Positions 1 to 64,000 of a stretch of DNA of 64,000 nt are shown piece after piece. Source of the stretch: Desulfomonile tiedjei. GTDB taxonomy: Bacteria; Desulfobacterota; Desulfomonilia; Desulfomonilales; Desulfomonilaceae. Position 1 is the first letter of the stretch. Each line of letters begins with the position of its first letter. The stretch lies in contig JACRDG010000032.1 in NCBI GenBank assembly GCA_016218715.1, forward strand, positions 310,001-374,000. The letters run 5' to 3'. Both the position numbers and the translations under genes were made by a program. Below the pieces are notes generated by a model. The model saw only the letters and a program-made list of their open reading frames with translations. It was not told the DNA's origin and did no database searches.

Positions 1-1
1 C

Positions 2-865
2 TGGCTCGCTCTCTGTTGCGCTCTGTTGACCGCGTGCTGCGATGCGGTCTCCAAGCGGATCGTTCGCACCAACGATGAATGGGTTGCAGGGACAGTCCTC
101 CTCGGTGTCGCGTGCCTGCTCCTGACTCCGGTGTTCTTGGCTCAGGATCTGAAACCCGTTTCCCTCGACTTCATCCTCCTCCTGGCCGTTGCCCTGCCTC
201 TGGAGGTTCTGGCGTACTACCTCTTTCTCTCCGCGATACGTTCGGGGCCTCTGTCGCTAACGGTACCGCTCCTCGCATTCACCCCCGTGCTGACGATACT
301 CAGCTCAGCGCTGATCGTCGGGGAGCGGATATCTTCCACCGGCGCGGTCGGAATTGCGCTGGTGACCTTGGGCGCTTATCTCTTGAACGGAGACCTCGCA
401 CGCGGCGGCCTGCTCGACCCGTTACGAGCCCTTGTTTCCCATGCCGGATCGCGGCGGATGCTGGGGGTGGCCGTTCTGTGGGCCGTAACCTCTGCGCTCG
501 GGAAGAAAGGGGTTCTCATGTACGGGGCCATTCCCTTCGGCACGGTCTTGACCTACGGGGTGCTCGTGGGGTTCGCGGCAATCAGTCTCGTTCGTATGCG
601 AGGGGAGCCCAAAAAGGCGAGGTTCGACGGGCGACTATGGGGCTTCTACCTGCTGGGAGGGATCTTCATGGGCTCGGCGCAGATCACGCACTTCCTGGCG
701 ATAAGTATGGCGCCGGTGGCGTACATGCTGTCCGTCAAGCGCCTGAGCCTCGTGTTCGGCGTGCTCCTGGGGTGGCTCTGGTTCGGAGAGGGGAACATGC
801 GCTACCGCTTGACCGCCGCGGCCGTGATGGTCGCCGGTGTCTTCTTCATCTACGATTTGCCGTGA
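2..865 (+). CDS. EamA/DMT-family membrane transporter, 5'-partial
   Basis: The frame is already open at the left window edge, so the N-terminus is missing; the first visible residues (WLALCCALLTACCDAVSKR) look like the first membrane helix of an EamA half. About nine further hydrophobic segments follow in two similar halves, as expected for the ten-helix drug/metabolite transporter superfamily. The second half contains the typical end-of-helix pattern MAPVAYMLSVKRLSLVFGVLLG, here read as two short pieces, followed by a glutamate-containing turn (WFGEGN) and a last helix. Substrate cannot be told from sequence. The gene converges on lptD with only 11 bases between the stops, and no terminator hairpin is visible there. 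An internal TTG at 26 could be mistaken for the start, but the homology clearly extends upstream of it. Confidence 0.85.
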   Translation, partial: WLALCCALLTACCDAVSKRIVRTNDEWVAGTVLLGVACLLLTPVFLAQDLKPVSLDFILLLAVALPLEVLAYYLFLSAIRSGPLSLTVPLLAFTPVLTILSSALIVGERISSTGAVGIALVTLGAYLLNGDLARGGLLDPLRALVSHAGSRRMLGVAVLWAVTSALGKKGVLMYGAIPFGTVLTYGVLVGFAAISLVRMRGEPKKARFDGRLWGFYLLGGIFMGSAQITHFLAISMAPVAYMLSVKRLSLVFGVLLGWLWFGEGNMRYRLTAAAVMVAGVFFIYDLP

Positions 866-876
866 CAGGTTTGCTG

Positions 877-3210
877 TCAGCGCCGGCGTTGTTCCGTGGG
901 CACGGTTGCGGGTGATTCGGTGGGATGTCCGAAGATCTCGGTCCAATCGCGGCTGAAACGGTAGACCTCTCCCAGCCCGAAGAGCGCGAGCGTGACAAAG
1001 ACCGTCTGATCGGGTTCTTTTATGCGGTGCGTGACGGGATCCTTCTCGCGAAGCTCCGAATATTTCAGCGTGACGCTCCAGCACTGTGGGTGATAGCTGA
1101 GACCGATCCCCGTGAAATACGAGAAGTTGAACTGGTGGGTGTACTGATTCTCGATGAAACATTCGAGGCTCGACGTCAGCTTGACCTGAACGTTCACGTT
1201 GGTCTGACGGTTGAGGGCAGCTTGCTTGTCATCTTCCGTGAACTGGTGGAGCACCCTGACGAGATCTCCCCGGTGATCCATGAAACCGAAGTTCAGACTG
1301 TACTGTCTAGTTCGATTCATGACCGGATCGTATTCCGCCTGAGCGGCAAGGTCGAGCAGCTGGAGCGGCTTGATCATGACTTCAGCCCGCGTCGCTGTCC
1401 AGGGAGAAGGTCTCGCATCCTGCTCCGCGGGGAATTCTTCGGATGGCTTTTTGTGCGAAAAGTCGTAACCCTGGGACAGGCGGACACTGAAGAAATCCAG
1501 ATATTCCCGGGGTCCAAGCCGGCCGGTGAGGGTGTGACGCAACTCTGCGGTGAGGAGACTCGCCCGATCCATCCGATCGGTGTCGTCGAAATAGGGATAG
1601 GTCTGGTGTTTGGCGAAGGGCCGGTAGGTCCAGGCGACCCGAGGCCTGATGTTGTGCCGTATCTTTTCGAAGCCGAGAAAACCCGCACCGTAAACTGCAT
1701 CGAGATCCGTGAAAGCCTGCGCGTGGATTTGGTAGAGATCCGTCCTCACCGTCCTGACCGAACTGATGCTTTTGTCCTGCTTGTAGTAATCCGCATCATA
1801 GGCCTTGGCAAAATAGAGCATCGACGGTTCCAGCTTGAGATAGGGACCCAAGGCCACGGGGAGGCTCAGGCGCGTATTCACCTGGAGCCGGCTGCCCAAC
1901 CACTGGTCGTTCATGATGGGAGCGTAATAGTGATTAAACATCGCGGTCGAGTCGATGTACAAAGGTGTGTACGGTATCTGCTGATAGAAGAGGGTGCTGG
2001 TTACTATGGGAAGGTTTTGGACGGTCACCGCGTTGTTCGGCACGTCCAGGTTGTCGAAGTGGCGCGCCTCCGCCTGGAACAAGAAGTTGTTCCACTGCCG
2101 GGACAGCACCGCGTTGGATTCGATGTAACGCACGCGCAGGCGCCGATCGAACCGCGTCCCCCACAGCTCGAAATAGTCTCGGTCCGACACCCAACTGCCG
2201 TTGGCTTTCAGCTTCACTTGCCCGGCAAACTCCTGGTCGTGCCGGAGAGAAACATAGAAACGATCGGCTTTGGCATGCCCTTCGGGGCTGTACTTCCAGT
2301 CGTAGGTATATTCCCCGTACAGAGTACCGTGAAGATCTTCGGTCGGGAAGTAACGGAACTCCATGGCGGCCTGGGCCGCGCGCTTGGTGCAGATCCGCGG
2401 GGTGACGGTGGCGTCGACGCTGGGAGAAAAATTGACGAAGAATGGAAACTTGACGTCAAAGCCCCGCGTGCTGCTATTGGCAAGCGAGGGCATGAGAAAA
2501 CCGGTTTGGCGTTGACGTTTCGCGGGATAGATCAACCAGGGGATATAGAACACGGGGATGTCCTTAATATAGAAGAACCCATGCTTCAGCGTCCCATACC
2601 CTTCGAGGGTGACGTCCAGGTCCCTTCCGGTGATCCGCCAGTCTGGGACGGCCCCATTACAGGTGGTGAAGCTCCCGCGCTCGATGCGGTAGGTCGACTC
2701 CCCTACTTTCTCGAGTTTCCTCCCTTCAAGGAATACGTTGTGCCGCGTGAGAAAGAGCTTCCCGTTGAACAGGACGCCCGTGGCCGTACTAAGCTTCAGA
2801 GTAAGTTTGTCCCCTTCGATCACGTCGCCGCCCGAGCGAGCGATCACCTTTCCATCCGCGGTCAGGTCGCCGGTATTCCCGTCGTAGGTGACGCTATCGG
2901 CCCGAAGCCGGGTGTTCCCCTGGCTTACGGTCACGTTCCCCTTGGCTGTGTAGATGTTGGTTTCGTAATTGAACGAGAGTCGCTCCGCGGACAAATGGAC
3001 CGGGGTGTCGGTCGGTACCACCGCGGTCTCCTTGGCCGGATTACTAGCCAGCGCGGTGCGCATGAGGTTGGCCGACCATGCCTCCGCGAAAGGAGGGGTG
3101 GCGCAGAAGGCCAGGACCGCGAGAAACACCCACACAAAGGCCCGGGGCTTCCTCAGCTCCCTGATCCTCTCGTTATCCCGGGGACCCTGTGTGGCGGTGT
3201 TGTTGTGCAA
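877..3210 (-). CDS. lptD: LPS-assembly outer membrane protein LptD
   Basis: Outer-membrane beta-barrel that inserts lipopolysaccharide into the outer leaflet, working with LptE and the LptB2FGC-A bridge. The 777-residue product has a basic N-terminus and a hydrophobic export segment at about residues 24-44, an OstA/LptA-like beta-jellyroll at about 70-175 (TAKGNVTVSQGNTRLRADSV), the LptD hallmark FYIKDIPVFYIPWLIYPAKR at about 215-235, and a long barrel rich in alternating aromatic residues. Cysteines occur in FTTCNG, RICTKR, LECFIE and HPQCWS, so two disulfides linking the N-domain and barrel are possible, as in E. coli LptD. The start is a TTG at 3210 with AGAGGA upstream; no better ATG is seen before the export signal. 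It lies downstream of folC on the same strand, separated by 330 bases that hold two inverted repeats. Confidence 0.93.
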   Translation of the reverse strand: MHNNTATQGPRDNERIRELRKPRAFVWVFLAVLAFCATPPFAEAWSANLMRTALASNPAKETAVVPTDTPVHLSAERLSFNYETNIYTAKGNVTVSQGNTRLRADSVTYDGNTGDLTADGKVIARSGGDVIEGDKLTLKLSTATGVLFNGKLFLTRHNVFLEGRKLEKVGESTYRIERGSFTTCNGAVPDWRITGRDLDVTLEGYGTLKHGFFYIKDIPVFYIPWLIYPAKRQRQTGFLMPSLANSSTRGFDVKFPFFVNFSPSVDATVTPRICTKRAAQAAMEFRYFPTEDLHGTLYGEYTYDWKYSPEGHAKADRFYVSLRHDQEFAGQVKLKANGSWVSDRDYFELWGTRFDRRLRVRYIESNAVLSRQWNNFLFQAEARHFDNLDVPNNAVTVQNLPIVTSTLFYQQIPYTPLYIDSTAMFNHYYAPIMNDQWLGSRLQVNTRLSLPVALGPYLKLEPSMLYFAKAYDADYYKQDKSISSVRTVRTDLYQIHAQAFTDLDAVYGAGFLGFEKIRHNIRPRVAWTYRPFAKHQTYPYFDDTDRMDRASLLTAELRHTLTGRLGPREYLDFFSVRLSQGYDFSHKKPSEEFPAEQDARPSPWTATRAEVMIKPLQLLDLAAQAEYDPVMNRTRQYSLNFGFMDHRGDLVRVLHQFTEDDKQAALNRQTNVNVQVKLTSSLECFIENQYTHQFNFSYFTGIGLSYHPQCWSVTLKYSELREKDPVTHRIKEPDQTVFVTLALFGLGEVYRFSRDWTEIFGHPTESPATVPTEQRRR

Positions 3211-3260
3211 CGTCGTAGTCGTCCTCTCGACACGTATCAGCGACTTACGTCACCATGTTG

Positions 3261-3334
3261 GCGAAAGCAAGTACTATAGTAGGTACCGGACCCTCGGGGC
3301 CATTCGGACACTTAGATCCGGTACTTGCTTTCGC
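3261..3334. repeat. Inverted repeat with 14-bp perfect arms
   Basis: The sequence GCGAAAGCAAGTAC at 3261-3274 is repeated in reverse complement (GTACTTGCTTTCGC) at 3321-3334, with 46 bases between. It lies just upstream of the lptD start, in the lptD leader on the minus strand. The long loop argues against a simple terminator; a protein-binding or mobile-element origin is possible. Confidence 0.6.
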
Positions 3335-3362
3335 AAGTTCCTTCAGGCCTTTGCGAGGTTAT

Positions 3363-3421
3363 GGTGGGACAGGCATCTTGCCTGTCATTTCCGGACGGAC
3401 AGGCAAGATGCCTGTACCACC
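3363..3421. repeat. Dispersed palindromic repeat, family A (copy 1)
   Basis: GGTGGGACAGGCATCTTG and its continuation are followed after about ten bases by the reverse complement ending in CCTGTACCACC, giving arms of roughly 23 bp with one mismatch. Within each arm, GACAGGCAAGATGCCTGT is itself palindromic. Related copies occur at 30461-30536 and 57521-57579, and a single arm at 61212-61254. All four are intergenic. A partial third arm (GATGCCCGTCCCACC) follows near 3474-3488. Confidence 0.8.
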
Positions 3422-3539
3422 AATCCAGCTCAGCACGATCTCGACGTTGTCCCTGGTTTTGAGACTGGTTCCGATGCCCGTCCCACCAAAGCCGCTCCTG
3501 TTTCCGCGACGCGGAACACAATGGCGTGCTTGAACACCG

Positions 3540-4859
3540 TCAGACCGCCGACTGCCATTCGTCTTCGAGCCCACAGACCCGACGCACCGGCCCGATCATG
3601 TACAGAGATCCCGCGGCAAGGATCACATCCTGTGCCGAGGCCTTGTTCAGCAGCAGGTGCATTCCATCAGCGATACTTGGAGCCGCAGCGACCGGGACGC
3701 CGAATTTCGTCACCAACCTGCTCAGCTCCTCTCCGTCGAGCGCGCGGTCTCCTTGAGGGGCTACGCAGACCACCTCGCGGGCGAGCGGTACAATGATATT
3801 CAGCAGTGCTTCGTAGTTCTTGTCTCTCAGCATGCCGAGCAGCATCAGCGGCTTGATCCCGGGATACGCTTGCCGGAACGTGCTCTTGAGCATCCTCATC
3901 CCTTCCGGAGTGTGTGCTCCGTCGATGACGACGTCCGGGTGCCGTTTTACCAGTTCGAATCTCCCGGGAAACCGAGTCCTCCAAAGGCCCTCACGGATCG
4001 CGGGTTCCGGGATGGAGAATCCTTGCCGTCTCAATTGCTCGACAACGGCCACGGCCAGTGACGCGTTCTTGATCTGATGGCTTCCTGGCATGCTGAGGAT
4101 GAGGTCTTCCAAAGTCAGCGTGCCGGAGCGGTACGTGAACCGCCCGGGGGCCTTCTTGGTCCCGCGAAACTCGCGGCCGAATTCCCAGACCGGGGCCGAT
4201 GCTTCGGCAGCCTTCGCGAGAATCACCTCACGGGCTGCCGCGCGTGACGCTCCGGTTATCAAGGGAACCGCCGGCTTGATAATACCTGCCTTCTCCCGCG
4301 CGATCGCGGCTATTCCCACGCCGAGGTAGTCCTCATGCTCTCGCGAAATATCGGTGATGATCGTTACCGCGGGAGCGATGGTGTTCGTGGCGTCGAGCCT
4401 GCCTCCCAGTCCCACTTCGATGACTGCAAGGTCCGGCTTTGTTTGGGCGATGAAGTCAAAAGCCATCGCGGTGGTGAACTCGAAGAACGTGGTGCGCACC
4501 GGGTTATAGAGCTTCCGCACCTTTTCCGTTGACGCCACGAGCGCTTCCTTGGATATGAGCGCATCGTTGAGCCTGACCCGCTCGCGGAAATCGTTCAGAT
4601 GGGGCGAGGTGTACAAGGCGCTCTTCATCCCGGCCGCGGTCAGCATCTCGAAAACGAAGGCAGACGTGGAGCCCTTGCCGTTGCTGCCGGCCACATGAAC
4701 GGACGGGAAGCTTGTCTGAGGATTGCCCAGTTGCTCCAGCAATCGGGTGATGTTGTCCAGCCCCAGAAGAATGCCGAACCGCTCCAGGCTGTACAGAAAA
4801 CTGATTGTCTGCTCGTATGCCTCATCGAGGCTTGTGAGCGAGGCCGGCTGCATGACCAT
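3540..4859 (-). CDS. folC: Bifunctional folylpolyglutamate synthase / dihydrofolate synthase
   Basis: Mur-ligase-fold enzyme that joins L-glutamate to dihydropteroate and extends the polyglutamate tail of folates in the cytosol. The 439-residue length is normal. The ATP-binding loop HVAGSNGKGSTSA is at about residues 55-67, the conserved EVGLGGRLDATN at about 146-157, the Mur-type DISREHEDYLG at about 166-176, and the C-domain FPGRFELV and DGAHTPEG motifs at about 297-318. The start at 4859 (MVMQPASLTSLDEAYEQTI) fits family N-termini. It precedes lptD on the same strand, but the 330-base repeat-containing gap makes co-transcription uncertain. Confidence 0.94.
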   Translation of the reverse strand: MVMQPASLTSLDEAYEQTISFLYSLERFGILLGLDNITRLLEQLGNPQTSFPSVHVAGSNGKGSTSAFVFEMLTAAGMKSALYTSPHLNDFRERVRLNDALISKEALVASTEKVRKLYNPVRTTFFEFTTAMAFDFIAQTKPDLAVIEVGLGGRLDATNTIAPAVTIITDISREHEDYLGVGIAAIAREKAGIIKPAVPLITGASRAAAREVILAKAAEASAPVWEFGREFRGTKKAPGRFTYRSGTLTLEDLILSMPGSHQIKNASLAVAVVEQLRRQGFSIPEPAIREGLWRTRFPGRFELVKRHPDVVIDGAHTPEGMRMLKSTFRQAYPGIKPLMLLGMLRDKNYEALLNIIVPLAREVVCVAPQGDRALDGEELSRLVTKFGVPVAAAPSIADGMHLLLNKASAQDVILAAGSLYMIGPVRRVCGLEDEWQSAV

Positions 4860-5012
4860 GGACCTCCACCTGACGCTTTCCGTGCGTGTCTATAGCACAC
4901 CCCTGCGAGCCCGTCAAGACGGTGGCCCAGGTAACCAACTGTATTAATTAGTGAATGTTTTTACGAAGACGTGAAAGGGGAGATTCATCAGCGGCGATGC
5001 CGGGCAACCGGA

Positions 5013-5591
5013 CTACGGGTGGTCTTCGGTCAGCGCAGCCCACTCACCCGAATCGACCATCCTCAGCGATCGATGCCGAAGGAATTTGCGAAGTTCTGCC
5101 AGCCCGTCCTCACGAATTTCCGTTATCTCGAATCCCGCGACCCACGCCGCGCCGTCGTATTTCACCCACCGGCACGTAGCGCGGAATTCAAACGGTTCCA
5201 ACTCGCCGAAGTCGTCACCCAGAACCACGAGGTCTTTGACTTCGTTCACCTCTGCCCGCAAGCCGCGAGTCCCCAGGCCTCTGCTGGCAAAGTTGCGCAC
5301 CACGCCGCGATTCGAGGGATTTCCTTGCTCGCAGACAGCCACGGGAACGGCAGCGGTTTCCCTGGGGTGCAGCCGCATGTCGCGAATGTCCGCGGTATCG
5401 TCATACCAGGGCACCCGGTTCACCAATTCGTCTGGATGAAGGAACCCTCCGGCAACCAGTTTCCGAAAAGTGCTCTGCAGCCCACGGGAGGACAGGTGAT
5501 ACTTTTCCATCAATTCTGAGTCAGTCATACCCGACCGTAGGTCCGGCACGATGTCTCCTGCGTTGATCTTTATCTTGGGCTTGGATACCAT
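5013..5591 (-). CDS. PilZ-like domain protein with short N-terminal helical motif
   Basis: A 192-residue soluble protein. The N-terminus (MVSKPKIKINAGDIVPDLRSG, residues 1-21) runs into DSELMEKYHLSSRGLQSTF, a helical motif I know from many deltaproteobacterial proteins, often with PilZ or response-regulator domains. The C-terminal half (about 95-180) is beta-rich with NFASRGLGTRGL and WVAGFEITEI, which resembles a PilZ fold. The usual c-di-GMP-binding RxxxR is not evident, so nucleotide binding is doubtful. I start at the ATG at 5591 because the frame upstream to 5843 has no recognisable protein character. Confidence 0.65.
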   Translation of the reverse strand: MVSKPKIKINAGDIVPDLRSGMTDSELMEKYHLSSRGLQSTFRKLVAGGFLHPDELVNRVPWYDDTADIRDMRLHPRETAAVPVAVCEQGNPSNRGVVRNFASRGLGTRGLRAEVNEVKDLVVLGDDFGELEPFEFRATCRWVKYDGAAWVAGFEITEIREDGLAELRKFLRHRSLRMVDSGEWAALTEDHP

Positions 5592-5892
5592 GATGTCCCG
5601 CTCTTTTGTTGGTAACGGGTTGAAATTACGTGGGAGGGCAGCCCATGCAGAAGGCAGAACCAAGAGCAGATGCTCTCCGAATTTCGTTTCGCTCGTGTGC
5701 CTTCGACTTCCGTTCCATAATACCCCAAGCATCCTTCCCCGTGCACCCTTTTTGTCAGAATTTGAGAAAAAGCGCGGCTCGTGCTCCTCTGGGGGAAGAG
5801 ATTCCATCTGTTGCCGCATCCTTAGGGAAGCATACGTGTTCACTTTCAGGGCACTCCTGAGTAATTATAGCCAGTTGCGTCAAGAAATGCCT

Positions 5893-5975
5893 CGTCACCC
5901 GGCGCAGGCCGGGGTCCGGCAGGCCTCGAAGCCCGCGAAGCGCGGGACTGGATTGCGGCCTTCGCCGGAATGACG
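5893..5975. repeat. Imperfect inverted repeat of the 'CCGGAATGACG' type
   Basis: CGTCACCCGGCGCAGGCC at the left and GGCCTTCGCCGGAATGACG at the right form an imperfect long hairpin in the 500-base gap between 5591 and 6091. The right arm belongs to the widespread intergenic element built on GGCCTTCGCCGGAATGACG. Related pieces are seen at about 12188-12205 and 51235-51250. The rest of this gap holds nothing I can name. Confidence 0.65.
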
Positions 5976-6090
5976 GACGGAGGAAGCGCCCAGCATCGAG
6001 TGGAGGCCTATGCCTTCCCGGAGAAGGTTGGAGTGAAAGTGCTGCTAGATTGACGTGTGTCGTGCGTACTTCCGATCCTGATAACAGGTG

Positions 6091-7056
6091 TCAGAGGGCT
6101 TCTTTGAGGCGCGAAATCATTGCGGCCCAGTGGGAGTCGTTGCGGAAGATCACGAGGCGCCCGCCCAGCCCCACGAGTTCCCCCTTCTCCTTGTCCCCCT
6201 TCATCTTGTACCGGTTCGCCAGCAGCAATGCGTTCTTGAGGGGAGTCTCCATGTGAACCGTCCCAACGATCTTCATGCTCGGGTTGTTTTCGAGGAGCGT
6301 CGGAATGATGAACTCCACATCCTTGCCGAACCAGCAGTCGAAATAGGCCATCTTTTGCAGTCTCGCTCGGAAGACCTCCGCGTACGGGTCTTCCCTCTCC
6401 GTACGAGCCAGCCAGCCAGCCACCCCGTCCAGCACGCGGCCGCCGCCGGAGAAGCCCGCCAGAGTAATGGCGGTCTTGTCTTTCGAGACATGGGGGAAGC
6501 GCCTGCGGAATGCCTTGTAGATCGCGTTCACGGTCTGGATCAGACGGTCGGGTCGTTCCCCCGGTGGAGGGACAAGTGAGTTCCAGCGATCGTTACCGCC
6601 GACCGGTGGTACAACGTACGGGGTATCGACTAATCCGACGAACACGAAGGGACGGTCGGGCCTGTTGCAGGCGAGGGCTTCCAACTCCTTGCGGAATACC
6701 TGGTAGTAATCCTTGGAGTGCATCCCGTGAAAATAGAGAATCAGCTCGAGGCTTTGGCTGCGCCTGAAATCGTAGTTTCCGGACAGCCACACGTAGCGCA
6801 GCTCGTCATCCCATGGGTAGATCCGCCACTTCTGATAGGGGAGATGACCCAACGATGAAACGACCAGCCCTTGATCCTCTTGGAGAACGGGTACCCTCGT
6901 GTGCTGGATAAGGTACGGAGAATGGGTCAGCAGCGTGCATGAGCAGGTGGCAAGCAGCACTGCGGCCAGGACGAAGATCCGGAGCACCGGCGAGTGCCGG
7001 GCCCACGGCAGCGAGTCCCTTTCAAGTCCGACATATGCCGCTCGACCAAGATGCAT
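6091..7056 (-). CDS. Putative lipoprotein with alpha/beta-hydrolase-like nucleophile motif
   Basis: 321 residues. A hydrophobic export segment at about residues 24-40 ends in LLATCSC, which can serve as a lipobox, so the protein is probably anchored in an outer or inner membrane facing the periplasm. The body contains LILYFHGMHSKDYY (about 104-117), like the oxyanion region of alpha/beta hydrolases, and ITLAGFSGGGRVLDG (about 206-220), a G-x-S-x-G nucleophile elbow. A late NDSHWAAM (about 308-315) could supply the histidine. These features suggest a serine esterase or peptidase of unknown substrate. A GGAGG lies about 12 bases before the ATG at 7056. I do not recognise a named family. Confidence 0.7.
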   Translation of the reverse strand: MHLGRAAYVGLERDSLPWARHSPVLRIFVLAAVLLATCSCTLLTHSPYLIQHTRVPVLQEDQGLVVSSLGHLPYQKWRIYPWDDELRYVWLSGNYDFRRSQSLELILYFHGMHSKDYYQVFRKELEALACNRPDRPFVFVGLVDTPYVVPPVGGNDRWNSLVPPPGERPDRLIQTVNAIYKAFRRRFPHVSKDKTAITLAGFSGGGRVLDGVAGWLARTEREDPYAEVFRARLQKMAYFDCWFGKDVEFIIPTLLENNPSMKIVGTVHMETPLKNALLLANRYKMKGDKEKGELVGLGGRLVIFRNDSHWAAMISRLKEAL

Positions 7057-7187
7057 GAGGACGAAAATCCCTCCGCATGGGATTTCCCTCCCCGGACAAC
7101 GAATTCTACCAATTTATCAAACAAGTTGTCAACCATACATGAGAAAACTTATTACGGTAGAAGCTCCGCCTCTTTCCCACCCATGTC

Positions 7188-8138
7188 TCAGCCACAGTAG
7201 GTGGCAAGAAATTCTCTCATGATGAACTCCACGGTATCCTGATTGACGTGGAAATTCTCCCGGCCTTCGGCAAAGACCGGCTGGTTCATGAGAGGGCGAT
7301 AGATGGCGGCCATCTCGAAGGCAGGAAAGTAGACCGCGTTCTCGTGGCGTGCGACAAACTCGTCCGCAACGGCTCGCAGGGTTGCCTTGGAGTTGCAGCT
7401 TGCTGAAATTACGTCCATGTCCTGTCGGAAGGTAGCCCAAAGGTGGACGGGTGAGACGGTTATCAAGAGGCGACACTCAGGATTGTACCTGGCCATGAGT
7501 TGATGTATCCGTTCGAGATTTTCAAGGTTTTCGCCGAACCGACTCACCCGGAAGCGGTAGCGGCTCATGTTGCCACCCTCATTGACGTACGGCCCTGACG
7601 GAAGGCAGATGACCGAGCCGTCTTCCCGGTCTTCCCAGATTTCGGTCAACCCCAGGGTGAGTATGAGCACTTCCGCGGTTTCCAGGGCCTTTCGAGAGCA
7701 TACCCGGTGGGCCGCGAAATCGGACTCTGCCTCATCCATACTCCCGTAGAGAATGATGCGGCGATAAGGATCCTGTACCGTGCCGGACTGAGGAGCGATC
7801 CACCAGCGAAGCTGGGGCCGCCAGGTCTCGAAGGTGTACTCGAAGATCTGCCTCATGGAAAAGGTATTGTACAGCCTTTCCCATGCTGCGCTGGCATGCT
7901 TGGCAGCGGGATGGTGGGTTTCCTCGGTGATGTACGAAAAACCTTCCCGGATAAGGACGGTTTTGATCTCCCGGGCAAAACACGACCCCATGGAAGCGAT
8001 CCGTGTCGACCGGTCGATCTGCAAGGGAGGCTTCTCCGGCCTGGGATACACGCCGTCCGGCTCTGGATTGTCGTACGAACCGGGCCAGACCTGCCAGGGA
8101 TGAAATCGATGCACTGGATGAACGTCTGAACGAGCCAT
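7188..8138 (-). CDS. GSCFA domain protein
   Basis: The eponymous GSCFA motif (ASMGSCFAREIK) is at about residues 44-55 of a 316-residue protein. The later LTLGLTEIWEDREDG and VSPVHLWATFR segments fit the family, which resembles SGNH/GDSL hydrolases in having a serine near the N-terminus and a conserved histidine after V-S-P-V. The biochemical role of GSCFA proteins is not established; some lie near polysaccharide genes. I use the ATG at 8138; a GTG nine bases upstream is possible. Neighbours on both sides are on the same strand but separated by more than 100 bases. Confidence 0.8.
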   Translation of the reverse strand: MARSDVHPVHRFHPWQVWPGSYDNPEPDGVYPRPEKPPLQIDRSTRIASMGSCFAREIKTVLIREGFSYITEETHHPAAKHASAAWERLYNTFSMRQIFEYTFETWRPQLRWWIAPQSGTVQDPYRRIILYGSMDEAESDFAAHRVCSRKALETAEVLILTLGLTEIWEDREDGSVICLPSGPYVNEGGNMSRYRFRVSRFGENLENLERIHQLMARYNPECRLLITVSPVHLWATFRQDMDVISASCNSKATLRAVADEFVARHENAVYFPAFEMAAIYRPLMNQPVFAEGRENFHVNQDTVEFIMREFLATYCG

Positions 8139-8323
8139 TTTGCACACAGAATTGCGTCACGCGGCCGCCGGGAGGGCAGCCCGCCACGCGTGGAGCAGTG
8201 ATCACAAGCGGGTAGCGCGTGTAAGTAGGAAGTTTCCGGAGAGGAGAGCGGGGGAGGCTTCCTCGGCTACGAGGACCCTCCTCCGCAATCCTTTCCAAAG
8301 CCTCTCAGACTCTGAATCGGCCT

Positions 8324-9541
8324 CTACGCTCCGAACTTGATCTGTCGAAGCGCATGCGCGGTGATGAGGCCCATGAGCGACGAAGCCCTGAACTGGCCGA
8401 GTGCGCCCATGAGACATTGGCTCTCGCCGAATCCGGTCACATTCGGGTTGGAACGGCTGACTCCCGGGGCCCACATCAGTACGGGCACCGGATGCCAGCT
8501 GTGCGACTTGAGCACCGCGGGTGTGGAATGATCTCCCGTAACCACGAGAACGTCAGGTTTCAACTCCACGATCTGGGGAATAATTTTGTCCACCTTCTCG
8601 ATTTCCTTGACCTTGGCATCGAAATCGCCGTCTTCGCCTCGGCTGTCCGTGTACTTGTAATGGAAGAAGAAGAAGTCGAAGGCGTTCCATTCGCGCCTCA
8701 AGGCTTGGAGTTGATCGTCGAGGTTGGCCAAGCCTCCGATAAGGGTCATCCCCGCGAGGCTGGCCAACCCTTTGTACATCGGATACACCGCGAGAGCCGC
8801 GGCCCGGATCTTGAACACCTGCTCCATCGAAGGGAGGCCCGGTTCTTTGGCCCATCCACGAAGGGTCACCATGTTCGCTGGGTGTTCGTTCTTGATGCGC
8901 TCCCGCACCTTCTCCACCCACATGCCGACCAGCTCCGCAGTATGCCGGGCTTCCGGGGAACCATCCTGAGCCTGAACGGGAATGGGTTTGAGGCCTGTCT
9001 TCTGCGGATCGGTCTCATTGAGATGCGGTGAAAGGCCCGACCCTCTCAGGACAAGTGCAAACCGGTATTCCCGTACTGGCTTGACGATCACCTCGACCCC
9101 CGGCAGGGTTATGTCTTCGATGAGGCCCACCATGCGGGCACATTCTTCGGTCGGTATTCGGCCGGCCCGGCGATCCGTGATGAGCCCGTTGCCGTCGACC
9201 GTACAGAAGTTGCCTCTCGCTGCCACGTCCTGATCGGTGAGGGCAAGACCGATTCCCACCGCTTCGAGGACGCCTCTGCCGATAAGGTACTTCAACGGAT
9301 CGTACCCGAAGAGCCCGAGATGCCCTGGTCCGCTCCCGGGCGAGATACCGATGTCCACCGTGTGCATAAGCCCAACCATCCCTTCCCGGGCAAGCCGGTC
9401 AAGGTTGGGCGTGGCTGCGGCCTCCAGCTCGGTCGGCCCTCCGGTCTCCCTGGGGAGTCCGCCAAGGCCGTCCATCACCAGGAGGACCATCTTGGTGTCG
9501 CCTTTTTGGGCAAGGGTGCTCATGAGGTCAAGGTCTGTCAT
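8324..9541 (-). CDS. apgM: 2,3-bisphosphoglycerate-independent phosphoglycerate mutase, archaeal type
   Basis: Cytosolic metalloenzyme of the alkaline phosphatase superfamily that interconverts 3- and 2-phosphoglycerate. The 405-residue length is typical. Metal-binding and catalytic signatures are LLVMDGLGGLP (about 20-30), ISPGSGPGHLGLFGYDP (about 65-81), FHYKYTDSRGEDGD (about 293-306) and VVTGDHSTPAVLKSHSWHP (about 332-350). The start ATG at 9541 has AGGAG seven bases upstream. This archaeal-type mutase is common in deltaproteobacteria. Confidence 0.92.
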   Translation of the reverse strand: MTDLDLMSTLAQKGDTKMVLLVMDGLGGLPRETGGPTELEAAATPNLDRLAREGMVGLMHTVDIGISPGSGPGHLGLFGYDPLKYLIGRGVLEAVGIGLALTDQDVAARGNFCTVDGNGLITDRRAGRIPTEECARMVGLIEDITLPGVEVIVKPVREYRFALVLRGSGLSPHLNETDPQKTGLKPIPVQAQDGSPEARHTAELVGMWVEKVRERIKNEHPANMVTLRGWAKEPGLPSMEQVFKIRAAALAVYPMYKGLASLAGMTLIGGLANLDDQLQALRREWNAFDFFFFHYKYTDSRGEDGDFDAKVKEIEKVDKIIPQIVELKPDVLVVTGDHSTPAVLKSHSWHPVPVLMWAPGVSRSNPNVTGFGESQCLMGALGQFRASSLMGLITAHALRQIKFGA

Positions 9542-9653
9542 GTTCGGCTCCTATCCAACAAAATCGGCGAATCGTGCCGGTAACGCACGGGGAAACATTC
9601 AGCACCGTTGTGGTCGTGCACCGCAGTCAAGATCCTTTACACTTATACACTGC

Positions 9654-9938
9654 TCATTCACCGGCTCCGGAGTTCTCCACAGGCCTGAGCACACGGTGTT
9701 TCAAGAGACCGGCCTCGTGCATGGCGCGTCTGAAGCGCGGGAGGTAAATCAGATCGAAAACGTGCTCCTTTCCCGGAAATAGTTTGGAAGAGAGATTGCG
9801 GGTACCGTGTATCAGTCTTTCCGCCTCGGGGAGACTCAGCGGCGTCGTCATCAGGCTCTGGACTGCCAGTTCCACAGCAAACTTGAGGAGTCTAATTCGG
9901 CGGTTCTCTTCCACCAGCAATTCATGGGTAGCATCCAT
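9654..9938 (-). CDS. Small conserved protein of unknown function
   Basis: 94 residues, no membrane segment. The sequence ELLVEENRRIRLLKFAVEL at the N-terminus and LFPGKEHVFDLIYLPRF near residue 65 give it the look of a genuine conserved soluble protein, probably largely helical. The ATG at 9938 is chosen because AAAGGA stands about eight bases upstream; a TTG 21 bases earlier is less likely. It lies alone, upstream of apgM on the same strand. I do not know its role. Confidence 0.6.
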   Translation of the reverse strand: MDATHELLVEENRRIRLLKFAVELAVQSLMTTPLSLPEAERLIHGTRNLSSKLFPGKEHVFDLIYLPRFRRAMHEAGLLKHRVLRPVENSGAGE

Positions 9939-10123
9939 CTCGAAGTCCTTTCGTCCCAAGCATACTCCATCTGTTGCGCCGAACCAAGGGGTAGCCCCCC
10001 TTCGGCTGTACCGTACCTGACCTCTCGCGAGGTATCTCAGAGGTTTCGATTTACACAGCCCGATCTTTATGTTACGAACGTGCCTTCACCAGGATTCGGA
10101 GGCAAGGAGAACCGCCCACCACG

Positions 10124-11005
10124 ATGCAATCCCTTCGATCGATCGTTCGACTCGTCAGGCCGACCCAATGGATCAAGAACGGATTTGTTCTCATGCCCCT
10201 CGTTTTCAGCGGGAGGCTCTCTTCTTTGGAAGACTCCCTCCGTGTCTTCGGCATGGTATTCGCTTTTTGCCTGGCTTCCTCTGCGACGTATATCCTCAAC
10301 GATTACATGGACATGGAGCAGGACAAGGTTCACCCGCGCAAGAAGACGCGCCCGCTTGCTGCAAGTGAGGTGAACCCGTCCACCGCGCTGACGCTGATGG
10401 CAGGAATGCTGATCGGGGCTTTCGCGGTCGGTTGGGCGATCAAAGCCCCAGGGTCGGCTTTGATCCTCCTGGGTGGGTACCTGGCCGTCCAACTCGCGTA
10501 TTCGCTGTACCTCAAGAACGTCCTCATCATCGATGTCCTGACCATAGCTACGGGGTTTCTCATACGGGTCATGGCCGGGGCCGCGGTGATCGACGTGACG
10601 GTGTCCAGTTGGCTTGTCCTCTGCACGTTCTCCGTGTCGATCCTCCTGGCCCTGGGAAAGAGACGTCACGAAGTCGTGATCCTGAACCACGACGCGGCCA
10701 ACCATCGACCGGTGCTGGAAAACTACAGCGTAGTGTGGCTCGACCAACTGGTCCAGGTCGTGACCACCTCCACGTTCATTTTCTATTGTCTTTACTCGGT
10801 GCGGGGCAATCCAGCCGCGGGCATCTCCGCGGAGCGAATGATGTTCACCATACCGCTGGTCGCGTACGGGGTGTTCCGGTACATGTATCTCGTGTACCAT
10901 AAGGAGGACGGAGGCTCTCCGACCGCGCTGCTCTTGACGGACCCCCCGTTGCTCATCTGCACCATCGTCTGGTTGACGGCGTGCATTGCTATCATCTATT
11001 CTTGA
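10124..11005 (+). CDS. UbiA-family prenyltransferase, decaprenyl-phosphate phosphoribosyltransferase-like
   Basis: Integral membrane protein of 293 residues with about eight to nine helices. The first Asp-rich motif NDYMDMEQDKVHPRKKTRP (about 60-78) has the N-D-x-x-D-x-x-x-D-x-x-H-P-x-K-x-x-R-P form seen in the DPPR synthase branch (mycobacterial Rv3806c type), which transfers phosphoribose from PRPP to a polyprenyl phosphate. The second motif region is LGKRRHEVVIL (about 178-188). It is therefore more likely part of polyprenyl-phosphate sugar-donor synthesis than of quinone synthesis. The partner oxidoreductases of that pathway are not in this window. AAGGAGA lies upstream of the ATG with rather long spacing. 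Confidence 0.85.
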   Translation: MQSLRSIVRLVRPTQWIKNGFVLMPLVFSGRLSSLEDSLRVFGMVFAFCLASSATYILNDYMDMEQDKVHPRKKTRPLAASEVNPSTALTLMAGMLIGAFAVGWAIKAPGSALILLGGYLAVQLAYSLYLKNVLIIDVLTIATGFLIRVMAGAAVIDVTVSSWLVLCTFSVSILLALGKRRHEVVILNHDAANHRPVLENYSVVWLDQLVQVVTTSTFIFYCLYSVRGNPAAGISAERMMFTIPLVAYGVFRYMYLVYHKEDGGSPTALLLTDPPLLICTIVWLTACIAIIYS

Positions 11006-11084
11006 ACCGCGCGGCCTGTGCGAAGTCTCCCGCTGTCTGCCGCTGCCGCGTCATTGAGGGGCACATCTCCAGGAGGTGAGCGTA

Positions 11085-11387
11085 ATGCTTAAGATCCTGA
11101 AGTACACGATCTATTTCCTGTTCCTGGCGGGGCTCGGCATTCTGTTGGGCTGTTTTATCCACGGTTGGAGGGTCAATCAGACCACCGTCATGAGCGGGGT
11201 CGCGTTCGTGAGGGAACTCCCCTACGGAGAAAAGACCGTAGGTCTCATTGAAACCATGGTCTTTTCTTGGCAAGAAGAGCAGGACCTGAAGCGTTTCCGT
11301 AAGGAACACGAAGGCAAGATCCAGATCGATCCCGAAGTGATGAAGAAGCACGAGGAACTCTATCGCAAGGGGGGCTCAAACCGGTAA
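11085..11387 (+). CDS. Small single-span membrane protein
   Basis: 100 residues. One N-terminal membrane segment (about residues 5-24, YTIYFLFLAGLGILLGCF) is followed by a charged soluble tail. The ATG at 11085 has an excellent AGGAGG nine bases upstream, which decides the start over a GTG at 11076. It follows the prenyltransferase by 79 bases on the same strand and may be co-transcribed. No family recognised. Confidence 0.65.
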   Translation: MLKILKYTIYFLFLAGLGILLGCFIHGWRVNQTTVMSGVAFVRELPYGEKTVGLIETMVFSWQEEQDLKRFRKEHEGKIQIDPEVMKKHEELYRKGGSNR

Positions 11388-11516
11388 CCTCCCCCTGTTC
11401 CCGCCCTGAACCCCGTTCCCAGGCTCCCGATTGGTGGTCCCGCCACAGCCGCTCAATTTCTCTGAAAAAGTTACACCATAGAATCAGATATTTATACTGA
11501 CTTATGAAAGGATTAC

Positions 11517-11545
11517 TTGACAAGCCCCAGGTCGAGTGCTAGGGC
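11517..11545 (+). promoter_or_regulatory. Possible sigma-70 promoter
   Basis: TTGACA at 11517-11522, 17 bases, then TAGGGC preceded by TGC (extended -10 like). The -35 is perfect, the -10 weak. It would give a leader of about 75 bases before the gene at 11626. Confidence 0.35.
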
Positions 11546-11625
11546 ATCTCCCCGATGCCTGCACCCGCAGGTACCTTGATGACTCCGACCGGATCCATGT
11601 ATTCCCATAGCCACAGGGAGCCCAG

Positions 11626-12060
11626 ATGAAAGCGGACAAAACTGCCCACAGCATCGACCCATCATGTATTCCTGGAGACTTCCGAGAGAACTATCGGTTC
11701 TTATCGGAATTGATTAACTGCGAGGATAAGAACATCTGTGCCGTGAAGACCCTCGAAGAGCTTGCCCGGAGAAGGGGCGTCGGTGGCTTGGCAAACCTGA
11801 ACCGGAGACAAGAGCAGATTTGGAGACAGTTCCTGAGGAATTTGGCAAAGGATGACCCGGACGGACTCTTCGCGCCTGTTCCTGCCGAGTTGGAAGCATC
11901 CATCCGCATTCGGAAGCGGTCCACCTGGCTCCCGTGGGAGGCAGAGGCGATCAGAAAGATCGAGCGGTGGCGGTGCGATGTGCAGCAGATTACTCAGCAG
12001 GGGGCAACCCTACCCGTGGCCGCGACGGGGCCCGAGGTCGTGGCGAAACGAACCCGGTAA
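11626..12060 (+). CDS. Hypothetical soluble protein
   Basis: 144 residues with no signal or membrane segment. The N-terminus begins MKADKTAHSIDPSCIPGDF and the middle is basic and helical (LANLNRRQEQIWRQFLRNLA). AGGGAGC lies close upstream of the ATG and a possible promoter is at 11517. I recognise no family. The gene stands alone between repeats and a hairpin; codon use is like that of its neighbours. Confidence 0.5.
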   Translation: MKADKTAHSIDPSCIPGDFRENYRFLSELINCEDKNICAVKTLEELARRRGVGGLANLNRRQEQIWRQFLRNLAKDDPDGLFAPVPAELEASIRIRKRSTWLPWEAEAIRKIERWRCDVQQITQQGATLPVAATGPEVVAKRTR

Positions 12061-12098
12061 CGCGGTTGATACTGATGCGCTTGCAGAGTAGTAATCTG

Positions 12099-12130
12099 AG
12101 GAAGACCTTTTTGAAAAACGGCTTCTCCCC
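12099..12130. repeat. Hairpin repeat, family B (copy 1)
   Basis: GGAAGACCTTTTTGAAAAAC followed by GGCTTCTCCCC forms an imperfect stem of the type GGGGAGAA-CC-TTTTT / AAAAA-GG-TTCTCCCC. Related hairpins lie at 17570-17602 and 51363-51396, and a more diverged perfect one at 38673-38710. It follows the stop of the hypothetical gene by about 40 bases and may act as a terminator. Confidence 0.55.
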
Positions 12131-12187
12131 AGACCCCCATAGGCGCTAACTCCTGGCGGTGTTGCCCCGTGTTCCGTCATATCGGCG

Positions 12188-12312
12188 GAGGCCGGAATCC
12201 AGTTATCTCAAGGACTTCTGGACCACGGCCTTGGCAGGGGTGACGTGGCCTCTGTTGAGGCAACTAGCTGAAATTACAAAGGAGTGCCCCATAAGTTAGC
12301 GGTTATGCCCCA
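12188..12312. repeat. Dispersed repeat, family C (copy 1)
   Basis: About 125 bases here match 51235-51362 over their length: both start with GGCCGGAATCC, share GGGGTGACGTGG, then an AACTAG-TGAAAT-GCAA/ACAA-GGAGTG core, and end in a C/G-rich GGGG tract next to a family B hairpin. Divergence is moderate, as expected for an old non-coding element. Confidence 0.6.
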
Positions 12313-12345
12313 GACTCCTCTTACTCGTCTGAAAGTGAATCGGTA

Positions 12346-14685
12346 TCAATAGGCTGATCTCCCCGCCTCGGCCGACAGTCTACTGAACTTCTCCGAAAAC
12401 CTCCTCGCTTCAGGGTCGGTTCTTAGCTCTTCCACCGAATAACGCATCTTGGTGACCCAGTTCGGGTGTGCCGATGTGGTCCCGGGGACATTCTGCTGTC
12501 GCGCGTCCAGGAAGATATCTTCCTGACTTACCACCGCGAGGCGGCTGCGCGTCGCGAAGATGAATCGCAGAATCGCGGAGTGCAGCTCGTCGGTCGGAAC
12601 AGAAGATTCCCAGGCCGCGTGCGCAACGTCCTCCGGGAGGAACCCGTCCTGGACGAGTCGTTCGATGATTTTGGCCTTATGGCGGACGCGGGATTCTTCG
12701 AATTCCCGCTCCGTTTGCTCGTCAAGCTGACCAATTTCTCGGCGAACGCGTATGTCGCGACCCGACCAGAACCCTACGAGGGTTGGAAGATCGTGCGTCG
12801 CGATCGACACCACCGCGGATTCCGGATACGCCCCTGAGTGAAGAAGATTCTCCTCCCGGTCTCGTTCGAAATAGAACAACCGGTACGAAAGTATCCCCTT
12901 TTCCATAAGACGTTCTCGGAAATGACCGGGGATCGTGCCGAGGTCTTCGCCGATGATCATGGTCTTGCCGAGTTCGCTTTCCAGGCAGAGGAGGTTGAGA
13001 AGGTCCTGCTCGTAGTCTTTTACGTACACCCCGTCCTTTGGTTTTCCCCCTGGCGGTATCCAGAACAGGTGGCACAGCTGCATAACGTGGTCTATCCGCA
13101 GTGCGCCCGCGTGCGCGCAATTTGCCTGCATCTGCTTGCGGAAGAGCCGGTAACCAGTGCAACGGTGCCGGTCACGATTGGGTGGCGGAAACCCCCAGTC
13201 CTGACCGTCGGGTGCGAACGCGTCGGGTGGGGCTCCCACGGTGAAACCGTGATGGAAGAACTCCGGCCATGCCCAGCAATCCGCACCGTTTCGATCCACC
13301 GCGAGGGCTTCGTCATGATAGAGCCCGAGCAGCATCCCCTTCTCCAGCGCATAGTCCTGAACTCCCTTGAGTTGCACGTCGAGTTGCCACTGGACGTACA
13401 TCCAGAAGAGGATCTGCTCTTGGTGTTGCCGCCGGAATGCGGCGATCTCATCGGAGGACCAACTCTGGAATGCCTCAGGCCATTGCTTCCACGTCGTGGC
13501 GTCGGGGAGCGCGGAACGAAAATGTTCCATCAGCGCGCAGAAGGTGGCGAACCGGTCGAGGTAATCCCCTTCGGTTTCACAATAGGAGCGAAACGCAGCC
13601 CATCGGCCCGACACTGGGTTGCTTTCAAGGAGGTCACCGTCTCTCCCGGCTGTTACTAGACGAGAGCCAGCTTTCCTCCCACTCCCTTTGCGAGAGAGCA
13701 CGGTTGACGGACGGGGACCCGCCTGCTTGACGGCCGCATCTCCCGACTCCCGCGGGCACTCGGTTTCCAGGAACGTCCGGAATACCACTCTGAGTACCTC
13801 GAGCTTGAGCTCGGCGACTCCTTCATAGTTGACCTGTTCTTCGCTACGGAGCCGGGCGATGCGCTCGCGCATTTTCGCCGAATTCACCATCTTGACCGCG
13901 GCGGTGGATCGTGTGAAATCGAGGATGACAGGAAGATCGAGGTAGATGAAGTTCCGGAACAGGCGGCTCGAGGGCAGGTACGGGCTGCTGTGGAAGGGCC
14001 GTTTGTTGAAGAGCGCGTGGAGCGGGTTGAGGCCGACAACCGCGGCACCGAGATCATAGCGGGCCCAGTCGATGATCTTCTTCAAGTCGGCAAAATCCCC
14101 GACACCCCAATTGGTGCGGGACCTGACGCCATACAAGGCGATTGCCACGCCGGAAATCCGGTTCCCCTCGCCAAGGGTCCGTGGCAGATACGCGTTGCCC
14201 GGGCACACGATCCACAGGCACTCAGCTCGGAAGCGTTCGTCGCCCAGGGTGCAGACCAGCTCCAGTCTGTGCTCGCCCAGGGGGAGGTCCTGGGGGAAGG
14301 GGAGCGATACGGTCAGCAGGTTCGTTGCTTCATCTACATCGAGAACAACGCAGTCGTCGGGTATACCGAAGTGAAGATCCGGGACGCGTCCGGAGCTATC
14401 CTTTGCGGTCACGTGACCGGTGAGTTTCAGCAAATCATCCGTGCCGATCTTTCCTTCGAGATATATGCAGGCCTTTTCCGGAGGCGCATCCGCAGAGACC
14501 ACCATGACCTGGGGATCGATGGCCGCCAGGTCCGGCGAAAGCGGGATCCCTTTGAGTTCGAGTATCTGCCGACCGATGGACGGGTCGGTCCAGTGTATCT
14601 TGCCCCAATTGTCGGTGTACTGGGCTTCGATGCCGTACGCGTCGCCGAGGATCTTCAAGGTTTCGTAAAAGGTGCTCAATGCCAC
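12346..14685 (-). CDS. malQ: 4-alpha-glucanotransferase (amylomaltase), long form
   Basis: GH77 enzyme that moves alpha-1,4-glucan segments between maltodextrins in glycogen/maltodextrin metabolism. The 779-residue product has an N-terminal domain (about 1-165), then the catalytic barrel with SRTNWGVGDFADL (about 190-202), the nucleophile region LRIDHVMQLCHLFWIP (about 555-570) and the acid/base IIGEDLGTIP (about 605-614). Residues about 318-365 are a Gly/Arg/Ser-rich insert (VKQAGPRPSTVLSRKGSGR and onward) not normal for the family. The start is either GTG at 14685 or TTG at 14679; the latter has the better GGAGG spacing. Confidence 0.92.
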   Translation of the reverse strand: MALSTFYETLKILGDAYGIEAQYTDNWGKIHWTDPSIGRQILELKGIPLSPDLAAIDPQVMVVSADAPPEKACIYLEGKIGTDDLLKLTGHVTAKDSSGRVPDLHFGIPDDCVVLDVDEATNLLTVSLPFPQDLPLGEHRLELVCTLGDERFRAECLWIVCPGNAYLPRTLGEGNRISGVAIALYGVRSRTNWGVGDFADLKKIIDWARYDLGAAVVGLNPLHALFNKRPFHSSPYLPSSRLFRNFIYLDLPVILDFTRSTAAVKMVNSAKMRERIARLRSEEQVNYEGVAELKLEVLRVVFRTFLETECPRESGDAAVKQAGPRPSTVLSRKGSGRKAGSRLVTAGRDGDLLESNPVSGRWAAFRSYCETEGDYLDRFATFCALMEHFRSALPDATTWKQWPEAFQSWSSDEIAAFRRQHQEQILFWMYVQWQLDVQLKGVQDYALEKGMLLGLYHDEALAVDRNGADCWAWPEFFHHGFTVGAPPDAFAPDGQDWGFPPPNRDRHRCTGYRLFRKQMQANCAHAGALRIDHVMQLCHLFWIPPGGKPKDGVYVKDYEQDLLNLLCLESELGKTMIIGEDLGTIPGHFRERLMEKGILSYRLFYFERDREENLLHSGAYPESAVVSIATHDLPTLVGFWSGRDIRVRREIGQLDEQTEREFEESRVRHKAKIIERLVQDGFLPEDVAHAAWESSVPTDELHSAILRFIFATRSRLAVVSQEDIFLDARQQNVPGTTSAHPNWVTKMRYSVEELRTDPEARRFSEKFSRLSAEAGRSAY

Positions 14686-14807
14686 ATCCTCCCGCCATAT
14701 ATCGACTGTTCATAGGGCCGTTGAGGCAAAAATGCAATAGTGCAGCGGTCCGGTAAGTCGGCCTCGCGCGCGACAACCCTCGAGGATGCTTTTGCGCGGT
14801 TTTTTCG

Positions 14808-14836
14808 TTGACGCACAGGCAAGTTACCGGTAATTA
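14808..14836 (+). promoter_or_regulatory. Possible sigma-70 promoter in the malQ / acyl-CoA dehydrogenase gap
   Basis: TTGACG, 17 bases, TAATTA on the plus strand, in the 486-base divergent gap between malQ and the dehydrogenase gene. It would leave a leader of over 300 bases, so a promoter nearer to 15172 may exist instead. Nothing else is recognised in this gap. Confidence 0.3.
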
Positions 14837-15171
14837 ATCCTAGCATAAGGCGGCAAGAAAACGAGGCGCGTGCTCGGTGCGCGTGGAACGCTCCCGTGGC
14901 CCGTGTCATTTTCGACGCACCTCCTCGGCTCGGCATTGTTCCCGCCAAGACGGCTTATCCTGAGTGGTTTCAGTCAGTTCCTCTCAAAATGCCGTCCTGG
15001 TTTTCGACCCGTCGATCTCAGGCGCCAAACGGAATCTAAGGGTACTACCGACAACTGAACGGATCAGGGCAGCCTTCGGCTGGTGCCATCGGGCCGGTGG
15101 ACACTTCCGGGGACCCGTCGAGCGGAATGGCCGCACGATCCGAACTTGCCATGGGCCAGTGGAGATCATTC

Positions 15172-16338
15172 ATGAACTTCAAGCTCAACGACGAACAGCG
15201 TCTCATCCGGAGGGCCGCTCGAGACTTCGCCACCAAGGAACTCGCCCCCAACGCCAGAGAATGGGAAGAAACCCACACCTTCTCGAGGAATGCCTTCAAG
15301 AAGATGGGGCAGCTCGATTTCACGGGCCTCTACGTGCCCGAGGAATATGATGGAACAGGAGTGGGACGGCTCACCGCCGCCATCATCTTCGAAGAGCTCG
15401 CCAAAGGGTGCTTTGCCACCGCAGTGTACGTCAGCGTTCACAATATGGTGACCAACCTGATCTACCAATACGGCAACGAGGCACAGCGGGAACGATGGGT
15501 CAAACCGCTCGCCCGTGGAGAAAAGTTGGCCGCGTATTCGCTGACCGAGGGGGAGGCCGGCTCGGACGCTGCGGCGCTCAGTACCCGGTGCGTGAAGACT
15601 GACGGCGGGTACGTGCTCAACGGAACAAAGCTCTACGTGACCAGCGGGGGAGTCGCGGACATCTACGCGGTCATGGTCCGTACGGATGAAACGCAGAAAC
15701 AGAAAGGGGTCAGCGCGGTCGTCGTGGAAAAAGGGACCCCGGGTCTCTCGTTCGGACCGCATGAGCCGAAGATGGGCCTGAACGCCTCGCCCACCACGGA
15801 ACTGAACTTCAGCGACTGCTTCATACCGCAGGAAAACTTGCTCGGGGAAGAAGGGAAGGGCTTGAACATGGCCCTCACCGCGCTCAACGGCGGACGGGTG
15901 AGCATCGGAGCCTGTTCCGTAGGACTGGCGCAGCAGGCGTTCGACTACGCGCTCTCGTACGCGCACAAGCGCCAGCAATTCGGGCGTTCCATCATCGCGT
16001 TCCAGGGGCTTCAATTCCTCGTGGCCGATCTGGCCACCGAACTGGAGGCTGCCCGCGGGATGGTCTACCGCGCCGCATGGCTCATGGACCAGAACGAACC
16101 GGCTGTCCTGGAAGCTGCCATGGCGAAGCGGTTTGCTACTGACATGGCCATGCACGTAACCACCGAGTCCGTTCAGATCCTCGGCGGATACGGGTACATG
16201 AGGTCTTATCCGGTGGAAATGTACATGCGTTCGGCAAAAGTCGCTCAGATCTTTGAAGGGACCAACCAGATCCAGCGCGTGGTCATCGCCCGAGAACTGA
16301 GCAAGTACAAGGGCGGCAAGAGGCCCGATTCTTACTGA
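15172..16338 (+). CDS. Acyl-CoA dehydrogenase
   Basis: FAD-dependent alpha,beta-dehydrogenation of an acyl-CoA, passing electrons to electron-transfer flavoprotein. 388 residues with the standard helix-sheet-helix layout: SLTEGEAGSDAA at about 123-134 (FAD/substrate contact), RKQ-type KRQQFGRSI at about 266-274, LGGYGYMRSYPVE at about 344-356 and catalytic glutamate in QIFEGTNQIQR at about 364-374. The stretch TAVYVSVHNM and VVEKGTPGLSFG resemble isobutyryl/short-branched acyl-CoA dehydrogenases more than glutaryl-CoA dehydrogenase. The start at 15172 is set by GGAGA upstream. An XRE-cupin regulator follows by 127 bases on the same strand. Confidence 0.9.
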   Translation: MNFKLNDEQRLIRRAARDFATKELAPNAREWEETHTFSRNAFKKMGQLDFTGLYVPEEYDGTGVGRLTAAIIFEELAKGCFATAVYVSVHNMVTNLIYQYGNEAQRERWVKPLARGEKLAAYSLTEGEAGSDAAALSTRCVKTDGGYVLNGTKLYVTSGGVADIYAVMVRTDETQKQKGVSAVVVEKGTPGLSFGPHEPKMGLNASPTTELNFSDCFIPQENLLGEEGKGLNMALTALNGGRVSIGACSVGLAQQAFDYALSYAHKRQQFGRSIIAFQGLQFLVADLATELEAARGMVYRAAWLMDQNEPAVLEAAMAKRFATDMAMHVTTESVQILGGYGYMRSYPVEMYMRSAKVAQIFEGTNQIQRVVIARELSKYKGGKRPDSY

Positions 16339-16465
16339 CGAGGCGCCGCGGTGACCCGGCACGCCGCGTGCGCGCAGTAGGTTGCCGTGGGTTCGAAATG
16401 AGGGGGGTGACGGACCTGGCACCAGTGCCCCCGTTCTACCAACCGGCATTGACAGGAGAAGCGTT

Positions 16466-17008
16466 ATGCCTAAACGCACCGAAAAGACACTGACCGTCGG
16501 AGAGCGCATCCGAATCATGCGCGAGAAACAGCAGCTCGACCTCAAGAGCTTCGCGGAGAAGACCGGGTACTCCATCGAGTACCTGCAGGAGATCGAACAG
16601 GGAAAGGCGGCCCCCCCCGTTGGGGCACTGATCCAGATATCCAGGGCTCTCGCCGTCGAAACCTCCTCGCTGCTCGCGGAGGAGAAGAAGAAAGAACGCC
16701 GCCAGAGCTACCTCAAACGAACCAAGGCCTACGCCTACAAGTGCCTGACCCCCGGCGCGGAAGACAAGCACCTCTGGGCTTACCTTGTCACCCTCGAGCC
16801 CAAGAAGAAGCACGAGATGGTTGCGTACAAACATCGCGGTGAAGAGTTCGTGTACGTCCTGGAGGGCCGCGTCGAGCTACAGGTGGGTGAGGAGAAGCAC
16901 GAGGTGAAAAAGGGGGGAAGCCTTCACTTTGACTCAGGGCTGACCCACAACCTCATGAATCTGAGCACCAAGCCCACCAAACTCCTTGTTATCGTGTTTA
17001 CGCCCTGA
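16466..17008 (+). CDS. XRE-family regulator with C-terminal cupin domain
   Basis: 180 residues: an HTH_3 helix-turn-helix at about 10-65 (LKSFAEKTGYSIEYLQEIEQG), a basic linker and a cupin_2 barrel at about 95-178 with EEFVYVLEGRVEL and KKGGSLHFDSGLTHNL. Proteins of this design are local repressors or activators that sense a small metabolite through the cupin. It follows the acyl-CoA dehydrogenase and probably responds to a related CoA or acid metabolite. AGGAGA precedes the ATG by six bases. It shares its architecture with the regulator at 50343-50897. Confidence 0.85.
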   Translation: MPKRTEKTLTVGERIRIMREKQQLDLKSFAEKTGYSIEYLQEIEQGKAAPPVGALIQISRALAVETSSLLAEEKKKERRQSYLKRTKAYAYKCLTPGAEDKHLWAYLVTLEPKKKHEMVAYKHRGEEFVYVLEGRVELQVGEEKHEVKKGGSLHFDSGLTHNLMNLSTKPTKLLVIVFTP

Positions 17009-17034
17009 CAGTCTCCCCGCGAGCGCTTCAGTAG

Positions 17035-17064
17035 GTCACCCCGGCTATCTTTCACCGGGGTGAC
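17035..17064 (+). terminator. Hairpin after the XRE-cupin gene
   Basis: GTCACCCCGG and CCGGGGTGAC form a perfect 10-bp stem with a 10-base loop, 26 bases after the stop. There is no following T-run, so this is a weak or factor-assisted terminator at best. Confidence 0.4.
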
Positions 17065-17099
17065 GGTATCATCGAGTCACGCAACCGGGTCAGGGACAG

Positions 17100-17290
17100 T
17101 TTGTATAGCTCTACTGTTATAACTTATAATAATCGGATAATTATAACTAAACCATAAAGGTAGATCGAGAAAATAAAGAGGTAGCTGGCTTCTGGAATGG
17201 CTTAAGTGCTATAACAACGCATGATTTTCGAGAATAATACGTACTTTTCAACAAAAAATGAACGAAGAAAAAATTTCGGAACCTTTCTTG
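17100..17290. other. AT-rich island
   Basis: This stretch is markedly AT-rich compared with the surrounding genes, with TTATAACTTATAATAATCGG and further A-runs. It has several TATAAT-like hexamers but no clear -35 partner. It may hold the promoter of the candidate small RNA that follows. No coding potential is visible. Confidence 0.5.
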
Positions 17291-17300
17291 CATGGACCTG

Positions 17301-17414
17301 TCACACTTCCATAGGGGTTATGTGACACGCAAGCCGCAAAGTCTCACAATTATCCCGCATCATGGCAGCCCGTGCGGTGAGATGCGCGGTAAGCACCAAA
17401 ACACGATAACCCAT
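17301..17414 (-). CDS. Possible 37-residue minus-strand peptide
   Basis: An ATG at 17414 stands six bases after a near-perfect GAAAGGAGGT and opens a 37-codon frame (MGYRVLVLTAHLTARAAMM...). No family is recognised. The plus-strand terminator and the RNA pairing in the same place offer another explanation, so this is kept only as an alternative. Confidence 0.2.
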   Translation of the reverse strand: MGYRVLVLTAHLTARAAMMRDNCETLRLACHITPMEV

Positions 17415-17464
17415 ATCCATACCTCCTTTCACGCCCCGAGCCCTTCTCGGGGCTTTTTTTTTTA
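17305..17464 (+). ncRNA. Candidate small RNA with anti-Shine-Dalgarno loop
   Basis: No gene is evident, but the plus strand ends in a strong intrinsic terminator. Upstream, GGGTTAT (about 17315) can pair with ATAACCC (about 17406), closing an inner domain with GCATC/GATGC. Between the closing stem and the terminator lies single-stranded ACCTCCTTTC, identical to the 3' tail of 16S rRNA, i.e. able to bind ribosome-binding sites. These are the marks of a trans-acting riboregulator. The 5' end is a guess. The alternative is a minus-strand leader peptide using the same bases as its own Shine-Dalgarno site. Confidence 0.4.
17433..17464 (+). terminator. Intrinsic terminator
   Basis: GCCCCGAG-CCCTT-CTCGGGGC followed by an unbroken run of more than ten T. 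An 8-bp GC-rich stem and the long T-run make this one of the two best terminators in the window. No protein gene ends just upstream, which supports a non-coding transcript. Confidence 0.85.
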
Positions 17465-17569
17465 ACCGGTCCCTGTTAAACTCGGTCCCCTCAATAGGCC
17501 TGCAGAGCGGGAGCGCGACCCGTCGAACCAGGCTGTCATACCAAGCCGCAATTCTAAAAGAGTAACTCC

Positions 17570-17602
17570 GGGGAGAAACCTTTTTTCAAAAAGGTTCTCC
17601 CC
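17570..17602. repeat. Hairpin repeat, family B (copy 2)
   Basis: GGGGAGAAACCTTTTTT and AAAAAGGTTCTCCCC form a 15-bp stem with one bulged A and almost no loop. It lies 110 bases before the FabG-like gene. Same type as 12099-12130 and 51363-51396. Confidence 0.7.
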
Positions 17603-17712
17603 AGATTACCTCTCTGAAAGCAGCGTGGTACAATACCAATGCGCGGCCGGGAAAGTGAATGTGGCGAGGGATGCCGGTTCCCGGCAGGAATCACCAACAA
17701 TAAGGAGGCGAT

Positions 17713-18465
17713 ATGAGACTGGCGGGCAGAGCGGCGGTGGTTACCGGTAGTAGCAGGGGTGTGGGGCGAAACGTCGCAAAGGCCTTTGCCGAAGAAGGGG
17801 CGGATGTGTTGGTCAACTATTCCTCCAGCGAAGGCCCGGCCCAGGAACTGGTGGAAGAGATCCGCGGCCTGGGGCGCAAATCGGTGGCGGTAAAGGCGGA
17901 CGTCGCGTCCCGCGAAGAAGTGGAACACATGATGGCAGCGGCCAAGGAGGCTTTCGGCCGGCTGGACGTTCTCGTGAACAACGCGGGGTTTACGAGGCCC
18001 GCGATGCTGCACAAGATGACCGAGGACGATTGGGATGCCGTGGTGGACGCGCACCTGAAGGGACCGTTCCTCTGCGTTCAGGCCGCGTTCAAGTATTTTA
18101 AGGAACAGAACTACGGGAAGGTCATCAATGTCAGCTCGGTGGCCGGCCTCGTGGGGACCGTGGGACAAGCGAACTATTCAGCGGCCAAGGGAGGGATCTT
18201 GAGCTTCACCAAGAGCGTGGCGCGGGAAATGGCTCGTTACAACGTATGCGCCAACGTCATTTCTCTAGGGATTGTGGAGACGGACATGACGGAGAAGATC
18301 CGCTCGGATGAGAAGCTCAAGGAAATTTACATGAACCGGATTTTATTGAAGAAGTTTGCCACTGCCGCGGACATTACCCCCGCGTTCGTCTTCTTGTCCT
18401 CGCGGGAATCCGATTACATTACAGGGCAGGTGCTGTGCGTGGACGGCGGGTACGGGATGATCTAA
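17713..18465 (+). CDS. SDR-family oxidoreductase, FabG-like 3-oxoacyl reductase
   Basis: Classical short-chain dehydrogenase of 250 residues. The NAD(P)-binding TGSSRGVG is at about 12-19, VLVNNAGF at about 89-96, the catalytic Ser in NVSSVAGLVG at about 137-146 and the YSAAKGG catalytic Tyr/Lys at about 155-161. The C-terminus YITGQVLCVDGGYGMI is typical of FabG-type enzymes. Either fatty-acid synthesis or another 3-hydroxyacyl/3-oxoacyl conversion is possible; there is no fab cluster here. AAGGAGG precedes the ATG by six bases. Confidence 0.88.
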   Translation: MRLAGRAAVVTGSSRGVGRNVAKAFAEEGADVLVNYSSSEGPAQELVEEIRGLGRKSVAVKADVASREEVEHMMAAAKEAFGRLDVLVNNAGFTRPAMLHKMTEDDWDAVVDAHLKGPFLCVQAAFKYFKEQNYGKVINVSSVAGLVGTVGQANYSAAKGGILSFTKSVAREMARYNVCANVISLGIVETDMTEKIRSDEKLKEIYMNRILLKKFATAADITPAFVFLSSRESDYITGQVLCVDGGYGMI

Positions 18466-18514
18466 GAGGGGACCCCGTCCCAAAATGCTATTCTTCCAAG
18501 CTATTAAAAAAACC

Positions 18515-18543
18515 TTGACTTGCCCGGGGGCATCTGCTAGAAA
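18515..18543 (+). promoter_or_regulatory. Possible sigma-70 promoter (distal)
   Basis: TTGACT at 18515-18520, 17 bases, TAGAAA at 18538-18543, with TGC before the -10. It stands 290 bases upstream of the first proline-rich secreted protein gene; a second, nearer promoter is at 18704. The bases between the two hold no gene. Confidence 0.4.
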
Positions 18544-18703
18544 TCCATTAAAGAACCAATCTCTTGAATGGACTAGAACGGTTAGCAGGGCCTCAGATCC
18601 CACCGTGGGGAGACGAGGATTTGGAAAACCGGGATGTGCGTTGGTGTCCGGCAGGAAGGTGGAGAGGCAAGCCAGCCGGGGCGCCGTCGAGCAAAAAAAT
18701 AGC

Positions 18704-18732
18704 TTGACACTGGCTGGTTGATTTGATACGAA
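18704..18732 (+). promoter_or_regulatory. Sigma-70 promoter with structured leader
   Basis: TTGACA at 18704-18709, 17 bases, TACGAA at 18727-18732. The about 90-base leader contains ACATTCC/GGAATGT followed by TTTTT, which could act as an attenuator, and then a perfect CTCCCGGT-ACTT-ACCGGGAG hairpin just before the ribosome-binding site AGGAGG. Confidence 0.5.
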
Positions 18733-18829
18733 TGACACATTCCTGAAAATATCGTATGTCCATCCGGGAATGTTTTTACGGGTCTCCCGGTACTTACCGG
18801 GAGGAACTGTTGAAAGGAGGATTGAGGGT

Positions 18830-19333
18830 ATGGTTAAACGTTTGCTTTTATTGAGCCTTCTGGTTCTCGCATTGTGCGGCGCTAGCACAGCGGTAAGCTT
18901 AGCTGGTGGCCCTCCTGCGGGTCCTTCTGTCATGCCTCCGCCGCCACCTTGCCCCCCGCCCATTTGTGGCCCGGCCAAGACTGACTATTCCCAGGTAAAG
19001 GAGCAGGTGGGTCCTGTTCCTGCGCAGCTGAGAAAAGTCCGGGTGGTAGCGCCTTACCTAGCTGGAATCGCATGGCCGCGTACTCCGCTACCCTTCTTCG
19101 GAAATGTGCAGACCTTCCCCAACCCCATCGCTCTGGGTCGGTATGAGTGGTTGGTTCCTGTGGTCGAGATCAAGAAGGAGCATTTCTGGACATACAAAGA
19201 CTGGTGCTGCAAGGACCATAAAGTTCCGCGCTGCGTGTATGTGAAGGCCAACTATGTGAAATGTCCGCCGGCGTGTGGTCCTGTGCCCATGGGTGCTCCG
19301 GCTCCCTTCCCGGGCGGCCCGGGCGGTTACTAG
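18830..19333 (+). CDS. Secreted proline- and cysteine-rich protein
   Basis: 167 residues. A lysine-leucine signal peptide (MVKRLLLLSLLVLALCGAS...) is cleaved at about residue 25, after which the mature protein begins GGPPAGPSVMPPPPPCPPP. Six further cysteines appear in CGPAK, WCCKDHKVPRC, KCPPAC. The motif C-x-P-x-x-C-x-P-A-K is shared with the gene 74 bases downstream, and the two also share AAAGGAGGA plus GGGTATGGTTAAA around their starts. Probably a disulfide-bonded periplasmic or surface protein. No named family is recognised. The ATG at 18830 is set by AGGAGG. Confidence 0.75.
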   Translation: MVKRLLLLSLLVLALCGASTAVSLAGGPPAGPSVMPPPPPCPPPICGPAKTDYSQVKEQVGPVPAQLRKVRVVAPYLAGIAWPRTPLPFFGNVQTFPNPIALGRYEWLVPVVEIKKEHFWTYKDWCCKDHKVPRCVYVKANYVKCPPACGPVPMGAPAPFPGGPGGY

Positions 19334-19407
19334 ACGACCAGTGGCTGCAGTCTGAAGGAAACTAACGATACTCAATATAATGAGTTTGTCGAAAGGAGGA
19401 TGTGGGT

Positions 19408-19764
19408 ATGGTTAAAAAGCTAGGAATCCTCGGATTCACCCTGGTCATCGCTCTGGCAGCGGGCCTCGTGTATGCCGAGACATTTACTGGGGCGATCCCG
19501 GCTCCGCAACCGGTCTTGATGCCCGCCGCAGCGCCTGCTTGCGCTCCGGGTGTGTGCGCACCGGCCAAGGTGAAACCGCCGGTTTTCAAACCCAAGAAGC
19601 TGACCACCACGATCGATGTCAAGATGCAATATCCGGAACCGCCTCCGCCCCCTATGCCGATGATGGGATGCGGCGCACCGCCTCCCCCCATTCCGGTTGC
19701 GGTGCCCATGTGGAAGTTCATCGTTCCGTGGCCCCCCTTCGTGTATTACCTCCCTGTTGAATAA
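19408..19764 (+). CDS. Secreted proline-rich protein, paralogue of its upstream neighbour
   Basis: 118 residues with a signal peptide (MVKKLGILGFTLVIALAAG..., cut near AYA/YAE at residue 22). The mature part is proline- and alanine-rich with CAPGVCAPAK, matching the C-x-P-x-x-C-x-P-A-K of the upstream paralogue, and later PEPPPPPMPMMGCGAPPPP. It has three cysteines only. The start ATG at 19408 is eight bases after GGAGG; the GTG six bases earlier is not needed. It is the last gene of a two-gene unit closed by a strong terminator. Confidence 0.72.
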   Translation: MVKKLGILGFTLVIALAAGLVYAETFTGAIPAPQPVLMPAAAPACAPGVCAPAKVKPPVFKPKKLTTTIDVKMQYPEPPPPPMPMMGCGAPPPPIPVAVPMWKFIVPWPPFVYYLPVE

Positions 19765-19782
19765 CAGAGAGTCTTCAAAGGC

Positions 19783-19813
19783 AAAAAAAAGCCCCCGCAA
19801 GGGGGCTTTTTTG
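19783..19813 (+). terminator. Intrinsic terminator
   Basis: AAAAAAGCCCCC-GCAA-GGGGGCTTTTTT, a compact stem with tetraloop and T-run, 18 bases after the second proline-rich gene. The A-run on the left makes it potentially bidirectional. Confidence 0.9.
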
Positions 19814-19835
19814 TTCCAGCGCGCAGCAGAGAACC

Positions 19836-20575
19836 ATGATCATCATTCCGGCAATTGATTTGCAGCAAGGCAAATGCGTCCGCCTGCGACAGGGCAGGAT
19901 GGAATCCGCTACCGTATTCAATGAAGTCCCCCCGGACCAGGCGCGGAAGTGGGAAGAGCTCGGCGCGCTCCGAATTCACGTGGTGGATCTGGATGGATCC
20001 GTGGGGGGGAAACCAGCGAATCTCTCAAGTGTCCAAAAGATCGTGGAATCGGTGCAGGTGCCGATTCAGGTGGGGGGGGGATACGTGGCGCGGACACCAT
20101 CGCAATGTACCTCGATATTGGAGTAAGCACGGTCATTCTGGGAACCATTGCTGCCCGTGATCCGGAGACGGTGGCCAAATTGATCGAGCAGTTCCTGGGA
20201 CGAGTGGCCGTGGGAATCGATGCGCGCTCGGGAATGGTGGCTGTTGAAGGGTGGACCGAGGCGACGACGTTGCGAGCCGCAGACTTGGCAAACCAATTCG
20301 GCCCCGTCGGCCCTGTCTCGTTCATCTATACTGACATCGAGCGCGACGGCATGATGAAGGGACCCAATATAGAGGCCACGAGAGAATTCGCGCGAGGTAC
20401 GTCGATTCCGGTCATCCTCTCGGGCGGGATATCCACCCTGGAGGATGTGAAAAGGGGAGTTTCCCTCGAACCGGATGGAGTGTCGGGAATCATCATCGGA
20501 AGAGCGTTGTACGAGGGCGCGGTCGATCTGAAGGACGCGCTGAGAGTAGCAGGTGAGGCGCAGCATGCTCGCTAA
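19836..20575 (+). pseudogene. hisA: hisA with a one-base deletion in a G run
   Basis: 1-(5-phosphoribosyl)-5-[(5-phosphoribosylamino)methylideneamino]imidazole-4-carboxamide isomerase of histidine synthesis. Codons from 19836 give a good N-terminal half (MIIIPAIDLQQGKCVRLRQG, with the catalytic Asp in AIDL) up to IQVGGG at about 20080, then drift out of frame and stop at 20126. The next frame resumes as GADTIAMYLDIGVSTVILGT and runs to the end, with the second catalytic Asp in IYTDIERDGMMKG. The break sits exactly at nine consecutive G (20072-20080) where ten would restore a normal protein of about 246 residues. The rest shows no decay, so a sequencing error or slippage site is as likely as a true pseudogene. 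Its end overlaps hisF by 11 bases. Confidence 0.85.
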
Positions 20576-21329
20576 GCGGATTATCCCTTGCTTGGATGTC
20601 AGGGACGGCAGAGTGGTAAAGGGCGTGAACTTCGTGAATCTGAAGGATGCCGGAGACCCGGTCGAGAACGCCCGGTTTTACGATGAGGAAGGCGCGGACG
20701 AGTTGGTCTTTTTGGACATCACCGCGTCCCACGAGAAGAGGCAGATCATCCTCGACGTGGTAGCGCGAACGGCGGAGGAGGTGTTCATGCCGCTGACCGT
20801 GGGTGGCGGGGTTCGCACCAACCAGGACATCAGGGAGCTTCTGAAGGCGGGTTGCGACAAGGTCTCGCTCAATACGGCCGCGGTGAAGAATCCCGAGATC
20901 GTCAAAGAATCGTCGCGCATGTTCGGGAGTCAATGCATCGTGGTAGCCATTGACGGAAAGAAGACCGGCAACACCCCCTCCGGGTACGAGATCTCCATTC
21001 ACGGCGGTCGCACCATGACTGGGATCGACATGCTGGAATGGGCCAAGAAGGTGGAAGAGCTGGGAGCCGGAGAAATTCTCCTTACCAGTATGGACGCGGA
21101 CGGCACGAAGAACGGATACGACATTCCCATGACCAAGGCGGTCACGGAGATCGTGGGGATCCCGGTGATCGCTTCCGGCGGCGCGGGCCTCCCCGAACAC
21201 CTCAGAGACGTGGTCCTGGAGGCAAATGCCGACGCGGTCCTGGCCGCCTCGATCTTTCACTATCGGGAGATCCCGATTCGCGACCTGAAGAAATACCTGC
21301 AAGCTGAGGGCATACCGGTGCGGCTCTGA
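20565..21329 (+). CDS. hisF: Imidazole glycerol phosphate synthase, cyclase subunit
   Basis: TIM-barrel cyclase that, with the glutaminase HisH, makes imidazole-glycerol phosphate and AICAR. 254 residues; catalytic Asp in [14 protein letters not shown] (about 7-20) and second Asp in [15 protein letters not shown] (about 170-184). Phosphate-binding VGGGVRT (about 81-87) and ASGGAG (about 203-208) are present. The ATG at 20565 overlaps the end of hisA, so the two are translationally coupled. hisH is not in the window. Confidence 0.95.
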
Positions 21330-21400
21330 CCGGCTGCCTCGCTGTTGTTTGGCGAGTGAAACCGCGATGCCTGAGCCAGGACGGAATCATACGGAAAGCT

Positions 21401-23755
21401 ATGCCCACGCTTGAACAGCCTCTGTCTGAAATCATACCCGACAGCCTGACCTCACTGGAACTTCCCGGAGTCCTGGAAGAGGTGTCCTCTCATGCTCTTT
21501 CAGAACCGGGTCGCGAGGCCGTGCTGGTTGCGGTACCAGATGAAGATGCCTCAAGCATTGCCGAGAACCTGACATTGGTGGGACAGATCAGGGAAGTGGT
21601 CGGTCTTGACGGTGCCATCGGCCTGGCCGACCTGATTCCTATGGAAGGACTCCTTGCCCGGCTCGACAATCCCTCCACTGTGTTCGATTCCGAGGAAATC
21701 ATATCGGTGGCGGACCTGCTCTCCATGACGCAGCGGGTACACGATCGCCTTGCCGAATTACCCGATCGATTCGAGCTGCTCAGAGGTAAGACTGAAGCTT
21801 TGACACCTCGGCCGTTCCTTCGAAATCGGATCGTGCAATGTTTTGACGAGCACGGCATGGTGCGGCCTACGGCGAGCGCTCGCCTCGTGGAGATTCATGG
21901 GCGGATACGCGGCGTGCGCGACCGCGTTCGCAAGCGCCTCGAGTCTATCGTCCATGACAGGGATCTTGCCAGGATCGTCCAGGAGGACTACATCACCCTA
22001 CGCAACGACCGGTACGTGATCCTCTTGAGACCGGAGTTCAAGGGGCTCATGGACGGAATCGTTCACGACCATTCCCGCAGTGGAGCCTCGGTGTACGTCG
22101 AGCCGTTTGAGGCGGTGGAGTTCAACAATCAGATTGCCTCCTTGATAGACGAGGAGAGGGACGAGGTCCTCAAGATTTTCGCCGAATTGACGAATGAGAT
22201 ACGGTCCGAACGGGAGACCGTTCTGGAGAATTACCGCGCCCTCGTCTTCCTCGATGCGTTCCAGGCTCGTGCGTTTTACGCTGCCGCGACTTCCTCGTGC
22301 GCGCCCGAGCTGACGGACGACGGGTTCAGCATCTTGGGTGCTCGTCATCCGCTCCTCTTGGCCACGCGGGATGTGGATGTAGTTCCCATGGACGTTATCC
22401 AGGCCGGCTCCACCGTGGGGACGGTGATCAGCGGCGCCAACATGGGCGGGAAGACCGTCGCGTTGAAGATTGCGGGCTTGTTCCCGCTCATGGCAAGATG
22501 CGGGCTCATGTTGCCGGCTCGCGAGGGAACCAGGATTCAGCCCTTTGCGCGGATTATGGCGGATATAGGCGACGACCAGGATATACGAGGCCGCGTCTCT
22601 TCCTTTTCCGGCCATATGATGCGCATCAAGACCATTCTCGAAGAGGCGAATCGAGGCGATCTGGTCCTGTTGGACGAACTGGGGAGCGCGACGGATCCGG
22701 ACGAGGGATCTGCCTTGGCCATGGCGATCATGGATGCGCTGATCGACCGAGGCGTGCGGGTGGTCGTCACCACACATTTGACCCACCTCAAAGCCTACGC
22801 GATGGGCCGGCCCGATATGAAGAACGTCAGCGTGGAGTTTCATCCGAGTACGTTGCAACCGACCTTTCACCTCCTGTACGATCTGCCCGGCCAATCGCAC
22901 GCGATACAGGCAGCCGAGCGCCTCGGCCTGCCGGCGGAGGTGACGCAGGCCGCGCGGGGGTACATGGACAAGGCGTCTGGCGGGAGTTCGCAGCTCCTGG
23001 AAAGCCTGCGGGCAAAGATGGCCGAAACGGAGGCTTACCGACAGCAGCTCCAAGAGAACAGCCACGCCCTCGAGCAAGAGCTGGAATCCCTCAGGGCGCA
23101 GCGGGAAGAGATCGTCGAATCCTTCCGTCGAGAGGCCCGGGAAGCCATTCGCATTGCCGAGCGTCAGATCGCGGACCTGCAGCAGTCGTTGAAGGCAGGA
23201 ACGATCAAGAGGGGGCACCGCACCCGCGAGGAATTGGGCAGTATCAAATCCGAACTGGTTCGGTCACTCGGCACGCCGCTGGAGAAGGTCGACCCGTCTC
23301 TCCGCGTCGGATCGAGGGTGAAGGTGACCGCACTCGGCCGCGAAGGCGTCGTGACGGCCATGCTCGACAAGGGGCGCGTGGAAATTGCGGTGGGGAAAAT
23401 GACCGTGCGTTCCGACGCGGAGGACCTGGTCGTGCTGCCTCAAGAGCGAAAGCAAAATAGTTCTTCAAAAAAAGAACGAATTGGCGTACATATTCCGATT
23501 GCCTCTCCCAAATGGGAGGTCAACGTGATCGGTATGCGGGTTGACGAAGCGCTCCCCGTAGTGGAGAAAGCCCTCGACGAGGCCCTCATGGGTGGGCTGA
23601 CCACGGTGAGCATCATCCACGGGAAGGGGACCGGCAGGCTGAAGAAGGCCATCTGGGAACACCTCACTACCCACGCGTTTGTGCGCGATTTTCAGTCGAG
23701 TGATATTCACAGCGGAGGCGAAGGAGTAACCGTGGTCAATCTGGAGTCGGATTGA
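21401..23755 (+). CDS. mutS2: Endonuclease MutS2
   Basis: MutS-family ATPase with a C-terminal Smr nuclease domain; acts in suppression of recombination and/or rescue of collided ribosomes. About 784 residues. The ATPase core has Walker A SGANMGGKTVALK (about 340-352), DIGDDQDIRGRVSSFSGHM (about 388-406) and Walker B LVLLDELGSATDPDEG (about 422-437). A long coiled coil follows (about 520-620), and the Smr domain ends with IIHGKGTGRLKKAIWEHL. I start at ATG 21401 after GGAAAG; a GTG at 21356 would add 15 residues. It sits 71 bases after hisF. Confidence 0.92.
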   Translation: MPTLEQPLSEIIPDSLTSLELPGVLEEVSSHALSEPGREAVLVAVPDEDASSIAENLTLVGQIREVVGLDGAIGLADLIPMEGLLARLDNPSTVFDSEEIISVADLLSMTQRVHDRLAELPDRFELLRGKTEALTPRPFLRNRIVQCFDEHGMVRPTASARLVEIHGRIRGVRDRVRKRLESIVHDRDLARIVQEDYITLRNDRYVILLRPEFKGLMDGIVHDHSRSGASVYVEPFEAVEFNNQIASLIDEERDEVLKIFAELTNEIRSERETVLENYRALVFLDAFQARAFYAAATSSCAPELTDDGFSILGARHPLLLATRDVDVVPMDVIQAGSTVGTVISGANMGGKTVALKIAGLFPLMARCGLMLPAREGTRIQPFARIMADIGDDQDIRGRVSSFSGHMMRIKTILEEANRGDLVLLDELGSATDPDEGSALAMAIMDALIDRGVRVVVTTHLTHLKAYAMGRPDMKNVSVEFHPSTLQPTFHLLYDLPGQSHAIQAAERLGLPAEVTQAARGYMDKASGGSSQLLESLRAKMAETEAYRQQLQENSHALEQELESLRAQREEIVESFRREAREAIRIAERQIADLQQSLKAGTIKRGHRTREELGSIKSELVRSLGTPLEKVDPSLRVGSRVKVTALGREGVVTAMLDKGRVEIAVGKMTVRSDAEDLVVLPQERKQNSSSKKERIGVHIPIASPKWEVNVIGMRVDEALPVVEKALDEALMGGLTTVSIIHGKGTGRLKKAIWEHLTTHAFVRDFQSSDIHSGGEGVTVVNLESD

Positions 23756-23777
23756 CCGCGCGTTTGGAGTAGCCCAA

Positions 23778-25544
23778 TTGCGCATTCCCGAATCAAAGAT
23801 TGCTGAAGTGGCTGCGGCCGCGGACATCGTTGAGGTCATCTCCCGGTACGTGAACTTGAAGAGGGCGGGGAAGGACTTTCGAGGCCTGTGCCCTTTCCAC
23901 GGTGACAAGGATCCGTCCTTTTACGTATCGCCGCAAAAGGGGATTTTCCACTGCTTTGGCTGTGCAGTAGGCGGGAGCGTGTTCAACTTCCTCATGAAGG
24001 TGGAGAATATCCCCTTCACTGAGGCCGTGACAACGTTGGCCCGCCAGCACGGCGTCTCGATGCCCCGCGAGTACACCCCCGGCAGGAAGGACCCAGACGA
24101 AAAAGATCGGCTGACCAAGGCACTGGAGGCCGCGTCGCGCTACTACCGGGATCATCTCGAGTCAAACGCCGCGGTCAAGGACTATCTCGCGCGCCGAGGC
24201 ATTCCACCGCACTGGTTCGAGCAGATCGGTTTCGGCTTTGCACCTGACGCGTGGGACGGGATCCAGACGTATCTTCTCCGGGCGGGGGTCGACGTTCGCG
24301 ACGCGGTTGCCGCAGGACTGGTGCGGCCTCGCCAAGGTGGAGGGGGCTACTACGATTACTTCAGATCGCGTCTCATGATACCCATCAGAGATCTGGGCGG
24401 CCGACTGGTAGCCTATGGCGGCCGGATCGTCGGTGAAGGAGAGCCCAAGTATCTCAATTCTCCGGAGAGTTCGCTCTACCGGAAACGTCAGGTGCTTTAC
24501 GGTCTCGACGCGGCCAAGGACGCCATTCGCAAGGAAGGATTCGTGATCCTCGTCGAGGGGTATTTCGATCAGATATCGCTGCGCGTGCGCGGCGTCGAGA
24601 ACGTGGTCGCACCCCTCGGCACCGCGCTCGGCCCGGAACAGATAAGGATACTCAGGCGGTTCAGTAGCGACGTCATCACCATCTTCGACGCGGATGAGGC
24701 CGGACTGCGCGCTGCGAGGAGATCCATACCGCTGTTCATCTCGGAAGGGATCGAACCGCGCTGTCTGATCCTCAACGAGGACAAGGACCCGGATGAGGCG
24801 ATCAACCGGATCGGGGTCGACGCGTTCCGCGGCATGCTGGCTGAAGCCGGCTCCACGATTGACTTTCTGCTTGACGGGTTGCAGGCGCGTTTCGACCTGG
24901 GGACCATGCAGGGACGTAACCTCGCGATGGAAGAATGTCTTCCTGTGCTCCGGGAGATTGCCGACTCGAAGGAGCGTGATTATGCTATAGAGAGGTTTGC
25001 CTCAAGGCTCAGATTGCGTGAAGATCGCCTCCGTCGAGCGATCGCGTCGAGTCCGACCGCAAGAGCGCGTATTGAGGCGGGCGAGTCGGAACGCCGGAGG
25101 ACTCTGTTCGATTTTCCGGGCGACGAACGGAACGTCGTGAGGGGGATGCTCCTCAGGGATGGGGTCATCGATCGGGTGGTGGAGAGCGGGGTGATGAAAG
25201 ATCTGGAAGACCCCGTGCTCAGATCCGCGGCGGAAAGGATGGTCGCCTATCGGGAGGAATACGGCATCTTCGATTCTGCTTCATTCAGTCTTTCTCTTGA
25301 GGACTCACAATTGGCTTCCGTCGTTGCTGGATGGCTCCAGCCATGCAGCGAGGAAGACGACTTGCGGCCTGAAGTCGATGGAGATCGCATGATCTTCGAT
25401 TCGATAGACCGGATCAGACAGCGCAAGATCCTGAGACGAAAAGCCGAAATACAGGAGCGCATGAAGGTCGCCCCGGCCGGGACCGAAGAATACAACGTCG
25501 CAGCCGCCGAACTCCAGGAGATCGCCAAGCGGCTCTACAAATAG
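23778..25544 (+). CDS. dnaG: DNA primase
   Basis: Synthesises RNA primers at the replication fork with DnaB helicase. 588 residues. The CHC2 zinc finger is CPFHGDKDPSFYV...FHCFGC (about 38-64), the RNA-polymerase domain contains GRLVAYGGRI and EPKYLNSPE (about 208-230), and the Toprim metal site is VEGYFDQ (about 258-264) and FDADEAG (about 307-313). The C-terminal helicase-binding part (about 430-588) is weakly conserved, as usual. The start is a TTG at 23778. It lies 22 bases after mutS2 and upstream of rpoD, as in the classical macromolecular-synthesis operon but without rpsU. Confidence 0.95.
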   Translation: MRIPESKIAEVAAAADIVEVISRYVNLKRAGKDFRGLCPFHGDKDPSFYVSPQKGIFHCFGCAVGGSVFNFLMKVENIPFTEAVTTLARQHGVSMPREYTPGRKDPDEKDRLTKALEAASRYYRDHLESNAAVKDYLARRGIPPHWFEQIGFGFAPDAWDGIQTYLLRAGVDVRDAVAAGLVRPRQGGGGYYDYFRSRLMIPIRDLGGRLVAYGGRIVGEGEPKYLNSPESSLYRKRQVLYGLDAAKDAIRKEGFVILVEGYFDQISLRVRGVENVVAPLGTALGPEQIRILRRFSSDVITIFDADEAGLRAARRSIPLFISEGIEPRCLILNEDKDPDEAINRIGVDAFRGMLAEAGSTIDFLLDGLQARFDLGTMQGRNLAMEECLPVLREIADSKERDYAIERFASRLRLREDRLRRAIASSPTARARIEAGESERRRTLFDFPGDERNVVRGMLLRDGVIDRVVESGVMKDLEDPVLRSAAERMVAYREEYGIFDSASFSLSLEDSQLASVVAGWLQPCSEEDDLRPEVDGDRMIFDSIDRIRQRKILRRKAEIQERMKVAPAGTEEYNVAAAELQEIAKRLYK

Positions 25545-25736
25545 TGGGCAAGATTTGATCCCTCGAACCGTTCGGCCAAGTCGGCCGATCTGACAACAAT
25601 TTGTTGCACAAGAAAGCCATCCGTGGTACCCGAAAACACCTTTCGTACTCGTCTCCGCGCCTCTCCGACGGGGGAGACCCGTATTAATCGAGCAATGCAG
25701 CGGATAAGAAACGTCAAAACAAGGAGAAAGTCCTTA

Positions 25737-27512
25737 ATGGCCGAAGCAAAGAATACCTCGGAGTTCAAGGAGCTTTTCGAACTTGCGCGTGCCAAGAAGT
25801 ATCTCACATACGATGAGGTCAACGAACACATGCCTCCTCAGGTCGTGGACGAGGCGTCCATCGATGAAATCCTGATGAAGATGATGACCGAATTCAATGT
25901 GGAGATCGTGGCTTCGGAAAAGAAGATTCCCGTCTCGGAGAAAAAGGCGCGCAGGCTCGACGAAGAAAAAAGCGAGGACGACGATGATGAGGAGATCGCC
26001 GCCGACTCCGAGTCTCTCGTGCGCGGCAACGACCCGGTGAAGATGTATCTCCATGAGATGGGGTGCGTGTCGCTGCTGACTCGAGAAGGCGAAGTGGAGA
26101 TCGCCAAGCGGATCGAACAAGGCGAACAGCAGGTTTTCAGCGTCATCATCGGCTGCCCGGTGACGATCAAAGAGGTCCTCGCCCTGGGAGAGAAACTCCT
26201 CAAGGGAACGGTGCGGCTCAAAGAGGTCATTCGCGGTTTCGAGGACGAGGAACTGCCCGATGGAGACGATACGACTCATGTGGAACGTGTCCTGAAGCTC
26301 ATCGACGAGATGAGGGCGTTCGACGCGAATTACCAGGGCCTAAGGGAGCGGCTCGGCTCGATCGGTGTCGGGAACGAGGAAGAAGTCAGACAGATCGAGG
26401 AGGAAATGGCCTCGTTGCGGGAACGGGTCGTGAACTGCCTGAGAAGCATCAACCTTAACCATAATATGATCGACCACATAGCCGGGAAACTGAAGTTCCT
26501 GGTCAGAAAACTCGAGGCAGCCCAGGACGAGATTCGCGCGGTGGAATACGAGCTCCGGATGCCTTCCGAAAAGGCACAGGATTACATTCGGTATCTGAAA
26601 ACGCTCATCGAAGAGGGGAAGCCTCTCAAGAAGCACACGAATCTGTCGCCTCAGAAGATCGCCGATGTGGAGCGAAAGTTCGAGAACAGTGTGCGGAAGG
26701 TGCGCAAACTCAGAGCCGAGGCCGGCATGGACGAGGAGCAGCTCAAGGAGGCCCTGCAAACCTGCCTCGAAGGGGAATATCTCGCGCGCAAGGCCAAGAG
26801 CGAACTCGTGCAGGCGAACTTGCGGCTCGTGGTCAGTATTGCCAAGAAGTATACCAACCGTGGCCTCCAGTTCCTCGACCTGATCCAAGAGGGGAATATC
26901 GGCTTGATGAAAGCCGTGGACAAATTCGAATACCAGCGCGGGTACAAGTTCTCGACGTATGCGACATGGTGGATCCGTCAGGCCATTACCAGAGCTATCG
27001 CCGACCAGGCCAGGACGATCCGCATACCGGTCCACATGATCGAGACGATCAACAAGCTCATTCGCACTTCGCGCTATCTCGTTCAGGAATACGGCCGGGA
27101 GCCCACTCCCGAAGAGATCGCGGAGAAGATGGAGTTCCCGCTGGAAAAAGTTCGGAAAGTCCTCAAGATCGCGAAAGAGCCGATCTCCTTGGAGACCCCG
27201 ATTGGCGAGGAAGAGGATTCCCATCTCGGGGATTTCATCGAAGACAAGAAGGTGCTCTCTCCCTCGGAGGCCGTGGTGGGCATGAGCCTTACCGAGCAGA
27301 CGCGCAAAGTGCTGGCCACCCTTACCCCCAGGGAAGAGAAGGTGCTCAGGATGCGATTCGGCATCGGCGAGCGGGCCGATCACACCCTGGAAGAAGTGGG
27401 ACAGGACTTTGACGTTACCCGTGAGCGCATTCGTCAGATAGAAGCCAAGGCATTGAAAAAACTCCGTCATCCGTCGAGGAGTAAACGCTTGCGCCCCTTC
27501 ATCGAAGGCTGA
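25737..27512 (+). CDS. rpoD: RNA polymerase housekeeping sigma factor RpoD
   Basis: Group 1 sigma-70 of 591 residues. Region 1.1 is at the N-terminus ([20 protein letters not shown]), followed by an acidic stretch ([17 protein letters not shown]), region 1.2 ([11 protein letters not shown]), a non-conserved helical insert, region 2 ([20 protein letters not shown] and [11 protein letters not shown]), region 3 ([14 protein letters not shown]) and region 4 ([16 protein letters not shown], then [19 protein letters not shown]). The ATG at 25737 follows AAGGAGA; an earlier GTG at 25623 in the same frame has no supporting sequence. Promoters with TTGACA/TATAAT-like boxes listed here are presumably its targets. 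Confidence 0.96.
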
Positions 27513-27526
27513 AACCGGAGCGCCTG

Positions 27527-28771
27527 ATGAGCCTGGAACCCGGTGACCGGCCCAAGCTGAGAAATATCGAGCCGATTCCAGTCATGGTGGACGGAAGACA
27601 GGCCATCGGTCTGAAAGATCCGTTGCAGCTCCGAGACGAGATCGTGTGCGTCCCGCGGGAAATGCTGCCGGTCCTCGCGATGCTGGACGGCCGGCATTCC
27701 CTCCGGGACATCCAATTGGAGCTGACCCGACAGACAGGGCAGCTCGTCTTCATCGATGACCTCGTGACCGCGCTGGGGAGGCTGGACGAGGCCTGCCTTC
27801 TTGAAGGAGAACGGTTCAGGGGCGCGTACGATAGCAAAGTGGCTGACTATCGCAAGGGCCCCTGCAGGGCATCATCCCACGCGGGGGTCAGTTACAGCGC
27901 GGATCCGGAGGCCTTGCGCGCGGAACTTGCCAGCTACTTCATCCAGGACGGCGGTCCCGGGATTCCTGATTTCGCTTCCAACGACCGGCGACCCGTGGGG
28001 CTCATTGCTCCCCATATCGACCTGCGGGCCGGGGGAAGATGTTTCGCACAGGGTTATCATGCCCTGGCTGCCGGCCGGCCTTCCGACGTGTACGTGATCC
28101 TGGGTACCGGCCATGCCGGGGTAGAGGGGGTATTTACCGCAACCACCCTGGATTTCAAAACGCCACTCGGGACTGTGGAGACGGACCGCGAATTCATCGG
28201 CGCGCTCACGGCCGAACTCGGCCGGGACCCCGCAGCGGAAGAGATCCTCCATGCCACCGAGCACGTCATTGAGTTCCAGGTCGTGTTTCTCCAGTACCTT
28301 TTCTCGGGCAGACACAAGTTTACCATTGTCCCGATCCTCTGCAGCCTCTCGCACCATCTGTTCGGGGGCGACCCCGCGTTCGAGAGCGGAAGAGAGACCT
28401 TCAGCAGCTTCTGCCGGGCATTGAAGGCGTGCTGTGACGGCTCCCCGCGGTCGATCTGTTTCATAGCGAGTGCGGACCTGGATCATATAGGGCCGCGGTA
28501 CGGCGACGACTTCATTCCCCACCAGGGGACCGTTTCCGAGGCCCTTCGCAAAGATACGGAACTCCTCTCCACCTTGGAACGCTGTGATGTCGACGCGTTT
28601 GTTCGGGGAGTCGCGCGGGAGAACGATGAGCGAAGAATTTGCGGATTCTCTCCCATTACCACGATGCTCCACACCATGGATGCAACGGAGGGGGAGGTGC
28701 TCGCACTCGATTTTGCCACCGTGGACGACAGGAACTCCTTCGTCAGTTTCACCTCCATGATCTTTCATTAG
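27527..28771 (+). CDS. AmmeMemoRadiSam system protein B (MEMO family)
   Basis: 414 residues. The C-terminal two thirds (about 110-414) is a MEMO1-type domain related to extradiol dioxygenases, with IAPHIDLRAGG, VILGTGHAGVEG, TEHVIEFQVVFLQY and ASADLDHIGPRYG as metal- and substrate-site motifs. The N-terminal about 105 residues (LKDPLQLRDEIVCVPREML and DGRHSLRDIQLELTRQTGQ) look like a PqqD/RRE-type winged helix, a peptide-recognition module. The family usually occurs with an AMMECR1 protein and a radical-SAM enzyme; these are not in this window. It follows rpoD by 14 bases and is probably co-transcribed. Confidence 0.85.
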   Translation: MSLEPGDRPKLRNIEPIPVMVDGRQAIGLKDPLQLRDEIVCVPREMLPVLAMLDGRHSLRDIQLELTRQTGQLVFIDDLVTALGRLDEACLLEGERFRGAYDSKVADYRKGPCRASSHAGVSYSADPEALRAELASYFIQDGGPGIPDFASNDRRPVGLIAPHIDLRAGGRCFAQGYHALAAGRPSDVYVILGTGHAGVEGVFTATTLDFKTPLGTVETDREFIGALTAELGRDPAAEEILHATEHVIEFQVVFLQYLFSGRHKFTIVPILCSLSHHLFGGDPAFESGRETFSSFCRALKACCDGSPRSICFIASADLDHIGPRYGDDFIPHQGTVSEALRKDTELLSTLERCDVDAFVRGVARENDERRICGFSPITTMLHTMDATEGEVLALDFATVDDRNSFVSFTSMIFH

Positions 28772-28880
28772 TCGGACGGTCGATGTTTTGCCGGACGACG
28801 CAATCCTTCCCTATGACCGCCTCGAAGAGGCCCGGACGTGTCAGGACCCCCTTCCTTGAACCGCCGGAGGAGTGTACAGG

Positions 28881-30389
28881 ATGAGACGTTACCCGATGGG
28901 TTTGTGGTGCCTGGTTCTTGTGCTGCAGTGCGGACTCGCGTGCGCTGCGGGGAACGACTTCTCTACGATCGAGACCCAGGTCCTGCGGGTCTTCGCGGTC
29001 AAGAAATCCCCCTACTACCACAAACCATGGAAGAGTCCGGACTTCACCAGGGCACAGGGGAGTGCTTTCTTTTTCAAGGACGACAAGAATTTCCCGCGCC
29101 AAGAGGGATTGATCCTGACCAACGCGCACGCGGTCTCCATGGGGCAGAGCTTCAAAGTCTCCAACGGACGCGAAAAGAGAGAGTACAACGTCAAACTGCT
29201 CGGGGTTTGTGACACTGCCGACTTTGCCGTGCTCCAGATGGAACCGGAGGATCTGAAAGCGATGGAACAGCGCAACGGCAAAGTCATCGCCCTGGAACTT
29301 GGCGACAGCGACCCGCTGAGAGTGGGGGACAAAGTCCTGGGCTGGGGATATCCCCTCGGAGGCGAGCGACTCAGCAAATCCGAGCAGGGAGAGATCAGCA
29401 GGATCGAAGTGAACAAGTACGCCCATTCCGGAGAGTATTGGCTCATGGTTCAGGCATCCCTCCAGCAGAACCAGGGCAACTCCGGAGGCCCGGTCCTGCA
29501 GAACGGAAAAGTCGTGGGAATCTCCTTCCAGGGGATGAGTGCCACCGATCGAATCAACTACTTCATCCCCATCAACCTCGTCAAACATCTCCTCCCCCTC
29601 CTCAACCAACCCGACCAGATTCCCCAATGGCGGTATGTGGTCCAGGAAATGTTTCCCGCGCTCAAGGACTACTACACCCTCGGAGCCGATCAGGGAGGGG
29701 TGCTCATGGCCTATCTGATCCCCGACGGCGCGCCGTACCAGTTTGGAATCCAAGTCAACGACATCCTGATGGAACTCGACGGGCATGAGATCGACAACTT
29801 CGGAGAGACATTCTTCAAGCCGCTCGGGCAAAAAATCCACTTCACGGAGATCCTCAACCGCAAGCAAGTCGGCGATCCTCTCACTGCAACGGTGATCCGC
29901 GCGGGACAGCGGGTCAGCATTACCGGAACCATGGGGAAAGGGTTGCCGCGGTTGGTTCCAAAGATCTTTACCGGCGCCAACTACTTCATTTTCGGCGGCA
30001 TTGGCTTCGTCGAACTCACTATGAACTGCATCGAGAATCTCGGGAAATCCGGCGATTATCTGCGGCAGCGGTATGCGAAGGAGTTTCCGAAGCGGCCGTA
30101 CGAGAAAATCGTCGTCATTTCGGAGATATTCCCTGAATACGGCCTCGTGAATACCGCATCCTACCTGCGCCGCGTCGAGAAGATCGATGAGGAGAAGATT
30201 CTCAACCTTCAAGACCTGTACGACAGGATTCAATCGCTCGAGAAACAGGGGAAGAAGAAAGCTCTCCTTCAGCTCTCGCGGAGCGCCCAACTCCCTCTGG
30301 ATCTGGAGCGCGCCGCGTCCGTAGACCAGGTAATCCGGGAGAAATATGGCATCCTCTATATGAAGACCCCCGACAAGTTCCACCACTAA
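28881..30389 (+). CDS. Exported Deg-type serine protease, similar to plant DEG9
   Basis: 502 residues with a signal peptide (MGLWCLVLVLQCGLACAAG). The catalytic triad is visible: His in LILTNAHAV (about 78-86), Asp in CDTADFAVLQ (about 111-120) and Ser in NQGNSGGPVLQ (about 197-207). GWGYPLGGERLSKSEQGEIS and the C-terminal segments PYEKIVVISEIFPEY and VIREKYGI closely follow the plan of plant DEG9, with one PDZ (about 265-350) and a second, protease-like PDZ domain. It probably degrades or chaperones periplasmic proteins. The ATG at 28881 is preceded by GGAGGAG. Confidence 0.85.
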   Translation: MRRYPMGLWCLVLVLQCGLACAAGNDFSTIETQVLRVFAVKKSPYYHKPWKSPDFTRAQGSAFFFKDDKNFPRQEGLILTNAHAVSMGQSFKVSNGREKREYNVKLLGVCDTADFAVLQMEPEDLKAMEQRNGKVIALELGDSDPLRVGDKVLGWGYPLGGERLSKSEQGEISRIEVNKYAHSGEYWLMVQASLQQNQGNSGGPVLQNGKVVGISFQGMSATDRINYFIPINLVKHLLPLLNQPDQIPQWRYVVQEMFPALKDYYTLGADQGGVLMAYLIPDGAPYQFGIQVNDILMELDGHEIDNFGETFFKPLGQKIHFTEILNRKQVGDPLTATVIRAGQRVSITGTMGKGLPRLVPKIFTGANYFIFGGIGFVELTMNCIENLGKSGDYLRQRYAKEFPKRPYEKIVVISEIFPEYGLVNTASYLRRVEKIDEEKILNLQDLYDRIQSLEKQGKKKALLQLSRSAQLPLDLERAASVDQVIREKYGILYMKTPDKFHH

Positions 30390-30460
30390 GTACGCAATTT
30401 CATTAATACAGTCGCGGATTCTCGCGGGACGCGGTTTGTGTCAACCACCGCAGCCTCTCT

Positions 30461-30536
30461 GGCTGTATTGGTGGGACAGGCGTCCCGCCTGTCATTTCCC
30501 CAAGGACCGGCAAGATGCCGGCCCCACTGAACAGCC
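30461..30536. repeat. Dispersed palindromic repeat, family A (copy 2)
   Basis: GGCTGTATTGGTGGGACAGG and onward on the left and a right arm of CCGGCAAGATGCCGGCCCCAC ending ACAGCC. The outer GGCTGT/ACAGCC arms are complementary, and both arms carry the internal palindromes typical of the family. It lies in the 580-base gap after the Deg protease gene. Confidence 0.75.
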
Positions 30537-30854
30537 AAGCACAGGGACCCGAAGGGAGACGCCGTATTTGCGAAAAAGTGTACTAAGTGAGCCCCGTTCA
30601 GCGACCGATTCCAGCACCCAAGCCCCGGAGAGGCAGGGTGTTGACAGAAAGACACCCGCTTTGCACATCGACGAATGAACCTCCACCCCACGGACTCAAG
30701 GACCTCCACTCGCTAAAATCCTCTGGCTGTCCGCGCACGACCACAGCCCACGATTCTTCCCTTCCAGTCGGACGAGACGGATGAGGCTCGGGTGATAACC
30801 TAAACAGATACTTGATAGTTTGAAGAAAATTCCCTGAAAATATTACCTTATTTA

Positions 30855-30883
30855 TTGACTAAATCTTATGCTTATGATATAAA
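30855..30883 (+). promoter_or_regulatory. Strong sigma-70 promoter of the outer-membrane protein gene
   Basis: TTGACT at 30855-30860, exactly 17 bases, TATAAA at 30878-30883, within an AT-rich stretch. It gives a leader of about 80 bases before 30970. Confidence 0.7.
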
Positions 30884-30969
30884 CCCGTTAGCTGGAAAGG
30901 CTGATATAGAACCTGATTAAACAGAAGCTCCTTAAGGAAAAAGCCCATCAGATCAGGTAAGGATTACAC

Positions 30970-32466
30970 ATGAAACTGCGCACGCATATATCACCTGTCG
31001 CCTCGCTCATTCTCGCACTGGCTTCCCTCTTCGCGGGGAGCGCAGCCATCGCGCAACAGCCGTTCATGGGGGCTCCTCCTTTGATGCCTCCCGGAAGGCA
31101 GTGTCTGCTCAACGACAGGTTCTACATTCAGGCCGGCGCCCAGTTCCGCAACATTCAGCGGTTCGGCTTCAAGAAATTCCCGCACCCGATCAGCTTTGTG
31201 CAGCAAGCGGGGCTCCCTCCGTTCGGTCCCACCCAAGCCATGGTGGCCAACACCAACGGAAGGTTTGGAAATGGAACCGGTGTCCAGGGGTATCCTGGGC
31301 TGGTTGCCAATCCAACGGGGAACCCTGCCGACGACCCGCGCATTTCTGGACTCTGGAACTACAATAACGGGTCGATCAGCCCCGTTGGGCAACCTGGAGC
31401 GATACTCTGGCCGAACGGGGGATTCCTCAATGACCCGCAGCAGGGGCTTGGGCAGTACAGAACCGACGTTCCCGCGGGCGGGGTGGACGTCGGCGTTTTC
31501 CAGGTGTCTGATGCCTACACCCAGATGGGAACCGGGACCGTTTCCACCAACAACATCGTTTTTGGTATTCAGCCGGGAACGACTCCGGACGAGAACCTGG
31601 TGACCAGTGTCAGATTCAGGCGGATGCTGGACGACACCGTAGCAACATTTCCCGAGAACGGCACCCCGAGCATGATTTGGCAGATCATGGCCGCGGAAAT
31701 TCCGAATCGTGACGCGAACGAACAGGTCTGGGGTCCAGCCTTTGAGTTGGGATTCCAGTGGACCAATCTGTTCGACCTTTTCTATGGTCTCAGCTGGTTC
31801 GATCTGGACAAATCAATGGCCACCGAGTTCAACACGGTCGCGGATCTCTGGCGAGAAGGGTTCTCTGACACGTTTCCTTTCTGGAGCGACAATGAAAACT
31901 CTCTGGGGTTCGGCACCTTTCTGAGCAATGTCCGGCCGGAGGGCAGCAATGTCAACCGACAGATCCTCCCGAACTCCCCTGGTCAGATCGGATCCCCGTT
32001 CCGGATTTTCTTCACTCAGATCGATCCGGAAGGGACTGCCGTGCGGCCGCCTGTCCCTGTTACGGAAGCCGTCTCCGCCCACACCTCCGTGCGAGTGTAC
32101 GAGAACAAGGCTGGAGCCAGGAGCTGGACGCCGCTCTACGGGCTTGGCAGATTTGGTGTGACAGCAGGTCCTCTGGTGAACGCGATTTACTACAACACGA
32201 GTACAACCAGCACCACGACCTTCTTTCTCCCGAACCTGCCCCCTGGTGTGGTGGGACCGATATCAACCCAAAAGACCGAATGGTTGGTGAGCTTCGGGGT
32301 GTTTGCGGGTATGGATGTCGAGCTGACCTTCAACCGATACTTTCTCAAGACCAACATGCAGTACAGCGTGAGCGAAGAAAAACAGCTCAGCAGTTCCTCC
32401 AACCTCGATACCAACCTGAATATGTCCGGTTTCAGCGCCCTAATTGCCGGAGGCCTCCACTTCTAA
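30970..32466 (+). CDS. Putative outer-membrane beta-barrel protein
   Basis: 498 residues with a clear Sec signal peptide (LILALASLFAGSAAIAQ, cut at about residue 28) and a terminal phenylalanine (AGGLHF), the usual signal for BAM-dependent insertion. The mature part is rich in Asn, Gly and aromatic residues with alternating patterns near the end (WLVSFGVFAGMDVELTFNRY). The N-terminal region FYIQAGAQFRNIQRFGFKK looks like a first barrel strand followed by a large Gly/Pro/Asn-rich loop. No named family recognised; possibly a porin-like or surface-layer protein. A strong promoter and a gene-free upstream region suggest high expression. Confidence 0.75.
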   Translation: MKLRTHISPVASLILALASLFAGSAAIAQQPFMGAPPLMPPGRQCLLNDRFYIQAGAQFRNIQRFGFKKFPHPISFVQQAGLPPFGPTQAMVANTNGRFGNGTGVQGYPGLVANPTGNPADDPRISGLWNYNNGSISPVGQPGAILWPNGGFLNDPQQGLGQYRTDVPAGGVDVGVFQVSDAYTQMGTGTVSTNNIVFGIQPGTTPDENLVTSVRFRRMLDDTVATFPENGTPSMIWQIMAAEIPNRDANEQVWGPAFELGFQWTNLFDLFYGLSWFDLDKSMATEFNTVADLWREGFSDTFPFWSDNENSLGFGTFLSNVRPEGSNVNRQILPNSPGQIGSPFRIFFTQIDPEGTAVRPPVPVTEAVSAHTSVRVYENKAGARSWTPLYGLGRFGVTAGPLVNAIYYNTSTTSTTTFFLPNLPPGVVGPISTQKTEWLVSFGVFAGMDVELTFNRYFLKTNMQYSVSEEKQLSSSSNLDTNLNMSGFSALIAGGLHF

Positions 32467-32476
32467 GTATTTCGCA

Positions 32477-35400
32477 TCACGGACGAACCGTCAGACCGGA
32501 GCACCAGTTCACCGATATATTCGCCATGCTCCGGTCTTTTCGTTTGTACCTGAGGTAGCCGTTCTCGCATCCGAACCGGTACAGGTCGCGGGTAAGCCGG
32601 ACGTCGTCACGGCAGTACTGCTCCAGTAAGTCCATCTTCCCTTCTCTGAACCATTTTACCGCGTCCAATCCGGAACCGGATTTCTTGGCCCCCAGGGTAC
32701 AGCCCGCGAGGTGATCCAGGCTGAGGCGAAACCCGAGAGCTGCTTCCACTTCCGCGAGAATATCCAAATTCGGAAGGTTGCGCAGCGTCTCGTGTGTGTA
32801 CGCGGCCAACACTTCATAATCGAACCGCAACTGGTTGAAGCCGACCACCAGATCCGCGTCCTTGAGAGCGGTTATGAGATCTGCCACGGCATCTTCGGTA
32901 AACGTGCGGAATCCGTCCTGTTCCGTGTGAATCACGGCCAGGGCCAGGCCCATCTTTGCCACGTGCCGCCATCCTCCCACCTCGTCGGCCAACTTCTGGG
33001 TTTCCAGATCGAACACCACAATGCGCGGCGCGTCCCGATCGGCATGTTGAATTGGAAGGGACTTCATGGGCGGCTCCTGCAGATCGGGAAAGATGCGCGC
33101 CCGCGGGGAGCGCGGTTCGGGCGGTCCGGCGGCGGTCCGCGAGGAAGGTCGACGTTTCTTCTTGATCGGAATGGCGCTTCCCTTCGAGTCTTCCGATTCC
33201 TTTGGATTCAGAACCGATTCTGCCTTCTCCGGATGCATCAAGAATTCGAGGGTTGCCAGGCAGGCTTTCTTGTCCAACGGCTTGTTTCCCGACCCGCACT
33301 TGGGCGAGTGAATGCAGGACGGGCATCCGGTGTCGCACGGACATTTTTTCACGAGAAAGCGAGTCTTCTCGAGGAGGTCCTCGATCACGTCGAAGGCCCG
33401 ATGCGCCAGTCCCACGCCGCCCGCGTGGCCGTCGTAGATGAACACTGCGGCCCTGCAGACCTGCGGGTGCTCAGGGGTGCTGATTCCCCCCACATCGTCT
33501 CGATCGCAGAGCGCGAAGAGGGGGAACATCGAGATTGCGGCATGCTCCATCGCATGGATACCCCCCATGAAGTGCAGGCCCATCTTTTGGACCGCTTCCT
33601 TGACCTTATCGGGGATCTCGATCCAGATCCCGACGGTCTCGAAGTGCAGCGGGGGAAGATCGAGGTCGACGGTCCCGATCAGTTCTTGTCCCGAGGTTCG
33701 CCGTTTCTCGTACCCAACGATCCGCTGGGTGACCTTCAAGCGCGCTTCCCGGATCCAGTATCCCGGGAACTCGGCCGAACGTATCGGCGCGCCGAGGATT
33801 TCCGTGTCCTTTTCGGAGAGTGCCCGCGTGTAGTAATTGACCCGCTCCGCTCGCACGAAGGCATTCTGTCTCTGGAGATCCAGCTTGGTCACGACGTACT
33901 GCCGTGCCCGATGCAAATAGACCGCCCCTACGTGGCAATCCGTGAAGACCCGCGTCCCCGACGCGCTCCCCACCATCGTCTTCCCGTCCTCCAGGACTAT
34001 GGAGAAAGAGGGTCCGATACTTCGGAGATCGACTCCTCGTTGGGGCCATCTTGAACTGCAATGCCATGCGCCGTCCGCACCGAGATAGATCGATCCGTCT
34101 CGCTCCAGTTCCTGCACCACCGATTGCACTTCCTCGTTGGCAGCCCAGGGCTCGTCGGCTGACAGGGGAGTCTCTGCGGCAGCACAAGGGATATGGCGTT
34201 TCAGGACCTCCCGGTTCATCGGGTCAAGGATCGCTTCTTCACAGTTCCGGCCGAAGAAATCGTCGGGATTCCGGATGAAATACTGATCCAGGGCGTCGTT
34301 TCCGGCAATCAGCACAATAGCGCTCGGTCTGTCGCCTCGCCCGACGCGACCGCCGCGCTGCCAGGTATTGATGATTGTGCCCGGGTAGCCCACGAGGATG
34401 CACAAGTCCAATCCGCCCACATCTATTCCCATCTCGAGGGCCGAGGTCGAGATCACCCCGTCCATCTTGCCGGAAAAGAGCTGGGCTTCTATTTCACGGC
34501 GCTCCTCCGGGAGGAACCCCGCTCGGTACGAGCTGATCCGCCCGCGCAGTTGCGGCGATTCCTGCAGCACCCAGGTGGTGATCAGTTCCGTGATCTTGCG
34601 CGCCCTGGTGAAGACGATGGTCTTTAACCCGAGCTGCACTGCCTTCGCAAATAGGCGTGAGGCTACGGTGTAGGGGCTCAGCACCGGATTGAGGAACACA
34701 AACTGCCGCTCGGCAGTGGGCGCGCCGGAACGGTCCACCACCGAAACCTCGTCCCCGATCAGCGTCGACACGAGCTTTCCGGGATTCGCGATGGTGGCCG
34801 AACTGGTGATGAAGCGAGGGTTCGACCCATGCACGGCACAGACCCGCAGCGTCCTGAGAATCACCTGCCGAATGTGGCTGCCGAATATGCCCTTGTATGT
34901 GTGTACCTCATCCAGGACAAAGTAAGCGAGATGACCGAACAGCTCCTTCCACGTGTCATGGTACGGCAGCAGACTGACGTGCAGCATGTCCGGATTCGTT
35001 ATGACGACTCGGGGCGGACGATTCCTTATCTTTCGGCGCTCCGTTTCGGGAGTATCGCCGTCATATACTGCGGCATCCAGCCCCGAATCGCGAGCCAGGG
35101 CCAGGAAGGAGTCTCTCTGGTCTCTTTCGAGCGCTTTGAGGGGGAACAGGAAGAGGCTGCGAGCCTGCGGATCACGCACCAAGGCATCCAACACCGGTAC
35201 CTGGTACGCCAACGTCTTTCCACTCGCGGTTGGGGTGGAGAGCACGACGTTCTTTCCGGCAAGGGCGAGTCCGATGGCTTCGGCCTGATGCGAGTAGAGC
35301 GATTGAACTCCCGCGGTCGCAAGGAGGCCGGCCACGCGAGGATGCAACTCCGCAGGAAGCTCGCCAAGGTCCGGCGCGGTCGCGGGGAAGACTCGAGGAG

Positions 35401-35515
35401 GCACAAGGGTGTAGTCGAAATTTCCCGGTCGACCCAACCATTCGAGGAATTGCGCAAGCACGATCTGTCCAGTGATGTCAGATAGATATCCGTTTATCCA
35501 TGAGAGCGGTGGCAT
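32477..35515 (-). CDS. DEAD/DEAH helicase (MrfA-like) fused to a DEDD exonuclease domain (MrfB-like)
   Basis: About 1,012 residues. The helicase part has the Q-region LYSHQAEAI, Walker A STPTASGKTLAYQ, DEVH box FVLDEVHTYKG, SSATIANP, and motif VI QRGGRVGRGD. Then follows a DUF1998/MZB region with a four-cysteine zinc site (CPCDTGCPSCIHSPKCG), as in Bacillus MrfA/YprA. After a Lys/Pro/Ser-rich linker, the last 180 residues form an RNase H-like exonuclease with VVFDLETQKL, LVVGFNQLRFDYEVL and YCRDDVRLTRDLY, giving the D-E-D-D metal ligands, as in MrfB. Bacillus MrfAB repairs mitomycin lesions as two proteins. The start is uncertain: ATG codons at 35518/35515 overlap a consensus promoter, so GTG at 35461 may be used. 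Confidence 0.88.
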   Translation of the reverse strand: MPPLSWINGYLSDITGQIVLAQFLEWLGRPGNFDYTLVPPRVFPATAPDLGELPAELHPRVAGLLATAGVQSLYSHQAEAIGLALAGKNVVLSTPTASGKTLAYQVPVLDALVRDPQARSLFLFPLKALERDQRDSFLALARDSGLDAAVYDGDTPETERRKIRNRPPRVVITNPDMLHVSLLPYHDTWKELFGHLAYFVLDEVHTYKGIFGSHIRQVILRTLRVCAVHGSNPRFITSSATIANPGKLVSTLIGDEVSVVDRSGAPTAERQFVFLNPVLSPYTVASRLFAKAVQLGLKTIVFTRARKITELITTWVLQESPQLRGRISSYRAGFLPEERREIEAQLFSGKMDGVISTSALEMGIDVGGLDLCILVGYPGTIINTWQRGGRVGRGDRPSAIVLIAGNDALDQYFIRNPDDFFGRNCEEAILDPMNREVLKRHIPCAAAETPLSADEPWAANEEVQSVVQELERDGSIYLGADGAWHCSSRWPQRGVDLRSIGPSFSIVLEDGKTMVGSASGTRVFTDCHVGAVYLHRARQYVVTKLDLQRQNAFVRAERVNYYTRALSEKDTEILGAPIRSAEFPGYWIREARLKVTQRIVGYEKRRTSGQELIGTVDLDLPPLHFETVGIWIEIPDKVKEAVQKMGLHFMGGIHAMEHAAISMFPLFALCDRDDVGGISTPEHPQVCRAAVFIYDGHAGGVGLAHRAFDVIEDLLEKTRFLVKKCPCDTGCPSCIHSPKCGSGNKPLDKKACLATLEFLMHPEKAESVLNPKESEDSKGSAIPIKKKRRPSSRTAAGPPEPRSPRARIFPDLQEPPMKSLPIQHADRDAPRIVVFDLETQKLADEVGGWRHVAKMGLALAVIHTEQDGFRTFTEDAVADLITALKDADLVVGFNQLRFDYEVLAAYTHETLRNLPNLDILAEVEAALGFRLSLDHLAGCTLGAKKSGSGLDAVKWFREGKMDLLEQYCRDDVRLTRDLYRFGCENGYLRYKRKDRSMANISVNWCSGLTVRP

Positions 35516-35542
35516 CATATCCTTGCCGCGCATGGGTGTCAA
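35514..35542 (-). promoter_or_regulatory. Consensus-like sigma-70 promoter at the helicase-exonuclease start
   Basis: On the minus strand, TTGACA (35542-35537), 17 bases, TATGAT (35519-35514). It is nearly ideal but overlaps the presumed start codons of the helicase gene, so either translation begins further in or the match is chance. Confidence 0.4.
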
Positions 35543-35700
35543 CCGCATGTGGAAGAGAGCTGGCGGCGTGCCGCGCTGACGCGGGACCGCACCCCATGGG
35601 ACGTGGACCGCGTGCAATGCGCGGGAAAGGGACCGAACCGACCTGTTTCGTGGTAAAATGCGCCTCTCAACGCGCGGTGAATTAACCGAGAGGAGCATGC

Positions 35701-36192
35701 ATGGATCCGGAAAAGTCTCTCTTGTTAGCAGTCGTGCTTCCGGTCGTAACGGGGCTTGTCATCGCGGTCGCGATGGTGGAGACATCCGGTTCCACACAGG
35801 ATCCGGCTGCTGCAACCGAGAACAAGGTTCGCAAGGTCCCTTTGACGATCGGGCACAAGACTATCCAGGCGGTACTGGCCGACACCGAAGCACTCCGGGT
35901 GCAAGGGCTGCTCGGATGGGATCGGATAACGTCCGAGACCGGCATGTTGCTCGATTTCAAGATGGAGGGAACCTACGCGATTCATATGCAGGGGATGAAG
36001 TTTCCCATCGACGCGATCTGGGTCGACTCGAAAGGGGTAGTCAAGCTGATCTACGAGACGATCCCTGCCAACTCGGGACAGATCTATCCCGCGCTCTTTC
36101 CTTGTCGGTACTGTCTTGAGGTCAAGGCCGGGTTTTGTAAGGAATATGGAGTCAAGATCGGCTCCATAATGCAGTTCGGCCCGGGACAATGA
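35701..36192 (+). CDS. DUF192 family protein, membrane-anchored
   Basis: 163 residues. An N-terminal membrane segment (about 7-26) is followed by a DUF192 domain: QAVLADTEALRVQGLLGWD (about 57-75), GMLLDFKMEGTYAIHMQGMK with the family's methionine-rich strand, and FPIDAIWVDSKGVV. The function of DUF192 is not firmly known. The domain probably faces the periplasm. GAGAGGAG precedes the ATG. The gene is divergent from the helicase. Confidence 0.85.
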   Translation: MDPEKSLLLAVVLPVVTGLVIAVAMVETSGSTQDPAAATENKVRKVPLTIGHKTIQAVLADTEALRVQGLLGWDRITSETGMLLDFKMEGTYAIHMQGMKFPIDAIWVDSKGVVKLIYETIPANSGQIYPALFPCRYCLEVKAGFCKEYGVKIGSIMQFGPGQ

Positions 36193-36215
36193 CACAGGTC
36201 CTGCCCGTCGAGTGG

Positions 36216-37034
36216 CTACCTGCAATCACTCCTGGTACCGCGACCCGTGCAGGAGCGCAGAAAATCCTCGGGGTTCAGGTCCTTGCGAATACCCAGTCTG
36301 GTCAGCGCAAAGTCATATCGAACGGGGTCTTGAGGTTGGATGGAGCGAAATGCGTCGGTTATCTCGCAGGCCGTGCGGAGATTGGCCTGTTTTCGGCCGG
36401 TCAGCCCCAAGCGGAGAGCGATCCGGTGCATGTGCGTATCCAAAGGAACGATCAACTTGGACCGAGGGATGGTGTCCCATCCGCCCGGGTCTACCGCATC
36501 GCGACGCACCATCCACCTGAGGAAGAGATTCAGCCGCTTGCACGCGCTGCCTGCTTCCGGTGATGCGAGCAGACTCCTCGGTCTCCCGCCGAACGTGCTG
36601 CACAGCTCTTTCACGAAAGAGGCAGCCGCGGGAAGAACCGTCGTGTGGTTCTCGCTGAAACCTTTCTCGAAACAAGCGCCCAACGATCCGTGGCGTTGAA
36701 TGACCTGCTTCACGGCGAACAGCACTCCCGCGAGTTCCTCCCCCGTGGTGAATCGATGCTTGAACTGCCGGAAGGTCGCAATCAGCGTCTCCCGTGACGC
36801 ATCCATGAGGAACCGGTGCGGAGAAACCAATAGATCGAGGACAGCTCTTACGCTCTTCAGTATCTGGAGAACGCTCCCGTATGCTAGGCCCGAAGCGATG
36901 ACGCCCACGATCTCACGGTCGCGCCGGTCTTCGTACTCGTACAGAAACTCCAGCGGGTCCGGATGCACGAACTCCCGCCGATTGTACTGCTCGTACAGCT
37001 CGTCGAGGCGATCTCTCAGTTCTTCTCTCACCAA
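36216..37034 (-). CDS. TIGR02757 family protein
   Basis: 272 residues, soluble. Characteristic pieces are HPDPLEFLYEYEDRRDREIV near the N-terminus, ASGLAYGSVLQILKSVRAVL, and a C-terminal helix-hairpin region with LNLFLRWMVRRDAVDPGGWD and LIVPLDTHMHRIALRLG. These are the conserved marks of the TIGR02757/DUF2400 family, which resembles DNA-glycosylase-type helix-hairpin-helix proteins; the function is not established. It converges with DUF192 with 23 bases between stops. It lies 128 bases downstream of the nicotinate block and may or may not belong to it. Confidence 0.85.
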   Translation of the reverse strand: MVREELRDRLDELYEQYNRREFVHPDPLEFLYEYEDRRDREIVGVIASGLAYGSVLQILKSVRAVLDLLVSPHRFLMDASRETLIATFRQFKHRFTTGEELAGVLFAVKQVIQRHGSLGACFEKGFSENHTTVLPAAASFVKELCSTFGGRPRSLLASPEAGSACKRLNLFLRWMVRRDAVDPGGWDTIPRSKLIVPLDTHMHRIALRLGLTGRKQANLRTACEITDAFRSIQPQDPVRYDFALTRLGIRKDLNPEDFLRSCTGRGTRSDCR

Positions 37035-37162
37035 GTTCGATCACATATTTCAGGGAGCGCGGTGGGACAATCGCGCGCAACGCCGGACCGTCTCACCAGA
37101 TCCATCTCGCTTATCGGACAGTGGTTTTCGCAACTCCGCACTTACCTGAACCAGACCTAACA

Positions 37163-37747
37163 TTATCGTAGGCCATCTTCCTTTTGGGCCTGGTCGATTC
37201 TCAGGCCACCTACTCGGGGGAGTGGGCGCCCGGAGCCGGTTACCACGAGAGCCACCACGATCTCGTCCCCGCGAGGAGCATCTTGAACGCGCACGGGCAT
37301 GGCGTCGAAATGACTCCGGACGAAAGCCGCGTCCTTGTAGTGCACGGGGACGTCGATCTCAGTGCCGGGGCCTCCAATCTTCTTCGCGGAAGGGATGAGG
37401 GCCTTTCCGCCGCCGAGGGCGTCCCTGAACGGTCCACCAAGCTTCGGGTGGAGAATGGCCGCGGCATGTTCGAGCTCGCCCCTGGGGCCCACGATAGCTC
37501 CTTTTCCATAGCTCTGGGCCTGTTCCGGACGGATGCCAAGCGCCTCCAGCGCCATGGAACCAAGTATGCCGCCGAGTTTCTCACCAATGTCGATCAGCTC
37601 GTCCAGGTTCTCCTGATACCCGCCGGCAAAAGGGTTCTTTATCACCGCCACCGCGGCTGCCCGTCGCGTGGGCGGATCGACCGGCCTGCCCATTTCCATA
37701 CGGACTTCTTCCACGATTTTCACTATCTTCCGGATTTCCATGGCCAT
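37163..37747 (-). CDS. Amino acid synthesis family protein (DUF1185)
   Basis: 194 residues, soluble. MEIRKIVKIVEEVRMEMGRP, AAVAVIKNPFAGGYQENLDE and GKGAIVGPRGELEHAAAILH are typical of this family, whose name is historical; its reaction is not known to me. It is the last gene of the tight minus-strand block that includes enamidase and 6-hydroxynicotinate reductase, 42 bases after the UPF0280 gene. Such proteins are often found beside 6-hydroxynicotinate reductase and UPF0280 in other bacteria, as far as I recall, so a role in the pathway or in enzyme maturation is inferred. Confidence 0.85.
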   Translation of the reverse strand: MAMEIRKIVKIVEEVRMEMGRPVDPPTRRAAAVAVIKNPFAGGYQENLDELIDIGEKLGGILGSMALEALGIRPEQAQSYGKGAIVGPRGELEHAAAILHPKLGGPFRDALGGGKALIPSAKKIGGPGTEIDVPVHYKDAAFVRSHFDAMPVRVQDAPRGDEIVVALVVTGSGRPLPRVGGLRIDQAQKEDGLR

Positions 37748-37789
37748 ACTCTCTTTCCCACCAGCCTTGATACGGATCCCCTCATGCTC

Positions 37790-38647
37790 TCAGAGGGGTT
37801 TCAAGAATGGGTCAAACCGCGCGGTGCAGAGCGTCCGTTGCTGAACCGTCACGCATGCCCCCATGATCAGACCCCTGTTCGCCAGTGCTTCTCCCCGGTC
37901 GATCCCCCGGGCGAGAGCCCTGGTAACCTCCGCTGAAGTCAACCTACCGACCGAAACGGTAACCGCGACACCCTTGAGGTCGGTGTCCGGGTACAACGTG
38001 TCGGCCGGACGCTGCAGGACCGCCGGAGACGCGAGATAGGTGGCGTTGGCTATCGCAGTCGCAGCAGCATCCGCGATAGCGGCCGTGGAGGCAAAGACGG
38101 TCGCGGCGGAAGCGATGCCCCGAGTGAAACTGCGGCCTCCAAAACCGCTGGTGCACACGCCGCAGACCCCCATCTCTCCGGAGAGAACCACACGATGGGT
38201 GACGGCCGGGCTGTCCACATCACTCCTGATGCCTACGGCGATCCGTTCGCCTGCAACGGCATGGATGGCGAGATCGCCTCCGTTGTTTACAATAACGCGG
38301 GTCAGGCCTTTACCCGTAAGGTAACCTGCAGTCGCGTCCGCGATGGTTCCGGCTACCGCAGCCATCGGGGTTAAGTCAGAGTCACCTATCGCGAGAGCTG
38401 CGGCCCACATGGTGCGAGTGAAAGCGTTCTCCGGGGGCTCCGGGATCTCACACGCAGGTCTCTCCATCTCGGGCCGACACGCTGCGATCTCTTCCAGAAC
38501 CTCGATCGCGTACCGCGCGGCCTCACAACAGACCTCAGGCTGGCGTACTCCACGGACCGACCCATCGATGAACATGCGCATGGGACCGCATTCCACGAGG
38601 ACCGTGTCGTCGCCCAGCTTTAGAATCCGACTCTCCCATCGCCCCAT
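37790..38647 (-). CDS. UPF0280 family protein (ApbE-like fold)
   Basis: 285 residues. Conserved stretches are CGPMRMFIDGSVRGVRQPE, TRTMWAAALAIGDSDLTPMA, VAGTIADATAGYLTGKG, VNNGGDLAIH and GVCTSGFGGRSFTRGIA. NNGGDLAI and the following T-S-G pattern parallel the nucleotide-binding and metal-binding regions of ApbE flavin transferases, and the UPF0280 family is known to share that fold. I start at ATG 38647; the frame upstream runs back into the hairpin and the neighbouring gene. It sits directly downstream of the gene for 6-hydroxynicotinate reductase, whose E. barkeri relative carries covalently bound flavin, so a role in flavin attachment is inferred. Confidence 0.85.
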   Translation of the reverse strand: MGRWESRILKLGDDTVLVECGPMRMFIDGSVRGVRQPEVCCEAARYAIEVLEEIAACRPEMERPACEIPEPPENAFTRTMWAAALAIGDSDLTPMAAVAGTIADATAGYLTGKGLTRVIVNNGGDLAIHAVAGERIAVGIRSDVDSPAVTHRVVLSGEMGVCGVCTSGFGGRSFTRGIASAATVFASTAAIADAAATAIANATYLASPAVLQRPADTLYPDTDLKGVAVTVSVGRLTSAEVTRALARGIDRGEALANRGLIMGACVTVQQRTLCTARFDPFLKPL

Positions 38648-38672
38648 ATGAACCAGCGCCAAAAGAAGTAAC

Positions 38673-38710
38673 CTGGGGGAAACTTCTTTGTGCAAAGAAG
38701 TTTCCCCCAG
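38673..38710. repeat. Perfect 18-bp inverted repeat between hnr and the UPF0280 gene
   Basis: CTGGGGGAAACTTCTTTG is followed after two bases by its exact reverse complement. It begins one base after the hnr stop on the minus strand and ends 25 bases before the UPF0280 start, with no T-run. It is a diverged relative of the family B hairpins and could protect the upstream mRNA end or lower downstream expression. Confidence 0.85.
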
Positions 38711-38711
38711 A

Positions 38712-40211
38712 TTATTTCTTTTGGAGGAAGGGCTTGATTGCCGCTTCGTGGCCACCCATGGCGCGGAAATCTTCCAGAGTCATGGTGTATTCGATGGGGC
38801 AGACCGTGGCCGGTGTTGGGACCCAGGTGAAGGCTCCGGGCATCACCTTTTCCACATCGACCATGAAGTTGATTCCCCCTCCCGGAAGCAGGAAAGTGGG
38901 CGCTCCACCCACCGTGAGCCTCGCCTTCATCGCGTGCACCGCCCGAGTGAGTCTGATGGGGTTACGGGTCACCCCTGCTCGCGCGCTTCCACCGGAGCCG
39001 CCGCAATACACCGCGGAGACCCGGGATTCCTGGCACGAATCGGCCAGTTCGCCGACAGCTTTGACCGCATCCGGAGGCAGGTCGATCTCTTCGAGGTCGC
39101 CTCCTGTGCGGACCCGCAGCATCACCGCGTGCCGGCCGGTGGTCTCGGTGATGAGGATTTTCAGGCCCGGCCGCGCGACGGTCATGTCGATCGATTCGAT
39201 AACCTCAATAGGGTTGGTCACGGAGGTGCCGCCCCAACCCTTGCCGTGATCGCCGAAATACCGGCCCGGGGTGCTCCGCGGGAAACGGAGTCGCACACCG
39301 CTCGGTTTGGCACCCACGTAGATCCCCGCGGCATGTTCGCTCATGAGACCGGTCAGGTGCGAGTCCAGGACGATGACCTCGTCCGCGACGTCCTTGAAGA
39401 TCTGAGAGAAAAGACCCAGCGTAGCGCTGCCGCAGCCGACCCGCATCACGTCGTCGGCCGCGCCGTCTATGACGGGGTGATCGCCTACCTGGAGTTCCAG
39501 GCTGCTTCCCGAGTCGATCCGGAGCTTGACTCGTTTACGATTGGCAATGTCTGCAACGAGTCTCGCGACGGTGAGCCCTTCGGTGGAGGTGAGACGATTC
39601 ACTCCGCCGACAGCGATCATCTTGGAGCCGTATTCCTCGGTGGTAAGATGCCCCACCTTTCGCTTCCGGTGGAAGACCGCTGCCCCTTCCTCGCCGATGT
39701 AGGTGTCGGTGTCAACCTTGAGCTTGATTCCGGAGTAACTCAGCGGCGCTTCGGTGACCACCGTCACCACGTCAATGCCGTCCACGGACGACTGAACGAT
39801 ATGCGGTGCGGCTTTGCAGTCAGGATAGGTGGTCCCTGCGCCGATACCGGTGATGAGCGGCCGGCGGATCGCCGGTCTCCAGTCGGGACCCACCAGGTGT
39901 TTCACCTCTTCGTAGGTCTGCAGAGAGATTGTGCGTTCCAGTGCACCTCCGCGGTTGATGAACCGCTGGCACGCACCGGTGTACCCTGCTTTGATTCTGC
40001 AGCCGATGGGGCATGCTTCGCAGGTGACCGCGTCCGCACCCGAAATCTCCTCGGCACAGATCGCTTCTTCCGGACACACGCGAAGGCAGGCCCGACACCA
40101 ACAGCAAGCCTCTCCAATATGGGCCTTCTTCTTTACCAGCTTGATTGCGGACTGCGGGCAATCAGGAACACAGGTTCCACATCCGGTGCATCTTTCCGTA
40201 ATAACCTGCAT
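38712..40211 (-). CDS. hnr: 6-hydroxynicotinate reductase
   Basis: Ferredoxin-dependent reduction of 6-hydroxynicotinate to 1,4,5,6-tetrahydro-6-oxonicotinate. 499 residues. A two-cluster ferredoxin domain is at the N-terminus (CTGCGTCVPDCP at about 8-19, CCWCRACLRVCP at about 36-47), followed by a third cysteine cluster (CEACPIGCRIKAGYTGAC, about 64-81) that may hold a further centre. The rest has the family's GAGTTYPDC, STEGLTVARL, GCGSATLGLFSQ and GGGINFMVDVEKV segments. The E. barkeri enzyme has one [2Fe-2S], two [4Fe-4S] clusters and covalent flavin; the cysteine pattern here fits. I see no canonical ApbE target motif, so the flavin site is unknown. It lies between enamidase and UPF0280. 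Confidence 0.88.
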   Translation of the reverse strand: MQVITERCTGCGTCVPDCPQSAIKLVKKKAHIGEACCWCRACLRVCPEEAICAEEISGADAVTCEACPIGCRIKAGYTGACQRFINRGGALERTISLQTYEEVKHLVGPDWRPAIRRPLITGIGAGTTYPDCKAAPHIVQSSVDGIDVVTVVTEAPLSYSGIKLKVDTDTYIGEEGAAVFHRKRKVGHLTTEEYGSKMIAVGGVNRLTSTEGLTVARLVADIANRKRVKLRIDSGSSLELQVGDHPVIDGAADDVMRVGCGSATLGLFSQIFKDVADEVIVLDSHLTGLMSEHAAGIYVGAKPSGVRLRFPRSTPGRYFGDHGKGWGGTSVTNPIEVIESIDMTVARPGLKILITETTGRHAVMLRVRTGGDLEEIDLPPDAVKAVGELADSCQESRVSAVYCGGSGGSARAGVTRNPIRLTRAVHAMKARLTVGGAPTFLLPGGGINFMVDVEKVMPGAFTWVPTPATVCPIEYTMTLEDFRAMGGHEAAIKPFLQKK

Positions 40212-40332
40212 ATCTTCATTCCGTCAGGCAGTACAATTGTCTTCGCTATCGCCCGCCAGTGCCGAAAGCTAATTCCAAGTTGCAATTCAAAGCAGTTCTC
40301 CCCAAATTTACTCTTTGGATTGCGGCTCGGTA

Positions 40333-41493
40333 TCAACCGATACGGGCTTTCCTCCGCGTGGGCGGGGTATTGCGGCTCGTGGTCACCTCTATTTTCCCGT
40401 CGATCATGACCATCGACACTCCGGGGATGTCTCCCGCGGCAATGGCCTCAAGTGCATCTTTGCCGACCGAACCCATGGGAGCGTCCATCGCCACGAGATC
40501 CGCGGGGAGTCCTTCTCGCACAAAGCCCGTATCCAGGCCGAAGACCCGAGCGGTATTGCCGGTGGCCATGCAGAGAGCCTGTTCCGGAGTGACCTCGCTG
40601 AGGGACGCGGCCATGCAGATTACCCTGAGAATACCCAGCGGGACCACGCCCGTCCCGGAAGGCGCATCGTTGCCGATGATGAACCGGTCCAGCGCCTGGT
40701 GTTCGAGTCCCAGTTTCAACGCTTCAATGGTAGCTTTCGGATTGCCGCAATGGACGAGTTCCAGCGTGTACGTGGTTTCGCAGACGAGCTTCTCGATCTC
40801 CTGCACAGAGATCGCTGTCGGCCCTCCGTTCACGTGGCACGCGACATGAGGGTTTGCGCCGATCACCTGATCGGCCGTGACCGTGTCACTGCCTGGTATG
40901 GATGTGCCGCCGGTGTGCATCAGCACGGTCATGCCGTATTTCTTCGCCCATCGCACCATCGGAGCCGCGTCTTCAGCAGATTTTACCGATCCGAGCCCGA
41001 TTTCGCCGACAATTCTGACGCCTTCCCGCGCCATCTCCTCGAAATCCTTTTCTGTGAGCCCTTTTTCCAGGATCACCGCACCCCCCAGGACCTTGGCCCC
41101 GCCCGGTCTGAAATTGGCAAACGACTTTGCCGCCAGGATCGCGAGGGCCTTGGTTCCAGCCGGATCTTTCGGCCGTCCCGGAAGGTGCACTTCTCCCGCG
41201 GAAATGATCGTGGTCACACCACCGTGGACTTCGCTCTCCAGGAACCCGACCTGTTTTTGCCGAGGGGTGTAGTCTCCCAGAACCACATGGCAGTGGGAAT
41301 CGATGAGCCCCGGGGTGATGGTGCTCCCGGCAGCGTCCACGATGAGGTCCGCCGTGATGTGCCCCAGTTCCTGCAGCTTCCCGATTCTCGCGATGTTCGC
41401 GTTTTCCACGAGAATCGCGTCAGCGTCCAGTGCGGGTTGGGCGATGTCGCCACTTATAAGGGTCCCGATGTTCTTGATCAGCGTCTTCGGCAT
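40333..41493 (-). CDS. ena: Enamidase (amidohydrolase of nicotinate degradation)
   Basis: Hydrolyses 1,4,5,6-tetrahydro-6-oxonicotinate to 2-formylglutarate and ammonia. 386 residues of the amidohydrolase superfamily. Metal ligands are visible in GLIDSHCHVVLGD (about 59-71), VLMHTGGTSIPG (about 190-201), LELVHCGNPKA (about 242-252) and FIIGNDAPSGTG (about 270-281, the Asp). The segment YTPRQKQVGFLESEVHGGV resembles E. barkeri enamidase. It starts 12 bases after the molybdopterin-subunit gene and is followed by hnr after 121 bases, so the three catabolic steps are contiguous. A different cyclic-amide hydrolase remains possible, but the context makes this unlikely. Confidence 0.88.
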   Translation of the reverse strand: MPKTLIKNIGTLISGDIAQPALDADAILVENANIARIGKLQELGHITADLIVDAAGSTITPGLIDSHCHVVLGDYTPRQKQVGFLESEVHGGVTTIISAGEVHLPGRPKDPAGTKALAILAAKSFANFRPGGAKVLGGAVILEKGLTEKDFEEMAREGVRIVGEIGLGSVKSAEDAAPMVRWAKKYGMTVLMHTGGTSIPGSDTVTADQVIGANPHVACHVNGGPTAISVQEIEKLVCETTYTLELVHCGNPKATIEALKLGLEHQALDRFIIGNDAPSGTGVVPLGILRVICMAASLSEVTPEQALCMATGNTARVFGLDTGFVREGLPADLVAMDAPMGSVGKDALEAIAAGDIPGVSMVMIDGKIEVTTSRNTPPTRRKARIG

Positions 41494-41505
41494 CGTTTTC
41501 CTTTC

Positions 41506-43767
41506 TCAGGGCTTTCTTGCAGACAGGGCCGCTTGCAGCACGCGCTCCAGGCCGGCCGGGAGATCATAGATCCTGACTCCGAGCGCGTCCGCGATTGCAT
41601 TGAGAATGGCCGGAGCGGTGGGAACCAGGGCCGGTTCACCCACACCCTTGGCGCCGAACGGCCCGGTGGGTTCGGGGTCCTCGACGATGATGGGAATCAC
41701 TTCAGGCATGTCCGCTGCAGAGGGGATATGATAGTCCTTCAGCGATTCGGTCTGGCCGGGGACGAACTCCTCCATGAGCGCGAATCCGATCCCCATGGCA
41801 ACTCCGCCGCAGATCTGCCCGTGAACCCCTTGAGGATTCACCGCCTTGCCCACATCGTGCGCCGCGACGACCCTGAGGCATCGGACCTCGCCGGTCAGGG
41901 TGTCCACCGACACTTCGGCCACGTGAGTTGCGAACGCGTATGTTGCGTAAGGTACACCTTGCCCGGTCTCCAGATCAAGCGGCGTGGTGTCGGGATCGAA
42001 AAACCCCTGCCATTTCAGTGGCATTCCCAGTTTATGGCAGCGTCGGGCGATCTCCGCGAACGAGACGGACCGATCCGCATCGCGAACCGCACGGACCGAG
42101 CCGTGCTCCAGAATAACCTTTGCCCGGTCGAACTTGAGCATGTCGGCCGCTTCGGTGAGGAGGACCTCCTTGAGCTTGCGGGCCGCGTCCAGCACCGCGT
42201 TTCCCGATATGTAGGTCTGCCGGCTAGCCGAGGTCGCACCGGCAGATGTGGTCAGGAGCGTGTCTGCTATGACCGTGCGGATGGCCTCCGGCTGAAGGCC
42301 GAGTTCGGCCGCGGCGATCTGAGCGAGTACGGTGGAGGAACCCTGGCCGACGTCCGCGGCTCCCGAATAGAGCACCACTCCTCCGTCCAAGGTGAGTTCC
42401 AGGTGCGCGGTAGCGGGATTCTGTTGTCCGGTATTGCCGATGCCGTACATCATGGACCCGATACCCACACCGCGACGAATGTGCCCTGAGACGGTTCCGT
42501 TTCGCTCGCGCACCGCGGCCGCGTACTGTGGAGCAACCGCGTCCAGCGTCGCCCGAATTCCGACGCTGCCCGTCAACTCCTGGCCCGAGGCGGTGAGCGA
42601 GCCGATCCGGTAGCAGTTTCTCAGCCTGATCTCCAATGGGCTCATCCCGAGCGCCGCGGCCAGAAGGTCCATCTGTGATTCGTGAGCAAAGGCGATCTGG
42701 GGAACTCCGAATCCTCTCATGGCCCCCGCGGTGGGGTTGTTTGTGTACGCCAGGACCGATTCGACGAAGAGATTCGGTAGCTCGTACGGCCCGGTGGCGT
42801 GGAGCGCAACCCGGTTCAGCACCGCGGGCCCGTACGACGCGTACGCGCCGGTGTCGCCGACAACGCGGATGTCTGCAGCAAGCAAACGGCCGTCACGGTT
42901 GGCCGCGCTCTTGTAGGCGATCGTGAGCGGGTGCCTCTTTGGCGTGCACAGAAAGGCTTCCTCGCGGGTGTACACCATCCTGGCCGGACGGTTCAGCAGA
43001 TAGGCAGCGAGCCCCACGAATCCCTGAACATTCAGATCCAATTTCGAACCGAACCCCCCTCCGGTTGCCGCCTGAATGATGCGGACGCTCCCTTCATCGA
43101 GTCCCAGCAGCTCTGCAACGTCTTTTTGATCGTAATGGGGGTTTTGGGTAGATGCGTGGATCACCAGCGTGCTTCCGTCCATATATCCGAGTCCCGCGTC
43201 CGGTTCGAGATACGCGTGTTCCAGATGAGCCGTCGTGTAGACCCGCTCCACCACGACATCTGCGTGTTTGAACGCGGCTTCGGGATTCCCTCGTTTGACC
43301 GTGCGCCTGCCGAGCAGGTTCCCGTCCGCGTGGACGAGGGGAGCTCCCGGTCTCAGTGCTTCTTCGGGGTCGAAGAGCGCTGAAATGTCCTCATACTCGA
43401 CCCGAATCGCTGCTGCAGCCTCTCGGGCCGCTTCCAGGGTTTCCGCAGCGACCAGAGCGACGGGATCGCCGATGCATCTCACTTTGTCGTCAGCAAGCAG
43501 GGGCTGGTCTTTTCTGATGATCCCCACGCGGTTGCGGCCGGGAACGTCCTCCGCCGTGAAGACCCGTAGACACTCGGAAATATGCTGGGCCCGAGACACG
43601 TCTATTCCGACGATACGCGCGTGAGGCCTTTCACTTCTGACCGCGACCAGGTGGACCGCTTCCGGCAGGTCGATGTCCGCGGCAAAGGAGGCCTTGCCCA
43701 GCAGGCGCTCCCGTGAGCCGATCCTCTCGACCTTTTCGCCTATGACGCCAGCCGGCCGATCACCCAT
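41506..43767 (-). CDS. Molybdopterin-binding large subunit of a nicotinate-dehydrogenase-like hydroxylase
   Basis: Xanthine-oxidase-family catalytic subunit, 753 residues, predicted to hydroxylate nicotinate at C6. Mo-cofactor contacts are seen in AATGGGFGSKLDLN (about 228-241), TAGAMRGFGVPQ (about 345-356), DVGQGSSTVLAQIAAAELG and the catalytic glutamate in GAKGVGEPALVP (about 710-721). In E. barkeri this subunit is split into two proteins (NdhL and NdhM) and carries labile selenium; here it is one chain. The start ATG at 43767 lies nine bases after the FAD-subunit stop. Substrate is assigned by context, since the family also includes many other aromatic and purine hydroxylases. Confidence 0.88.
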   Translation of the reverse strand: MGDRPAGVIGEKVERIGSRERLLGKASFAADIDLPEAVHLVAVRSERPHARIVGIDVSRAQHISECLRVFTAEDVPGRNRVGIIRKDQPLLADDKVRCIGDPVALVAAETLEAAREAAAAIRVEYEDISALFDPEEALRPGAPLVHADGNLLGRRTVKRGNPEAAFKHADVVVERVYTTAHLEHAYLEPDAGLGYMDGSTLVIHASTQNPHYDQKDVAELLGLDEGSVRIIQAATGGGFGSKLDLNVQGFVGLAAYLLNRPARMVYTREEAFLCTPKRHPLTIAYKSAANRDGRLLAADIRVVGDTGAYASYGPAVLNRVALHATGPYELPNLFVESVLAYTNNPTAGAMRGFGVPQIAFAHESQMDLLAAALGMSPLEIRLRNCYRIGSLTASGQELTGSVGIRATLDAVAPQYAAAVRERNGTVSGHIRRGVGIGSMMYGIGNTGQQNPATAHLELTLDGGVVLYSGAADVGQGSSTVLAQIAAAELGLQPEAIRTVIADTLLTTSAGATSASRQTYISGNAVLDAARKLKEVLLTEAADMLKFDRAKVILEHGSVRAVRDADRSVSFAEIARRCHKLGMPLKWQGFFDPDTTPLDLETGQGVPYATYAFATHVAEVSVDTLTGEVRCLRVVAAHDVGKAVNPQGVHGQICGGVAMGIGFALMEEFVPGQTESLKDYHIPSAADMPEVIPIIVEDPEPTGPFGAKGVGEPALVPTAPAILNAIADALGVRIYDLPAGLERVLQAALSARKP

Positions 43768-43776
43768 GACGCATCC

Positions 43777-44634
43777 TCAGAGCAAAACCTCGGTCAGGGC
43801 TTTTGTGACGAGCCCTTCCACCGCGGGCCGTTTATATTCCGTGGAGTGCCGTATCCCGGCCCGGCGAACCATCTCCCGCGAAACAAGATTCGCCGCCTCT
43901 CGGACAAGTTCAAGGTCAGGGATTTGCCTCATGAGGAACTCCTCAGCCGCGGTCATCCGTGCAGGCCGAGGGACCACCGACCCCACGGAAAGCCTGAGAT
44001 CGGCGATTCTCCCGTTCTCGCCCAAACTCGCAACAACCGCTGCGTTGATCCTCGCGACGGAAAGGGCCCTCCGCCTCGCGATGCGCTGAAAGCTGTGGCG
44101 CCACCCATTTTCGAGCGGTTCCAGGAAAAAGCGTGCGATCAGCTCATGGGGCTGCAGAATTGTTTGGTACGGCGCGACGATGAGTTCCTCCAACGGGATT
44201 GTGCGCGGGCCTGCGGCGCTCTCGATTCTGACCAGAGCCTTGTGGACGAGCATCGCGGGGACGCTGTCCGCTGCAGGGGACGCGTTTGCCACGTTTCCGC
44301 CGAGCGTGCCCTTGTTGCGGATCTGGACGCTCCCCACGCAGCCCGCTGCTTGGCACAGCACGGGCGCGGCGGAGCGGATCTCGCAACTAGCCGTGATTTC
44401 CGTGTACGTCAGAGCTGCGCCGACGGAGAGCAGGCCGTCTTCGCGGTCAATGCAGCGCAATTCCTCGAGTCGGGAGACGTCCAGGATGAAATCACGATTG
44501 AGGTCCTCCCGTCGGACCGCGATCATCAGGTCGGTCCCACCAGCGAGCACGGACGTGCGCGAGCCGTGAACCAGCAGAAAGTCCAGCGCTTCCTTCAGAG
44601 TTCCGGGCCTGAGGTATCGAAACCGAGGGCTCAT
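43777..44634 (-). CDS. FAD-binding medium subunit of the nicotinate-dehydrogenase-like hydroxylase
   Basis: 285 residues of the CO-dehydrogenase/xanthine-dehydrogenase flavoprotein family. FAD-binding motifs are LAGGTDLMIAVRRE (about 32-45) and IRNKGTLGGNVANASPAADS (about 103-122). It passes electrons from the Fe-S subunit to an acceptor, probably NAD(P). The ATG at 44634 overlaps the preceding stop as ATGA, so translation is coupled; longer in-frame starts would overlap the Fe-S subunit deeply and are not needed. Confidence 0.92.
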   Translation of the reverse strand: MSPRFRYLRPGTLKEALDFLLVHGSRTSVLAGGTDLMIAVRREDLNRDFILDVSRLEELRCIDREDGLLSVGAALTYTEITASCEIRSAAPVLCQAAGCVGSVQIRNKGTLGGNVANASPAADSVPAMLVHKALVRIESAAGPRTIPLEELIVAPYQTILQPHELIARFFLEPLENGWRHSFQRIARRRALSVARINAAVVASLGENGRIADLRLSVGSVVPRPARMTAAEEFLMRQIPDLELVREAANLVSREMVRRAGIRHSTEYKRPAVEGLVTKALTEVLL

Positions 44635-45149
44635 TCTTTTGCGTCTCGTCCAGTGCATTCTTGTGCAGCCGCGGCTTCCACGGCTTCGATGATCTGGAGG
44701 TAACCGGTGCAACGGCACAGATTCCCCGAGAGGGCCTCGACAATTGCCTTGCGGCCGGGTGCTGCCTCACCCTGAAGCAGTGCCTTTGCCGACATCAGCA
44801 TCCCGGGGGTACAGTAGCCACACTGGACTGCGTCGTGGGACAGGAACGCCTGCTGCAACGGGTTCAGCGTCTCCCGGTCCGCCAGGCCTTCCACGGTCTC
44901 GACGGTTCGGCCGTCGAGCTGAGGGGCGAACAAGAGGCACGCGTCCACAGCAAGCCCGTCAACCAGGACCGTGCATGCGCCGCATTCCCCGATGCCGCAC
45001 CCCTCTTTCGGCCCTTTGAGCCCGAGCCGGTCCCTCAACACCGACAGAGCCGTCTCTGCAGCGTTGACCTGGAGGCCCACCAGCTTCCCGTTCAGTTCAA
45101 ATGAAATGGTGACCGATTCGGGGATCTCCCGGTCCCTATCGTTTGGCAT
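44631..45149 (-). CDS. [2Fe-2S] small subunit of the nicotinate-dehydrogenase-like hydroxylase
   Basis: 172 residues with both [2Fe-2S] sites of the family: plant-ferredoxin-like GCGIGECGACTVLVDG (about 50-65) plus an upstream-downstream Cys, and the helical site CGYCTPGM ... CRCTGY (about 110-155). It transfers electrons from the Mo site to FAD. It begins 14 bases after the livF stop, which suggests that the transporter and enzyme genes share one transcript. Confidence 0.93.
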   Translation of the reverse strand: MPNDRDREIPESVTISFELNGKLVGLQVNAAETALSVLRDRLGLKGPKEGCGIGECGACTVLVDGLAVDACLLFAPQLDGRTVETVEGLADRETLNPLQQAFLSHDAVQCGYCTPGMLMSAKALLQGEAAPGRKAIVEALSGNLCRCTGYLQIIEAVEAAAAQECTGRDAKE

Positions 45150-45163
45150 GTCTCATCCTCCGG

Positions 45164-45901
45164 TTAGAGGGCCAGGTAGGATTTCCTCACGTGATCGTTG
45201 TCGCTCATCTCGTGACCGGTCCCTTGTAGCACGATGCGACCGTTTTCCAGCACGTATGCTCGGTCGGTGATTTCCAGAGAATAATGAACGTTCTGCTCGA
45301 CGAGCAGGACCGTGACTCCCGTGGCCGCGATCCCCCGGATGGCCTCAAAGACTTTGATCACCAGAAGCGGAGCGAGGCCCAGAGAAGGTTCGTCCAGTAA
45401 CAGGAGCTTCGGCCGCGACATAAGGGCCCGGCTGATTGCCAGCATCTGCCGTTCTCCGCCGCTGAGGGTTCCGCCCTTCTGGTGCATCCGCTCGGCGAGC
45501 CTCGGGAAGAATTGGAAAACCCTCTGGAGTGTCTCATCTCTCCGCCCGCGGGCCTCCTTCAAATAGGAACCCATTTTGAGGTTGTCCAATACGCTCATCT
45601 CCGCGAAGACTCGTGCTCCCTCGGGGACGGTGGTAAGCCCGTGCCGCACGACCTTCTCCGGAGTCAGGTGGTCAATGGGCTGATCCTCAAACACGATGGA
45701 TCCCTTGTGAGGATGCCGGAATCCCACGATCGTGTTGAGAAGCGTGCTCTTGCCTGCGCCGTTGGGCCCGATGACCGTTACGATCTCTCCCTTGCAGACG
45801 TACAGGCTGACGTCTCTCAGAACCTGGACGTCCCGGTAGGAGACATCGATGCCGTCAACGGCCAGCAACGTTTCAGTCATTTCCCCGGCCATCCGACTCA
45901 T
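45164..45901 (-). CDS. livF: Branched-chain-type ABC transporter ATPase LivF
   Basis: 245 residues. Walker A IGPNGAGKSTLLN (about 44-56), signature LSGGERQMLAISRAL (about 146-160), Walker B LLLLDEPSLGLAP and the family-typical VPEGARVFAEMSV. All catalytic residues are in place. The ATG at 45901 overlaps livG by 29 bases; ATG codons at 45889 or 45880 are alternatives. In this operon the importer probably carries nicotinate or a related carboxylate rather than an amino acid, which is inference from the catabolic neighbours. Confidence 0.9.
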   Translation of the reverse strand: MSRMAGEMTETLLAVDGIDVSYRDVQVLRDVSLYVCKGEIVTVIGPNGAGKSTLLNTIVGFRHPHKGSIVFEDQPIDHLTPEKVVRHGLTTVPEGARVFAEMSVLDNLKMGSYLKEARGRRDETLQRVFQFFPRLAERMHQKGGTLSGGERQMLAISRALMSRPKLLLLDEPSLGLAPLLVIKVFEAIRGIAATGVTVLLVEQNVHYSLEITDRAYVLENGRIVLQGTGHEMSDNDHVRKSYLAL

Positions 45902-46631
45902 GCGCGAGCGATACTCCCTTGCTGCCGAGATACGCCTCGACGACCTGCGGGTCGTTCACGACTTCGGAAGGTTTGCCCTCCGCGATCTTGGCGCCGTAGT
46001 TCAGCACAACGATCCGATCGGCAATCCCCATCACCGCGCGCATGATGTGTTCCACCACGATCATCGATTTTCCGGACTCGCGAATCTTGCGCAACAGATC
46101 GAGGGCTTCGTCGATTTCGTTCGGATTGAGACCCGCCATGTTTTCGTCCAGGAGCAACACCTGGGCTCGAGTAGCGAGGGCTTTGGCCAGCTCCAGCCTG
46201 CGTCGAGCCGGTACTGAGATGTCTCCGGAAAGTTTGTCGCTCTGATCCTCCAGCCCGACGAACTCGAGGACCTCTGCCGTCTCCCGTGCTGCTTCGGCCA
46301 TTCGCATCTGCCCGCCGTGGAGCGCCGCCACCAGGACATTCTCGAAGACGGTCATCGCACGGAACGGCTCCACGGTCTGCGATGTCTTGGCCATGCCCAG
46401 CCGGCATATCTGGTGCGGCTTCATGCCTGTGACGTCGCGCCCGTTGAAAACGATCCGTCCCTGAGTCGGCCGGTATAGGCCGATGATACAATTGAACAGC
46501 GTGGATTTGCCCGCGCCGTTCGGGCCGATCATGCCGAGCGCTTCTCCGCGGTTGAGGGCAAAACTCACCGTATGCACCGCAGAGAGCGCTCCGAAATTCT
46601 TCGTCACGTTGTCGCACTCGAGCAAAACCAT
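45873..46631 (-). CDS. livG: Branched-chain-type ABC transporter ATPase LivG
   Basis: 252 residues. Walker A IGPNGAGKSTLFN is normal. The signature region reads LSGDISVPARRRLELAKAL instead of the usual L-x-Y-G-x-x-R-x-L-E-I-A-R-A-L, and Walker B reads LLLDENMAGLNP with Asn in place of Pro. The Q-loop (GMAKTSQTVEPFRAMTVFEN) is also slightly unusual. The ATPase partner LivF is fully canonical, so the pair could be asymmetric. It starts 16 bases after livM. Confidence 0.88.
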   Translation of the reverse strand: MVLLECDNVTKNFGALSAVHTVSFALNRGEALGMIGPNGAGKSTLFNCIIGLYRPTQGRIVFNGRDVTGMKPHQICRLGMAKTSQTVEPFRAMTVFENVLVAALHGGQMRMAEAARETAEVLEFVGLEDQSDKLSGDISVPARRRLELAKALATRAQVLLLDENMAGLNPNEIDEALDLLRKIRESGKSMIVVEHIMRAVMGIADRIVVLNYGAKIAEGKPSEVVNDPQVVEAYLGSKGVSLAHESDGRGND

Positions 46632-46647
46632 GTACCGATCCGGAGGT

Positions 46648-47601
46648 TCAGATAAACCGTAGCCCCATTCGCTCCTTGAGGGTGCCCACGATCCCTCGCG
46701 GCATCACGAGAATGATCGCGATGATGATCACGCCCACCATGACGAGGTAGTATTCCACGAATGCCGTCCCCAGCACTTCGTAGATGATCGTCAAGAGTGC
46801 CGCTCCCACGATGGGTCCCAATAGGGTGCCCATGCCTCCGAGCAAGGTCATGATCACCATCTGCACGGTGTTGTGCACGTTGAATGCTGAGTCAGGGGTG
46901 ATGTATGTGATCCAGTACGCTTCGATGCCGCCGAAGATACCGAGAAAAAAAGCGCTGGTAACATAGGCGCGCAATTTTATGCCCGTGGTGTTCACCCCCG
47001 CGATCTCCGCCGCGGATTCCGCTTCGTGAATGGCCTTTAGGCCATAACCAAACTTGGAACGCTCGATGCCGTAATGGACCAACAGGACCGCCAGGGTCAC
47101 CGGAAGGAGGCAGTAGAAGAAAAACGTGTTGTCATGACCGCTTATCGGCAACGTGATGCCGTGACTCCCCTCGAAGAAGGAGACCCCGAACGTGCGGTCG
47201 AATTCGAGGCAAACCTGCTTCATGGTCTCGGCAAACGCGAACGTGGCAATGGCAAAATAGGCCCCCTTGAGATGTAGGGTCGGGATGCCGATGGGGAGCG
47301 CAACCAGAGCGGCCACAACCCCGGACAGGAGCGCGGAGGGGACAAACGGCAGGCCGTACTTGGTCATGGCAATCGCAGTGGCATATGAGCCAAGCCCAAA
47401 ATAAACCACCGGGCCGAAATCGATGTACCCGGTGTACCCACTCATGATGTTCCAGCATCCTGCCATGCCGATCCAGAGGAGCACCCCGCCTGCCACCCGC
47501 AAAGTGAACTCGGACGGGGTCAGCATCGGCATCAGGCCGACGAGCAGCGTCGCAGCAGCGAAACAAGTCCAGAATGTCCTCCCCGTGCTTCCTCTGTTCA
47601 C
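46648..47601 (-). CDS. livM: Branched-chain-type ABC transporter permease LivM
   Basis: About 317 residues with some ten membrane helices. Family motifs are GYTGYIDFGPVVYFGLGSY (about 55-73), GLKAIHEAESAAEIAGVN (EAA-like loop) and LLGGMGTLLGPIVGA. I use the GTG at 47601 (VNRGSTGRTFWTCF), directly before the first helix; the open frame runs back to a TTG at 47685 that overlaps livH, and those residues have no family resemblance. Confidence 0.88.
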   Translation of the reverse strand: MNRGSTGRTFWTCFAAATLLVGLMPMLTPSEFTLRVAGGVLLWIGMAGCWNIMSGYTGYIDFGPVVYFGLGSYATAIAMTKYGLPFVPSALLSGVVAALVALPIGIPTLHLKGAYFAIATFAFAETMKQVCLEFDRTFGVSFFEGSHGITLPISGHDNTFFFYCLLPVTLAVLLVHYGIERSKFGYGLKAIHEAESAAEIAGVNTTGIKLRAYVTSAFFLGIFGGIEAYWITYITPDSAFNVHNTVQMVIMTLLGGMGTLLGPIVGAALLTIIYEVLGTAFVEYYLVMVGVIIIAIILVMPRGIVGTLKERMGLRFI

Positions 47602-47659
47602 GGCAAACCCGCATCTTTCGGACCTGGCGTAATCCGGGTATCTCGCAGCACCCGCTCGC

Positions 47660-48532
47660 TCATGTTGCCATCCCTTTCCCGACAATTCCTGCAGGGCGCA
47701 CGATCAGCATTACGAAGAGCATCAGGAATGTGATGGCAACCGAAATCCCGGCACTCAAGTACGTCGCAGCGAGGGACTGGGCTACGCCGAGAATCGCGCC
47801 GCCCCAGAGGGCTCCGGGCATGTACCCCATCCCTCCCAGTACCACTACGCAAAAGGCCACGATGGTGTAATTCAATCCCATCTCCGGGAAAATGATCACG
47901 AACGGGCTGATGGACGCGCCTGCCAGCCCGGTTATCCCGGCCCCGATGCCGAATGTGACCGCATAGATCTCACGAACGTTAACCCCCATCAGCCGCGCCA
48001 CGTCTTTGTCCATAGCCGTGGCCCGGATGGCTCGACCGGTCTCCGTCCGGTCGAGGAAGAACCACAGGCCTGCGATGACCATCCCCGCGAGAAAGAACGT
48101 GATTAACCGAGCGTACGGGATGTTCAGCCCCCAAAAAGCCGCGTTCGCCCCCGAATACGATGTGGTGATGGACCTGAAATCGTGTGACCACATTTTCAAG
48201 GCCAGGTTCGCCACGATCAGGTGAATGCCGAAAGTGAGGATATAGCTCATGATGTGGGGCTGGTCGATCACCCGATTGATCACGTACTTCTGGATGAGGT
48301 ACCCGAACACGAACAGCAGTACCGTCGCGAACGGCAGCGATAGATAGGGATCGACATGAAAGCAGTCGAACATCCAGTACGACGTGAACGCCCCGAGCAT
48401 GATCAGCTCACCGTGAGCCAGGTTCACGACACCCATCACTCCGAAGATCAGGGAAAACCCCGCGGAGTAGGCTGCGTACACTCCTCCCAGGAGGAGTCCG
48501 TTGATCACTGCTTGAATGAATACGGTTTCCAT
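47660..48532 (-). CDS. livH: Branched-chain-type ABC transporter permease LivH
   Basis: 290 residues, about eight helices, METVFIQAVINGLLLGGVYA at the start and VVNLAHGELIMLGAF, RAIRATAMDKDVARLMGVN (EAA-like loop) and VVLGGMGYMPGALWGG as family marks. It is the first gene of the block livHMGF plus hydroxylase subunits, enamidase, reductase, UPF0280 and DUF1185, and it has its own promoter and putative operator upstream. Confidence 0.92.
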   Translation of the reverse strand: METVFIQAVINGLLLGGVYAAYSAGFSLIFGVMGVVNLAHGELIMLGAFTSYWMFDCFHVDPYLSLPFATVLLFVFGYLIQKYVINRVIDQPHIMSYILTFGIHLIVANLALKMWSHDFRSITTSYSGANAAFWGLNIPYARLITFFLAGMVIAGLWFFLDRTETGRAIRATAMDKDVARLMGVNVREIYAVTFGIGAGITGLAGASISPFVIIFPEMGLNYTIVAFCVVVLGGMGYMPGALWGGAILGVAQSLAATYLSAGISVAITFLMLFVMLIVRPAGIVGKGMAT

Positions 48533-48586
48533 GGCTCAGAATAGTACCGAACCTGATTGGGCGTTGGTGCGACAGCGGGTCTCTAA

Positions 48587-48603
48587 ATCAAGTATTCCTT
48601 AAC
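48587..48603. promoter_or_regulatory. Putative operator upstream of livH
   Basis: ATCAAG-TATTC-CTTAAC: one perfect half and one 4/6 half of the palindrome GTTAAG-N5-CTTAAC found at 50921-50937. It sits nine bases downstream of the -10 box of the liv promoter, where a bound protein would block transcription. Confidence 0.4.
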
Positions 48604-48612
48604 ACAGAAAGT

Positions 48613-48641
48613 ATTATTTAACCTCTCCTGCGGCCTGTCAA
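48613..48641 (-). promoter_or_regulatory. Sigma-70 promoter of the liv-nicotinate operon
   Basis: On the minus strand, TTGACA (48641-48636), 17 bases, AATAAT (48618-48613). The only strong promoter seen in front of the whole block from livH down to 37163. The leader to livH would be about 75 bases. Confidence 0.6.
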
Positions 48642-48723
48642 TCAAAATATGGATCCACGGAAAAATATTCCGAACCCTGAACAACCTGACCTCATCGGCC
48701 GAGAGTGAGGCAGGTATCGGGTT

Positions 48724-50205
48724 CTAAATCCACCGGGCTGTGACGGTCTTCTCGTCCAGAAAGAGCCGCATCGATGCCATCCTGCTCTTGGCCCCGCCCA
48801 AGAAGGACTTGCGCTTCGATCCTAGCGGGAAGAAGGCGTACGGCTGGGGCACGCCAACGTTGATGCCGACGTTGCCGACGACGACCTCGCGCGCGAACTT
48901 GCGCGCATTCCGGCCGCTGGCTGTCATGATGCAGGCGGAATGGCCGAGATCGGTCTTCGTGTTGATCCACTGGATGGCTTCGTCGAGACTCTGCGTCCGA
49001 ATCAGGCCGGCCACGGCACCGAAGGCCTCTTCTTTGGCGATCTCCATGTCCGGGTGGACGTTTTCGATAATGGTCGGACCCATGAAAAAACCTTGGGACA
49101 ATTCCGGACCCAGAATGCGGCCGTCGTGCACCATGGTCGCGCCTTCGGCCAAGCCGCGTTCGACCCACGATCGGACTTTTTCCCGACCTTCGGCGGTGCA
49201 GTACGGGCCCAGGTCGGTAGATTGCTCGAGGCCGTAACCCAGCCTCATGTTCCCGACTTCTTCAACGAACCGTTGCTTGAATTCGTCGTATACGTCTCCG
49301 ACGACCATCAGGTTGTCCGAACCGAGGCAGCGCTGGCCGGTCATGCCGAAACATCCCTGACGAACAAAGGGAATGATAGCCTTTACGTCTGCGTCGGGCA
49401 TGATTACGACGCTGTTCTTGCCATTGCCGTTGATGGAGGAGTTCTTGCCGAGTTCGCCGCACAGCTTGAAGAGCTCCCAGCCTGCGCTGGTAGAACCGAT
49501 GAAACCGAGGCCCCGGATTTCCGGCTGCCGGAGAATGAACTTGTTGATCTCCCGTCCGCCGTGGACCATATTGATTGCCCCTTTGGGCCAACCCGCGTCC
49601 AAGGCAGCCCGGCACACGTACTCGGCAGCGACGGGGTCCTGTCGGCTGGGGCTGACCACCACCGAACAGCCCGCGGCGAGCGCATAGGGAACGAAGGAGG
49701 ACCATGCGTGCATCGGGATGTTCCCCGGCGTGACGATAAGAAAAGCGCCCATGGGCTCCCAGGTCAACCACATGTCGATCCCGTTGGCAAGCTCGTCGAG
49801 GTGCTCATTCCGGGCGACCAAGCCGTAGGCTGCCGAACAGGCTGATTCGATGTTCTCGATCACCCGCCGCACCGAGCCCACTGACTCCTTGATCGTCCGG
49901 CCGTGGTCTTGTGTCAGGACCCGGGTCAGTTCGTCAAAATGTTCCTCAAATTTCTGGCGCATATCGAAGAGCATCCGGGCTCTTTCGCGTAACGGGATTC
50001 TCCTCATGGCTTCGAAACCCCGTTGGGCCGCTTCCACCGCGGCTCGAGCTTCTTCTCGGGTAGCAGTGGGAAACTCGGCGATGATCTCGCCGGTGGCCGG
50101 ATTGAGCGTCTCGTAGCTTTGGGTGGACTTGGACTCCACCCATTCGCCGTCAATCAGCAGCTTGAGTCTTCCGTAATGTCTCTTGACTTCGGGTAACAGA
50201 GCCAT
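48724..50205 (-). CDS. CoA-acylating aldehyde dehydrogenase, methylmalonate-semialdehyde dehydrogenase type
   Basis: 493 residues. Catalytic Cys in GMTGQRCLGS (about 280-289), NAD-site VTPGNIPMHAWSS (about 150-162) and FIGSTSAG. At the place where most aldehyde dehydrogenases have the general base Glu (E-L-G-G-K), this protein has INGNGKN, i.e. Asn, as in the CoA-dependent MmsA family (N-M-G-A-K-N). The C-terminal VGNVGINVGVPQPYAFFPLG and the ending EKTVTARW also follow MmsA. MmsA oxidises 2-methyl-3-oxopropanoate with CO2 loss to an acyl-CoA. 2-Formylglutarate has the same malonate-semialdehyde core, so conversion to glutaryl-CoA is inferred. AAGGAG precedes the ATG at 50205. Probably co-transcribed with the XRE regulator. 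Confidence 0.85.
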   Translation of the reverse strand: MALLPEVKRHYGRLKLLIDGEWVESKSTQSYETLNPATGEIIAEFPTATREEARAAVEAAQRGFEAMRRIPLRERARMLFDMRQKFEEHFDELTRVLTQDHGRTIKESVGSVRRVIENIESACSAAYGLVARNEHLDELANGIDMWLTWEPMGAFLIVTPGNIPMHAWSSFVPYALAAGCSVVVSPSRQDPVAAEYVCRAALDAGWPKGAINMVHGGREINKFILRQPEIRGLGFIGSTSAGWELFKLCGELGKNSSINGNGKNSVVIMPDADVKAIIPFVRQGCFGMTGQRCLGSDNLMVVGDVYDEFKQRFVEEVGNMRLGYGLEQSTDLGPYCTAEGREKVRSWVERGLAEGATMVHDGRILGPELSQGFFMGPTIIENVHPDMEIAKEEAFGAVAGLIRTQSLDEAIQWINTKTDLGHSACIMTASGRNARKFAREVVVGNVGINVGVPQPYAFFPLGSKRKSFLGGAKSRMASMRLFLDEKTVTARWI

Positions 50206-50342
50206 TTGCGTGGATCTCCTTCTCTGAACGGCCCGGAATTGGTCGGCCCGGTCGCTCTTACGTAATTCGTGAGAGGCCGACTCTAAACCACCCGGTCCCG
50301 CAGCTCTGGGGGCCGACGGAATCAGGCACGTAGCCGTCGGGA

Positions 50343-50897
50343 CTAAAACGTGGGAGGACTGATCACCCACACCACAATGGTTTCGCTTGATCCTGGATTG
50401 GTCCAGTTGTGAGGTTGGGAGGAACTGTAGTAGAAGCTCTCGTTTTCTTTGACCAAATGAGCGACCCCGTCCAGATCGATCTCCAGTTGCCCTTTGAGCA
50501 CAATGCCGAATTCCTCCCCCACGTGAGAGTACGATCCGTGGGAACCACCACCGGGTTGAATGATAGTGTAAAACGGATGCATGCGTTTATTCTTTGGATC
50601 GGCAATCATAGACCAAATTTCAGCGTTCCATCGATCCAGAGAAATGAGCACACGCTGGTCGGGTCTGACTACCACCGGCTCGTCAGGAACCGATTCCAGA
50701 AAGAGATCCGTTATCTTGGCTTGAAGCGCGTCTGCGATCTTTTTCAAACTCGCGATGGATGGCGAGACTTTCCCGTTTTCAATCTGTGACAAATACGCGC
50801 TGGAGCAGCGGGCTTTCTCGGCCAGCTGTTTGAGGGTCTGGTGATTGCTCAGACGACGTGCCCTGATTTTGGCACCGATGTCTAATTCCAACGGCAT
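50343..50897 (-). CDS. XRE-family regulator with C-terminal cupin domain
   Basis: 184 residues. HTH at about 8-62 (LKQLAEKARCSSAYLSQIENGKVSPSIASLKKIA read in two pieces) and a cupin_2 barrel at about 105-180 with GEEFGIVLKGQLEIDLDG and SSQPHNWTNPG. It is the likely local regulator of the nicotinate genes: it is divergent to none, precedes the aldehyde dehydrogenase on the same strand and has a palindromic operator overlapping its own start of transcription. The cupin may bind a pathway intermediate. Confidence 0.87.
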   Translation of the reverse strand: MPLELDIGAKIRARRLSNHQTLKQLAEKARCSSAYLSQIENGKVSPSIASLKKIADALQAKITDLFLESVPDEPVVVRPDQRVLISLDRWNAEIWSMIADPKNKRMHPFYTIIQPGGGSHGSYSHVGEEFGIVLKGQLEIDLDGVAHLVKENESFYYSSSQPHNWTNPGSSETIVVWVISPPTF

Positions 50898-50920
50898 GGA
50901 ATGCCTCTGTACCGGCAGAT

Positions 50921-50937
50921 GTTAAGCATCTCTTAAC
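50921..50937. promoter_or_regulatory. Palindromic operator at the XRE-cupin promoter
   Basis: GTTAAG-CATCT-CTTAAC, a perfect 6-5-6 palindrome, 24 bases upstream of the regulator start and six bases downstream of its -10 box. Position and symmetry suit autorepression by a dimeric XRE protein. Confidence 0.55.
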
Positions 50938-50943
50938 AAAAGA

Positions 50944-50970
50944 AGTATATCCTAAGATCTGTCGTGTCAA
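50944..50970 (-). promoter_or_regulatory. Sigma-70 promoter of the XRE-cupin gene
   Basis: On the minus strand TTGACA (50970-50965) is followed by TATACT (50949-50944) at 15 bases, or TACTTC at 17 bases. The -35 is perfect; the spacing of the better -10 is short, as may suit a regulated promoter. Confidence 0.45.
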
Positions 50971-51116
50971 GATTTTTTTCCTGAGCCACCCTCATCCCGC
51001 GATCTCGCAGGAAGGTTCTCCGCAAGCCCCCCAAGCGCCAACTTAAGGCCAAGTTGTTTTGTTGTCACACCAATTCGCGATTCAAATAGTGGTGCTGCCG
51101 ATGGGCTCTCCCGGGA

Positions 51117-51158
51117 GGTCTTCGGAGCGCAGTCAGGCTGTGTCGTTCGTAGCGGAGG
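51117..51158. repeat. Dispersed repeat, family D (copy 1)
   Basis: 42 bases here match 57711-57752 with four differences; the shared core is AGTCAGGCTGTG, one base, CGTTCGTAGCG. Both copies are intergenic. This copy lies in the 550-base gap between the regulator and the binding-protein gene, which otherwise holds the family C and B repeats. Confidence 0.75.
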
Positions 51159-51234
51159 AGGCCTCCCAGGAAAAGCCCGTGGCACGCTCTCGAACATTGC
51201 CTGTTGAAAAGCGAATTGGTATCAGTCACTGCGG

Positions 51235-51362
51235 AGAAGGCCGGAATCCGGCTACCCAACGCCCTCGGGACTCCGGCTTCGGCCGGGGTGACGTGGTTCT
51301 TCTGGAGGAAACTAGTTGAAATCGCAATGGAGTGTGCCGAAGGTTGGCGACTATCGGGGTCT
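51235..51362. repeat. Dispersed repeat, family C (copy 2)
   Basis: Moderately diverged copy of 12188-12312: GGCCGGAATCC, GGGGTGACGTGG, then AACTAGTTGAAATCGCAATG and a closing GGGG tract. In both places a family B hairpin is adjacent, so the two elements may form one composite unit. Confidence 0.6.
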
Positions 51363-51396
51363 GGGGAGAACTCTGATTTCCAAAGAGGTTCTCCCC
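51363..51396. repeat. Hairpin repeat, family B (copy 3)
   Basis: GGGGAGAACTCT and AGAGGTTCTCCCC pair over about 12 bp with one bulge. It stands 50 bases beyond the stop of the binding-protein gene (minus strand) and could act as its terminator. Confidence 0.6.
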
Positions 51397-51445
51397 ATGT
51401 TCCTTAATCTAAGAGCAAATCGTTATGAGTTGTGCGCTGTTGACT

Positions 51446-52669
51446 CTAGCGATCCTTCCACGGTTTGAACGGGAACCAGATCTTGGATTCCGCGAACTCC
51501 AACGGAAAGACGTTCATGAGCTTGCCATTCTGAATCTGGACCGCGACCGGCGGATGAGCCGCGGTAGCGCCGTCCTTGCCAAACTGGAGCTTTCCGTAGA
51601 AGGTCTCGAACGTCTTCTCGTGGAGTTTCTCCATGATGGCCTGCCGCTGTTCTTTGGTGAGAGGCGGTTTCAACTTCAGCTCCTGGAGCACCAACTGCTG
51701 GGCGACCGCTCCGCCGGCAGATGCTGCCTCGACGTAGTCGGGATAGCGCTTGAACTTCTCGAAGTAGAGACGGTTGAAGTCGCTGGCGCCCCCGAAGACC
51801 GGTCCTTTGTACGGCATATTGGGGGTCCACTCCGAGGCTGCGATGACAAATTCCGCGTCCCCCTTCAGATCTTCGATGAACTTGGGAACGGTCGGCCCGT
51901 AGCTAAAGGCAACCGCTTTCGGGCTGAAATCGATCTCTTTGAGGGCCTTCATGGTCTTCATGGCCACGAGGAGATGCGATCCGACGAGGAGCACGTCGGG
52001 ATTCTTCTGCTTCACCTTGAGGAGCAGCGAGTTGTAGTCCTGAAGCGACATGGGGAACAGCTCGAAATGCACGACCTCGATGCCGTTTTCCGCACAGTAT
52101 TTCTTGTATCCTTCACAGGCCAATGCGGTGAACAGGATATCCGCTCCGACGATTGCCGCGGTCTTGGGTTTGGGGTCGACCGCGCGGAAGATGTCCACGC
52201 AACCGCGGACTTCTTCAGTGGCCTTGCCGAGAGCCGAGAAGTAGTATTTGAAGCCCCGTTCGAACAATTTGTCGGAGCTGGCCCCGCCGCTGATCAGAGG
52301 ATACCCGTACTTCTCCGATACCGCACTCGCGGCAAAGACCTGGCTGCTGCCGAACCCGCCCAGGAGCAGATCGACCTTGTCGCTCACGATGAGCTGTTCG
52401 GTGAGCTTGGCAGTCGTAGCCGGCTCGCTCTTGTCGTCGTAGAAGATCAGCTCGACCGGGTGGCCGTTGATCCCTCCCTTGGCATTAACGGTCTCCTTCC
52501 AGAGCGTGTACGCGTCCTGAACCAGGCTGCCGTCTTTTCCGAACACCCCGGTGAGGGAAACGGCCACTCCGATCCGGAATGGTTGGGGTTGCTGGGCCTG
52601 AACGGTCATGCCGAGAAAGAGGCAGAACGCCAGGGTGATGTTTAACGCCACGATATACTTGCGGTACAT
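51446..52669 (-). CDS. Liv-type ABC transporter substrate-binding protein
   Basis: 407 residues. Signal peptide MYRKYIVALNITLAFCLFLG to about AQA (residue 26), then a type-1 periplasmic binding fold with FRIGVAVSLTGVFGKDGSLV, VNAKGGINGHPVELIFYDDK and LLGGFGSSQVFAASAVSEKY. AGGAGAG precedes the ATG at 52669. It most likely feeds the livHMGF transporter 3 kb away, the only Liv permease in the window, and thus would bind nicotinate or a similar acid (inference). Confidence 0.88.
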   Translation of the reverse strand: MYRKYIVALNITLAFCLFLGMTVQAQQPQPFRIGVAVSLTGVFGKDGSLVQDAYTLWKETVNAKGGINGHPVELIFYDDKSEPATTAKLTEQLIVSDKVDLLLGGFGSSQVFAASAVSEKYGYPLISGGASSDKLFERGFKYYFSALGKATEEVRGCVDIFRAVDPKPKTAAIVGADILFTALACEGYKKYCAENGIEVVHFELFPMSLQDYNSLLLKVKQKNPDVLLVGSHLLVAMKTMKALKEIDFSPKAVAFSYGPTVPKFIEDLKGDAEFVIAASEWTPNMPYKGPVFGGASDFNRLYFEKFKRYPDYVEAASAGGAVAQQLVLQELKLKPPLTKEQRQAIMEKLHEKTFETFYGKLQFGKDGATAAHPPVAVQIQNGKLMNVFPLEFAESKIWFPFKPWKDR

Positions 52670-53056
52670 CCATCTCTCCTTCCTGATGGTCACATGATGA
52701 GCGATGTACGGAGGGCCCAGGCTACCAGATCGCCCTCGGTTCCCCACGCACTGACATCCTCATCCGACGCAGATCCTTCCCCTCAGTTGGACAGGTCTCC
52801 ACGCGGTTCGGGCACATGACTCCGATTCCACCTGTGACGAGGCGGCGATGACCGAGGTCCGCGGAACAAACTATAACGGCATCGAGGCATGAGTCAACGC
52901 AATTGTGGAGACTTCCGACTCAATGAGACCTGCCCTTCTTACATTTCGGTAGCAGATCCCGGAAAAAATACATCCCTGTCGGTCCTCAGGTCGGCTTCGG
53001 GCGAACCGAAATAATTAACTCACAGGAATAACTGCATATTCCAGAGAAGACTTTTC

Positions 53057-53072
53057 TGGCATATGCTTTGCT
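53057..53072 (+). promoter_or_regulatory. Sigma-54 promoter (-24/-12)
   Basis: TGGCAT-ATGCT-TTGCT matches the TGGCAC-N5-TTGCA/T consensus with one change, and GG and GC are exactly ten bases apart. It lies 81 bases upstream of the sigma-54 activator gene. No clear upstream activator repeat was noticed in the remaining 380 bases of this gap. Confidence 0.65.
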
Positions 53073-53153
53073 GACCTGTTCACAACCCAGGCCGCGTTCA
53101 GCCGCACCGGCGGCTGCGAGGCCCACGGCATCACAATAAAGGCCTGCCATTGC

Positions 53154-54200
53154 ATGAATGAGGTCATGGATCGGGAACTTGTGGAAGAATTGATCAGGAG
53201 CGCCGGCTTCTTGAAGACCGGGATCATCGAGAAGCTGGACAGTTTCTTTGCGATGGCCGCAAGTCCTGTCATGGCAGAGGCCCAACAATTGATTCGGCAG
53301 GTGGCGCGGTCCAGGGCAATCGTATTGCTGGTAGGCGAATGGGGCACGGGCAAGACCCTGGCCGCGCAAATTATTCACGAGTTGAGCGATAGATCCCGGG
53401 CTCCCTTTCTCGAGATCAGCAGCGCTCCCCTCACGGAGGAAGAGCAGGCCGCGGGACTGTTCGGCTGGGATGAAAGCGCTCTCTGGCCGGGCGCACCGTT
53501 CGGAATAGGGCGATTGGAGCAGGCCGATCGAGGTACCCTCTTCATCGATCAGATCGCGGAGCTGTCGCTCGCGGTTCAGGCCAAGCTCGTGAGATTTCTG
53601 CAGGACCGCGAGTTTGAACCGCTCGGCTGTACCACTCCCCGCATAGCCGACGTCCGTATCATTACCGGAACCGACCGTGACCTCGAGTCTGCGGTGCGAG
53701 CCGGGACCTTCCGTGAGGACCTCTACTACATGGTTGGCGTATTTCCCATTCGGTTGCCGCGGCTTCGGCAGCGCCGCGGGGACATCGAGCCGCTCATCAG
53801 ATTTTTTTCCGCGGCGGTGTTGCGCGAGTTCGGTCGGTCACTCACGTTTACCTCTGAAACTATCCGCGTTCTCGTGGCGTACGACTGGCCGGGGAATGTC
53901 CGTGAGCTGGAGAACCTCATTCAGCGGCTGGCAGTGGTATTCCCTGACAAGCCCATCGAGGTGGAAGACCTCATGCCGTACCTCTCCGACGCCTCGCTTT
54001 TCGCGAGGACGAAGAAACTCGAAACCATCGACGCGCTCAAGGAGCTGGAGCGAGAGAACGTCATTGCCGCTCTGCAAAGGAACGACTGGATACAATCCCG
54101 CGCCGCGAAGGAGCTGGGCATAACCCTCCGGCAGATGGGCTACCGTGTCAAGAAGTTCGGCCTCGAACCGCTGGTGGGACAGCGAAAAGCGGTGACGTAA
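53154..54200 (+). CDS. Divergent sigma-54 activator (AAA+ and Fis-type HTH)
   Basis: 348 residues with no N-terminal sensor domain, like PspF. Walker A GEWGTGKT (61-68) is good, but the sigma-54-contacting GAFTGA is replaced by SALWPG (108-113), Walker B is GTLFIDQI (Asp-Gln instead of Asp-Glu, 127-134), and the second arginine of the canonical D-L-Y-Y-R-L is Met (DLYYMVG). The sensor II region YDWPGNVRELENLIQRLA and the C-terminal HTH (SRAAKELGITLRQMGYRVKK) are intact. This protein may bind DNA and nucleotide without remodelling sigma-54, acting as a repressor or partner subunit. Its own gene has a sigma-54 promoter. Confidence 0.85.
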   Translation: MNEVMDRELVEELIRSAGFLKTGIIEKLDSFFAMAASPVMAEAQQLIRQVARSRAIVLLVGEWGTGKTLAAQIIHELSDRSRAPFLEISSAPLTEEEQAAGLFGWDESALWPGAPFGIGRLEQADRGTLFIDQIAELSLAVQAKLVRFLQDREFEPLGCTTPRIADVRIITGTDRDLESAVRAGTFREDLYYMVGVFPIRLPRLRQRRGDIEPLIRFFSAAVLREFGRSLTFTSETIRVLVAYDWPGNVRELENLIQRLAVVFPDKPIEVEDLMPYLSDASLFARTKKLETIDALKELERENVIAALQRNDWIQSRAAKELGITLRQMGYRVKKFGLEPLVGQRKAVT

Positions 54201-54361
54201 CTGAAACGGTCATGGAGCGTCACTTGGGACGCAGCTCTACAAGCCTCCTGAGACTTTCGGTGAACAACCCAGGGTTTTAACCCCAAACTTCTTGCCAATC
54301 CTTTCCCACGCAGGCATAATCTGGGTATCTCCATTGCAGAGAACTTGAGGGGGAGGCTCGC

Positions 54362-56440
54362 ATGAGCACTCACGAGCGTGGTTTCCGCATGGGCGTTCTT
54401 GTAGTTTCGGCTGCTGCCCTGTGGTTCTTGATGGGGCCGGGAGTTCCTCAACCGACTTGCGCGCGAGAGGGTTCCGTGCACGTTGTGAAAGGCCCGGAAG
54501 GGGTCCCTTTCCGCGATGCGCGATCCACGGGACCTCTGTCAACCCGGGGCGACGCAGCAGAACCGCCGATCTGGGAATTGCCTCGGCTTGCGTGCGGCGC
54601 TCCAGCGGAAGCCCGACATGTCAAAACCAGGACCGTTAATCTGAATATGGCCCTGATCGGAGCCGCACAACAAGGGAAGGCCGCGGAAACGGCTCGCCTT
54701 CTCGACCGGGGAGCGGACGTCAATGCAAGGGTCGGAGAAGGGGATTTCACTGCGCTGATCTGGGCCGCATCCAAGGGACATGCTGACGCAGTGAAGGTGC
54801 TCCTTGAAAGAGGCGCACAAGTCAACGCCACCACCTCCGAAGGTCAGAGGACCGCACTCGCGTGGGCGACTAACCAGGGATTTGCCACCGTCGTGAAACT
54901 GCTCCTGGAAAACGGAGCCGATCCCAACGTGGCAGAGACGATCCATCACCTGACCCCGCTGAGAGACGCTGCCGGCAAGGGGCGCACCCAGATCGTCCGC
55001 ATCGTTCTGGAAGGGAAAGCGAACGTCAACGCGGCCGATCCTTCCGGGAATACCGCCTTGATGCTGGCGGCAAGGAAAGGCCGCGCGGATACGGTCGCAC
55101 TGCTCCTCGAGAAGGGCGCGGACCTCAATGCCCTGAACAAACACGGACAGACAGCCCTGAAGCTCGCTATCAGCAGCGGCCACAAGAAGGTCGCGGCACT
55201 CCTCGGGCAGAAAGAACCCGTGCCTGCTGAGGTCGCTCGCCCTGTGGATCGCGGCAAGAAGCCGGAACGCGAAGTTAAACGCGAGGCGCCTCGATCGGCC
55301 GAGCCGGGCGAAGTGGATCTCGATACACGAGATGAGAAGAATTATGCGCTCCTCGCCGCGGCCTCGAGCGGAGACGCAGCCAGGGTGGAGCAGCTCCTCG
55401 CGAAAGGGGCCGACGTCAATTTCCGTGACCTTCTCCAGAATACTCCTCTTATATCGGCCGCGACCAACGGTCATCTGGAGGCAGCCAGAATCTTGCTGGA
55501 GCGAGGCGCTGACGTGAACGCCGTGCAGATGTCCGGGCTGAATGCCTTGCATTGGGCCACCGAGGGGAGGCACAAGGCTTTGGAAGAGTTGCTCCTCGCG
55601 CGCGGAGCCACAGCTCCGAGGATCACGGCGCAGAAGGCAGAGGCTAAGCACCCCAAGACAGCGGTGACCAAGCCTCCCGAAAGAGTGGCAACAGCCGTGG
55701 CCACACAAAAGGCACGCTCGGCTCCTCCACCGGAAGAGACGGCCCGATCGCTGATCCGGGCGGTGAAACAGGGGGATGAGAAGGAATTGACGCGGCTTTT
55801 GGACCAGGGAGCTAATGTCAACGCACGGGACACGGACGGAAGCACAGCCCTGATGTGGTCCTGCGCTTCGTCGAACTGCCTGCGGGTGGCGAAACTCCTC
55901 GTGGCCAGAGGAGCCGAAGTCAACGCCAAGGACAACTCCGGCAAGACCGCTCTGACCCGCGCGGACGATCGGGGCGCCTTGACCGCGGCAGATCAAATTG
56001 TGGTCCAGGAGTTCAAGGAGTTCCTCTTGCAGCACGGCGCGGTTGACGAACAACTGGCGTCGCTCAAGGACAAGAATCGGGTCCTGTTGGTGGCCTCGGG
56101 AAAAGGGTACGTCAGCGTGGTGAAACGCCTGGTGCAGGAAGGGGGTGATGTCAACCACAAGGGGAACCTGGGGCAAACCCCCCTGATAGAGGCGTCGGGA
56201 GCGGGGTACGCCGAGATCGTTAGATTCCTGCTCGAAAAGGGAGCGAACCCGCGGTTGAGGGACGGAGCAGGCAACTCGGCTCTCACGTACGCCACTAACC
56301 GGGGGCACAAGGAAATTCAGTTACTGCTGCAGCAGGCTCTCGCGAATAGCCGAGCAGCCCCGGCTAGCCGACCGGAAGGGCCGTCTTCCCCGTCCGCGGG
56401 GAAAAAGCGCCTCGGAGGGGAAGCACCCGGAACGAGGTAG
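54362..56440 (+). CDS. Secreted ankyrin-repeat protein
   Basis: 692 residues. A signal peptide (about 1-35, VLVVSAAALWFLMGPGV) is followed by about fifteen ankyrin repeats in four groups (roughly 95-290, 325-415, 460-555, 575-670), each with the LLERGADVNA / TALMLAARKG pattern. The groups are parted by Lys/Pro/Glu-rich linkers. Such proteins bind other proteins; the target and location (periplasm or outside) are unknown. GGGGGAGG precedes the ATG. It stands alone, downstream of the sigma-54 activator by 161 bases. Confidence 0.85.
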   Translation: MSTHERGFRMGVLVVSAAALWFLMGPGVPQPTCAREGSVHVVKGPEGVPFRDARSTGPLSTRGDAAEPPIWELPRLACGAPAEARHVKTRTVNLNMALIGAAQQGKAAETARLLDRGADVNARVGEGDFTALIWAASKGHADAVKVLLERGAQVNATTSEGQRTALAWATNQGFATVVKLLLENGADPNVAETIHHLTPLRDAAGKGRTQIVRIVLEGKANVNAADPSGNTALMLAARKGRADTVALLLEKGADLNALNKHGQTALKLAISSGHKKVAALLGQKEPVPAEVARPVDRGKKPEREVKREAPRSAEPGEVDLDTRDEKNYALLAAASSGDAARVEQLLAKGADVNFRDLLQNTPLISAATNGHLEAARILLERGADVNAVQMSGLNALHWATEGRHKALEELLLARGATAPRITAQKAEAKHPKTAVTKPPERVATAVATQKARSAPPPEETARSLIRAVKQGDEKELTRLLDQGANVNARDTDGSTALMWSCASSNCLRVAKLLVARGAEVNAKDNSGKTALTRADDRGALTAADQIVVQEFKEFLLQHGAVDEQLASLKDKNRVLLVASGKGYVSVVKRLVQEGGDVNHKGNLGQTPLIEASGAGYAEIVRFLLEKGANPRLRDGAGNSALTYATNRGHKEIQLLLQQALANSRAAPASRPEGPSSPSAGKKRLGGEAPGTR

Positions 56441-56785
56441 GCGAATTCCTTGAGCCGCCCTCGTTTTGTAGAGGCATGCGCGCTCCGGTGAAGGCCCTTC
56501 CACAAGATCCTCCGCGTAACGGGCGTTGGCCGAGGATAGGAGGGGGGGCCGGACAAGGTCTCCACGACACCGGCTTCAGCCGCGAGTCTGTAAAGAAAGC
56601 TCTGGCCCAGAGCCTATTATTCGAGGGTGCGCGCGTCGGTGGAGCCGCGGGGAGACGCATTGGCCCCCTTGAGGTGCGCGGCGCGAACGGTGCTTCAACA
56701 GCGGCAATGGGAGTGGAGAAGAGCCCCAGATAGCGATCCACACGGGAATTTCTTGCGACATTTTGCAGAAACCTTCGTATTTATC

Positions 56786-56814
56786 TTGACAATTCAATCC
56801 GGTAGATATAACGT
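56786..56814 (+). promoter_or_regulatory. Sigma-70 promoter of the HU gene
   Basis: TTGACA at 56786-56791, then TATAAC at 15 bases or TAACGT at 17 bases. A leader of about 65 bases leads to the HU start. The 430-base gap upstream shows nothing else. Confidence 0.5.
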
Positions 56815-56876
56815 TTTGTAATCGTTCAATGTAGCTTCAAGTGTATGAACCTACACAACTTTTCGGGGGTATTGTC

Positions 56877-57161
56877 ATGACTAAGGCTGAAATCCTCAGC
56901 AAGATGGCGGAAGAAGCAGGCATCACCAAGAAGGCTGCTGCTGCGGCGTTGGGTTCTCTCGTAGGGGCGATTCACGATTCCCTCAAGAAGAAAGATGGGA
57001 AGATCCGCATCGCTGAGCTTGGTACGTTCAGGGTGGTGAAGACCAAGGCTCGCATGGGCGTGAATCCGCGTACGAGGGACAAGATCAAGATTCCCGCGGC
57101 GAAAGTGGCCCGTTTCAGCCCGTCTGCGGCGCTCAGAACTGCGGTGAAGAAGGCCAAGTAA
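56877..57161 (+). CDS. HU-family DNA-binding protein
   Basis: 94 residues, histone-like architectural protein. MTKAEILSKMAEEAGITKKA forms the first helices, IRIAELGTFRVVKTKARMG the beta-saddle and GVNPRTRDKIKIPAAKVARF the DNA-intercalating arm with its proline (here R-T-R-D-K after NP). The lysine-rich C-terminus AVKKAK is typical. The ATG at 56877 is preceded by GGGGG; an upstream start at 56841 is not needed. Confidence 0.93.
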   Translation: MTKAEILSKMAEEAGITKKAAAAALGSLVGAIHDSLKKKDGKIRIAELGTFRVVKTKARMGVNPRTRDKIKIPAAKVARFSPSAALRTAVKKAK

Positions 57162-57520
57162 AGTCCTAGAGCCGTTCGCAGATGACTGAGCAACGGGTGT
57201 GCATGCGCCCGGGCGTTTGGACGCGCTTGTGACCGCGGAGGTGGGCCTCCTCCGGTCGAGAGTGGACGGGAAGGCGCCCAAGTAATTGTGGTCGTTGCCG
57301 GAAGCAACGCCCGGTGGATGAGTGACGCCATCGGGTCGGAACTTCCGGCAATCGCTATTTGTGGATTGTTCCGCTAGGCCCGATTACGAGGGGGAAGGAG
57401 CCTATCGGCACCGGTGAAGACGCACGTCCCCGGCAGCCCGCCAATCCGGCAGCGGGGCGCTGAGCGATGCGATACCAAGCACACCTTTTCGCAAGTTCGG
57501 TCGCGCGTCTCGGGAAGTTC

Positions 57521-57579
57521 GGTGGGACAGGCATCTTGCCTGTCCGTCGGAAAATGACGGGTAAGATGCCTGTCCCACC
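57521..57579. repeat. Dispersed palindromic repeat, family A (copy 3)
   Basis: GGTGGGACAGGCATCTTGCC at 57521 is identical to the left arm at 3363, and the right arm GGTAAGATGCCTGTCCCACC ends at 57579. Arms pair over about 20 bp. It lies in a 718-base gap between HU and the second binding protein that has no gene. Confidence 0.8.
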
Positions 57580-57710
57580 AAGACAGCCAGTGAGGCCGCG
57601 GTGATAAATGGAAACCGCGTGCCACAGGAAACCGGGGCCGAGTTTAGGAAATGGGGTGCCAAGTTGCGTTCGTGCAAGGCCCCATTGCGATAGTGCCTCG
57701 GTCTGCGGCG

Positions 57711-57752
57711 GGTCTCCGGAGCGAAGTCAGGCTGTGCCGTTCGTAGCGCAGG
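57711..57752. repeat. Dispersed repeat, family D (copy 2)
   Basis: Near-identical to 51117-51158 (four differences in 42 bases). Intergenic, 130 bases after the family A copy. Confidence 0.75.
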
Positions 57753-57879
57753 CGATACCGCGCCGAGCGCATCGAGATCCTACAATACTTGGACAGCATC
57801 GTGGTTTGACTATCAGGGAGAGGGAGTTCTATCCCCGCGCCGATTTGGCCTCCCGTGGTCGAAGCGAGAGCCCCCGTTC

Positions 57880-59103
57880 CTATTGCATGCGACACCCGGT
57901 CTGGTCCACGGGAATGGCTATCACCTCCGCCGGAAAGCGGACGAGAGGATCGAGGTCTCTGAATATCTTCTTGTGCTTGGTCACCATGACCTTATCGGAG
58001 GTTTTCCCGCCGATCACGTCAAATACCGCCTGATGGTCTTCGGGTCTTATGGTGACTTTCCCGATGGGAAGCTCCATGGTCATTCCTTCAAGAGCTTTCA
58101 CGACGACGGGGCTGTCGGTGGTCCCGGTCTGCTTTACTGCCTCCGCGTACACCTTGACCCCAGCATAAGCGAAGAGAGATTGAAACCCGGGGGGAAAGAC
58201 GAAACGACGTTCGTACGCCTCGACGAACTTCTGGTTTATCGGACTGTTGTTGGCCTTGTGCCAATAGGGCGTTACGGCCCAGATGCCGACGGGGGTGTCC
58301 GTACCGAGGGCCAGGAACGCGGTTATCGGACCGACGGCCGCGATTCCTTCCCGCGTGCCGTCAAACAAACCGTCAACTTTGGCCTGCCGCAGGAAATCGA
58401 TGAGGTTTCCTCCGAACAGGGTCATCGCTACGCCGTCGGCCCCGGAATCCTTCACTTTCTTGACGTACGGGGCCCAATCCGTGGTGTCGATAGGCGCGAA
58501 CACTGCTTCGGAATCCTCTACGAAAGTGGTGTCGGGCTTGGCCTTTTTCAGGTGATACTTGAAGGCCCCCCAAGCCTCATGGCCGAACGCATACTCGGGA
58601 GCGACCGTGGTCCATTTCTTGGCATTGGTCTTGGCCGCGAGTATCACCGCTGTCTTGAGGTTCTCCATGTTGCTCCACGTGATTCGGAACGTGTGGCGGT
58701 TGCACTTGTTGCCCGTCACCTGCGGAGTCTGGGCGGCAGTTATGAACAGCGGGACCTTCAACTCATTGCAGAGAGGGCTCACCGCCAGAGCAACGTCGCT
58801 GGTAATAATTCCCATGATCGCGGTGACTCGCTCTTTGTTCACGAGGTCCTTGACCTCCTCGATCGCGACGGCCGGATCTCCTTTCGAGTCTCTGAAAATA
58901 CCTTCCAGCTTGCGGCCGTTAATACCTCCCTGAGCGTTGATCTCTTCGAGTGCGATTTCAGCCCCCTGTTTGGAAGTGGTCCCTGCGGTGGCGAGCCGTC
59001 CGGACATCAGATAGAGGAATCCAATCTTGATGGGCGCTTCTGCCCACGCGGTGGCCGAAGAGAGCGCGAACAGCAAGGATAGAGCAACAGACAACTTTTT
59101 CAT
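57880..59103 (-). CDS. Liv-type ABC transporter substrate-binding protein (second)
   Basis: 407 residues. Signal peptide MKKLSVALSLLFALSSATAW cut near AEA (residue 22), then PIKIGFLYLMSGRLATAGTT, INAQGGINGRKLEGIFRDSK and the type-1 periplasmic binding fold. The ATG at 59103 fits the signal peptide; the frame upstream to 59184 is not protein-like. No permease or ATPase genes lie near it, so it may share the livHMGF system or one elsewhere. The 365 bases upstream of it hold no gene. Confidence 0.88.
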   Translation of the reverse strand: MKKLSVALSLLFALSSATAWAEAPIKIGFLYLMSGRLATAGTTSKQGAEIALEEINAQGGINGRKLEGIFRDSKGDPAVAIEEVKDLVNKERVTAIMGIITSDVALAVSPLCNELKVPLFITAAQTPQVTGNKCNRHTFRITWSNMENLKTAVILAAKTNAKKWTTVAPEYAFGHEAWGAFKYHLKKAKPDTTFVEDSEAVFAPIDTTDWAPYVKKVKDSGADGVAMTLFGGNLIDFLRQAKVDGLFDGTREGIAAVGPITAFLALGTDTPVGIWAVTPYWHKANNSPINQKFVEAYERRFVFPPGFQSLFAYAGVKVYAEAVKQTGTTDSPVVVKALEGMTMELPIGKVTIRPEDHQAVFDVIGGKTSDKVMVTKHKKIFRDLDPLVRFPAEVIAIPVDQTGCRMQ

Positions 59104-59468
59104 CGTACGAGCCTCATGATGGTATAATTGGAAAGACGAGTCGACGAGTGTACCGGTTGTGCACGTCGCTGACTTGAGCGGCACGGCAGCGCTAAAACGT
59201 CCACAGCCCGCGCCTATGGCTGCAATTTGACCGAGTCACGGTGGATTGGTAGGGGTTGCAGACCAAGACGGGTTGACGTCCGAATCAATTTTAATCTTCC
59301 GGCACCGTACGTCAACAGAAAACCTCCTGCCGCGGCTTTTCTGCAGACCGGTGACGGTCCAAAGGACAGCGACACCTCCAGATCTGTCGTCGAGTTTTCA
59401 CCCGTGTGCGTTGGTACGAGATCTTGCCGGACCAGGCACACCTCGTACTCCCTGAGGAATGGGTCTCT

Positions 59469-61082
59469 ATGGCGGACGACACGAACATGCGCAATAGAAT
59501 GACGGATGACTGTTCACCCGAGCAGGCGAATCCGAAAGTGCTCCCCGAAGCTTCGGAGCCGGCAGACCAGCCGTGGCCTGAACTGAAGATGTCCGAACAG
59601 AAGTTCATGGACATTTTCATGAACTCCCTCGATGTCCTGCTCATCATTGACGTCGACACCGGCAAAATTCTCGCGGCCAACCGTGCCATGGAGCGGATAC
59701 TGGGATACGAGCTCAGCGCCGCGGTCGGCCGACACTTCTCGATACTTCACCCCCCTGAGAAGGGATCGCCCACCGACGAGGGTCCCGATGCCTTCAGCGT
59801 GCACGGTGCAGTCTTCCACGCTCAACGCATGCTGCGATCCGACGGAACCCTCGTTCCTATGGATCTGACCGCCACCCCGATCCCCTGGGAAGGCAAGAGC
59901 GCCGTGCTGGCCACGTATCGGGATGTGAGTGATCGGGAGAATGCGCTCCAGGCATTACGCGAGAGTGAAAAACGGTACCGAACGCTCTTCGATCAGGCGG
60001 TGGACGCAATCATCCTGGAAAACGAGACCGGTCGGATCGTCGACGTCAATCGCGCTGCCTGCCTTCTGACCGGCTATTCCGATAAGGAGTTGCTGGCCAT
60101 GAAAGCAGCCGATCTGTGGCCACAGGACGATCGGCGGTTTTCCATCTACGCTCGAGAAGACCGTGCGCTGGATGCCCCTTTCGAGAGCATTGCGCAATGC
60201 AACGAAGGCGGTACACGGCCGGTAGAAATCACGATAGCCCCCCTGGTCGCAGGAGAGCGAAAGTCGGTGTTCTACATTGTGCGAGACATCACCGAGCGCA
60301 AACGCGCCGAAGAAGAGCTGCTCCAGGCACACGCGCAGCTCGAACGACGAGTGCACGAGCGCACCATAGAGCTGGAACGCTTGAACGAGAGGCTGCTCGT
60401 CGAGATCGCGGAACGGAAACGGGCTGAGGAGCAGATCAAGGCTTCATTGGCGGAAAAGGAAGTGCTGCTGCAGGAAATCCACCATCGGGTAAAGAACAAT
60501 CTCCAGATCGTGTCGAGCCTGCTCGCCCTTCAAGGGAGAAAGATCGAAGACGAAAAGGTCGCGGCTGCGTTGAACGACAGCCAGATCCGCATCAGATCAA
60601 TGGCGCTCATCCACGAGCAGTTGTACGAGTCCCGCGATCTGGCACGGATAGATTTTGCAGCGTATCTCGACAAGTTGTCAGGCGCTCTCTTGAGATCGTA
60701 CGCGGCCGAGGCAGGGTCCGTCACGTTGAAGATTGAATCTGACCCGGTTCTCTTGGGGATCGAGACAGCGATCCCTTGTGGCTTGATTGTCAGCGAACTC
60801 GTCTCCAACTGCTTGAAGCACGCCTTCCCGAGGGGCCGCAGGGGCGAGATCCGGATCGAGCTGCGCTGCAGCGGGGAGAATCAGTACACCCTCGTAGTGA
60901 GTGACAACGGGCAAGGCTTTCCCAAGGGCTTGGATTATCGGAAGTCGAAGTCGCTCGGGCTCCGGCTGATCACCAACCTGGCGGAATCACAACTTCGAGC
61001 CGATCTGGAGATTCGCGGAGATCATGGTACCGAGGTGCGCATCGTGTTCGAGGATAAACAACTACCGGCGAAACAACGGTAG
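59469..61082 (+). CDS. PAS-domain sensor histidine kinase (HisKA_2 type)
   Basis: About 537 residues, cytosolic (no membrane segment). Two PAS domains at about 40-160 (LDVLLIIDVDTGKILAANRA) and 170-290 (AVDAIILENETGRIVDVNRA), a coiled coil with ERKRAEEELLQAHAQLERRV, then the H-box HHRVKNNLQIVSSLLALQG (about 340-358) and an ATPase domain with NCLKHAFPRG and SDNGQGFPKG. The phospho-accepting His is the first of the H-box pair. The start is uncertain (ATG 59469 chosen). Downstream, on the same strand, lies a receiver-type regulator, its likely partner. Confidence 0.88.
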   Translation: MADDTNMRNRMTDDCSPEQANPKVLPEASEPADQPWPELKMSEQKFMDIFMNSLDVLLIIDVDTGKILAANRAMERILGYELSAAVGRHFSILHPPEKGSPTDEGPDAFSVHGAVFHAQRMLRSDGTLVPMDLTATPIPWEGKSAVLATYRDVSDRENALQALRESEKRYRTLFDQAVDAIILENETGRIVDVNRAACLLTGYSDKELLAMKAADLWPQDDRRFSIYAREDRALDAPFESIAQCNEGGTRPVEITIAPLVAGERKSVFYIVRDITERKRAEEELLQAHAQLERRVHERTIELERLNERLLVEIAERKRAEEQIKASLAEKEVLLQEIHHRVKNNLQIVSSLLALQGRKIEDEKVAAALNDSQIRIRSMALIHEQLYESRDLARIDFAAYLDKLSGALLRSYAAEAGSVTLKIESDPVLLGIETAIPCGLIVSELVSNCLKHAFPRGRRGEIRIELRCSGENQYTLVVSDNGQGFPKGLDYRKSKSLGLRLITNLAESQLRADLEIRGDHGTEVRIVFEDKQLPAKQR

Positions 61083-61211
61083 GAGGCATGCAGTCTCTCA
61101 TTCCATCATTGCATGGATTCGCCGTCGTTGGGGAACCGCACCGTTCGAGGTCCCCATGGTCGGCGAATTAAGGATTTGGCCACCTGAATCGCTCTGATGG
61201 AAGGGACTGGA

Positions 61212-61254
61212 TCCGGAAGAGTGACCGGCAAGATGCCGGTCCCACCGAACAGGC
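61212..61254. repeat. Dispersed repeat, family A (single arm)
   Basis: Reads, on the minus strand, GGCCTGTTCGGTGGGACCGG then CATCTTGCCGGTC. It is one arm of the family A palindrome without its partner, in the 350-base gap between the kinase and the regulator. Confidence 0.6.
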
Positions 61255-61435
61255 CAGAACGGTAACTCCAGGGGAGACATTGTATTCATGATAATGACAT
61301 TCTTAGTGTCACGGCTTCCGGGAAGACGTGCATTGACCGGGAACCTCGTCATCCGCTATGAGTATTCATCGATGATCCTCAATCCGCCGGCAACCGATCC
61401 AGGTGATCGACGCGCGAAACAGGCCGGGTGAGAAA

Positions 61436-63217
61436 ATGGAGAAGCGTAGCCATAAGGGAAAAGGCAAGGGAGAGATGAGGCGACCGACCATCATGATCGT
61501 GGAAGATGAAATCGTGCTGGCCATGGAGCTGGAAGAGAAACTCAGTGACATGGGCTACATGGTGGTGGCCAGGGCTACATCCGGGGAAGAGGCGCTGGAC
61601 AAAGCGGAACAGTTGCGGCCAGACTTGATTCTCATGGACATCCGATTGGATGGAGATCTGGACGGCATTGAGGCGGCACGGCTCATCGGCAAACGGTACC
61701 ACTTTCCCGTAGTCTATCTGACCGCGTACGCGGACGAGAAAACCTTGCAGAGAGCCACGCTTACCGAACCGTTTGGTTATCTCATCAAACCCTATTCAGA
61801 ACGGGAGCTGCGCATCACCGTCGAGATGGCCATCCACAAGGCCGCGATGGAACGACAATTGCGCGAAAGCGAGGAACGTTTTCGAACCATCTTCGAGAGC
61901 GCGGAGGACTTCGTCTTCCTGAAGGACCGCTCGCTCGCGTATACCCATGTCAACCCCGCCATGGCGCGGTTCCTGGGCATATCGGGCGAGGAAGCGGTTG
62001 GGAAGACCGATCGGGAGCTGTTCAGCGCCGAAGAGTTCGATTACTCGAAAGAACTGGAAGAACGGGTCCTCGGCGGTCAGGTCCTGGAGACAGAGCAGAA
62101 AATCAAGATCCGAGGCCACGGAGCAACGTGCGATTTCGTCCGGGTTCCTCTGCGTGACGCTTCCGGGAGAATCACCGGTCTGTGCGGCATTGGCAGGGAT
62201 ATAACGGAGCGGCGGGAGCTTGAACGAGATATCCAGCCTGATGATGAAAGGATTGTGCTCGACCGGTACCCGTCTCCGGCCACGAAGGGCACCCTTCACC
62301 AGGTCCGCCTGGCTGCCAAGGTCGACAGCATCTGCCTGTTCCTCGGCGAGAGCGGATCGGGCAAAGACTATCTTGCCCGATACCTCCACGATGTCTCCCC
62401 TCGCGCCAAGGGCCCTTTCTTCGCCATCAACTGTGCTGCACTCGCGCCAGAGTTGGCAGAGTCCGAACTGTTCGGCCATGAAAGAGGGGCCTTCACCGGC
62501 GCGGTTGCGCGGAAGAGAGGCCTTCTCGAACTGGCAGAGGGAGGAACGCTCCTGCTCAACGAAATCGGAGAACTTACGCCGAAATTGCAGTCGAAATTAC
62601 TGACGTTTCTCGACACGAAATCGCTCACCAGAGTCGGAGCGGAGAAAAACATCAAGGTAAACGCCAGATTAGTTGCGGCGACGAACCGCAACCTCGAGGA
62701 GGAGGTGGAGGCTGGGAATTTCCGCCGAGATTTGTACTATCGGCTCAGCGTGATAACCATTCACGTCCCGCCTCTGCGCGAGCGCAAGGACGATCTGCCG
62801 CTTCTCGTAGGTATCCTGGTCGAGTCTCTCGCTCGGCGCTTTGGATTTCGGCAGACCCCCGCGGTTGAGCCGGAGGTTGTCCGCGCGCTGACGGATTACG
62901 ACTGGCCGGGCAACATCAGAGAATTGAGAAACGTTTTGGAACGGGCACTGATCCACAGTGACGGGAGGCGGATTACCGCAGCGCAGATTGCCCTGGATAC
63001 GTCCGTGGCGACGCACGACGACTCCTCGATTTCCTTCAAGGTGCGCCTCGCCAAAGGTGTGTCCCTTCCCGAGGCTGTGAGCAGCGCGAAACGGGTGCTC
63101 GTTATGGAATGCCTTCGCCGGTCCGGAGGCAGCATAAAGGACTCAGCCCGCATGCTGGGGGTGACTCGCGACGCTCTCAACTACCTGCTGCGATCCCTGG
63201 AGATACGCCGGGATTGA
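61436..63217 (+). CDS. Response regulator: receiver, PAS, sigma-54 AAA+ and Fis-type HTH
   Basis: 593 residues. Receiver at about 15-130 (IMIVEDEIVLAMELEEKL; phospho-Asp in LILMDIRLDG; YLIKPYSERELR), PAS at about 140-260 (FRTIFESAEDFVFLKDRSLA), AAA+ at about 285-510 with Walker A GESGSGKDYLAR, an intact GAFTGA in FGHERGAFTGAVARKRG, Walker B GTLLLNEIGEL (Asn for the first Asp, a known variant in deltaproteobacteria as far as I recall) and R-finger FRRDLYYRLSV. The Fis-type HTH is GGSIKDSARMLGVTRDALNY. It is expected to activate sigma-54 promoters after phosphorylation by the kinase upstream, including possibly 53057-53072. ATG 61436 chosen; 61475 is an alternative. Confidence 0.9.
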   Translation: MEKRSHKGKGKGEMRRPTIMIVEDEIVLAMELEEKLSDMGYMVVARATSGEEALDKAEQLRPDLILMDIRLDGDLDGIEAARLIGKRYHFPVVYLTAYADEKTLQRATLTEPFGYLIKPYSERELRITVEMAIHKAAMERQLRESEERFRTIFESAEDFVFLKDRSLAYTHVNPAMARFLGISGEEAVGKTDRELFSAEEFDYSKELEERVLGGQVLETEQKIKIRGHGATCDFVRVPLRDASGRITGLCGIGRDITERRELERDIQPDDERIVLDRYPSPATKGTLHQVRLAAKVDSICLFLGESGSGKDYLARYLHDVSPRAKGPFFAINCAALAPELAESELFGHERGAFTGAVARKRGLLELAEGGTLLLNEIGELTPKLQSKLLTFLDTKSLTRVGAEKNIKVNARLVAATNRNLEEEVEAGNFRRDLYYRLSVITIHVPPLRERKDDLPLLVGILVESLARRFGFRQTPAVEPEVVRALTDYDWPGNIRELRNVLERALIHSDGRRITAAQIALDTSVATHDDSSISFKVRLAKGVSLPEAVSSAKRVLVMECLRRSGGSIKDSARMLGVTRDALNYLLRSLEIRRD

Positions 63218-63611
63218 CCTCAAGTGCGGAATGCCCTATAGTGGATGAGAATAATTACATACCAGATACGAAAAAATTACATACGGCAACCATATGATTA
63301 TTCTAATGGTTTTGCGAAACTGCCTTTGCCGGCGCCGGTCATGCGCATGTTGCCCGTGGACCTCTGGTCGCCTACCGGGAACGCAAAGTCTTGACCGCGA
63401 GGGAAAAACGTAGTATTTCTAACAAGAAGAATCATTGTGGCCGAGAGGCTGCCCCGCGGGCACAGCATTTGCATTCTCGCGGGTGAGGCCACGGGTTCGG
63501 TCCGACCTCGAATCCACGCGAGAGCGAAACCGCGATAAGCAATTTCTGTGGAGCGCCTGAATAGCACACGATGTGAATGACGTGTGCGCCCGGTCCAGGA
63601 GGGGCAAAACG

Positions 63612-64000
63612 ATGAACGACGACCATGAACGCGAGCGGCTCGTCACGAACGGTCAGACGGGAAATCCGTCGAAAAACGACCTATCCCGCGAAGGCTTCGG
63701 GGGATACAATTACCACTCTGCGGACGAAGGCTACTCCTACGGCGCGGATGACGGCAGAAATTTTCATAGCTATTTTCGCGCGATCCGCTACCGAAAATGG
63801 CTTGTCCTGGGAGTCTTTGTCACTGTAGTGGGACTGGGGTGGACGTACGCTCTCCGAACAAACCCCGTTTTCCGGTCCGAGGCGACGCTGGAAATCCAGC
63901 GGCTCTTTCCTACTTCAGCAAACCTGAACGACCTCTTCTCCTCCTTCGGCCAATTCGACCTGTATTTCCAAACCCAGGTGCTGGCGTTGCGCAGCAAAGA
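63612..64000 (+). CDS. Wzz-type polysaccharide chain-length / tyrosine-kinase protein, 3'-partial
   Basis: The frame starts at an ATG after AGGAGGGG and is open to the window end (129 codons visible). The first about 60 residues are polar and glycine/tyrosine-rich (GFGGYNYHSADEGYSYGADD), then FRAIRYRKWLVLGVFVTVVG forms the first membrane helix, followed by FRSEATLEIQR and a long periplasmic coil. This is the Wzz fold of capsule or exopolysaccharide export proteins; a C-terminal BY-kinase may follow. A weak promoter (TTGACC, 17 bases, TATTTC) lies near 63390. The 390-base gap before it has no gene. Confidence 0.72.
   Translation, partial: MNDDHERERLVTNGQTGNPSKNDLSREGFGGYNYHSADEGYSYGADDGRNFHSYFRAIRYRKWLVLGVFVTVVGLGWTYALRTNPVFRSEATLEIQRLFPTSANLNDLFSSFGQFDLYFQTQVLALRSK

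Follow-up and report, generated by a model that had tools for sequence, protein, structure and literature searches.

A predicted CoA-acylating, decarboxylating 2-formylglutarate dehydrogenase encoded in an anaerobic nicotinate operon

When the ring of nicotinate has been opened to 2-formylglutarate, how might this aldehyde reach central metabolism? The question is raised by a locus of Desulfomonile tiedjei in which genes of the upper nicotinate pathway share an operon with a gene for an aldehyde dehydrogenase (ALDH; its product is called P0001 here). The window, that is, the whole stretch of 64,000 nucleotides that was analysed, belongs to a genome of 5.55 Mb that is assembled into 124 contigs, with a completeness of 99.99% and a contamination of 3.71%. 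We consider it quite likely that P0001 catalyses the reaction 2-formylglutarate + CoA + NAD(P)+ -> glutaryl-CoA + CO2 + NAD(P)H, a prediction supported by the operon synteny, the genomic association and the active-site residues, all of which fit a CoA-acylating decarboxylation of 2-formylglutarate.

The original prediction gave the ALDH gene the right coordinates, but the open 493-aa frame places it on the minus strand (Table 1), and stops are present when 48724-50205 is read as the plus strand. An in-frame GTG upstream of the ATG would extend P0001 to 548 aa; the alignment with relatives begins at the ATG, the start used here. The closest named relatives of the gene are found in four Desulfomonile MAGs, at 82-86% identity, with a fifth at 75%. 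The Liv-like genes, which probably encode an ABC transporter for the uptake of nicotinate, have homologues in the same order at three related loci (L063-L065), and in the operons of many other relatives TRAP-type transporter genes replace them (L069, L072, L111-L114; by inspection, on one sequence each). Just past the operon, at 54362-56440, a long protein is encoded, the repeats of which look, by eye, like ankyrin repeats.

Table 1 Features of the nicotinate operon and its immediate surroundings in the window
Feature	Coordinates	Strand	Details
AA_synth (DUF1185) protein	37163..37747	-	PF06684; 2qtp 260 bits; travels with HNR
PRK04334-type (UPF0280-like) protein	37790..38755	-	PRK04334 models below cut-off; HNR neighbour in relatives
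6-hydroxynicotinate reductase (HNR) homologue	38712..40211	-	N-terminal 4Fe-4S part; annotated plasmid homologues
Enamidase (makes 2-formylglutarate)	40333..41493	-	Full-length match to 2VUN (505 bits; runner-up 29)
Molybdenum hydroxylase large subunit, nicotinate dehydrogenase type	41506..43767	-	Best PDB match 3HRD
Molybdenum hydroxylase FAD subunit	43777..44718	-	PF00941, PF03450
Molybdenum hydroxylase 2Fe-2S subunit	44631..45149	-	PF01799; XdhC-type models below cut-off
LivF, LivG, LivM, LivH-like ABC transporter genes (four)	45164..48532	-	ORFs named by inspection
Aldehyde dehydrogenase (ALDH; P0001), CoA-acylating type	48724..50205	-	493 aa; predicted 2-formylglutarate dehydrogenase (decarboxylating, glutaryl-CoA forming)
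XRE-cupin transcriptional regulator	50343..50897	-	HTH_3 + Cupin_2
ABC transporter substrate-binding protein	51446..52747	-	PF13458

The substrate of the operon is taken to be nicotinate because its upper enzymes match nicotinate dehydrogenase, HNR and enamidase, and because a nicotinamidase-like gene accompanies related loci: this cluster occurs in 8 of them, and the one member that was checked had nicotinamidase as its top match, with 153 bits. Residues 7-411 of the molybdenum hydroxylase large subunit align with the large chain A of 3HRD (413 bits), which we take to be the E. barkeri nicotinate dehydrogenase, and residues 431-748 with its medium chain B (275 bits), so that the protein looks as if two 3HRD chains had been fused; in the same PDB sequence search, 4-hydroxybenzoyl-CoA reductase scored 366 bits. 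For the HNR homologue, identity to plasmid genes is 39-47%, and most of these genes, where annotated, bear the name 6-hydroxynicotinate reductase; no family model names the protein in NCBI-type and Pfam profile searches. Nicotinate dehydrogenase type, HNR and enamidase thus occur together here, HNR being judged by annotated homologues only, and it is in these three that the operon resembles nicotinate fermentation by E. barkeri, although the molybdenum subunit is one chain here and two there. The product of the enamidase in E. barkeri is 2-formylglutarate, according to two papers (PMC9304392, PMC7356986).

Across the phylum, UPF0280-like and DUF1185 genes trail HNR, and a gene beside HNR at one further locus (L124) is annotated UPF0280. 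They may be HNR accessories. On three Alpha-/Betaproteobacterial plasmids the genes after HNR carry the annotations UPF0280, amino acid synthesis or hypothetical, and at two of these loci (L123 and L125) they precede a pair of genes resembling acetophenone carboxylase or hydantoinase. In one genome (that of L122) the usual genes are joined by a second, divergent HNR (46%) with its own enamidase (41%), perhaps for another pyridine.

What kind of aldehyde dehydrogenase, then, is P0001? Its best NCBI model is TIGR01722, which describes the CoA-acylating methylmalonate-semialdehyde dehydrogenase (MMSDH; MmsA/IolA, with structures 1T90 and 5TJR), and the score of 342.3 bits lies below the curated cut-off of 448.5. 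A PDB sequence search with P0001 returned MMSDH for all of the top ten matches (310 to 238 bits), the first non-MMSDH following at 203. We further calculated a maximum-likelihood tree of 54 sequences, comprising 19 rows of the lineage to which P0001 belongs (lineage A; every fifth member plus P0001), 10 of lineage B, 9 of lineage C, 10 further rows, two MMSDH references and four ordinary ALDHs. The branch dividing the MMSDH-like side, with all three lineages, the further rows and the references, from the four ordinary ALDHs has a support of 100/100. Judged by tree and score, P0001 is a member of the MMSDH-like branch and not a curated MMSDH; the membership in the CoA-acylating MmsA type that was originally proposed fits the place in the tree and the residues described below, but not the TIGR01722 cut-off. 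Within the MMSDH-like side, the grouping of A with B is weak (88/76), and residues common to both may therefore reflect either inheritance or convergence. The predicted structure of P0001 has a mean pLDDT of 84.1, with a poor loop at 450-462, and its comparison with known structures gave almost equal scores for the MMSDH 1T90 (Z 48.7) and a betaine aldehyde dehydrogenase, 6WSA (Z 47.1), so that the fold alone does not discriminate.

The key residues of P0001 are R114, N162, N259, R292, C293 and E393, and the motifs on which the original prediction was built are all present: SINGNGKN (with N259), QRC (Q291-R292-C293) and an MMSDH-like C-terminus that ends in KTVTARWI. Residues were counted over 123 sequences, left from 143 after the removal of 4 partial lineage A proteins and 16 identical copies. 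R114, N162, R292, C293 and E393 are invariant in lineages A (90/90), B (10/10) and C (9/9). The positions of R114 and R292 are those of two arginines that never vary in MMSDH; in the B. subtilis enzyme, both are said, after work by Talfournier from 2011, to hold the carboxylate of the substrate. Where the four ordinary ALDHs of the alignment have the general-base Glu, Asn is found in 90/90 lineage A proteins, Gln in lineage B and Leu in both MMSDH references. The change from Glu to Asn had been read as a feature of MMSDH; the loss of Glu is indeed common to these enzymes, but the Asn is not, both references having Leu.

Further differences from both references lie in the pocket: the Met at site 166 is replaced by His, the Trp at 170 by Ser, the Phe at 461 by Leu and the Trp at 464 by Lys or Arg. 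H422, L/V461, K/R464 and R475 are common to lineages A and B (with one exception, a Met at site 461 of one A protein); neither lineage C nor either of the references has them. Site 461 presumably corresponds, by equivalence in ALDH2 numbering, to the substrate-pocket Phe of ALDH2. From this pattern we infer that the residues at 422, 461, 464 and 475 are candidates for accommodating a substrate that is longer and carries an additional carboxylate. At site 185, by contrast, the lineages part: Lys is found in both references, in 10/10 B and in 9/9 C, and is missing in 86/90 A, which have Ser or Ala, so that the cofactor of A may be either NAD or NADP.

The association of lineage A with nicotinate genes extends well beyond this locus. 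HNR was detected in 59 of the 395 genomes of the phylum, source genome included, and enamidase in 58 of these 59. Lineage A, defined by at least 53% identity to P0001 with at most three candidates scored per genome, is present in 37/59 HNR genomes as against 1/336 HNR-negative genomes, the sole exception being 81% complete; two of the 37 are partial matches (G012, 247 residues at 60%; G321, 399 residues at 72%). Lineage A and HNR share a contig in 30 of these 37 genomes, with gaps of at most 10.7 kb. Eleven further HNR genomes encode, no more than about 10 kb away from HNR or enamidase, an ALDH that is 32-37% identical to P0001; the ten of these that were read form lineage B, and the remaining one (G142) was assigned to it by position and identity only. 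Either A or B is thus found in 48/59 HNR genomes. The other 11 have neither near HNR or enamidase; in several of them HNR lies on a short contig, but five of these genomes are at least 90% complete, which argues against a strict rule.

The same picture emerges with lineage A as bait among named genomes, where loci were fetched for 80 of 116 confirmed relatives. HNR or enamidase is encoded in 44 of the 48 loci that span at least 12 kb, and in 56 of all 80; two of the other four long loci have molybdenum hydroxylase subunits and DUF1185 only, and two have none of the seven genes sought. The hosts include Desulfobacterales, Syntrophorhabdus, Peptococcaceae, other Bacillota, an Armatimonadetes MAG and a Gammaproteobacteria MAG. 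Among the cultured relatives with the operon are Desulfocarbo indianensis and strain NaphS2. Lineage A is also found on a 5.4-kb contig of a Hecatellales archaeal MAG, where misbinning is possible.

How one lineage may stand in for the other is seen in three genomes from two other genera of the same family, in which the ALDH slot of the operon holds lineage B, 32-36% identical to P0001. The run from ALDH through LivHMGF, the three molybdenum hydroxylase subunits, enamidase, HNR and UPF0280 to DUF1185 is conserved in all three, the non-ALDH proteins being 44-87% identical. The upstream order differs, the regulator and the substrate-binding gene being swapped in L064; in the other two lineage B loci the regulator lies outside the examined stretch. 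When scored against the TIGR01722 cut-off of 448.5, two of three lineage B proteins pass (487 and 490) and the third reaches 441. The simplest reading of this exchange is that A and B share one job, and that this job would be CoA-acylating.

The original prediction called for a search for glutaryl-CoA dehydrogenase, and the enzyme was found: one protein, of the Desulfococcus type, scores 475 bits against NF045552 (GlutCoADH_Des), the cut-off of which is 470, and its best PDB match is 3MPI with 405 bits (next 301). The genome also encodes the A subunit of glutaconyl-CoA decarboxylase (747 bits to 3GF3, as against 143 for the highest-scoring other enzyme). The two genes lie on contigs C12 and C67, away from the operon; the former stands by itself, next to genes that by eye resemble tgt, yajC and secDF. 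Any linkage of glutaryl-CoA dehydrogenase to the operon was rejected: a tblastn search over 144 stretches gave matches in just four, all of them to acyl-CoA dehydrogenases with an identity of 28-35%. The window itself has an acyl-CoA dehydrogenase gene at 15097-16338, about 35% identical to glutaryl-CoA dehydrogenase and far from the operon. Across the phylum the glutaryl-CoA dehydrogenase model is matched in 50/59 HNR genomes versus 106/336 others, counts that rest on an E-value limit (at most 1e-110) rather than the curated cut-off and show an enrichment that is confounded by kinship. The model is also matched in 17 of 18 additional genomes from which named loci came (E at most 1e-90), but only 9 pass its cut-off. 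These downstream enzymes could also serve other pathways.

In agreement with the original prediction, a Pfam scan of 20 proteins of the window revealed none of the later genes of the E. barkeri pathway, and inspection by eye of the clusters that recur in 60 related loci did not reveal any either. PrpF, which we take to be the family of the methylitaconate isomerase, and SDH_alpha, presumably that of the hydroxymethylglutarate dehydratase of E. barkeri, have no match in the 99.99%-complete genome, while the same searches were positive in 2 and 9 of 14 controls.

From these observations we infer which substrate and cofactor P0001 uses, that it acylates CoA and decarboxylates, and the flux through the whole route, which would run as follows. 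Nicotinate would be hydroxylated to 6-hydroxynicotinate, reduced to 1,4,5,6-tetrahydro-6-oxonicotinate and opened by the enamidase to 2-formylglutarate, upon which P0001 would act as the fourth enzyme of the anaerobic pathway. R114 and R292 would hold the carboxylate that adjoins the aldehyde, C293 would form the thiohemiacetal, and a hydride would then pass to NAD(P)+; the carboxylate next to the aldehyde would leave as CO2, and the acyl group would be transferred to CoA to give glutaryl-CoA. The chemistry would be that of MMSDH with CH2CH2COO- replacing the methyl group. Enzymes encoded outside the operon would then oxidise glutaryl-CoA to glutaconyl-CoA, decarboxylate this to crotonyl-CoA and lead on to acetyl-CoA.

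Other readings of the locus have to be weighed against this scheme. One could speculate that 2-formylglutarate loses CO2 first, spontaneously or through another enzyme, and that P0001 acylates the resulting glutarate semialdehyde without decarboxylating. Spontaneous loss of CO2 from beta-aldehydo acids is established chemistry, so that such a step could proceed unaided, and the CoA-acylating features of P0001 would fit equally well; yet the two arginines, which in MMSDH hold the carboxylate of the substrate, are kept in 90/90 A and 10/10 B, and no decarboxylase was recognised by eye among the recurring clusters of related loci, and we regard prior decarboxylation as unlikely. A nicotinate route through glutarate, as described for Azorhizobium (PMC3511419), would be compatible with this order of events and also with a hydrolytic P0001, which would yield free glutarate for activation by a CoA-transferase or ligase as in Azorhizobium. 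Hydrolysis is, however, hard to reconcile with the absence of the general-base Glu from all 90 lineage A proteins and with the replacing lineage, two of whose three scored proteins are of the curated CoA-acylating type; moreover, no CoA-transferase was recognised in the 24 most recurrent clusters (ten of them judged by eye, on one sequence each), and we hold free glutarate as the product to be quite improbable.

A chance presence in the operon of an ordinary methylmalonate- or malonate-semialdehyde dehydrogenase is, to our minds, slightly less credible still: MMSDHs are the closest characterised enzymes, but the score under the TIGR01722 cut-off, the near-exclusive co-occurrence with HNR and the pocket changes relative to both references led us to reject this identity. 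The resemblance of the upper enzymes to those of E. barkeri might suggest that the organism runs the lower pathway of that species, through hydroxymethylglutarate, methyleneglutarate and a B12 mutase, leaving the ALDH with some other role. Given the missing PrpF and SDH_alpha families, both detectable in controls, and the lack of recognisable genes for it in the recurrent clusters of the related loci, this was rejected as well, and we attach hardly any probability to it. A direct acylating decarboxylation of 2-formylglutarate by P0001 is thus the reading that we retain.

How much of this would be new? With MMSDH, P0001 shares the place in the tree, the catalytic Cys, both arginines, the loss of Glu and the C-terminal signature; it departs from MMSDH in having Asn rather than Leu at the Glu column, in sites 166, 170, 422, 461, 464 and 475, in the loss of Lys 185 from most of its lineage, in its tie to HNR genomes and in its score (342 vs 448.5 bits). 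To our knowledge, MMSDHs are the only ALDHs that decarboxylate during acylation. From E. barkeri the system differs in that its operon contains an ALDH of the acylating type, while the families of two later E. barkeri enzymes are absent from the genome. The glutaryl-CoA dehydrogenase and glutaconyl-CoA decarboxylase, of the kind known from Desulfococcus, are present in the genome as general downstream enzymes outside the operon. In Azorhizobium, the later steps are CoA transfer to glutaryl-CoA and then crotonyl-CoA. Its earlier steps take the reduced ring through glutarate (PMC3511419, citing Kitts 1992), and since this route is already described, the destination is not new. Both the reduction to tetrahydro-oxonicotinate and a route at the level of a C5 dicarboxylate are shared with Azorhizobium caulinodans, which passes through free glutarate; the enzyme in the operon studied here, in contrast, looks CoA-acylating and would skip both glutarate and the CoA transfer. 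The step had been put forward as undescribed. The C5 dicarboxylate destination is known from Azorhizobium; for the direct acylation, no paper proposing it was found among the matches listed in a search of the open-licence literature. A single acylating step would be new.

On balance, we lean towards regarding lineages A and B as an undescribed family of CoA-acylating, decarboxylating 2-formylglutarate dehydrogenases that would define a pathway from nicotinate to glutaryl-CoA. This pathway would be common among anaerobes, occurring in Thermodesulfobacteriota, in Bacillota, in one MAG of the Armatimonadetes and perhaps in an archaeon. Within an otherwise syntenic operon, one of the two lineages would have displaced the other in situ; A and B would share extra residues, basic or in the pocket, that serve the second carboxylate, and the NAD(P) site may be altered in lineage A. 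If true, this would broaden the substrate range of decarboxylating, acylating ALDHs, and a single step would join the breakdown of nicotinate to ordinary energy metabolism, the energy of the aldehyde being kept as a thioester with no CoA transfer spent. It would also explain how vitamin B3 is turned into central metabolites in many anaerobes known mainly from metagenomes, among them relatives of sulfate reducers and syntrophs, and the ALDH gene family could be used as a metagenome marker of nicotinate degraders.
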